Shown: in pieces, positions 1-30,162 of the stretch
How positions within the stretch are numbered: position 1 is the first letter of the stretch
How the letters are laid out: every line of letters begins with the position of its first letter
Virus record (IMG/VR): IMGVR_UViG_3300027888_000011
Span: 1 to 30,162 of that record
Source of the DNA: a virus
Reading direction: 5' to 3' (one strand)
DNA length: 30,162 nucleotides
The notes under the pieces: model-generated
Database searches by the model: none
What the model saw: the letters and a program-made list of their open reading frames with translations, nothing else
What the model was told of the DNA's origin: nothing
Made by a program: the position numbers and the translations under genes

Positions 1-125
1 GTCATATTTTACGGTTAAGATCTGAAGGCACTGCACATCCTCAAATGCGAATTATTATGCAGCAATTGCTAAGAGAATTTAAAGAAAGGTGCGGGATAAT
101 CTTTGAAGATATCGTGGGCGAATAA
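1..125 (+). CDS. C-terminal end of a probable portal protein (partial)
   Basis: An open frame enters from the left edge (first full codon at 3) and stops with TAA at 123-125, giving about 40 residues that end in EDIVGE. The frame has no internal stop and its stop lies one base before the ATG of the minor head gene, as expected for coupled phage genes. The visible tail is charged and helical and carries no diagnostic motif. Portal protein is inferred only from position, because portal genes normally sit directly upstream of SPP1 gp7-like genes. It could be another head protein. Confidence 0.5.
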   Translation, partial: HILRLRSEGTAHPQMRIIMQQLLREFKERCGIIFEDIVGE

Positions 126-126
126 A

Positions 127-1089
127 ATGATTCCTGTAGGGCTTTATTATTTATTTAGGAAGGCAACAAAAGTTGACCCCACAAGGACATTAACGTTACG
201 CAATAATTTTGCCAGAGATTTTAGGAATAGATTTATAGCTATTAAAAATTTGATTCGTACAAGTATTGTTAAAAATGATTGTTTTGGTCTAAAAATAGCT
301 AGGTATAATGTTTTGTCTGCACGTATTGCTACTCCATCTTCTAAGATTACTGCAGGATGGAAAGAGGAATTGTCTCCGGCTGGGTATCGACAATTTGCGG
401 GACAAAATAATAATGATAAAATTGATAATTTTTTAGATTGGTTTGAAGAATCTGAGGATATTGCTCTTTTCCAAGAAGACCATACTGGTCGTTCTACAAA
501 AACTAAGGAGCCAATTTGGGCTGATATTTATATTAGGGCAGCTTATTTATTAGGGATGCAATTTGCTAGAAATTACATTAAGAAAAATGCTAACCTAATG
601 AAAAAATTAGATATTATATATGATATAAATACCAGCAGTCCTTCTATATTAAGTGATTTTATGATTAGGGATATTCACAATGATGCGGTTAATTTAATCT
701 ATAGTAGAGTTTATAGCGATCTTAAAGGTATTACTTTAACTATTGAGGCTAACTTACGCAGAATATTGTCAGATGGATTGGCTGCCGGAGAATCTCCGTT
801 AAAAATAGCTAAGGATATCGCTAAAAAAATTGAGTCAATTGGGATTAATAGGGCTGAATTAATAGCTAGAACCGAAACTATTAGGGCACATCATCAAGCG
901 AGTATTAATGAATATGAACGATATGGAGTGGATCAGGTTAAAGTTGAAGTTGAGTGGGTAACTGCATTTGATCCCTGCCCTATTTGTGCTGAATTAAGTG
1001 GTAAAACCTTTACATTAAAAGAAATTTATACTATGATACCTAGACATCCTAGATGTAGGTGTGTTGCAGTCCCAGTTGTTGAGGAATAA
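127..1089 (+). CDS. Minor head protein, SPP1 gp7-like (phage head morphogenesis)
   Basis: This 320-residue protein belongs to the SPP1 gp7 / Mu gpF-type head morphogenesis family. These proteins are packed in small number in the procapsid and associate with the portal. The family signature is in the last 80 residues: an ARTE motif, then CPICAELSGKTF, then HPRCRC with P and V close to the end. The paired cysteines and histidine could bind a metal. The N-terminal two thirds is helical and poorly conserved, as is usual. I chose ATG 127, one base after the upstream stop; an in-frame TTG at 103 lies inside the upstream gene and is less likely. It sits between the probable portal and the protease, the standard order for this module. 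Confidence 0.9.
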   Translation: MIPVGLYYLFRKATKVDPTRTLTLRNNFARDFRNRFIAIKNLIRTSIVKNDCFGLKIARYNVLSARIATPSSKITAGWKEELSPAGYRQFAGQNNNDKIDNFLDWFEESEDIALFQEDHTGRSTKTKEPIWADIYIRAAYLLGMQFARNYIKKNANLMKKLDIIYDINTSSPSILSDFMIRDIHNDAVNLIYSRVYSDLKGITLTIEANLRRILSDGLAAGESPLKIAKDIAKKIESIGINRAELIARTETIRAHHQASINEYERYGVDQVKVEVEWVTAFDPCPICAELSGKTFTLKEIYTMIPRHPRCRCVAVPVVEE

Positions 1090-1112
1090 TTTTTTTTAAA
1101 TTTTTTTTAAAA

Positions 1113-1129
1113 TTGGCATACTAATTGCT
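1113..1129 (+). promoter_or_regulatory. Sigma54-like promoter motif (or sigma70 -35 element) in the head-gene leader
   Basis: The string TTGGCATACTAATTGCT has a GG (1115-1116) and a GC (1127-1128) separated by exactly 10 bases, as in -24/-12 sigma54 promoters (consensus YTGGCACGN4TTGCW). It departs at the CG dinucleotide. Two A/T tracts (T8A3 then T8A4, 1090-1112) lie just upstream. The predicted start would fall near 1140, within the palindromes. The same TTGGCA could instead be a sigma70 -35 box 17 bases before a poor -10 (TCTTAA). Function is inferred from sequence only. Confidence 0.4.
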
Positions 1130-1178
1130 CTTAAATCTTAAGATTTAAATCTTAAGAATAAAACAATACAAGCTTAAG
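1130..1178. repeat. Overlapping palindromes with three CTTAAG cores
   Basis: Two perfect palindromes overlap: an 18-base one at 1131-1148 (TTAAATCTTAAGATTTAA) and a 20-base one at 1137-1156 (CTTAAGATTTAAATCTTAAG). A third CTTAAG core lies at 1173-1178. Only one of the two can form a hairpin at a time. No T-run follows, so this does not look like an intrinsic terminator. A regulator binding site or a 5'-end RNA structure is plausible. Confidence 0.6.
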
Positions 1179-1290
1179 AAATAAGATAAGATAAGAAGAA
1201 AGAAAAGAAAATAAAATATATATTTTATAAAACTAAAATATATATGAAAAAAAGAAAAGAAAAAATTTTCGATAGACAACGGAGAATTCA
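1157..1290 (+). promoter_or_regulatory. Purine-rich leader with AT hairpin and ribosome binding site
   Basis: The 5' leader of the protease gene is almost entirely A and G on the + strand. It contains a 12-bp AT-only hairpin (arms 1216-1227 and 1234-1245, loop TAAAAC) and ends with GGAG at 1281-1284, six bases before the ATG at 1291. At about 130 bases it is the longest leader inside the structural operon and may boost translation of the capsid-maturation genes. That role is inferred. Confidence 0.45.
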
Positions 1291-2784
1291 ATGTCCATTC
1301 CAGTTAATTTTTATTTTTCTGCTAATGTTGAAGAAACGAAGTATCAAGAAAGATTTTTGTTTGGCCAAAAATATTATGTTTTGCCTGTAGTCATGATGGT
1401 TGAGGGTGCCTATACGCCAAATATTGAGGCCGGAGACCCCCAAGACGTTGATACAATTTATTTCCCTTCTGCTGTTTTACAGAAAAGTTTAAAGGGGTGG
1501 AATGGTCGACCTATTATGCGTAATCACCCTGATGGTTTTATTTCATCTAATGACCCTAATATCTATGAAAAGCAATGGGTGGGATATATTTTTAATGCTT
1601 CATACAATGCGGCTAAAAAAGCATTGTCTGCTGAAGCCTGGTTGAATGTAGATAAATCTGAAGATATTATATTATCGTATACATCTGGTAAAAAAATTGA
1701 TATAAGTATAGGAGCATATGGAGATTTAATTGATACTCATGGTATAATAAATGGAAAGAAATATACATTAGAAATAAAAAATTTAGTGCCAGACCATTTA
1801 GCGATATTATTAGACGACGTGGGGGCCTGTAGTAATCGGGATGGTTGTGGACTTGGCATCGCAGCATCTCAAAACCTTTTCATTGTAGGAGAAAAGATGA
1901 TTAGTAAAGACAAAGAAATTTCTAATGATCTTTCTGTTGAAGAAGAAAATATTGATCAAAATATAAAAATTATGGCTATTTTGTCTACAGCTAGAACCCC
2001 TAAATATGCAGGTACTGAGACTATTTCTTGGGCTGATGTAGGGAAAACTATTGATGATTATGTCAATGGTTATTTTAAGCATAGCAATAAGACTAAACCT
2101 GATGATTTTGTAAAGCGTGTTGCTGATATGCCAGCTGAAGTAAAAAATTGGATTGCCTCTAAATCTTTATTGGGTGATCCTCAGGCTGAGGATGGAGCTA
2201 ATTTAGTATTCTTCCCAGTTGTTAATCCGGGAACTAATAAATTAAATGCTGGGGCTTTACGTGCAGTTTTGTCTGGTAGGGGAGCGCAGGCGGATATACC
2301 TGATGCTGCTAAAAAATCTGCTCAAACAAAGGCTAGGGGTTTATTAGACAAAGAATTTAAGAAGGAAACTGAAATGTCTTCAAAAGAATTTATTGCAGAG
2401 GAACAACCTGCGGAGGTTATTTCTTCTCAGCACAATGAATGTGATCGGATAGTTAGTTTTGAGGAAAAAATGGATGCTTTTATTAAAGAGATTGGGGATA
2501 ATGATTTGCGGGAGGCTTTAGTTGAAGCTGTTGAAGAGCGTACTAAAAAAAGAAATCAGGCTGTTGAGATAATTAATGCTTTTGATAGGGTTAAATTTTG
2601 CGAAAAGTTTTTATCAGCTATTGCCCTTGATAATTTGGTTAAAATTAGTGAGCTTGTAATGATCGCTAATAAAAAAGATCAAGATAAGTCTATACCAACA
2701 TCTACAGATTTTGGTTTGCAGGGGGCTCCTCCCTTAAAAGTTTTAAAATATGTTCCTCCCGCCAAAATTAGTTGGGATAATTAG
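1291..2784 (+). CDS. Prohead maturation protease (DUF2213-like) fused to a scaffold-like C-terminus
   Basis: The 497 residues appear to fall into three parts. Residues 1-200 resemble the DUF2213 phage protease family: GRPIMRNHPD with a candidate catalytic His, ISIGAYGD with a candidate Ser, and VPDHLAILLDDVGACS followed by DGCGLGI. Residues about 228-358 form a domain I recognise from other phage capsid operons (ARTPKYAGTE, WIASKSLLGDPQAE, LVFFPVVNPGTNKLN, GRGAQADIP). Residues 362-497 are acidic and helical, like a scaffold. The protein should cleave scaffold and itself during head maturation. Its start is fixed by GGAG six bases upstream. An internal in-frame ATG at 2374 may give a separate scaffold product and is listed separately. 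The fusion order is seen; the catalytic residues are inferred from family patterns. Confidence 0.85.
   Translation: MSIPVNFYFSANVEETKYQERFLFGQKYYVLPVVMMVEGAYTPNIEAGDPQDVDTIYFPSAVLQKSLKGWNGRPIMRNHPDGFISSNDPNIYEKQWVGYIFNASYNAAKKALSAEAWLNVDKSEDIILSYTSGKKIDISIGAYGDLIDTHGIINGKKYTLEIKNLVPDHLAILLDDVGACSNRDGCGLGIAASQNLFIVGEKMISKDKEISNDLSVEEENIDQNIKIMAILSTARTPKYAGTETISWADVGKTIDDYVNGYFKHSNKTKPDDFVKRVADMPAEVKNWIASKSLLGDPQAEDGANLVFFPVVNPGTNKLNAGALRAVLSGRGAQADIPDAAKKSAQTKARGLLDKEFKKETEMSSKEFIAEEQPAEVISSQHNECDRIVSFEEKMDAFIKEIGDNDLREALVEAVEERTKKRNQAVEIINAFDRVKFCEKFLSAIALDNLVKISELVMIANKKDQDKSIPTSTDFGLQGAPPLKVLKYVPPAKISWDN
2374..2784 (+). CDS. Putative nested scaffolding protein from an internal in-frame start
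   Basis: Inside the protease gene an in-frame ATG at 2374 is preceded by AAGGAA (2362-2367) with a six-base spacer, a good ribosome binding site. Starting there gives a 136-residue protein beginning MSSKEFIAEE, rich in Glu and Lys and strongly helical, that ends with the parent gene. This copies the lambda C/Nu3 and related arrangements, in which scaffold is made from the 3' part of the protease gene in the same frame. No separate scaffold gene is visible between the protease and capsid genes, which supports the idea. Expression is not proven. Confidence 0.5.
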   Translation: MSSKEFIAEEQPAEVISSQHNECDRIVSFEEKMDAFIKEIGDNDLREALVEAVEERTKKRNQAVEIINAFDRVKFCEKFLSAIALDNLVKISELVMIANKKDQDKSIPTSTDFGLQGAPPLKVLKYVPPAKISWDN

Positions 2785-2786
2785 TG

Positions 2787-3245
2787 ATGCCTGCTCCAAC
2801 ACAAATAATTATTGGGGGCAGGATATTCCCTACGATTTATAGTGGGATTGCTGTGGCTCCTATGCAGCCAGGGAGCGTTTTAAAGTTAACTGGTAGCTAT
2901 GTAGGAGAACTTTTAGAATGCTGTGGGATTGATGCTGTAGCGGTTCCTTGTATACCGGCGGTTGCTTTGGAAAAGGAATGGGGAGATATTGATTATAATT
3001 ATCAAACGGGGGACAGTGTATCTATAGCATTTTTGCGTAGTGGCCAACAGTTTTGGTGTAGATTGGCTCCTAACCAGATTCTTTCTCCTGGTGATTTTTT
3101 ATGTTCTTCGGCAACAATTGGGATGGTTGAAAGGTATAGTTTAGGGACAACCCCTAGCGGTCATCCAAATACTATTATAGCGATGGCCTTTGAAAATAAA
3201 GCTACCGATGAGAACCCCGGAATAGTTCATGCTATGATTGTTTAG
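2787..3245 (+). CDS. Capsid-region paralogue 1 (decoration-like protein)
   Basis: This 152-residue protein is the first of six related small proteins around the capsid gene. It shares with them the order PGSVLKL ... GDSVSIAFLRSGQQFW ... PGDFL ... a short Gly turn ... IIAMAFEN ... a final beta strand. The pattern is all-beta, like small capsid decoration proteins (for example DUF2190-type beta-barrels), but no named family is certain. It has five cysteines, more than its siblings. I chose ATG 2787 over the adjacent GTG 2784, which overlaps the upstream stop; either is possible. It is the most divergent member and lacks the SSYSKA motif. A head-surface or head-fibre role is inferred from position and fold pattern. 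Confidence 0.7.
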   Translation: MPAPTQIIIGGRIFPTIYSGIAVAPMQPGSVLKLTGSYVGELLECCGIDAVAVPCIPAVALEKEWGDIDYNYQTGDSVSIAFLRSGQQFWCRLAPNQILSPGDFLCSSATIGMVERYSLGTTPSGHPNTIIAMAFENKATDENPGIVHAMIV

Positions 3246-3264
3246 GGGCTAAAGGAGATATTAA

Positions 3265-3723
3265 ATGGGTATCGCGAATATTCTTACGTCTAGTTATAGC
3301 AAGGCTACATTGGTTAGCGGGGTATTGCAAGAGACCGTACTGCCTGGTCATCTTGTCCAAATTGTAGGTAAGCAGGCTGATGGTGTTTTAATCTTTAAGT
3401 CAGTAAATGTTGCTAATGCATCAGTTAGCTGCGCTGTTGTGGTGGAAGATGTGGCTGCTGGGCAGATGCTTTATTCTATGCTTCAGGAGGGCGATAGGAT
3501 TACCGTTGCCTATGTTCCTTCAGGGGAAACATTTTTTGCTTATTTAGCCCCTGAGCAAACAGTTGTGGTTGGCGATCTTTTATCATCTAGTTTGTCGGCT
3601 GGTCGGTTGCAAAAATATCCAGGTGGAGCGCCTTCTGCGCCTAACTGTATCGTAGGTGTTGCGTTAGAAGATGTAACGACTTTAGTCGCTGAGTATAGAA
3701 CAATAAAGGTAAGTGCATTTTAA
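3265..3723 (+). CDS. Capsid-region paralogue 2 (decoration-like protein)
   Basis: This 152-residue all-beta protein is a clear member of the six-paralogue set. Near the N-terminus it has SSYSKATLVSGVL, which is shared with paralogues 5 and 6. The core is PGHLVQIVG ... CAVVVEDVAAG ... GDRITVAYVPSGETFFAYLAPEQTVVVGD. It closes with NCIVGVALED and a terminal IKVSAF. The start ATG follows AAAGGAGATATTAA. The alternating small Gly-rich turns and beta strands fit a beta-barrel capsid decoration protein. No enzymatic motif or transmembrane segment is present. Its exact position on the virion cannot be told from sequence. Confidence 0.75.
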   Translation: MGIANILTSSYSKATLVSGVLQETVLPGHLVQIVGKQADGVLIFKSVNVANASVSCAVVVEDVAAGQMLYSMLQEGDRITVAYVPSGETFFAYLAPEQTVVVGDLLSSSLSAGRLQKYPGGAPSAPNCIVGVALEDVTTLVAEYRTIKVSAF

Positions 3724-3732
3724 GGGGACTAT

Positions 3733-4236
3733 ATGAGCCCAACACCTAAAACTATTGTTGTCACCGGCTTAGACCAAATGATTACTGTAAGTGGTATTTG
3801 TGTACAAGATACTACTCCTAGTATGCGGCCAGGTATGCCGATTAAAATTAAGCCTGGCGGTGCGCATAATGAATTTATGATTGAAGATGCTATATTTTCT
3901 GATTTTCAGCCTGCTAATAAGGCTATTGTTTTAGATGATATCAGCCGTGGCATTGGAGTTGATTATGCATTTTCTGCGGGGGAAGCCATCACCGTAGCAT
4001 ATCTTACCCCTGGGGTTGTATTTTGGGGCAGAATAAATGATAGTTCTCCAGATAATATTGACATTGGTGATTATTTAACGCTCCCCTATTCCCCAAGTGT
4101 TGAGTATAGAGGAACATTTAGTAAATGGAAGTATAATCTGCATCTAGGCGTAGCAATGTTTGGGATTTCGTTGACTAAAAGGTTGACTGGTGCTGAGGAT
4201 AAATGGGTTACCATCAGATATTCGAAGGTTTGGTAG
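3733..4236 (+). CDS. Capsid-region paralogue 3 (decoration-like protein)
   Basis: At 167 residues this is slightly longer than paralogues 1 and 2. It pairs with paralogue 4, sharing the N-terminus TPKTIVVTGLDQMI with a following GIC and Q, then RPGMPIKI, GEAITVAYLTPGVVFWGRI, IDIGDYL and a final VTIRYSKVW. The pairing suggests an additional recent duplication within the array. The start follows AAGGGGACTAT. An aromatic insertion near residues 122-140 is not shared with paralogues 2 and 5. A structural virion role is inferred from operon position between protease and capsid genes. Confidence 0.72.
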   Translation: MSPTPKTIVVTGLDQMITVSGICVQDTTPSMRPGMPIKIKPGGAHNEFMIEDAIFSDFQPANKAIVLDDISRGIGVDYAFSAGEAITVAYLTPGVVFWGRINDSSPDNIDIGDYLTLPYSPSVEYRGTFSKWKYNLHLGVAMFGISLTKRLTGAEDKWVTIRYSKVW

Positions 4237-4245
4237 GATATATTT

Positions 4246-4764
4246 ATGGGGAATACTCCAAAAAATATTATTGCAGCTGGTTTAGATAAAATTATTCTTA
4301 CCGATGGGGTTTGCAGACAAAATGGTGCTCCGTTTATGCAACCAGGCATGTTTGTTGATGCTTGTTCTGAAGTGTTTAAGGACGGTAGTGAGTATAAAGT
4401 CGCTACGTCTGCAGTTCAAGATTTCCAAAAAACTAGTGGGGCTATAGTTTTGGAAGATTTTTCGATAGGTGTAGATGTTAATTATGTTTTTTCTTATGGA
4501 GAAAAAATTAGGCTTGCTTGGCTCCGTCCGGGAATACATTTTTGGGGTAGAGTACTTCAGGCAGGGTTTATTTATATAGGGGATATTGTTGGTTGTTCTG
4601 GGCTTTATTATCAGCCCACTGATGGGACATTTGCTCAACATTTGATTGAATCTCATGCCCCTGATTATATATATGGAAACCCTATGTTTGGGGTAGCGCA
4701 ATCTTTTGTTGATAATGTGTCTGGGGTAAGATGGGTTTTAATAAGGGTTGATGATTTTTATTAA
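4246..4764 (+). CDS. Capsid-region paralogue 4 (decoration-like protein)
   Basis: This 172-residue sibling of paralogue 3 has TPKNIIAAGLDKII then DGVCRQN near the N-terminus, QPGMFVDA, then AIVLEDFSIG, GEKIRLAWLRPGIHFWGRV and IYIGDIVG. It ends in VLIRVDDFY. The FWGR tetrapeptide is shared exactly with paralogue 3. The start ATG follows TAGGATATATTT. The region between the GD loop and the last strand is longer here (residues about 115-150), with several Tyr and His residues. As for the other members, capsid decoration or head-fibre function is inferred, not shown. Confidence 0.72.
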   Translation: MGNTPKNIIAAGLDKIILTDGVCRQNGAPFMQPGMFVDACSEVFKDGSEYKVATSAVQDFQKTSGAIVLEDFSIGVDVNYVFSYGEKIRLAWLRPGIHFWGRVLQAGFIYIGDIVGCSGLYYQPTDGTFAQHLIESHAPDYIYGNPMFGVAQSFVDNVSGVRWVLIRVDDFY

Positions 4765-4797
4765 AATGGTAGCTATTTATTTGGTAGGGGAGATGTG

Positions 4798-5265
4798 ATG
4801 GCTATTAATTATTTTCCTACTTCAATCTTATGCTCTAGTTATAGCAAGGCGATTTTGGCCGGAGGTGTTGCAGACACTACAGAGCTGAGGCCTGGAATGC
4901 TTGTAGAAGTTTCTGGTAAAATTCCTGATGGGACTATTAAGTATAGAGGAGTTTTGATAACGGCTGGGCCAGCGACGTGTTGTGTGGTTTTAGAGAATTT
5001 GGCTATGGGAAGGTCGGTTGGGGGGAGTGGTTTGTCTACTGAAGAGCGTATTACTGTCGCTTATATCCCCCCGGGAGAAATCTTCTATGGGTTGGCAGTT
5101 GGGGACCAGACGATAACGATTGGAGAACATCTAGAAGGTGCGTCTGGTGGGTATTTCCGCCGATATATTACCCTAGGGTATCCAAATGCTGTAGTTGCTG
5201 TTGCGATGGAAACTATGGCAATACCGGCTGGTGATTATGCTTATGTTAAGATGATAGCGTTTTAA
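4798..5265 (+). CDS. Capsid-region paralogue 5 (decoration-like protein)
   Basis: This 155-residue protein is closest to paralogue 2. It has LCSSYSKAILAGGV, RPGMLVEVSGKI, CCVVLENLAMG, ERITVAYIPPGEIFYGL, ITIGEHL, then AVVAVAMET and a terminal YVKMIAF. I start it at ATG 4798 because AGGGGAG lies just upstream; the GTG at 4795 would add one residue. It is the last paralogue before the major capsid gene, 24 bases away. Same all-beta pattern as its siblings, no transmembrane segment and no catalytic motif. Confidence 0.74.
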   Translation: MAINYFPTSILCSSYSKAILAGGVADTTELRPGMLVEVSGKIPDGTIKYRGVLITAGPATCCVVLENLAMGRSVGGSGLSTEERITVAYIPPGEIFYGLAVGDQTITIGEHLEGASGGYFRRYITLGYPNAVVAVAMETMAIPAGDYAYVKMIAF

Positions 5266-5289
5266 TATTTTGTTGATGAGGAGATACAA

Positions 5290-6306
5290 ATGGGTACGAA
5301 TGAAGTTTCTATTGAAACTATTAGCAACGGAGAGCCTTCTGGGCAAGTTTCTGCGGCGTTATTAGAGCAATATGGAGGAACTCGTATTAATTTGAGCGAG
5401 TTGCGTAGCTTGCAAGTATTCCCTAGGAATTTATGGGAATCTTTTGATAACGTTTTAGTCGAAACTGCTAAAGAAGAATTGGTGGGTGTAGCTGATTTAA
5501 ATAAAAGGGCGCAGTTGACGATAAATTTTGATGCTATGTCTGCTGGAGTTTATGTGCGAGATTTAGCGTCTGAGATGGAAGATGCTACGACTGGGTTGAC
5601 TCCTGATAGCCGCGGGTATGCTGAGCAGCTTAATTTATCTACCATTAGCGTGCCATTGTTTGTAACTTATAAGGATTTTTTGGTTAATGCTAGATATATG
5701 GCTGAAGCAGCTAGGGTTGGTTTGCCATTAAGGACCCAACAAGTGGTTGAAGCAACCAGGGCGGTTTCAAGAGCATTGGAGTATCAGTTATTTAGGGGAC
5801 AATTCACGGCTAGTGGAGCGACTGCTTGGGGGTATACTACATTCCCTGAGCGTAATCTTTTTACGATTACTTCATGGCTAACCGAAACTCCTGCCAACAT
5901 TGTTCAACAGGTTGTTGATATGGTGGGAATTTCTGTAGAGCGCAAACATTTTGGTCCTTGGATTTTGTATTTGCCGTATTCGTATTTTGCTGTAATGAAT
6001 AAAGATTATCTTGTTAGCTCTGTTTATGGAGCCATGACAATCAGGGAACGTATTTTGCAAATTCCTAGAATAGAAGATATAAGATTTACTTATCAATTAG
6101 GGGCTGCGGTAGAAGAAGTTGTTTTGGTAGAGATGAGAAGTGACACCGCACAATTAATTAATGGGTTGCCTTTATCGGTTGTTGATTGGGAGCCTGCTGG
6201 TTCACCGAATTGGACCCATTTGTTTAAGGTTTTGACTATTACTGTTCCTTTATTGGTAGCTGACTATAATGGGAATTGTGGCATTGTACATGGGTCTGTT
6301 TCTTAA
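5290..6306 (+). CDS. Major capsid protein, HK97/encapsulin-like fold
   Basis: This 338-residue protein sits where the major capsid protein is expected, and its pattern matches a phage capsid family of the encapsulin-like type. A helical N-arm (ESFDNVLVETAKEELVGVADLNKRA) is followed by a segment with YVRDL and DSRGYAEQLNLSTISVP. Then come RALEYQLFRG, a WGYTTFPERN loop, a GPWILYLPYSYF strand, and the closing WEPAGSPNWTHLFKVLTI and GNCGIVHG. It should assemble the icosahedral head after cleavage or release of the scaffold by the upstream protease. A GAGGAGAT ribosome site precedes the ATG. There is no obvious N-terminal delta domain, which fits a separate or nested scaffold. Confidence 0.85.
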   Translation: MGTNEVSIETISNGEPSGQVSAALLEQYGGTRINLSELRSLQVFPRNLWESFDNVLVETAKEELVGVADLNKRAQLTINFDAMSAGVYVRDLASEMEDATTGLTPDSRGYAEQLNLSTISVPLFVTYKDFLVNARYMAEAARVGLPLRTQQVVEATRAVSRALEYQLFRGQFTASGATAWGYTTFPERNLFTITSWLTETPANIVQQVVDMVGISVERKHFGPWILYLPYSYFAVMNKDYLVSSVYGAMTIRERILQIPRIEDIRFTYQLGAAVEEVVLVEMRSDTAQLINGLPLSVVDWEPAGSPNWTHLFKVLTITVPLLVADYNGNCGIVHGSVS

Positions 6307-6321
6307 GAATAGGAGATATTA

Positions 6322-6891
6322 ATGCCAGCTCCTCCAGTCAAGTTAGGTAATGTAGCGTGGGGAGAGGATACCTATTTAGGGTCTTCTAATATCTATATTT
6401 TAGGATGGGATGTTCCCCATGAACAAGTATCGGCAGACAATATTCTATGTTCTAGCTATAATAAGGCTGTGCTAGTTTCTGGAATATTAGCAGATGAAGT
6501 TAGTGTCCCTGGAGAAATTATGGAGGTGTATGATATAGCCGCAGACGGTACTTGTTATTATAAAACTGTTAACGAGGTAAATAGAGCCAGTTCTTGTATT
6601 GTTTTGTTAAATAATTTTGAATATGGGCACGCATATAAAGTATATCATGCTTTTGATAGAATAGTTGTTGCGCATTTACCTCGTGGGGCAGTATTCCATG
6701 CATGGCTTGATCATGAACAGTCTGCAGTGGTTGGGAGTTTTTTATATGCTGCGTCTAGTGGAGGATTAAGGGTATATGCGGGGGAAACTATTGCTGAGTG
6801 CGGGATGGATCAATTGTTGGGGATTTCTTTGAGTTCGGCCGATACGGTTGGTATAGAGGAAAGAAAGTTGATTAAGGTGTGTGTTGCTTAA
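6322..6891 (+). CDS. Capsid-region paralogue 6 with N-terminal extension
   Basis: This 189-residue member lies just downstream of the capsid gene. Residues 1-37 are an extension absent from the others. The paralogue core then starts at ILCSSYNKAVLVSGIL and continues with PGEIMEVYDI, CIVLLNNFEYG, DRIVVAHLPRGAVFHAWL, VVGSFLY and a final LIKVCVA. The core is nearest to paralogues 2 and 5. The added N-terminus may anchor it differently, for example at a vertex or neck; that is speculation. The start ATG follows AGGAGATATTA. Its position on the far side of the capsid gene shows the array was split by, or grew around, the capsid gene. Confidence 0.72.
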   Translation: MPAPPVKLGNVAWGEDTYLGSSNIYILGWDVPHEQVSADNILCSSYNKAVLVSGILADEVSVPGEIMEVYDIAADGTCYYKTVNEVNRASSCIVLLNNFEYGHAYKVYHAFDRIVVAHLPRGAVFHAWLDHEQSAVVGSFLYAASSGGLRVYAGETIAECGMDQLLGISLSSADTVGIEERKLIKVCVA

Positions 6892-6905
6892 TTTAAGTGA
6901 TTAAT

Positions 6906-7382
6906 ATGGCCGATATTTTTATTAATAGTGACGTGAACAATACCTCTAGAATCGTTAGGGCTGTCTTAAATATTTTTATTATGGTTAGGGGTATAGTTGA
7001 TGTATTTGTTGAGCCTGGACACATACGTAATGTAATTGATACAAAAATTGATGACATGCAAATTAATGGGTTAATTTCTAGTGCCATTATTTTAGTTAAG
7101 GAACGTTTGGGCGAACATATCGTACAGACTCCTGTTGGGCTTGAGATTATAAAATGGCTTACTGCTCATTTTATTTCTTTGATAGATAATCCCCAGAGGG
7201 TAACCAGGGAAAAGGTTGGTGACCTTGAGATTGATTATAGTGATGTTGATGCAAAAGTTCAGCTTGAGATTGGGCTGGGAGGAATTCTTTCTACTCGTTG
7301 GGGACGTGTAGCAGCTGCTATGGATCAAAGTGGTAGTTTGGCAAAGGCTGGCGGTCCCCCTATTAAGCTGTATGCGTTGTGA
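6906..7382 (+). CDS. Head-tail connector / adaptor, DUF4054-like
   Basis: From ATG 6906 this is a 158-residue, mostly helical protein. Its C-terminal half matches the DUF4054-type connector pattern: a hydrophobic helix ending AHFISLIDN, then a G-D-L-E-I-D-Y strand in VGDLEIDYSD, then an S-T-R-W-G-R stretch. Such adaptors form a ring under the portal where the tail will attach. The gene follows the capsid block and precedes the neck genes, the usual place. A GTG at 6897 would add three residues; no strong ribosome site decides between them. Confidence 0.68.
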   Translation: MADIFINSDVNNTSRIVRAVLNIFIMVRGIVDVFVEPGHIRNVIDTKIDDMQINGLISSAIILVKERLGEHIVQTPVGLEIIKWLTAHFISLIDNPQRVTREKVGDLEIDYSDVDAKVQLEIGLGGILSTRWGRVAAAMDQSGSLAKAGGPPIKLYAL

Positions 7383-7386
7383 TAAA

Positions 7387-7794
7387 ATGGGTATTTGGTG
7401 GGCAGAAAAATTCTTAATTGATATATGCGTGTATTGGCGTCCTGCTAAAATTGATGGGTATGGGAACGCAGACTGGGAATATCCTCTTGAGATAAAATGT
7501 AAATGGTTCGAGAACCAAAATAAGACTAATTTGTCGTCGGGGATGTCCTTGGGATCTAGTTCAGTATTTTATGCTATTTACCCAGTGTTGGTTGGTGGAT
7601 ATATTTTTAATGGGAGATTGAAGGATTTTATCGACCCAGTTATTCCTCCATATAATCAGGAACTTTTTGGTAAGGCTTTGGAAGTACCTTGGGACCCTTG
7701 GCAGCAAAAATTGGCTTCTCAAATTATAGAAATTAATAAAATTGTATCCTTGTGTGATAATACAAAATTTTATACTAGAGCGTTAACTTCATGA
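7387..7794 (+). CDS. Head closure / neck protein (stopper-like)
   Basis: This 135-residue protein is read from ATG 7387, five bases after the upstream stop; the open frame extends further left but only inside the adaptor gene. The pattern, YWRPAKIDGYGNADWEYPLEIKCKW, then a Ser-rich loop, then LVGGYIFNGRL, resembles the beta-barrel neck proteins that close the head in siphoviruses. There the Gly-Gly-Tyr-hydrophobic-x-Gly turn is typical. It would sit between adaptor ring and tail. The stop codon overlaps the ATG of the next gene (ATGA). Assignment rests on weak motif similarity plus operon order. Confidence 0.6.
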   Translation: MGIWWAEKFLIDICVYWRPAKIDGYGNADWEYPLEIKCKWFENQNKTNLSSGMSLGSSSVFYAIYPVLVGGYIFNGRLKDFIDPVIPPYNQELFGKALEVPWDPWQQKLASQIIEINKIVSLCDNTKFYTRALTS

Positions 7795-8186
7795 AAGTAG
7801 CATTTAAGGTTGTTGGTGTAGAGGAATTAGTTAGTGGACTCAAAAGGCTGTCTACACGTGAAGCTAAAATGGCTTTTAAGGGGGCTGCGAGAGAAATCGC
7901 TATTGATATTCAGCGTACTGCACAGCAACGGACTCCTGTTGAGACTGGATTTTTACGGCAAAGTGCTAGAAATCAGGTTTTGGTTGCTACTAATCGTTAT
8001 GCTAATGCGATGATATATTATTTGGCCAAATATGCTATATATGTACATGAGCACACCTGGAAAAAGCATAGAACTGGTTCTGCTAAATTTTTAGAATTGG
8101 CTATTTATGCTGAGATTAGAAAAGTAAAAGATATTTTGGTGAAATATATTAATAAAGCTTTTGTAGCTGTTTCTTCGAAGAAATAA
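7791..8186 (+). CDS. Tail completion protein, HK97 gp10-like
   Basis: These 131 residues match the HK97 gp10 family. There is an N-terminal strand-helix (VVGVEELVSGLKRL), then a conserved RTAQQRTPVETGFLRQS motif in which P-V-x-T-G-x-L-R is diagnostic. The following YAIYVHEHT corresponds to the family's YAxxVExGT, and a long C-terminal amphipathic helix closes the protein. The protein is needed for joining tail to head. The start overlaps the previous stop by four bases, so translation is probably coupled. Two Glu/His changes in the YxxxVE motif are minor. Confidence 0.88.
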   Translation: MKVAFKVVGVEELVSGLKRLSTREAKMAFKGAAREIAIDIQRTAQQRTPVETGFLRQSARNQVLVATNRYANAMIYYLAKYAIYVHEHTWKKHRTGSAKFLELAIYAEIRKVKDILVKYINKAFVAVSSKK

Positions 8187-8191
8187 GGCAT

Positions 8192-8650
8192 ATGTTATCT
8201 GCTGCAACTATTATTGCGGAATGTTTAGAAGATAATAATTTTGGTAAAATTGGCGAGAATATATTTGTTAGCAATTTTACAGAGTTAACTCCAGATAATG
8301 TTATTGTTGCGGTTGATTATGGCAGTTTTGCTGAAGATAGTCCGTCTTTAGGCTATACATACCCTTTGGTGCAGATTTTTGTTCGGTCTGTTCGTGGTGG
8401 ATACCAGCAATGTTGGGATTTAACTAGGAGAATTGGTTTATATTTAAATGGATTATCTGTTAAAAAGGGAGATACTCGATTTATTTATGTTTTTGTAAAT
8501 GAAGGACCTACCGATATTGGGTATGATGATACTAATAGGCCGCAATGTTCTTTAACGGTTAGAATCATGCGTACTTCTTGCTACCATAGGCTACAAAAAG
8601 AATCGTTTAATTTATCTTTTGCTGTTGGTGTTCTACGAATAAAGAGGTGA
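8192..8650 (+). CDS. Tail terminator protein
   Basis: This 152-residue alpha/beta protein starts with a helix (LSAATIIAECLEDNN), then a strand and a PDNVIVAVDYG turn. A strand with QIFVRS follows, then a helix AWDL-type segment (CWDLTRRIGLYLNGL), and a late N-R-P-Q-C-S-L-T-V strand. This is the usual pattern of siphovirus tail terminators, hexameric rings that cap the tube when it reaches its full length. The location between the gp10-like gene and the tube gene fits. The family is recognised by pattern, not by a unique motif. Confidence 0.68.
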   Translation: MLSAATIIAECLEDNNFGKIGENIFVSNFTELTPDNVIVAVDYGSFAEDSPSLGYTYPLVQIFVRSVRGGYQQCWDLTRRIGLYLNGLSVKKGDTRFIYVFVNEGPTDIGYDDTNRPQCSLTVRIMRTSCYHRLQKESFNLSFAVGVLRIKR

Positions 8651-8654
8651 GAGA

Positions 8655-9113
8655 ATGGCTTTTAATTTAGTACGTGCCGGAAAATTTACTACGATAGATG
8701 TGGGGAAGTCTAGTTTGTGGCAACCTATTGCTGAGGTTTATGAAATAGGGGCGTTAACTACATCTAGAGAGATGTATGAGATTACTTCTCATGGGGCTGG
8801 GTTATGGAGGAACTATATCCCGGGCTTATATAGTGTCGCTACAATTACGCTTGCGTGTAATTATTTGCCTGATAATTATGGTGGTTATTGGACAATGATG
8901 ACTGATTTAGCTGAATTTAATATAAAGAATTGGTATAGAATTTTGGTGCCATTAGTTCTTACTGAATCTAGTGATAAAGAGCATAGGTTTGAAGGATATA
9001 TCAGTGAGATTAGTCCTGAGTTTGCATTAGATGATAGATTGGTTTTTAATATGAGTATTACTGTAGATGGCCCTATATATTTTGAGGATAAAACTAATAC
9101 TCCGCCGTCATAA
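8655..9113 (+). CDS. Major tail tube protein
   Basis: At 152 residues this is a compact all-beta protein placed directly before the chaperone pair, the invariable place of the tail tube gene in lambda-like tails. Visible traits are an N-terminal strand pair, the loop EITSHGAGLWRNYIPGLY, and the strand-helix LACNYLPDNYGGYWTMM. Then come LTESSDKEHRFEGYISEISPEFALDD and a final FNMSITVDGP strand; the last two are typical of the lambda gpV-type tube fold. It has no extra Ig-like domain. The start follows GAGGTGAGAG. Confidence 0.78.
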   Translation: MAFNLVRAGKFTTIDVGKSSLWQPIAEVYEIGALTTSREMYEITSHGAGLWRNYIPGLYSVATITLACNYLPDNYGGYWTMMTDLAEFNIKNWYRILVPLVLTESSDKEHRFEGYISEISPEFALDDRLVFNMSITVDGPIYFEDKTNTPPS

Positions 9114-9129
9114 TAGTGAGTGAGAGAAT

Positions 9130-9483
9130 ATGCAAGAAGATAAATTTTTGAGTAGGGATGTAGTACATAATATTAACGATGAAAAGTATGAAGTTGTATA
9201 TGTAGATGAATGGGGAGGGAATGTTAGACTTTATGTAATGAATGGGAGGGAACGTTTAGCCATAGAAGAACGTTTTATGCAAGCAGATACTCCAAAACTG
9301 GATGTTTTTATTTATCTTTTGGCTTTATGTTTGAAAGACGAAAATGGGCAAAGGATTTTTTTGGATGATGAAGTCAATAAATTAGGGGAGAAAAGTTCTT
9401 CTGTTACATCTAAGTTAATAGCTAAATGTTTAGAACTTAATGGACTTTCTCCGGCTGTTAAAGAAGAAATTAAAAAAAAATAA
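9130..9483 (+). CDS. Tail assembly chaperone, short form (gpG-like)
   Basis: This 117-residue protein binds the tape measure and tube proteins during tail assembly, like lambda gpG. It ends with EEIKKK encoded by a run of nine A residues right before the TAA stop, which is the slip site for the longer product. The N-terminal beta part (EKYEVVYVDEWGGNVRLYVM) and the helical half (LDVFIYLLALCLKDENGQRIF) are typical for chaperones of this class. The start ATG follows GAGTGAGAGAAT. Confidence 0.83.
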   Translation: MQEDKFLSRDVVHNINDEKYEVVYVDEWGGNVRLYVMNGRERLAIEERFMQADTPKLDVFIYLLALCLKDENGQRIFLDDEVNKLGEKSSSVTSKLIAKCLELNGLSPAVKEEIKKK

Positions 9484-9836
9484 AAAATAGTGAGCTTAAA
9501 ATTTTTTTGTTTAAGCTAGCTTTATCTTTAGGGTGTACAGTAAAAGAATTATTGGATAGAGTCGATTCGTATGAGCTTAGCGAATGGTTTGAATTTTTTA
9601 AATTATTCCCGTGGGGGGCAGATATAGATCGAACACGTTCGGCTATGCTAACAACTGTAATAGCTAATAATGGTTTGGCAGTTATTAATCCCAAAAAATA
9701 TAATTCTAAAAAATATTCATTAGAAGATTTTGCTTATCCGCCTCTTGAAAAACAACAAAAACGGCAAACATTAGAGGATCATCATCGTATTCTTGCTAAA
9801 ATTAGGGGAAAGATAGGCCGCAGAGATGCCAACTAA
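9130..9836 (+). CDS. Tail assembly chaperone, -1 frameshift fusion (gpGT-like)
   Basis: A -1 shift at the A9 run (9472-9480) bypasses the TAA at 9481 and continues to 9836, giving a fusion of about 235 residues. The downstream part reads LALSLGCTVKELLDRV, then SYELSEWFEFFKLFPWGAD, then TRSAMLTTVIANN. This is the gpT / DUF4035-like pattern (A..lG.tv.eLl...s..El.eW). The downstream frame has no ATG or ribosome site of its own near its beginning, only a TTG at 9507, which supports frameshift expression. The last 11 bases overlap the tape measure start. In lambda a small percentage of ribosomes make this form; the rate here is unknown. Confidence 0.85.
9472..9517 (+). promoter_or_regulatory. Programmed -1 frameshift site with downstream hairpin
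   Basis: Nine consecutive A residues (9472-9480) read in the zero frame as AAA AAA AAA and contain an A AAA AAA heptamer. TAA follows at once. A hairpin with 8-bp arms AGCTTAAA (9493-9500) and TTTAAGCT (9510-9517) and a nine-base loop lies 12 bases further on. It is AT-rich and somewhat far from the slip site. The spacing is wider than usual, so its stimulating role is uncertain. A run this long could also cause transcriptional slippage. Confidence 0.8.
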
Positions 9837-11532
9837 TGTTGGGACGTTAAATGCTCAGTTTAATTTAGATGCTACTAATTTTGTATCTAATTTAGATAAA
9901 AGTGTTGTTAAGGCAAAGAATGCTACCTCTACAATGGGGAATAATTTTAATTCTTTGTCTAATACGATTAAGTCTGCTATTGGTATAGCTGCAATTGGTA
10001 CTTTAGTAGCTTTTGGGAAGAAGCTTGCTGATACAACTGCTGAGTTTGAATCTATCAATAGAACTTTAAGGTTTGCTACTGGTTCTATTAAGTCTGGGGC
10101 TGAGGCTTTTGATTTTGCTAAAGCTGAATCTGAACGTTTAGGCATATCTTTAGAGGTAGCTGCTAAGCAATATGGCCGTTTGGCTGCTTCTGCTAAAGGT
10201 ACGGCATTAGAAGGCAAAGAGACGCAAAATATTTTTAAGGCTATAGCTTCTTCATCTGCGGTGATGGGTATGAGTGCTCAGCAAACTGAATTGGCCTTTA
10301 CTGCTTTATCCCAAATGATTAGTAAGGGGACTATCAGTTCTGAAGAATTGAGGCAACAATTAGGCGATCATTTGCCTGGTGCTATGCAGATTTTTGCTCG
10401 CTCTATTGGTGTTACTACTAGTGATTTAAGCGATTTGTTAAAGAAGGGTTCGTTATTATCAGAAGAAGTTTTGCCTAGATTTGCGAAACAAATAGTATTG
10501 GAGCTTGGTGGATCTGTGCAAGACGCCAGCAAGGGTATGCAAGCTTCTTTGGGGAGGATGGGAACGGCATGGTTTGAATTTAGGAAGACGTTGCTTGAGG
10601 AAGCTGGTGTTGGAGCTGCAGTTAAAGCAATGATTGATTTAGTCGCTGTTGGTATCAATAAGGTTACTGAGGGGATCAGATATTTGGTACAATTATGGGA
10701 ATCGTATGTTTCCCCAATTATTATGAAGGCTCAAGATTTATATAGAAAAATTTTTGGTGGGGCAGCAGTTACTGAGACCATACAAACGCAAAAAGGGTTA
10801 ACGCTTGAGGCGAAAAAACATGCTGACGCATTGGCGGCAGCTGCCATAGAAGCCAAAAAATATGGTCAAGAATTATTGGCGACTACTAAAAAGGGGAAAA
10901 AAGTAAAGCGTACTCCGTTTGAAAAATTATTTGATCCTACTGAGATGGAGCAAGAGTATAAATTATATAAGGATTTTTTTAGCGGGGTTACTCAGCAAGC
11001 CAATAATTTAGCTTCTTCGTTGGCAGATTTAAGTGTTGGTGGAACCCTAGACATGAAAAAGTTTTCTTTGGCTATTATTCGTAGCTTGAATGAAATAATT
11101 TTACAGTTTTATGTGGCCACTCCGATTATAGAAGCATTTAGAAATTTGTTAGCCGGACTTCATGCTGGTGGGGGTATATCCTCTGGGCTTGGTGGGTTTT
11201 TAGGAGGAATTTTTGGCGCAGTAAAATCGTTTTTTGGGTTTGCTTCTGGTGGTATTCTAACTGAGCCTGTTGTTGGTATTGGGGCTAATACTGGGAGCGG
11301 ATATGCTTTTGGGGAACGTGGAGCTGAAGCTATTGTTCCATTATCTGCCATGGATAACGCAGAAGCCACACAACAGCCTACTAATGTATCAATTAATATT
11401 AGTGCTGTTGACAGCCAAAGTTTGGTTGCATTAATGAGAAAAAATCCTCAGGCGATTATAACCCCAGTAATAGAGGCCTTACAGGTCGGAGATAGGGGAT
11501 TAATGTCTAGCCTAAGAGGGTCTGTAATATAA
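9826..11532 (+). CDS. Tail tape measure protein
   Basis: This 568-residue protein sets tail length and is probably ejected with the DNA. Residues about 60-240 are the conserved tape-measure N-terminal region: AEFESINRTLRFATGS, LGISLEVAAKQYGRLAASA, AFTALSQMISKGTISSEELRQQLGDHLPGA and LLSEEVLPRFAKQI. Then come helical segments and a glycine-rich hydrophobic part (residues about 440-490). The C-terminal motif SGGILTEPVVGIG with GERGAEAIVPLS is typical of lambda-type tape measures. It overlaps the frameshift product by 11 bases. At roughly 1.5 Angstrom per residue (a general rule) the tail would be about 85 nm, short for a siphovirus. Confidence 0.93.
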   Translation: MPTNVGTLNAQFNLDATNFVSNLDKSVVKAKNATSTMGNNFNSLSNTIKSAIGIAAIGTLVAFGKKLADTTAEFESINRTLRFATGSIKSGAEAFDFAKAESERLGISLEVAAKQYGRLAASAKGTALEGKETQNIFKAIASSSAVMGMSAQQTELAFTALSQMISKGTISSEELRQQLGDHLPGAMQIFARSIGVTTSDLSDLLKKGSLLSEEVLPRFAKQIVLELGGSVQDASKGMQASLGRMGTAWFEFRKTLLEEAGVGAAVKAMIDLVAVGINKVTEGIRYLVQLWESYVSPIIMKAQDLYRKIFGGAAVTETIQTQKGLTLEAKKHADALAAAAIEAKKYGQELLATTKKGKKVKRTPFEKLFDPTEMEQEYKLYKDFFSGVTQQANNLASSLADLSVGGTLDMKKFSLAIIRSLNEIILQFYVATPIIEAFRNLLAGLHAGGGISSGLGGFLGGIFGAVKSFFGFASGGILTEPVVGIGANTGSGYAFGERGAEAIVPLSAMDNAEATQQPTNVSINISAVDSQSLVALMRKNPQAIITPVIEALQVGDRGLMSSLRGSVI

Positions 11533-12123
11533 ATGGCTGTTTATCCAGACATAATTTCTAGCGTTCCCAGTAATATACCTTTTCAGTGGTCATTGATTCA
11601 GCAAGTTATCGCTACAAAATTTGAGAATGGAGTAGAAAGACGCAGGTTAATAAGGTTTGGTAAATACAGAGTAATTACGTTACAATATCAGCAAATTCAA
11701 TTTGTTAAGGTAAGAGTTATTTATAATTTTTATAATGCGCAAAGGGGGCCATTAACATCTTTTAAATTTTTTTTCCCTGACGTTAGTTATCATTTTGATG
11801 AATATGCTGGTTATGCAGAAAGTGGTCAAACTACTTTGATTATGCCATCTAAGGGTGGCACTAATGTTATTTTAAAACAAGATGGGGTTGTTGTTAGTGA
11901 GGCTGATTATATTTTTACTCCATATGCTGGCCCGGATGGTGAGGATAGGGTAACTCTTGCATATGGTGCGCCTGCAGGAGCTAAATATACTCTTGATTTT
12001 ACTGGGGTTTTAAAGATTAAGGCCAGATTTGATGAGGCTCCTATCGTTTTTAATGAAATTAAGGCTACGTTTTCTTCTTTAACTATTGTTTTAAAGCAAT
12101 TACAGCCAGTTTTATGGGAGTAG
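11533..12123 (+). CDS. Distal tail protein, DUF2460-like
   Basis: This 196-residue protein begins immediately after the tape measure stop (TAAATG). Its pattern is that of DUF2460-type baseplate proteins found in lambda-like tails and gene transfer agents. An N-terminal strand carries a FENGVERRRLIRFGKYRV segment. A helix-strand with FYNAQRGPLTSFKFFFPD follows, then a small beta insert of about 60 residues. The last strand reads ARFDEAPIVFNE ... LQPVLWE, which corresponds to the family's closing R-F-D and L-x-E-L motif. It likely forms a ring at the tube tip that connects to the gpL-like protein. Confidence 0.75.
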   Translation: MAVYPDIISSVPSNIPFQWSLIQQVIATKFENGVERRRLIRFGKYRVITLQYQQIQFVKVRVIYNFYNAQRGPLTSFKFFFPDVSYHFDEYAGYAESGQTTLIMPSKGGTNVILKQDGVVVSEADYIFTPYAGPDGEDRVTLAYGAPAGAKYTLDFTGVLKIKARFDEAPIVFNEIKATFSSLTIVLKQLQPVLWE

Positions 12124-12127
12124 GTAT

Positions 12128-12367
12128 ATGGAAAGTTTAATTGACCTTTTTCAGAATAGAGAGTCTAGTTTAAGCAAATTAAATAAATGTCCATTTGATA
12201 AGCTGGAAGATTGTTCTCAATTTTTAAGGGGGATTGGGAAGCAGTGTAACAATTTGAGGGAAGATGCGTTATGTGGAGTATTATCGAGGGCATCTGCCCC
12301 TATTTCCTGTATGAATAATGTCCAATGTAGTGGGACACTGACTTTAATCAAAAAGAACAATGAGTAA
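12128..12367 (+). CDS. Small six-cysteine protein in the tail-tip cluster
   Basis: I do not recognise this 79-residue protein. It has six cysteines (residues 21, 29, 40, 49, 61, 67), spaced by 7 to 11 residues, and no signal peptide or transmembrane segment. It sits between the DUF2460-like gene and the gpL-like gene, where no gene is needed in the lambda order, and follows a GGAGTAGGTAT ribosome site four bases after the previous stop. The regular cysteines suggest metal or Fe-S binding, or disulfides in a virion protein. It could assist the neighbouring Fe-S tail-tip protein; that is only inference from proximity. Confidence 0.7.
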   Translation: MESLIDLFQNRESSLSKLNKCPFDKLEDCSQFLRGIGKQCNNLREDALCGVLSRASAPISCMNNVQCSGTLTLIKKNNE

Positions 12368-12373
12368 AAATTA

Positions 12374-13024
12374 GTGCGGTATATAGACCAAACAATATTA
12401 GATAAATTTAAACAAGAAGAATATACATTTGCTTATTTATTAGAATTATTAGCGAAGGATTCTAAGCATTTTAGGTTTACTAATTGGGATACTCCCCTTA
12501 CGTATGATTCTGAACTTTATTATCCCAAGGGTATGGAGATTAGCCCTATTAGCTATTCTACTTCTGCTGTAGTGGATGTTTTGGATATACGTATTGATGA
12601 TGTAATTCAAACTGCAGCTGAATCATTGTATATAGCATTGTTAGGCCAAGGGCATATCCCATTAGGGGCTAAATTATATTTAGTTATTTTAGATAATAAT
12701 TATATTATACCTCCAAATGGGGGCACGTTATTTTTCCAGGGGAATGTAGATAAATGGGAATATTCTCCAGGTGAAATTAATTTACAAATAGCGTCTATTT
12801 TTATCCAATGGAATAATGTCACTACTTTTAAATATTCGGCAAGTTGTAGGTGGAGAAAATTTGGGGGGCCTGAATGTAAATATCCTACTCCAGGAGATTT
12901 GGTTTGTGATAGGACGTATAAGGTTTGTAGAGATGTATATAATAATACGGAAAATTTTGGAGGGTTTAGATGGTTGCCGAGCTTAATCAACAAAATATTG
13001 ATTCCGGAGAAAAAAAAGAAATAA
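12374..13024 (+). CDS. Tail tip protein, gpL/DUF2163-like with Fe-S cysteine motif
   Basis: This 216-residue protein has an N-terminal domain with the DUF2163-like features LLELLAKDSKHFRFTNWD, LTYDSELYYPKGMEISPI and VVDVLDIRIDD. The C-terminal domain holds four cysteines (158, 168, 178, 185; spacing C-x9-C-x9-C-x6-C) followed by NNTENFGGFRWLP. Lambda gpL and relatives use such cysteines to hold an iron-sulfur cluster, and the N-x-x-N-F-G-G-F tail is shared. It connects the distal tail ring to the central tip protein. Start is GTG 12374 with no strong ribosome site; no nearby in-frame ATG is better. It overlaps the next gene by 55 bases. Confidence 0.82.
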   Translation: MRYIDQTILDKFKQEEYTFAYLLELLAKDSKHFRFTNWDTPLTYDSELYYPKGMEISPISYSTSAVVDVLDIRIDDVIQTAAESLYIALLGQGHIPLGAKLYLVILDNNYIIPPNGGTLFFQGNVDKWEYSPGEINLQIASIFIQWNNVTTFKYSASCRWRKFGGPECKYPTPGDLVCDRTYKVCRDVYNNTENFGGFRWLPSLINKILIPEKKKK

Positions 13025-13533
13025 GTGATGATTTAGCTGAATCTTATAATAGCAATATATTAAGTCATGCGAATGCTATCGGTTGGTTGATGTATACTAA
13101 ATATAAGCTTGGGTCCCCTTCCAACAAAAGTCCATTAGCAAAAGAAGCTGATTGTTTTGGTATAGTAATAAATTATATTTATTTAACTACTGGGAAGATT
13201 TTGCCCGATGTTGAGGGCGGGGATGTTGTTAATTTTAACAATTATAAATATTTGTATCCTCGAGATAAAAAGGTTGTGTTAGAAGCCTTAGAAAAATATT
13301 TTATAAAATATTTTATTCCAATTCCAGTTTTGCATAGGTATTCAGGGGACATTTTATGGGCGTATTCAAAAAATGATGACGGGACGCCTAATGATGGCAT
13401 TGATAGCTGGGCATTGGGTATTGATTGTGGGAATGGGCAAATGATGACCACATCAGATAAAGACGGGCCGGTTGTTATCCAATTGAATTCATATGATGTA
13501 AAAAATGTTTATAGATATTTAAATGGGAAGTAG
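12970..13533 (+). CDS. NlpC/P60-like tail tip protein, catalytic His apparently lost
   Basis: This 187-residue protein keeps the NlpC/P60 pattern of lambda gpK and GTA peptidases: a catalytic-type Cys in EADCFGIVINYIY (Cys62), GDILWAYS (127-134), and the strand WALGIDCGNGQMM (147-159). In active enzymes that strand reads H-V-G-I-x-x-G-N-G; here Ala148 stands where the His is expected. It may be a structural relic or use another residue, for example His122. The start is fixed by GGAGGG at 12959-12964, five bases before the ATG, although it lies 55 bases inside the gpL-like gene. It overlaps the gpJ-like gene by 11 bases. Confidence 0.7.
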   Translation: MVAELNQQNIDSGEKKEISDDLAESYNSNILSHANAIGWLMYTKYKLGSPSNKSPLAKEADCFGIVINYIYLTTGKILPDVEGGDVVNFNNYKYLYPRDKKVVLEALEKYFIKYFIPIPVLHRYSGDILWAYSKNDDGTPNDGIDSWALGIDCGNGQMMTTSDKDGPVVIQLNSYDVKNVYRYLNGK

Positions 13534-16459
13534 TGTAAGAAAATTTGTAGGGGCAGTCGCTCCGATTATTGCTGGGGCCGCAGTAGCATTTTTTGGTCCA
13601 ATTGGTGCTGTTGCTGGAGCTATTTTAGTCGGTGGCAGTGCTCTTTTGGGAGGTAGATTAAGGTTTGGAGTTAGGGAGGGGGCTAGGCATGAACTTAGGT
13701 ATAATACATCAACCACACAAGCCACTCTAAATTTAATTTATGGCAAAAGGATTGTGGGCAGTAACGATGTTTTTGTTGAATTAACTAACAAGAATAAAAC
13801 ATTGTGGATTGTCCATTGCTTGGGGGAGGGAGAAATTGAAGGGATTGAGGTAGATACAGAGGGGAAGCCATTAATTACTATTGCTGGCAGAAAATTTAAA
13901 GATTACCCAGCTGGGAAGGTTAAGTATTATTTCCATTCTGGGACAAATGATCAGGCTGTTGATGCTAATTTACATGCAGCGATTACAAAATTTACTGATA
14001 CTATGCGTAATACTGCTTATATTGTTTTTGAATTAGATTTTAGTACTTTTAAAAGTATCCCAAATAGAGAGGTTGTAATTAAGGGGATTAAGGTAAAAGA
14101 TTTTACTAATCCTACCGCTCCTGCTGCATGGTCTGAGAATCCTGTTTTAGCTTTATATGATTATATTACTAATGCTAGGTATGGATTGGGGTGGGATCCT
14201 TCTTTGATAGATTTGGATACGTGGGTATCTGCAAAGAATTATTGTGATAACCATGTAAAGCCGTGGAAATTTAATTATGTCGTTACTTCTCAGGTTAATT
14301 CTCAGTCTATTATTGATACGATTTTGTATCATTTTAGGGGAGTATTAACTTATTATGCTGGTAAATTGTTTTGCCATTATCTTGAAGATGCTCCCAGTAT
14401 TTTTTCAGTTGTGGACGAGCACATTGTAAGAAGTGATGATGGATTAGCGTTTGTTTCTGTTTCACAGCCTAGTACGCACGATTTGCCTAATACAGCATTG
14501 GTTCGCTATGTTAGCCCTAACCTTGAATGGGCTGATGATGATTTTGTTATTGGGGAAGCTATTTCTGGTAAGGTTAGGACGATTGATTTCCCTGGGTATA
14601 CGGATAGAGCATTAGCTGCTGAAATGGCGGTTTATATATTAGAGCGAGAGCGATTAAATAGGATTTATACTGCTACATTGCGACTTGACACTGTTGTTAT
14701 TGATGTTAATGATGTGATAAATTTTGCTTCGACTGAATTGTTGCTTGGGATAGACCCTGCCAGGAAGTATCGAGTTAAAGAGTCTGTGGTTTTGTCTGAT
14801 GGTCTGGTCCAAATTACTTTTGTTGAAGACAATGCTGAATTATATGATGCGGTTTATAATGATAACCAAGAAAGATATATTATTGATATTTATTCTCCGT
14901 ATGATCCTCCTCCCCCAGTAATTAATATAGCTTTTGAAGAAGAATTATATACATTTCGTGGACGTACATTCATTCGGCTGAAATGTACCTTTGAGCCACC
15001 AGCTGAATATGCTTTTTATGCGTATAGCAATATTTATGTACGAGCTGGAGATACTGGAGAATTTACACAATTAACCAGTGTAGTAGATAATTTTTCTATG
15101 GAGAGTGTTGAAGAAAAGATAACGTATTACTTTAGGTTTTGGAGCGTTTCTACTGAGGGGACGCTTGCTATTACAGCGGCAGAGGCTAGCCATTATGTAG
15201 TTGGCATTTCTACATTGCCCCCAATTAACCCACTTGCGTTAGAGGTTACAATCTCCGGAGATTCTGTAACTTTATCGAGTGAAGAGGTATATCAACAAGA
15301 TATACCCGAAGAATGTAATTTGTATGCTTGGGATTTTAGGTTGAATAATGATTTAACCGCTGGGTATGGAGGGGCATTATTAATTTCTAAGAAAAGTACT
15401 CCGTTTTATTCTTTTACAGGATTAATCCCTGGAGAATATAAATTTTTTGTAAATACTCTTGGGAGGAATGAAGTATATGGGACAACTCCAGCGGATAAAA
15501 ATGATAAAAAATTTGATCCTCCAATTGCGTTTGAGCACTATTTTGATGATCCAATCAGTTATGTAACTGGTCAACATTTTAATACTGAAACTGTTGGCGG
15601 TGAGTTAAAATGTATTTTGTCTAGCCCATCTTTAAGCGGATATTATTTAACTCAAGTTAAGCAGTTGGTGCCTCCTTTGACAGAGGGAGAAGGTGTTATT
15701 ACTAGTGATACTCAAACCTTAGCGCCTACAAATTTATTTTGTTTGAGTCGTAAAACTGCTTGGGATAAATTGTCTATTGGTGATTTTGTGCAGCCATTAG
15801 GGCAAACTGGGTTTGTTATTACGGGTAAATATGCATTTGGTTCTACGTTTGAGTTTGATGATGCGATTGTTACCGATAATGATCCAACTGAATGGCTAGA
15901 AGTTAACGCTATACAGTATGATATTTTGTTTATTGGGTCTGAGATAAGGTGGGTCCATGATCCAGCGCAGATTAATTATACTGTGTTGGAAAAGCATTTG
16001 ATTGCAGGAGAATATTGGATCACTTTAGACCAAACTATATATACTCCAATGCCTAATGTAACCACTGCTCAGGTTTATTATAAATTACCAAATGCTATTG
16101 GAACTGCTGTTGCACAGCCAGCAGTTTATAATATAGCTTTTTCTTATAGAGAGTCGGTAGACGAAAAAACTATAACTGCTTTAGGTTTTGAGTATTATAT
16201 GTCCGGGAGCGTACCGTATTCTTATGCTGGAGGATTACATATCAACCTATATTATGGTCCGTCTAGTACTGGCCCATGGACGGAAAGCACTGATTTACAG
16301 CTTTTAACGTCAAATATTGATTTACCAACGGCAGGAGTGTGGTATTATATGAGGTATGATTTGTTAGATTATTCGCCAACTCCTGCACCTGATCCTGCTA
16401 CAAGGAAGCAAATTATTATTAAGCCAAGTACTCTTAAAATATATAGAAGAACTCAATAA
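13523..16459 (+). CDS. Central tail tip / host specificity protein, gpJ-like
   Basis: At 978 residues this is the largest protein. Residues about 1-50 are Gly/Ala-rich and hydrophobic (VGAVAPIIAGAAVAFFGPIG), like lambda gpI or the start of tip proteins. Residues 60-480 show gpJ-like features: LNLIYGKRIVGSND, LWIVHCLGEGEIEGIEV, ENPVLALYDYITNARYGLGW, and TDRALAAEMAVYILERER near a beta-rich hub. Residues about 480-600 look like fibronectin-type domains. Residues 640-978 are beta-rich, aromatic and probably surface-exposed, ending YRRTQ. It forms the central tip that contacts the host. The Phage-tail_3-type hub assignment is good; the receptor-binding role of the C-terminus is inferred. Confidence 0.88.
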   Translation: MGSSVRKFVGAVAPIIAGAAVAFFGPIGAVAGAILVGGSALLGGRLRFGVREGARHELRYNTSTTQATLNLIYGKRIVGSNDVFVELTNKNKTLWIVHCLGEGEIEGIEVDTEGKPLITIAGRKFKDYPAGKVKYYFHSGTNDQAVDANLHAAITKFTDTMRNTAYIVFELDFSTFKSIPNREVVIKGIKVKDFTNPTAPAAWSENPVLALYDYITNARYGLGWDPSLIDLDTWVSAKNYCDNHVKPWKFNYVVTSQVNSQSIIDTILYHFRGVLTYYAGKLFCHYLEDAPSIFSVVDEHIVRSDDGLAFVSVSQPSTHDLPNTALVRYVSPNLEWADDDFVIGEAISGKVRTIDFPGYTDRALAAEMAVYILERERLNRIYTATLRLDTVVIDVNDVINFASTELLLGIDPARKYRVKESVVLSDGLVQITFVEDNAELYDAVYNDNQERYIIDIYSPYDPPPPVINIAFEEELYTFRGRTFIRLKCTFEPPAEYAFYAYSNIYVRAGDTGEFTQLTSVVDNFSMESVEEKITYYFRFWSVSTEGTLAITAAEASHYVVGISTLPPINPLALEVTISGDSVTLSSEEVYQQDIPEECNLYAWDFRLNNDLTAGYGGALLISKKSTPFYSFTGLIPGEYKFFVNTLGRNEVYGTTPADKNDKKFDPPIAFEHYFDDPISYVTGQHFNTETVGGELKCILSSPSLSGYYLTQVKQLVPPLTEGEGVITSDTQTLAPTNLFCLSRKTAWDKLSIGDFVQPLGQTGFVITGKYAFGSTFEFDDAIVTDNDPTEWLEVNAIQYDILFIGSEIRWVHDPAQINYTVLEKHLIAGEYWITLDQTIYTPMPNVTTAQVYYKLPNAIGTAVAQPAVYNIAFSYRESVDEKTITALGFEYYMSGSVPYSYAGGLHINLYYGPSSTGPWTESTDLQLLTSNIDLPTAGVWYYMRYDLLDYSPTPAPDPATRKQIIIKPSTLKIYRRTQ

Positions 16460-16463
16460 GATA

Positions 16464-17849
16464 ATGGCGATAGTTAATATCACAGCATCTATAACTTATT
16501 ATACTAATGCAAGCCTTCGCAGTGGGTTAAAGTCCAATATTATTCCGCTTGGCTATTGGACTTTAACTCCGGATGAAAACTATTATGTTGCGGATAATAG
16601 TCTTAATTTTATTTTTGGCCAACCCGGATTTATTACAGAAGATTTACAGGCTTTTGATGTTAATCAAAATACTAATATAGACTTAGCTGTATTGCTCCCG
16701 CATGGTATCCTTTTTAGCGATTCCATCCAAAATTCTTTAGCTATAGCGACGCTAAAGAAGGAAGCTCCTGAATTAAAGACTGATATTCAACAAAATAGTT
16801 TTATCGCGGCACATATAGTTTTGTTTGGTGGGGAATTATTAGCTAATGTTACTCATAATACTATTTCAGATACAAAGTTATCTACTGAAGGGTCACTCCC
16901 AACTACCCATATAATTCAGCATTCTTCTGCTTTTGGACGAATTTTTACCGGGACTCAATTTAGTGTTAACGCTTATCAAAATTCTTTAGGCTCTGGACTT
17001 TTAGAAGCTCATAATATAAATGTTCAGGGGGATATTAGTCAACAATCCTATGCTACCGCTACTGTTAATTATTCCTTGATATTTAAGGGGGTTGCATCTG
17101 AAGCATCTCAAGCTATAGGATTACTTTTTTCTGAAAAAGATATCTTCGCTACTATAGTGAATTTATCAGCTAGTAGTGCAATATTATTCCATTACAAAAC
17201 GATTAATGCTCTTGTTAGTCAAGAGAGTGCCCAGTATAGTCGAGTTGGTTTTGCTCGGTCAGCGTATGGGGTGGCTACTCATTATTCAACTGCTGTAGCG
17301 GATATTAATGAGGCGACCAGATTACATGTTCATCCTACCCATAATTCTTATAGTATAAGTACGATTGGAGCTCGTAGTACTTTCAAAGTAGGGGCAGTAC
17401 ATAATACATATACTGATGTAAAAATTCATGTTATTGGCGATGCGAAAAGTGCTACAGCATATTTGTCTTGTGTTCCATATGCTTTTATTACGCAAGAAGG
17501 GCATCGCTTTATTAAGTCTTTTAATACTAGACAAAGGACCAAAATTGCAAGGGCATATTTAATCCCATCGCATGTACCTAAGCAATATCTTAAGACTTAT
17601 TTGTTGCAGGAGGCTCAGCAAGAATCTTATTTAAGTGTAGCTACAAGGGATCTTTTAGCGTATAATATTCAGGTAACTGATACTGTTGCGTATATTTGGA
17701 CTGGATACCATAGATTGTTAGGTGATTTGGTCCAAAAAAGTGTTACTTTTGTAGTACCTACAAAAATTCTTAAAAAGATAATTGTTAAACCAAGATTAAT
17801 TTATTACGGTGAGCCTAATTTGCATTTTATTTTTTATGATGATGAATAA
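16464..17849 (+). CDS. Tail fibre protein with about fifteen 20-21-residue repeats
   Basis: These 461 residues contain a striking periodicity. A short motif of the form [Q/H]-N-[S/T] (or a close variant such as QQS, QES, YLS, FNT) recurs with its Ser/Thr near residues 70, 91, 112, 133, 154, 174, 195, 215, 235, 255, 275, 295, 315, 335 and 355, that is every 20 or 21 residues. It is followed by alternating small and hydrophobic residues such as SYATATV or SLAIATL. This predicts a beta-solenoid or trimeric beta-fibre shaft of about 15 coils. The N-terminus may bind the gpJ-like protein and the last 90 residues, free of the motif, may be the head domain. I do not recognise a named family. Confidence 0.75.
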   Translation: MAIVNITASITYYTNASLRSGLKSNIIPLGYWTLTPDENYYVADNSLNFIFGQPGFITEDLQAFDVNQNTNIDLAVLLPHGILFSDSIQNSLAIATLKKEAPELKTDIQQNSFIAAHIVLFGGELLANVTHNTISDTKLSTEGSLPTTHIIQHSSAFGRIFTGTQFSVNAYQNSLGSGLLEAHNINVQGDISQQSYATATVNYSLIFKGVASEASQAIGLLFSEKDIFATIVNLSASSAILFHYKTINALVSQESAQYSRVGFARSAYGVATHYSTAVADINEATRLHVHPTHNSYSISTIGARSTFKVGAVHNTYTDVKIHVIGDAKSATAYLSCVPYAFITQEGHRFIKSFNTRQRTKIARAYLIPSHVPKQYLKTYLLQEAQQESYLSVATRDLLAYNIQVTDTVAYIWTGYHRLLGDLVQKSVTFVVPTKILKKIIVKPRLIYYGEPNLHFIFYDDE

Positions 17850-17856
17850 TATTGTT

Positions 17857-17885
17857 TTGACAATGGAATAAACTTATTGTATTAA
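17857..17885 (+). promoter_or_regulatory. Sigma70-type promoter before the fibre cluster
   Basis: A consensus -35 TTGACA (17857-17862) is followed by a 17-base spacer and a -10 TATTAA (17880-17885, four of six matches). It lies in a 60-base gap right after the repeat fibre gene and would start transcripts of the small tail protein and the six fibre paralogues. The perfect -35 and spacing make it credible in AT-rich DNA, where chance -10 boxes are common. Confidence 0.5.
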
Positions 17886-17909
17886 TTATAGTTAATGGGA
17901 GGCATTACA

Positions 17910-18350
17910 GTGGCTATTAATGGTTATTCTTTAGCGTCCGCACAAGCTTTGCAGAATTTGCTCTTTAGGGCATCTGCTGCTACTTTCCCAACTGTATTTT
18001 ATGTAGGATTGTCGACTGCGGCAGCTACATGGTCTGATCCTAACCCTTTTGTTAATGGGGAGCCTGGCCCGACCACTGGTTATGCTAGGGTAGCAGTAAC
18101 TCGCAATACGACAAATTGGACCGCAGCTGACGCAGATACTGCTAAAGTAACTAATGCGGTGGAGATTACGTTCCCTGAATCTACTCAGTCATGGGGGACC
18201 ATTACTGCCTTCGCTATTTTTGGAGCTGCTACTGGGATTACCGATTTTAGTTTAGGTGGCAATTTAACCAATCCAGTAACAATCGGAACAAGCACTATTG
18301 CTAGATTCAATATTGGCGATTTGCAAGTATCTAGCGTTAATGCTCCGTAA
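17910..18350 (+). CDS. Small tail-fibre-associated protein
   Basis: I start this protein at GTG 17910 because GGGAGG (17897-17902) stands seven bases before it; the ATG at 17895 would place the ribosome site inside the gene. The 146-residue product matches a widespread phage tail protein pattern: a short helix (ALQNLLFRAS), FPTVFYVGLSTAAATWSDP, GYARVAVTRN, a strand with VEITFPESTQSWGTITAFAIFGAATG, then LGGNLTNPVTIGTST and a final GDLQV strand. Such proteins are usually found next to tail fibre genes and are annotated as tail fibre proteins without a known activity. Confidence 0.78.
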   Translation: MAINGYSLASAQALQNLLFRASAATFPTVFYVGLSTAAATWSDPNPFVNGEPGPTTGYARVAVTRNTTNWTAADADTAKVTNAVEITFPESTQSWGTITAFAIFGAATGITDFSLGGNLTNPVTIGTSTIARFNIGDLQVSSVNAP

Positions 18351-18358
18351 TAAATAAT

Positions 18359-18724
18359 ATGTCTGAAGTTCCCACTATTACTGTAGTAACTCCATCTAGC
18401 AATACATTTAAAATAAAATTGTTAGATGGAGATATACCTGTTAGTTTAAAAAAAATTACAGAGGTGGGACTATTTTTTGATGATGGATTAACAATAAAAT
18501 CTTCTGATCATCCAGATGTTTTTATTTGGGAAGAGGGGCACGGTTTTGATATTGTTACAGGGTTAATTATTTTTAGGTTAGGGACTGTTCTGTTGGGATT
18601 GTCTGGGATTAAAAATGCAGCTTTATATACATTTGAACAGAATCAAACCAATCCTATTTTTTGGGGGAATCTAAGAATTAGGGTTGTGGCCAGAGATAAC
18701 GTGCCAGGCGCTGCTGATTTGTAA
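18359..18724 (+). CDS. Uncharacterised 121-residue tail-cluster protein
   Basis: I do not recognise this protein. It is 121 residues, beta-rich, with segments TITVVTPSSNTFKIKLLDGD, ITEVGLFFDDG and ENGLIIF-like strands, and no signal peptide or membrane segment. It begins nine bases after the previous stop with no strong ribosome site. Lying between a tail-fibre-associated gene and six fibre paralogues, it is probably a virion or fibre-assembly protein. The ending ARDNVPGAADL is short and polar. Confidence 0.6.
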   Translation: MSEVPTITVVTPSSNTFKIKLLDGDIPVSLKKITEVGLFFDDGLTIKSSDHPDVFIWEEGHGFDIVTGLIIFRLGTVLLGLSGIKNAALYTFEQNQTNPIFWGNLRIRVVARDNVPGAADL

Positions 18725-18751
18725 TTTAGCCAGTTTAAGTAAGAGGGCAGT

Positions 18752-19564
18752 ATGGTCATTGAAATCATTAAGACGATACATAATTTAAGGGCTAACCGGG
18801 ATCCTCTGGTAGATCAAGACTTAATAACAGTTTCTCCAGATGGTTCTGATGAAATATATAAGACCACAGTAGTAACGCTTGCTGTGCATATTGTGCATTA
18901 TAGCGCTGGGAGACTTGGTATTTTTAAAAATATGTGTGTTAGCACCCATATAGCAAATGCACATGCTGTCCCAAAATTATCAGTTGGCCTTAGCGAAGGA
19001 GCTGATATAGCCACTTCTATGGGAGGCCCTCATTTCCCGAATCAACTATTTGGGCAATTGTCATCTGATGCTTTGGCTTTCCCAGATTTTATCCCGCCCA
19101 CATGGGCTCCTTGGTGGCTTCCGTTTAATCATACGGATTTAGGTGGAGGGTTTTTTACCCTTATGCCTGGGTATGATACCCACGCCTTTACTCCTCCATT
19201 AACCAATACCTCTATTACTGAGTCTGCATTTTCCGTATATATGTTGGATATAAATCTTGGGACTAATCCATATAGCAGTGTTACTGAATTTATTTGGATG
19301 GTGGAAATTGGTTTTATGTATTATGAGGGTGATCCTCCTGTCCTGGTGAATACGACTTGGCTTGCATTAAATGCTTGGCAAGGGTTTAGTATATCTAGTG
19401 CTATGGATCACAGAATTGCTATTAGTGCACAATATACGGTTAATGTCCCTAATGGATTAACTGTAAAAAGGTGGTATGTCCCATGTTATGCGTGGACTCT
19501 TCCTTGTTTGAACCTTTATTTTGATAGACAACATTCTACATTTCGTGTTGTAAGATTAAAGTAG
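18752..19564 (+). CDS. Fibre/receptor-binding paralogue A
   Basis: First of six tandem related genes, 270 residues. The N-terminal 45 residues have the anchor-like pattern shared by the set: hydrophobic-x-x-L, then D-Q-D-L-I-T-V with SPDGSDEIYKTTV, then LAVHI. This resembles the short adaptor segments of phage fibres. The middle is beta-rich and aromatic (FPNQLFGQLSS, WAPWWLPF, FSVYMLDINLG, WMVEIGFMYY). It ends in FRVVRLK, the C-terminal signature of the set. The start ATG follows AAGAGGGCAGT. Receptor binding is inferred from location after the tail fibre genes and from conserved ends with variable centre. Confidence 0.68.
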   Translation: MVIEIIKTIHNLRANRDPLVDQDLITVSPDGSDEIYKTTVVTLAVHIVHYSAGRLGIFKNMCVSTHIANAHAVPKLSVGLSEGADIATSMGGPHFPNQLFGQLSSDALAFPDFIPPTWAPWWLPFNHTDLGGGFFTLMPGYDTHAFTPPLTNTSITESAFSVYMLDINLGTNPYSSVTEFIWMVEIGFMYYEGDPPVLVNTTWLALNAWQGFSISSAMDHRIAISAQYTVNVPNGLTVKRWYVPCYAWTLPCLNLYFDRQHSTFRVVRLK

Positions 19565-19577
19565 TGTGGAGCATAAT

Positions 19578-20447
19578 ATGGCTTTAGATCAAATTTCTTA
19601 TCATGGGCTTGATAATGATACTGATCCTATAACGGATGATAAATTGTTTTGTATGGCGCATGATGGAGAAACAGAAGCAAGAAAGGAGGTTTTGGGGGAT
19701 TTAGCCCCATTTGCGCTGCAGCGTAATCCTCCTCTTGATATGAAGTTTCCGGAATTAAGGGTTAATAATATTACCGCTACCCCTAGCGGGATAATTCCGG
19801 CGAAATACTCTAATATGGTTAATAACGTTCCCTCAGGGGATTTGAGCCCTCAACATACCCCTAATTTACCAAATCAATATTGGGGTACAGCAGCATTGAT
19901 TAATGGGGCTGTATATTATGTTAAGGATGATTCTATGGATTTGGTTTGGGATACGATACCTAACGATAAACTGTGGACTGATAATTTTTTTAGAATAGAT
20001 TCCCCGAATTATCCAGAGTATGCTCCGGTAGTTGCGCACCAATTCCCAGGGCAACAACATGCTACCCTTGCCTTTAGAATTAAGCATGGGCAGCCCTATA
20101 ATAGTGTTTACCATTTGTATGCGTGTTGGCGGCTTAGAATTGGTATGCAGCCTATTTTCCCGGAAGTATATCCGTATTGGGTAACGGTTGGATATTTTAA
20201 TACTCAGGCGCATGCTACGATTCCAACTTTGGTCAATTCCATAGTATCGTGGTGTATAATATTTGATAGAATTGATGGATATACTGTATCTATGTCTACA
20301 ATTTTTAGAGTGACTAGTGGTGCTGCAGAAGACATATATATTGCCCCGGTGATTAAAAATCATTATGTTTGGGCTTTTTGGGCATATTGGGGCAGAATGT
20401 CATACCAGCTCCTTGAGTATAGGACTACCTTATTTAGAATAGCGTAA
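19578..20447 (+). CDS. Fibre/receptor-binding paralogue B
   Basis: This protein has 289 residues from ATG 19578; a GTG at 19566 would add four residues, but GTGGAG just upstream of the ATG favours 19578. The anchor is DPITDDKLFCMAHDGETEARKEV then LGDLAPFAL. The middle shows LPNQYWGTAALI, matching the F-P-N-Q/R-x-x-G motif of A and C, and YHLYACWRLRIG with WVTVGYF, matching the VY-x-I...IGV core of the family. The ending is TTLFRIA. It has a Pro-rich insert around residues 60-95 that is not shared. Its role is inferred as for A. Confidence 0.66.
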   Translation: MALDQISYHGLDNDTDPITDDKLFCMAHDGETEARKEVLGDLAPFALQRNPPLDMKFPELRVNNITATPSGIIPAKYSNMVNNVPSGDLSPQHTPNLPNQYWGTAALINGAVYYVKDDSMDLVWDTIPNDKLWTDNFFRIDSPNYPEYAPVVAHQFPGQQHATLAFRIKHGQPYNSVYHLYACWRLRIGMQPIFPEVYPYWVTVGYFNTQAHATIPTLVNSIVSWCIIFDRIDGYTVSMSTIFRVTSGAAEDIYIAPVIKNHYVWAFWAYWGRMSYQLLEYRTTLFRIA

Positions 20448-20461
20448 AGAAAAGGTATATT

Positions 20462-21256
20462 ATGCCAGTAGTATTAAAGAATATTCCTGAATTATCCGAG
20501 GCAACCGCGCTCAACGATTCTGATGTAACCATTGTTGGGGACTCATTTATTGACCCAATTTATAAAAGAAATTTGGGTAGCATTGCCAATAATATTGTAG
20601 CATCTAATAAAGACGCCAAAGCTCATATAGTTAAGGTGCAGAAATTACGCGATAGCGCCAATGTTTTAACCAGCATGGATTTACCAGAGATAATGACTCA
20701 ATGGCATGCTCCGTTTTTCCCAAATCGAGCGGCTGGGACGATGACGACCGATTTTGATTGTGGATTAATAGTAGAATGGCAAACATGGCATACTATCCCT
20801 TACAAATATATCGAGGAGGATCAGGGTGGTGTAATCAGAAATTATCCAGAGTTATTTACGGATAGGGCTATAGGACTTGTGGGGGGGGCGTTTAGGCTTC
20901 CGCTTATTAACCCGGCAATAGCTCCAGTTAGTATATATTATATATCGGCGTATTTATCGTTTTTGCCTATATATTCGGCGCGTAATGATATGAGATTCAG
21001 AATGTATATAGGAGTTTTTGAGGGTGAGCCAGGGACTCCGCCAGCACAGATATGGTCAACTAGAATAAGAGAGTTTTGGATAAAATATTTGTATGCTGGG
21101 TCTCAGTTTGGGATTGGAGATACGGCTATGTATTTTGAGTACAATAGAGCATCTGGCCCTCATCATTGGGTTGTTCCGTTTGTTACTCTTAATATCAGCC
21201 CTGTTGCGATTTGTGATACCACTGGATCTAAGTTTAGTCTTGTAAAGATGAATTAG
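20462..21256 (+). CDS. Fibre/receptor-binding paralogue C
   Basis: This 264-residue protein has the clearest anchor in the set: LKNIPELSEATALNDSDVTIVGDS then IYKRNLGSIANNI. The pattern L-P/E-x-A-x-x-L-x-x-x-D is common at the start of phage fibre and head-fibre proteins. The middle has FFPNRAAGTM, FRLPLINPAIAPVSIYYISA and MRFRMYIGVFEGEPG, matching the family core, then HHWVVPFVTLNI and the closing FSLVKMN. It starts 14 bases after B, with AAAGGTATATT upstream. No enzymatic motif is seen. Confidence 0.68.
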   Translation: MPVVLKNIPELSEATALNDSDVTIVGDSFIDPIYKRNLGSIANNIVASNKDAKAHIVKVQKLRDSANVLTSMDLPEIMTQWHAPFFPNRAAGTMTTDFDCGLIVEWQTWHTIPYKYIEEDQGGVIRNYPELFTDRAIGLVGGAFRLPLINPAIAPVSIYYISAYLSFLPIYSARNDMRFRMYIGVFEGEPGTPPAQIWSTRIREFWIKYLYAGSQFGIGDTAMYFEYNRASGPHHWVVPFVTLNISPVAICDTTGSKFSLVKMN

Positions 21257-21281
21257 TGATAAAGCTAAATTAGGTCATAAC

Positions 21282-22157
21282 ATGCCTCATATAAGACCGA
21301 CAAGCGTATATAAATTGCCATGGAGGCGGGCGAAAGATTTATTAGAATCTGATGCCATAATTTTATCTAAGAGTGATGGAAGTGGTGGGAATGTTTATGT
21401 AACTCTTGCGGAATTTAAAGATTATATATTGAATAGTGGCGCATCTCCAACCATGAGATGGTTGCGCTTATATAATTTTATTAATTCACAGCCAGATCGT
21501 TTCCCTGATACGCCTGATTATATCGTTGGGCACAAAAGTCCGGTAATCGCTGGTGGGCCATTCTTACAAACATCTCTTTGTGGGACGCTCCGTCCAAAAG
21601 ATTATAGCTCTCCAATTACAGTTTATTGGGATTATACGGTAAAACCAGAATACCCTTATATGTGGCAACCTCAATTAGAATTTGCTAGTTGGGGGGGTGC
21701 TTGTCGTACGGGACAGTTAATGCAGTCGGTAGAAGATCAGCCAACGATTCCAAAGTTACATGGGCATGCTGCTATTTATTTGCCCCAAACATCTTTTAAT
21801 TCTGTTTATATAATAAATTATAGAGTTAATTTTAGGGCGTATGGATTCTCTGGGCGGATACCCCCTGCAATTTATATTTTTAAGGGTAGGGTTGGGTTCG
21901 CAAGTATGTCTGAAGATCGGTCTACTGTTGTAGACGTAACCTGCATTAATGAATTGTTTGCTTATGTTTTGACTTGGGAAGAAATGGTTGTTGCGGGCAC
22001 CTATTTATATTATAAGCCGGCCGCCTCGGAGAGAACATGGCTTATTCCAATTGTATGGTGTTCTGCAACTGCACCATTCTTTTACCCAGGGGTTATCCAA
22101 ATGGAGACTCATTATAGCTCCTATGGTAATGAGTATTCTGTAATGAAATTGGTGTAA
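21282..22157 (+). CDS. Fibre/receptor-binding paralogue D
   Basis: This is a 291-residue paralogue. The anchor reads VYKLPWRRAKDLLESDAIIL then SDGSGGNVYVTLAEFKDYIL, close to C in design. The middle contains GPFLQTSLCGTLRP, SVYIINYRVNFRAYGF and AIYIFKGRVGFASM, aligned with the FPN-x-x-G, VY-x-I and IGF elements of the family. It ends TYSSYGNEYSVMKLV-like, with the signature YSVMKLV. Compared with A-C there is a longer loop at residues 60-90. Function inferred as a receptor-binding or fibre tip subunit. Confidence 0.66.
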   Translation: MPHIRPTSVYKLPWRRAKDLLESDAIILSKSDGSGGNVYVTLAEFKDYILNSGASPTMRWLRLYNFINSQPDRFPDTPDYIVGHKSPVIAGGPFLQTSLCGTLRPKDYSSPITVYWDYTVKPEYPYMWQPQLEFASWGGACRTGQLMQSVEDQPTIPKLHGHAAIYLPQTSFNSVYIINYRVNFRAYGFSGRIPPAIYIFKGRVGFASMSEDRSTVVDVTCINELFAYVLTWEEMVVAGTYLYYKPAASERTWLIPIVWCSATAPFFYPGVIQMETHYSSYGNEYSVMKLV

Positions 22158-22160
22158 TTG

Positions 22161-23051
22161 ATGGCAAATGATATAGATTTAAAAGTTAAGGCCTTCCAAA
22201 CATACCCGCGTGCATCTGGCATAGCAGGTGACGAAATTAGTCTTGGCGCTTCTTCGGCCTCAGTCCCTGTATGTAAATACCCATTATTGAAATATCGTGA
22301 CCCAGTTATTAACACCGAATATTTCCGTACATTTCAGAGTGTTACTGGGGTTAGATCTATTAAGGACAAATCGTTTGGGCGGAATGCTCTTGTTTTGCGG
22401 TATCAAGATTCTTATTATGAATATCTTAGGGCTTCCCCTGAGCATATTAAAAGATTTTTTGGATTATTAAAATTTGTCCCTTTGCCCGGAGCGCAAACAT
22501 TTGAAGCCTGTGGCGGAGATACTGGTAATTGGCATTTATTGCCTTTTGCTAACTACACCTATGATGATTATTTGATCGCTAGGACATATACTGGTACATC
22601 GCCTATTGATTATGGATTTTTGCCTCATGCTAGGCTTTTACCCCCCCCCAATTATGCGTCTTCTTTCCTTTTACCTGAGCTTAAGCCTACTGAAACTAGC
22701 CAAGAGTTACATGATAATTTCCATCTCTATATGGTATTTTTACATTTGAGTACTTTAAATATTGGTGTAAATACATATGCTAATTTAAGGTTTGACATAG
22801 CACTTTATATGCGGTATACAAGTTATCCTGGTGTTGGAGAATTTGTTCCATTGGCATCTATTGCCCCACAATGGACAATCTCTGCGGATATTTTTGCTAT
22901 ATCGGGAGCTTATACGTTTAGTGTGGCTACGAATGGGGGCTCTTCATTTGAAATTTTCCCCCTTTTTAGAACTAATACCTATTTATGGGGGTATAATGCT
23001 ATATGGTTTGATAATATCAAATCTTATTTTGGGGTTATAAGGTTAAATTAA
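22161..23051 (+). CDS. Fibre/receptor-binding paralogue E
   Basis: This protein has 296 residues from ATG 22161; the TTG at 22158 directly after the previous stop would add one. The anchor is less clear than in C and D (LKVKAFQTYPRASGIAGDEISLGASS). The middle retains the family core in HLYMVFLHLSTLNIGV and LRFDIALYMRYTSYPG, then IFPLFRTNTYLWGYN and the ending FGVIRLN. It has the longest unique segment of the set (residues about 60-190), with many aromatic residues. The gene begins just three bases after D, so the two are probably translationally coupled. Confidence 0.64.
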   Translation: MANDIDLKVKAFQTYPRASGIAGDEISLGASSASVPVCKYPLLKYRDPVINTEYFRTFQSVTGVRSIKDKSFGRNALVLRYQDSYYEYLRASPEHIKRFFGLLKFVPLPGAQTFEACGGDTGNWHLLPFANYTYDDYLIARTYTGTSPIDYGFLPHARLLPPPNYASSFLLPELKPTETSQELHDNFHLYMVFLHLSTLNIGVNTYANLRFDIALYMRYTSYPGVGEFVPLASIAPQWTISADIFAISGAYTFSVATNGGSSFEIFPLFRTNTYLWGYNAIWFDNIKSYFGVIRLN

Positions 23052-23052
23052 T

Positions 23053-23910
23053 ATGGATGTAATGAGGCCTATACATGAGTGGCCAGAAGGCGGTTATGGG
23101 GTTGAAACCAGCGTTACGTCTTTAGCTGTTCAAGCAGACGATCACAATATATACCAAACTAGCAATACGCATTTTGCTGATTGGATATTTTATTTTGATT
23201 ATGTGCCGCCAACAAGGACCGCGCAGTTCGAAAACATTTCTTTGGATTTTATCGAACCATGGGCAGAAGATTTTTGGGATCCAACTTGGCCGCGGACAAA
23301 GATTTTCCATTATTTGAACAAAGGGCCGACTAACCCAATTGATGTAGCCTTTGAGAACCAATTTTATTGTGTGTTGCAGGCAGGGGTTAAATTAGACACT
23401 TCAGTTTATTGGCAATGGGTTCCCTATAAATTTGCATATATTCAGGAAATGTTAGGGATAAAGGCAGATAATTATTCAAAAGCAGTTGATATTGCTTTGC
23501 CTGGAGAAGATCCTAGATATGTTATTGCTATCCCCAACCTACCGGCTGATTATGTTACTTATTCTAGATATTTGATATCTTTATCTTTGATAACGTATAA
23601 GCCTAATGTAGATCTTTATAATCTTCGACTTAAACTTGGGTTTATGGTATTAATGGAGGTAGAGGGAGCATATATAGCTTATGCAGGCCCATACATGCTC
23701 AATGAGGTTCATTATTATCCCAATTTAGCATATCAAAAAATTGGGATGCATGCTAGTATAATTTGGACTCAAACTGATAGGAATTTCCTTGGGGACTGCC
23801 GTACTCCTCAGAATTTAGCAATTGAACCACTTTATATGATTAATCAATTAACACAGAATCTTTTTACAGAGGTAGGCATTTGTAATTTTAGTATTGTAAG
23901 AATTGCATAG
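23053..23910 (+). CDS. Fibre/receptor-binding paralogue F
   Basis: This is the last member, 285 residues, starting one base after E. The anchor is the most divergent (MDVMRPIHEWPEGG, then SLAVQADDHNIYQTS). The core motifs remain as YSRYLISLSLITYKPNVDLYN, LRLKLGFMVLMEVEG and a closing FSIVRIA. The Trp-rich stretch near residue 75 (EPWAEDFWDPTWPRTK) is unique. The six genes share ends and core but little of the middle, as expected if they bind different surfaces or form a mixed complex. That reading is inference. Confidence 0.64.
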   Translation: MDVMRPIHEWPEGGYGVETSVTSLAVQADDHNIYQTSNTHFADWIFYFDYVPPTRTAQFENISLDFIEPWAEDFWDPTWPRTKIFHYLNKGPTNPIDVAFENQFYCVLQAGVKLDTSVYWQWVPYKFAYIQEMLGIKADNYSKAVDIALPGEDPRYVIAIPNLPADYVTYSRYLISLSLITYKPNVDLYNLRLKLGFMVLMEVEGAYIAYAGPYMLNEVHYYPNLAYQKIGMHASIIWTQTDRNFLGDCRTPQNLAIEPLYMINQLTQNLFTEVGICNFSIVRIA

Positions 23911-23932
23911 AAAAATGAAATAGGAGGTATTT

Positions 23933-24169
23933 ATGGGATGTTGTAATTTAGAAATTGATGCGGTGCAATGTCGTAAGAATCAAATTATAGCAATTGATCA
24001 AATTATTAATGCAGTAGATGAGTTGAAGTTAAAGGTAGTAGATTTAGGGGCTGAAAATATTGATTTTTCTAAAATTAAATTGGTCTTGCAGATTTTGGTA
24101 CAAATAGTGATCCCAGCTATTCAAAATATCCTAGATATGATTGGGAAAGCAGCGAAAGAAAAGGGGTAG
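23933..24169 (+). CDS. Small amphipathic-helix protein, function unknown
   Basis: This 78-residue protein has a very good ribosome site (AGGAGG, six bases before the ATG), so it is probably well expressed. It starts MGCCNLEIDAVQC with three cysteines close to the start, then is helical. A hydrophobic stretch near the C-terminus (LVLQILVQIVIPAIQNIL, residues about 50-67) is followed by a Lys-rich tail. That could be a membrane or an amphipathic coiled helix. A holin-like role is possible but unsupported. It sits between the fibre genes and SSB. Confidence 0.65.
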   Translation: MGCCNLEIDAVQCRKNQIIAIDQIINAVDELKLKVVDLGAENIDFSKIKLVLQILVQIVIPAIQNILDMIGKAAKEKG

Positions 24170-24176
24170 GGATATT

Positions 24177-24569
24177 GTGTTGAATATTAATAAGGTTTTT
24201 ATCGCTGGGGAGATTACCAGGCCAATAATTTATAAGACCACTGTGCAGGAAGTAGGCATAGCTACTACGACTATTAAAACCAATGAGACTTGGATTGATA
24301 AAAAAACCGGATTAGAAAGAGTTAAATATGAATGGCATAAAATTGTTTTTTGGGGACAGCTTGCTTTAACTGCATATAATACTTTAAAAGTTGGTGATTG
24401 TGTATCATTAGAAGGAGTTTTACGTACAAGAAAATGGACTAATGAGGCTGACGGGACTACTAAGTATTTTACCGAAATTCATATCAATAGCATTAAAGAA
24501 CATGTTAGCCGAGTTGCCAGTATGAGCGGGAGTACTTCTAGGTTGACCATATCATCTGTTGAGTATTGA
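24177..24569 (+). CDS. ssb: Single-stranded DNA-binding protein, short form without acidic tail
   Basis: The OB-fold pattern of bacterial SSB is present: LNINKVFIAGEITRPI at the start, ATTTIKTNETWIDKKTG, YEWHKIVFWGQLALTAYNTLKVGDCVSLEGVLRTRKW, and TKYFTEIHINSI. The product has 130 residues. It ends SSVEY, with no acidic DDDIPF-type tail that recruits partner proteins. I use GTG 24177 (TTG 24180 is equally possible) because the family begins with M-L-N and AGGGAT precedes it; an upstream TTG at 24141 lies inside the previous gene. SSB is on the late strand, although the other replication genes are on the opposite one. Its last 18 bases overlap the end of rusA. Confidence 0.85.
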   Translation: MLNINKVFIAGEITRPIIYKTTVQEVGIATTTIKTNETWIDKKTGLERVKYEWHKIVFWGQLALTAYNTLKVGDCVSLEGVLRTRKWTNEADGTTKYFTEIHINSIKEHVSRVASMSGSTSRLTISSVEY

Positions 24570-24947
24570 TATAATATTAACTTTTATCTTAGGCTGGTTA
24601 TCAACTATAAAATGGTTGGTCCAGCCTTTGTTTTGTGCCCAGCCATCATTTTTTATGATGCCTGTTTTTATTAAGCTGTCTAGTATGAATTTTATACCAG
24701 CAGCTATATTGTCTGGGTCACGCTTTCTATTTATTTCAGCCCATTCGATATCTAGCTTAAATTGCTCTACTGGCTTTATTTGTGCTGCTTTAATTGCGTT
24801 AATAATGATTGATGTGTATCGATTTTTGATGACGCTATAATAAGGGATTTTATTGTATCGTTTTTTTGATGCAGAGATGATTTCATTCATCCCAGGAAGA
24901 GTCCCTGGGATGAAGAAAGTTTGTATATGTTTGTTATTTTTGTTCAT
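24552..24947 (-). CDS. rusA: Holliday junction resolvase, RusA-like
   Basis: This 131-residue RusA family endonuclease cuts Holliday junctions and branched DNA before packaging. Residues 75-103 carry the signature RKRDPDN, then a helix with FILDSLIKTGIIKND. The acidic residues at D77, D79 and D90/D101 correspond to the metal-binding cluster of the family. The N-terminal strand FFIPGTLPGMNE is also typical. It is the last gene of the leftward operon and starts 14 bases before the end of the helicase-loader gene. Its 3' end overlaps the SSB gene by 18 bases in convergent orientation. Confidence 0.88.
   Translation of the reverse strand: MNKNNKHIQTFFIPGTLPGMNEIISASKKRYNKIPYYSVIKNRYTSIIINAIKAAQIKPVEQFKLDIEWAEINRKRDPDNIAAGIKFILDSLIKTGIIKNDGWAQNKGWTNHFIVDNQPKIKVNIISILNR
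24591..24635 (+). terminator. Rho-independent terminator of the rightward operon, inside rusA
   Basis: AGGCTGG (24591-24597) pairs with CCAGCCT (24621-24627). An inner TCAAC/GTTGG pairing extends the stem, and TTTGTTTTG follows. It stands 22 bases after the SSB stop, on the + strand, within the coding sequence of the opposing RusA gene. The position and U-rich tail fit termination of the long structural transcript. Confidence 0.65.
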
Positions 24948-25731
24948 TTTTCTTACGGTTCACGGCTAATTCTGTTCTTTTGCTATGCCCTTTCATTTCT
25001 ATTGGTTCACATAGTTCAAACATCCTATCGATTAAACATTTAATTAATGAATGGGAAACATGTTCTTTGGCCGCAGAGAATAAATATTCTTTTAGCTTAA
25101 TTGGTGAGGTGTTGCTGGTAATAAGGGTTGGTAATTGATATCTGGTTCTATTATCTATAATTTCATATATAAATTCTAACGACCAGTTGGTTATAGTATG
25201 ATTCCATAAATCATCAACTATTAAGATAGGGATTAAGGGCCATGAAGGAGAATGAGTTTTTTCTATTCTATACCTCCACAATGTACTAGGGATGTTAACA
25301 AAGTATGTATATTTATGGTTTTGGGTAATCATCCTATTGGCGAAGCAATAGCTTAAATAAGTTTTGCCAACCCCAGATAGTCCATAAATATATGGCAATA
25401 TTGTATGTTTATCGATTTGTTCTTCCGAAAGTTTATTAATTAACTTTTTGTTGTTTTGGTCTTCAAAAAACATTTTATTAAATGTAATGTTGGCTACGTT
25501 AGGAGGCAAATTAGCCCATCCATATAGGTGAGATATTTGTTCTTCTAATTCCTCCTGTTCTTTTAGTTTGGTTTCTTTAAGTTGGCAGTCATCGCATATG
25601 CTTTGTCCGATAGTAATCCCTATCATAGTTTTAAGGCTATATAGTGGATTTTTTTTACAAATACGACAGGTACCAATGATATCCGCCCGGATATTTGTTG
25701 GCTTAACTTCAAGTGGATGGGATTGGGTCAT
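24934..25731 (-). CDS. Helicase loader, DnaC/IstB-like AAA+ ATPase
   Basis: This 265-residue loader has an N-terminal zinc-finger-like set of cysteines (C22, C25, C46, C49: CRIC ... CDDC) and an AAA+ domain. The domain carries Walker A YGLSGVGKT (residues 116-124), Walker B ILIVDD (169-174) and a sensor-like LITSN (203-207). It would load the host or phage replicative helicase at the origin, with the upstream initiator. It follows the initiator with a 23-base overlap. The start has GGAG about nine bases upstream. The zinc finger is normal in phage DnaC-like proteins. Confidence 0.87.
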   Translation of the reverse strand: MTQSHPLEVKPTNIRADIIGTCRICKKNPLYSLKTMIGITIGQSICDDCQLKETKLKEQEELEEQISHLYGWANLPPNVANITFNKMFFEDQNNKKLINKLSEEQIDKHTILPYIYGLSGVGKTYLSYCFANRMITQNHKYTYFVNIPSTLWRYRIEKTHSPSWPLIPILIVDDLWNHTITNWSLEFIYEIIDNRTRYQLPTLITSNTSPIKLKEYLFSAAKEHVSHSLIKCLIDRMFELCEPIEMKGHSKRTELAVNRKKNEQK

Positions 25732-26500
25732 CTTTCATTAGCTCCTTTAATACTTCCATTGCTGGATCTTCAAGTGAACTCCCCCCTAATTTATCCTTTT
25801 CTAATATTGGCTTACTCCGGGGGGCAGCCCACTCTTTATTTTCTAAAAAATTACCGAAACCTAAGAGGTATCTACCATTTTTCCTTTCCCAAATAGGGCT
25901 TTGTCTTAACATAATTATATAATTTTTAATTTTAATAAATTCTTTTTTCTCAGCTTTTAAAAGTTGTTTTTTGATACTTTTCTGCGTTACTATTTTGGGT
26001 ATAGATGGTGTTGTGGTTATCTTTCGTAACGTTTCATTGGCTGCTTTCTCCATAATTCCCATAAATATTTTTTTTGATTTAATTGTTTGAATTGATGCTT
26101 TTTGCGGATGATAAATACTTTTGAGATATTCCAATAATTTTATTCTACGTTTTTCGTTGTTTCTGTTGTCTTTGTTCAATTTATATTTTTGTTGTTGGTT
26201 ATATTCTCTGATAATGGGTAAATATTTGATGGTGATGGTAGACGCAGATTCATCAATTTCGCTGGATACTTCTATGGGTGATTCATGTAAATATTTAAAT
26301 ATATTTATAATTTCTCTCTCTGATGCGCGTAAAATATTTGACCATTCTAATATTGAATAGCTACAAATTCCAGGATTATTATTATTATTAATTGTTCTCC
26401 CCTTAATAATGCTCCAAAATCCTCGCATAGTATTAGAAATTGGAGTAGTTTCTAATTCCCATTCACTAGGAAACCATTTCAACCATTTTTGAGTAGCCAT
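25709..26500 (-). CDS. Replication initiator candidate, DUF1376/YdaU-like N-terminus
   Basis: This 263-residue basic protein has the N-terminal pattern WLKWFPSEWELET ... SNTMRGFWSIIKG ... NPGICSYSILEWSNIL, which resembles the winged-helix replication proteins of the DUF1376/YdaU type. A long Lys-rich helical middle (residues 100-200) and a C-terminal LLGFGNFLENKEWA motif follow. That motif matches the family ending (G-N-F-L-E-x-x-x-W). Placement directly before the DnaC-like loader is the usual initiator-loader pair. The origin may lie inside this gene as in lambda O, but I see no clear iteron set. A ribosome site (AGGATA) precedes the ATG. Confidence 0.7.
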   Translation of the reverse strand: MATQKWLKWFPSEWELETTPISNTMRGFWSIIKGRTINNNNNPGICSYSILEWSNILRASEREIINIFKYLHESPIEVSSEIDESASTITIKYLPIIREYNQQQKYKLNKDNRNNEKRRIKLLEYLKSIYHPQKASIQTIKSKKIFMGIMEKAANETLRKITTTPSIPKIVTQKSIKKQLLKAEKKEFIKIKNYIIMLRQSPIWERKNGRYLLGFGNFLENKEWAAPRSKPILEKDKLGGSSLEDPAMEVLKELMKDDPIPST

Positions 26501-26520
26501 TTTTATCCTACCAAATAAGT

Positions 26521-27561
26521 TTAAAATAATTTAGTTTGATCTTTGCCAGTGTCAATTTTTTCGTTAATATTTGTAGATGGATAGCTTTTGATTTTTATCC
26601 AATGTATAAATTCTGTCCAAAAATCTTCAAAGCCATTAAATTCAATGATTGCATCTTTGAAGGCATGAGTATTTGTATCTGATTGTATGGCCATCAAATT
26701 GCAGTATTCATTAAGTTTATCGATTACTTCTCTAGTGGGCATTTGATTAATTTCTGGGGGAGCATTTAAGAGATGTTGTTTACATAGTTCATTAAATGTT
26801 TCATTAAACGAATTGTTAAATATTTTTTTTGTAGGTTTATTGATTTTTTCAGGTTTTAGCATTTGAGTAGATGCAATATGGTTAATGCTGTCGGCAATTG
26901 TTGCATCAACATGATCGTTTAGGTGTGGTTTCGTTTCTATTTGTGGTTTAATTTCTTGTTTGGGTGTTATGTCGATGTAATCCCTAACCTCTTCAACCAC
27001 TCCAAATCCCTTTAGATAATCACTAAACCCATCCCTTAGGGCCCAAGATCTTGCTCTCATTTGCAGCATTCTTTTGGGGTATTTTGCCCAAGGGCTATGC
27101 TGAGATTTATTGTTGTTAGAATAAGTCCATAGCCCAGCGTTTTTAGCATCGATTACTGAGAATGTACGTTTAATAATGGTTTTAAACCCCAAACGTTCTA
27201 CTTCACAAATTGCAGTAAAATTATCGTTGGGAAAGTCTCCTTCAAATCGTTCGGAGAAATCTTTTACTTGATTTGATTTTAAGACTAAAGCTAAAACGGC
27301 GTCCCCCCAAAGTGCTGGTTTACCATTAATTACTGCAATATTTTGTACTGCTTGCATTGGGGACAATCCAACCTCTAATCCCATTTGGATAGCAACAAAG
27401 ATTGATTCTGGTTTTTGTAATCCGTTAGGCATTAAGCCAGAAACTGATAATATTTTGGCAAATCTCCATAGTCCTTCGAAGTCAGTGGGGATTAATCCGC
27501 CTATAGGTTTGCCAGTTTCAATAACGGCTGGTGCTTGTTGGTTCGTTTGTGGTTCTGTCAT
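26521..27561 (-). CDS. recT: RecT-family single-strand annealing protein with clamp-like C-terminal motif
   Basis: This 346-residue protein has the RecT core in residues about 20-205: LWRFAKILSVSGLMP, IQMGLEVGLSPMQAVQNIAVINGKPALWGDAVLALV, then SPWAKYPKRMLQMRARSWALRDGFSDYLKGF. It anneals complementary strands produced by the nuclease of the same operon. The C-terminal third is an extension of low complexity plus a small helical domain. It ends QTKLF, which fits the QxxLF form of beta-clamp binding peptides. A GGAGGG ribosome site precedes the ATG and the start almost touches the stop of the upstream gene. Confidence 0.93.
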   Translation of the reverse strand: MTEPQTNQQAPAVIETGKPIGGLIPTDFEGLWRFAKILSVSGLMPNGLQKPESIFVAIQMGLEVGLSPMQAVQNIAVINGKPALWGDAVLALVLKSNQVKDFSERFEGDFPNDNFTAICEVERLGFKTIIKRTFSVIDAKNAGLWTYSNNNKSQHSPWAKYPKRMLQMRARSWALRDGFSDYLKGFGVVEEVRDYIDITPKQEIKPQIETKPHLNDHVDATIADSINHIASTQMLKPEKINKPTKKIFNNSFNETFNELCKQHLLNAPPEINQMPTREVIDKLNEYCNLMAIQSDTNTHAFKDAIIEFNGFEDFWTEFIHWIKIKSYPSTNINEKIDTGKDQTKLF

Positions 27562-27562
27562 T

Positions 27563-28120
27563 TTAGCCCTCCATTGCTTTTCTATTTGTAGTGATCTGGA
27601 CTATTTCGTCTTCTGATACCATTATGCCTGGAATTTTTGTCGCTCCAGCTTTAAGCATATCGTGTATTTTGGGGGCAATGGCCCTTCTAATTTGTTCATG
27701 GCGAGCACTAATTACTTCTGGTGGTAATTCAGTATGGCTATGGATAACCCATGTTGTTTTATTCTTAATTGTTGCTGTACCTAATGCAGAAATAATATTT
27801 TCATCATTGTTTAAGCAAAAGCTATCTATTTGTTCTTGTAGGGCTTCTTGTATTTTTGTTAACTCTTTAGTTGTTTTTTGGGCAGAAGTATCAATAAAAT
27901 TGATTACCTCTAAATACGGGCTTTTAATTAGTTTCCTGGTTGTCTCTATTAAAGATTCTATTTTTTTAGCTTGGATATAAAGGTCAATAGCCTTTTTGCA
28001 TGTAGTGTGATCGGTAACTAAATTAGTTTGTGCCATAGTTAACAATGATTCTATTTGTTCAGTATATTTATCTGTAATATTCTCTATAATCAGTTTTTTT
28101 ACTGCGGTTACGGTATCCAT
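27563..28120 (-). CDS. Coiled-coil phage protein of the RecT neighbourhood
   Basis: I start at ATG 28120 (MDTVTAVKKL), preceded by AAAGG at eight bases; the open frame continues upstream but only through the neighbouring gene. The 185 residues form a long helical coil (KKAIDLYIQAKKIESLIETT, RKLIKSPYLEVINFI, then LTKIQEALQEQIDSF). A short C-terminal domain with ELPPEVISARHEQIRRAI and KAGATKIPGIMVSED follows. That layout (coil, then P-P-E-V and I-P-G-I/V) recurs in phage proteins located next to RecT or nuclease genes, whose function is not established. It could help regulate recombination. Its start overlaps the upstream gene by 53 bases. Confidence 0.75.
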   Translation of the reverse strand: MDTVTAVKKLIIENITDKYTEQIESLLTMAQTNLVTDHTTCKKAIDLYIQAKKIESLIETTRKLIKSPYLEVINFIDTSAQKTTKELTKIQEALQEQIDSFCLNNDENIISALGTATIKNKTTWVIHSHTELPPEVISARHEQIRRAIAPKIHDMLKAGATKIPGIMVSEDEIVQITTNRKAMEG

Positions 28121-28556
28121 CTTTAATACCTTTCTCATATTCCTCAAAGTTTTTTTTAGCTTTTGCGTATATTTTTGCGTGCATTTTTTCAAAATTTTCG
28201 ATTTCTTGTCTTATTTGCTCATCCGGGGGATCCCAGGGGTTACATTGAGCCTCATATTCCTCTTTATTGGCCTCCTCCTCATAAAAATCTTTAAAGGTTT
28301 TTTTAGGATGTCTTTTATTATCCTTATCGTAATAAAAATCTTTAGGGTTCTCATAATAAGAGTGTCCTTCTCCACATAGTATTTGATGTGGTGAAGGGAA
28401 TGGATTGGGGTTATGGATGCCAGGCCCTGGGGGACTCCAATCCCCGCCTTCATCCTCATCATCGGTGTCAGAACATCCTCCACAATCAGCTAAAGCAAAA
28501 GCAGGGATGATTAAAATACTAATGAGGCCTATCCATAGGATAATCTTTTTATACAT
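28068..28556 (-). CDS. Exported protein with CxxC and charged tail, function unknown
   Basis: This 162-residue protein has a clear signal peptide (MYKKIILWIGLISILIIP then AFALA), likely cut before Asp24, followed at once by CGGC (25-28). There is no lipobox. The mature part begins acidic and Pro/Gly-rich, then becomes a highly charged Glu/Lys/Tyr helix region, with two further cysteines. I see no known family. It is made early with the recombination genes yet should be outside the cytoplasm. Superinfection exclusion or host-envelope modification are possible, but nothing proves either. No strong ribosome site is seen. Its 3' end overlaps the coiled-coil gene by 53 bases. Confidence 0.62.
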   Translation of the reverse strand: MYKKIILWIGLISILIIPAFALADCGGCSDTDDEDEGGDWSPPGPGIHNPNPFPSPHQILCGEGHSYYENPKDFYYDKDNKRHPKKTFKDFYEEEANKEEYEAQCNPWDPPDEQIRQEIENFEKMHAKIYAKAKKNFEEYEKGIKDGYRNRSKKTDYREYYR

Positions 28557-28564
28557 ATTACTAT

Positions 28565-28849
28565 CTATTTTGTTTTAATGTTTTTGGGGTGAGGAGGTTT
28601 GTTTTGGGTTTGGTGGATTACCGTAATCAAAACAGTAGCTCCTGTTATTATAGCGCCAGCCATAAGTGCTCCTACTGATGCAATTGCGGTTCCGCTGCCG
28701 GTACAGTCAATACAATCATAATTTCTATCAAAATAATTTGGGATGGATGGTACTCCTGGGGCTAAATCCATTACTGCAAAGCCAGTATTTGGAATGAATA
28801 AAGAAATTGATAAAAATAATATAAAAGTGTTTAAGTATTTTTTAATCAT
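28565..28849 (-). CDS. Small exported membrane protein with CxxC
   Basis: This 94-residue protein starts with a signal peptide (MIKKYLNTFILFLSISLFIP then NTGFA). A short Pro-rich segment and CIDC (46-49) follow. A Gly/Ala-rich transmembrane helix (AIASVGALMAGAIITGATV, residues about 54-76) and a basic tail close the protein. The topology would place the CxxC outside the cytoplasm. It is eight bases upstream of the 162-residue exported protein, which also carries a CxxC, so the pair may work together, perhaps through disulfides. The family is unknown. The leader upstream contains a GC-rich hairpin. Confidence 0.62.
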   Translation of the reverse strand: MIKKYLNTFILFLSISLFIPNTGFAVMDLAPGVPSIPNYFDRNYDCIDCTGSGTAIASVGALMAGAIITGATVLITVIHQTQNKPPHPKNIKTK

Positions 28850-28876
28850 TTGTTTTTATCCCATTATTGAAGGGAA

Positions 28877-28901
28877 GTTGGGCGAAAAAGTTCCGCCCAA
28901 C
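28877..28901. repeat. GC-rich hairpin between two membrane-protein genes
   Basis: A perfect 8-bp inverted repeat, GTTGGGCG (28877-28884) and CGCCCAAC (28894-28901), has a nine-base loop and stands in a 59-base gap of the leftward operon. No U-tract follows on either strand. It is unusually GC-rich for this DNA and may be an mRNA stabiliser or attenuator. Confidence 0.55.
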
Positions 28902-28908
28902 CAATTAG

Positions 28909-29124
28909 CTAAAATAACATCAATAATAATGCCCCTGCGATAGTTCCAGCAATAGCCGCTGTAGTAGATAGTGTTGCGATATATTCAATTACCTGTTGGT
29001 CTACGCCTAGTTTTTTATTCTTTCTTTCCTTATAAAGTACTCCGGTCCCGATTAAGGCCGCAGTTAAAATTGCAGACGCAGTATGGGGGATCATAGCAAA
29101 TGTGGGTGTTGGTAAAGTAATCAT
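28909..29124 (-). CDS. Small two-helix membrane protein (holin-like topology)
   Basis: This 71-residue protein has two predicted membrane helices (residues about 12-30, ASAILTAALIGTGVLY, and 50-70, STTAAIAGTIAGALLLMLF) separated by a charged loop KERKNKKLG. The size and two-helix layout could suit a class II holin, but holins are usually near an endolysin and none is visible. The gene has a strong ribosome site (AGGAG, seven bases before the ATG). Being the first of three membrane or exported genes in the early operon, it may instead belong to an exclusion-like group. Confidence 0.6.
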   Translation of the reverse strand: MITLPTPTFAMIPHTASAILTAALIGTGVLYKERKNKKLGVDQQVIEYIATLSTTAAIAGTIAGALLLMLF

Positions 29125-29146
29125 TTTAGCTCTCCTAGATAAACGG

Positions 29147-29689
29147 TTAAAATCCCATGTGCAAAGAATAAGCCCTAAGAAACTTCTTTAAAGATTGTTT
29201 ATATATTGGTGTATAGTCATTAAACAATGCCTTCCCTCCTTTCTTCCTAATGCGTAATGTAGCAATCCATTCTATGGTAATCTCATAATACTTATCTGCT
29301 AAATATTTATAGGCAGATAATTGTAATGGCCACCATTTTTGGGTGCTAACGGATGTTTTCCAATCTATTATCCCATATCCATCTCTCCCTGTGATTGTCC
29401 CAATAAAATCTGGCCTGCCAGATAATGGTAATTTATGGTTTATAATCTTTTCTTCTAAAGTGAATGGTATAGGGTCTGTTATTTTAATCCATTCAATAAA
29501 ACTTTTTATGGATGGGGCGTAAATATTAGTTTCGTTTTCATACGAGAGATCACCATTTAAGATGTCTTTACAGGAGTAATGTATCTGGGTACCAAATTCA
29601 GCTGAGGCAGGAGAATACCACCTTTTGTCTATATACGTAGATAAAACTTCTGTAACCGATGGATAGTAGTTTAATTGAATATTTTTCAT
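29147..29689 (-). CDS. PD-(D/E)XK exonuclease, RecB-like, partner of RecT
   Basis: These 180 residues carry the PD-(D/E)XK nuclease order: FGTQIHYSC (His37), an acidic residue near Glu80, GRPDFIGTI (Asp94), IIDWKTS (Asp109-x-Lys111) and the following LQLSAYKYLAD with the QxxxY pattern of RecB-type nucleases. It would resect double-stranded ends to give the single strands that RecT anneals, as lambda Exo or RecE does. It is the first gene of the leftward operon and follows the promoter at 29741-29769 with AAAGGA before the ATG. The protein is short for this family but all motifs are present. Confidence 0.87.
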   Translation of the reverse strand: MKNIQLNYYPSVTEVLSTYIDKRWYSPASAEFGTQIHYSCKDILNGDLSYENETNIYAPSIKSFIEWIKITDPIPFTLEEKIINHKLPLSGRPDFIGTITGRDGYGIIDWKTSVSTQKWWPLQLSAYKYLADKYYEITIEWIATLRIRKKGGKALFNDYTPIYKQSLKKFLRAYSLHMGF

Positions 29690-29740
29690 TTAATTCCTTT
29701 TAGTTTTTTAGTAAATTTTTAATAATTTTTTATTAAAAAT

Positions 29741-29769
29741 ATCTTAAAAAAATAAAATATAAATGTCAA
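29741..29769 (-). promoter_or_regulatory. Leftward early promoter
   Basis: On the - strand a perfect -35 TTGACA (29764-29769) is separated by 17 bases from the -10 TAAGAT (29741-29746). The start would be near 29734, about 45 bases before the nuclease ATG. The region is very AT-rich, with T-tracts. It would drive the whole recombination-replication operon. Confidence 0.65.
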
Positions 29770-29817
29770 ATGTTTTTTGCAGAAAATTTGTGAGAGAGAA
29801 TAGAGGTTTCAGATTCT

Positions 29818-29966
29818 TGACGCACCCCATTAAACGCTGCGTCAGGAATAATAATGGGTGTATTCAAACAGTACAAATAATATCAATCGGTTGCGTTAAA
29901 TTTAACTCATTTTTTTTCTGACGCAAGGTGCGTCAAAATGCGTCTTTTTGTTGACGCAGTGCGTCA
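29818..29966. promoter_or_regulatory. Operator array of TGACGCA/TGCGTCA inverted repeats
   Basis: Three inverted repeats share the same 7-base arm: 29818-29844 (arms 13 bases apart), 29919-29935 (TGACGCAAGGTGCGTCA, three-base spacer) and 29952-29966 (TGACGCAGTGCGTCA, one-base centre). Extra half-sites are at 29939-29944 (TGCGTC) and 29892-29898 (TGCGTTA, one mismatch). The last repeat covers the -35 and spacer of the rightward promoter. The differing spacing suggests one dimeric regulator that tolerates spacing, or a half-site-based protein. The regulator gene is not in the window. Confidence 0.7.
29826..29860. repeat. Imperfect inverted repeat around an operator arm
   Basis: CCCATTA (29826-29832) and TAATGGG (29852-29858) form an inverted repeat, extendable to CACC-CATTA against TAATGGGTG with one bulged C. 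It lies across the first TGACGCA pair and surrounds its right arm. It could form a hairpin, or be a second protein site. Its role is unknown. Confidence 0.4.
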
Positions 29967-29979
29967 GATACTATAGAAT
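29951..29979 (+). promoter_or_regulatory. Rightward promoter overlapping an operator
   Basis: The -35 TTGACG (29951-29956), a 17-base spacer and the -10 TAGAAT (29974-29979) each match five of six consensus bases. The perfect palindrome 29952-29966 covers the -35 and spacer, so a bound protein would block polymerase. GGAG at 29991-29994 then serves the ATG at 30001. Confidence 0.65.
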
Positions 29980-30000
29980 GTGGGGGAAATGGAGAACTTG

Positions 30001-30162
30001 ATGAGTAGAGAGCCAAGCGGGAAATGTTGTATAATTAATGGTCATCCTCAGCAAGGAATAATTGAAAGATTAATTCTTACTAATATCCCTAATAGAGAAA
30101 TCGCTAAAAGATACGGGTTATCAGAGGCTACCGTTCGTCGTCATAAGAATATCCATATGACC
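30001..30162 (+). CDS. HTH DNA-binding protein, possible small terminase (partial)
   Basis: The gene runs off the right edge after 54 codons. It starts MSREPSGKCC, followed by a short NGHPQQ segment and a helix-turn-helix with IPNREIAKRYGLSEATVRRH and a closing HK..H element. The pattern Cys-x(n)-HP, then I-A-x-R-Y/F-G-x-S, then RHxxxH is common in small phage proteins encoded by terminase operons and in some chromosomal regulators. Small terminase fits because the next genes, in circular order, would be large terminase and portal. A regulator of the neighbouring operators is the other reading. GGAG six bases before the ATG decides the start; TTG at 29998 is also in frame. Confidence 0.65.
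   Translation, partial: MSREPSGKCCIINGHPQQGIIERLILTNIPNREIAKRYGLSEATVRRHKNIHMT

Follow-up and report, generated by a model that had tools for sequence, protein, structure and literature searches.

The IMG/VR virus record IMGVR_UViG_3300027888_000011, which in its entirety forms the window analysed here (30,162 bases), carries six tandem + strand open reading frames at positions 18752-23910, downstream of the tail-tip gene J. We call them F1 to F6, and the question they raise is what these proteins are and why a phage would keep six of them. The initial annotation had read them as fibre paralogues with conserved ends and divergent middles, grown by duplication and able to bind several receptors or to form a hetero-oligomer. 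The six fibre-like reading frames are present as described, in a genome with a siphophage-type gene set (minor head protein, protease, major capsid protein, tape measure, tail assembly and tail-tip J). J is followed by a 461-aa protein, a Gp80-family protein, a 121-aa protein, F1-F6 and then early genes, which include SSB and RusA, RecT and exonuclease homologues (Table 1). Alternative starts exist for F2 (GTG 19566) and F5 (TTG 22158), but the ATG codons at 19578 and 22161 were preferred because they agree with the orthologues in a related phage.

Table 1. The six fibre-like genes and the genes leading up to them, in window coordinates. Identities are to the related phage; leave-one-out HMM E values are the better one of each orthologue pair; the parts of F1 were placed by aligning F1 to the F3 model.
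Feature	Position	Strand	Identity in relative	Leave-one-out E	Predicted parts	Remarks
Tail-tip protein J	13523..16459	+	70% overall			PHROG 31, E 2e-41; Pfam Phage-tail_3
461-aa protein	16464..17849	+	63%			Between J and array; no Pfam or PHROG match
Gp80-family protein (podophage GP4 fiber I protein)	17895..18350	+	91%			Pfam PF23140, E 1e-21; PHROG 240
121-aa protein	18359..18724	+	83%			Adjoins F1 upstream; no Pfam or PHROG match
F1, 270 aa	18752..19564	+	58-59%	1.8e-15	Docking segment, residues 1-53; knob start ~19028; last-strand start 19535 (STFRVVRLK)	
F2, 289 aa	19578..20447	+	45%	1.1e-3	Knob start ~19860; last-strand start 20418	
F3, 264 aa	20462..21256	+	45%	1.8e-6	Docking segment at 20462-20605; knob at 20711-21253 (nine-strand jelly roll in the model)	AF2 model; Foldseek
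F4, 291 aa	21282..22157	+	68-70%	0.025	Knob start ~21558; last-strand start 22128	
F5, 296 aa	22161..23051	+	68%	0.77	Knob start ~22437; last-strand start 23022 (SYFGVIRLN)	C-terminal profile match to F1; C-terminal signature
F6, 285 aa	23053..23910	+	61%	0.37	Knob start ~23347; last-strand start 23881 (NFSIVRIA)	C-terminal signature

Scans of viral contigs, with F3, J, TMP and MCP as single queries and with the J, MCP, F5 and Gp80 pairs, recovered one relative that carries the array, IMG/VR 3300005782_000013. A second contig (MCP 32% identical) stops before J, and in a third (TMP 44% identical) the downstream tail region is unrelated. Bacterial and archaeal genome scans found no relative, and tblastn of F1, F4 and the Gp80-like protein gave no match in 50,697 phages. 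Pfam, PHROG and PDB sequence searches with the single F proteins and with a 12-row family profile returned no match, and Pfam C1q (PF00386) gave none at E <= 10 in either phage. The N-termini of the F proteins also matched nothing in Pfam, PHROG or PDB, and XD/TD (T4 gp10-like) domains were thus not found there.

The clearest likeness among the six proteins lies at their ends. Over the last seven residues, the mean between-family BLOSUM62 score of F1-F6 was 12.5, compared with -7.1 (SD 1.1) at random positions of the same proteins; none of 5000 random draws reached it (z = 17), and the other C-termini of the phage scored -6.3 among themselves in the same test. For the first 50 residues, z was 7.3 in one phage and 6.1 in the other, and in neither did any of 1000 shuffles score as high. 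The conserved ends are thereby confirmed. The middle segments were marginally alike (z 2.2-3.7). F1 and F3 were the sole pair linked by ordinary BLAST (E 8e-6), were also joined by orthologue-pair profiles (E 4e-7) and gave the one convincing alignment of the middles, the remaining matches being weak, colinear profile matches. The great differences in length that the initial annotation saw in the middles are not reflected in the proteins as a whole, which are of similar size (264-296 aa).

In leave-one-out HMM searches, the E values weakened from F1 through F3, F2 and F4 to F6 and F5 (Table 1). F6 and F5 ranked third and fifth of ~3880 sequences with shuffles only ahead of them; a few of the 3600 shuffled sequences beat these two, and no unrelated ORF of either phage was listed above them. 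The 12-row alignment contained three invariant columns, compared with a shuffle mean of 1 and a maximum of 4, and this count, not being above shuffles, was dropped as support for the 'VY-x-I ... IGF' core of the initial annotation; what stands of that core is drawn from the C-terminal half of the proteins and from the structure model. Taken together, the sequence comparisons indicate that F1-F6 form one paralogous family, with a certainty that falls from F1/F3 to F5/F6: the case is strong for F1-F4 and, outside the ends, weak for F5 and F6. The weak leave-one-out results of F5 and F6 and the invariant-column count are what would be seen if the six were not one family and resembled each other by chance, as beta-rich proteins may. 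This explanation is very unlikely, however, given the C-terminal z of 17, the N-terminal z of 6-7, the same length, strand and order of the genes and the colinearity of even the weak profile matches.

An AF2 model of F3, built from all 12 family rows, was of moderate confidence, with a mean pLDDT of 54 and ~70 for residues 90-264, and its C-terminal knob forms a nine-strand sandwich. When this model was compared with the PDB by Foldseek, 25 matches had E <= 1e-3. Almost all of them belong to the TNF superfamily (FasL, CD40L, RANKL, TL1A, TNF and TRAIL); BxpB and the CBD of the short tail fibre of cyanophage A-1(L) are also on this list, and slightly behind came C1QL3, ExsF and PLTL, a TNF-like lectin. 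TM-scores to TNF proteins were 0.41-0.58, depending on the target. Against BFVD, the list was led by C1q-domain proteins, collagen-C1q proteins and tail-fibre receptor-binding proteins. The F1 model, made from four rows (F1 and F3 only), had a pLDDT of 34.5; its high-ranked matches were TNF-like lectins (BC2L-C and PLTL) and TNF ligands at E 0.01-0.04, none passing E 1e-3, and its list also holds viral jelly-roll capsid proteins. The two models are concordant, that of F1 being weak, so the structural similarity on which the initial reading depended is predicted for these two members. We regard a TNF/C1q-like jelly roll as quite likely for F1 and F3, and by extension from them the same fold is probable for F2, F4, F5 and F6. 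Conservation is clearly higher in the strands than in the loops for F2, F3 and F4, but not for F1, F5 and F6. In TNF/C1q proteins, strand C bears a conserved tyrosine, and in TNF-fold trimers the last strand (H) lies at the three-fold axis. If the F knobs adopt this fold, the 'VY-x-I' motif may correspond to strand C and the C-terminal signature, as in SYFGVIRLN of F5, to strand H.

The related phage has all six genes as 1:1 orthologues in the same order, strand and spacing. In a tree, each F protein groups with its own orthologue at 99-100% support, indicating that all six genes predate the split of the two phages, and the closest paralogues, F1 and F3, are not adjacent in the array. Growth by duplication thus survives as the origin of a paralogous family, but the tree and the synteny speak against a recent tandem duplication and, in this one comparison, against cassette swapping. 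The gain, loss and shuffling of members that the initial annotation envisaged did not appear between the two phages; neither did reordering or whole-knob replacement.

Of the genes compared, the F genes belong to those that diverge fastest, and their sequences are far from constant. In the relative, identity is ~75-90% for the capsid, the tape measure and the majority of the tail proteins (71% for one). The dN of F1-F6 was 0.21-0.51 (dN/dS ~0.27-0.44), against 0.05-0.10 (dN/dS ~0.05-0.17) for the capsid and tail tube/assembly genes and 0.05-0.11 for all others tested; the other fast genes were J (dN 0.23) and the adjoining 461-aa gene (dN 0.26). As dN/dS was below 0.5 everywhere, the F genes are constrained but fast, a pattern that would be expected of host-contact proteins. 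J is ~90% identical over residues 1-550, 30-55% over residues 550-900 and 80-100% in its last 50 residues, which likewise would be the pattern expected at a phage-host contact. The drop in J identity is sharp and resembles a receptor-contact module flanked by conserved ends.

A role of the F proteins in receptor contact is suggested indirectly, by their position next to J and the Gp80-family fibre protein and by their fast divergence. It is also conceivable, though improbable, that they are structural or decoration knobs on the tail or neck, which would stabilise the particle or bind weakly instead of binding receptors. Two of the closer Foldseek matches, BxpB and ExsF, are TNF-like proteins with a structural role on the spore surface, and the neck fibre of A-1(L) does not bind its host (PMC10966104), but the F genes lie near J and share their fast divergence with the C-terminal half of J. 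The initial interpretation is thus supported in part: the fibre-like layout holds, with a putative docking end and a predicted C-terminal beta knob, and the genes lie behind J and evolve faster than those for other virion proteins.

We therefore favour, as fairly likely, the reading that F1-F6 are anciently duplicated paralogues of a short trimeric siphophage tail fibre with a TNF/C1q-like knob. Here we infer the same fold in all six, trimer formation, docking to the tail and receptor binding. The N-terminal ~50 residues of each F protein would dock onto a common virion site, and a short linker would join this segment to the C-terminal knob of ~180 residues. As is usual for this fold, three chains would lie next to one another, their last strands (consensus FSVVRL) forming part of the trimer core, and the knob loops would bind host-surface receptors, probably glycans. 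A docking end and a core last strand would explain why the ends are conserved and the loops variable.

Judged from their sequences, several co-encoded and co-oriented proteins thus appear to combine a common docking end with different putative binding parts, as in a multi-RBP array. One way to use them would be as six independent homotrimeric fibres sharing one docking site, each with a different receptor, which together would make up a host-range repertoire. The common docking end, the divergent knobs and the long duplication history agree with this, as do the uneven identities (F2 and F3 45%, F4 and F5 68%), which look as if receptor pressures differed, and precedents exist in the four TSPs of Ackermannviridae and the 14 of phiKp24 (PMC11414711) and in the Bdellovibrio MAT fibres (PMC10769870). 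Multi-RBP phages usually vary their RBPs, however (PMC11414711), and the gain, loss or swap of knobs usual in repertoires is missing from the one comparison, so that we hold a repertoire to be a serious candidate that falls short of probable.

That two distant phages have kept all six, and in the same order, speaks for fixed parts more than for a cassette with swappable members. On this evidence, F1-F6 resemble the fixed components of a single attachment machine, not interchangeable spares, which suggests fixed roles, either as six constant receptors or within one hetero-oligomer or ordered chain. Heterotrimers of such folds are exemplified by C1q A/B/C and lymphotoxin alpha/beta. It is possible, if somewhat doubtful, that the six are non-interchangeable subunits of one assembly, arranged as two heterotrimers or as a branched or bead-chain fibre of set order, where the docking end of each member would sit on the knob or base of another. 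The six genes have kept their order and strand despite 45-70% identity, while a second array near the capsid gene has lost or gained one member; a common docking end and last strand would also fit member-member contacts, and the A-1(L) gp82-gp81-gp80 neck fibre (PMC10966104) and the Ackermannviridae TSP complex (PMC11414711) provide precedents. Yet the comparison comprises two phages, and six separately useful homotrimers would explain the retention as well. A single obligate hetero-oligomeric fibre made by duplication, its binding surface combined from different chains as in the animal proteins C1q A/B/C and lymphotoxin, is unlikely.

Phages with several fibres have been described, as have fibre heads of TNF-like fold, and it is their combination that is new. 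A single counterpart is the tail fibre gp24 of cyanophage Pam3, a solved structure of ~280 aa with N-terminal docking helices and a TNF-like domain, a fold described as rare in phage fibres (PMC9608196). Like gp24, the F proteins would be short fibres with an N-terminal docking part and a TNF-like domain near the C-terminus, and would form trimers as gp24 does; gp24 differs in being encoded by one gene of a myophage without a paralogue array, in its glycine-rich tip and chaperone, and no sequence similarity was detected between the two. C1q-domain phage RBPs (e.g., PMC7468147) similarly place a variable C1q-like knob downstream of tail fibre genes, but each is a single gene, and Pfam C1q matches them by sequence, unlike the F proteins. 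The branched TSP complex of Ackermannviridae and phiKp24 resembles the F array in that several RBPs with conserved N-terminal assembly parts are co-encoded. These are large beta-helical enzyme spikes with XD/TD domains and variable, swapped C-termini, whereas the F array has small, predicted TNF/C1q-like knobs and a conserved C-terminal strand, with no swap seen. The Bdellovibrio MAT fibres are also paralogous and trimeric, and some of their tips are TNF-like and act as GlcNAc-binding adhesins (PMC10769870); in contrast to the F array they are bacterial, with long beta-helical shafts, tips of many folds and scattered genes. The A-1(L) neck fibre shares with the F array an operon of trimeric globular proteins that build one chain through N-terminal contacts (PMC10966104), but it repeats one bead gene product ~14 times and attaches to the neck, whereas the F array comprises six different genes near tail-tip genes.

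If our reading is right, F1-F6 are TNF/C1q-like phage fibres of a sequence family that had gone unrecognised, and unusually many paralogous fibre genes for a phage with a ~30-35 kb contig. Their ordered retention then raises the question of why so small a phage has six different knobs, and whether phages build C1q-like hetero-oligomeric knobs. The conserved last strand would offer a simple annotation handle for similar orphan fibres.

Several neighbouring genes deserve mention. The Gp80-family protein may be a fibre base or adaptor, and the 461-aa protein possibly a further fibre or adaptor. The latter has repeat-like HNT/HSS/QES motifs, evolves fast and keeps its position between J and the array in the relative; a PDB match to homeodomains (E about 1) was dismissed as chance. 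As the initial annotation had pointed out, the phage also has a second six-member array, unrelated to the F genes. These paralogues flank the capsid gene at 2784-6891 (ORFs 2784, 3265, 3733, 4246, 4795 and 6322; 152-189 aa; 23-39% identity) and are possibly capsid decoration or head-fibre proteins. Two members compared with Pfam had no match, and five compared with PHROG had none that was significant. The relative has five members, the counterpart of 4246-4764 being absent. No lysis gene was identified within the window. A 78-aa protein directly 3' of the F array (23933-24169; 71% identical in the relative) has a hydrophobic or amphipathic C-terminal half. The SSB-like gene at 24141-24569 overlaps this ORF upstream; a TTG is the only start from which it can be read, and the SSB-like gene of the relative begins with the same TTG (position 20689 there).
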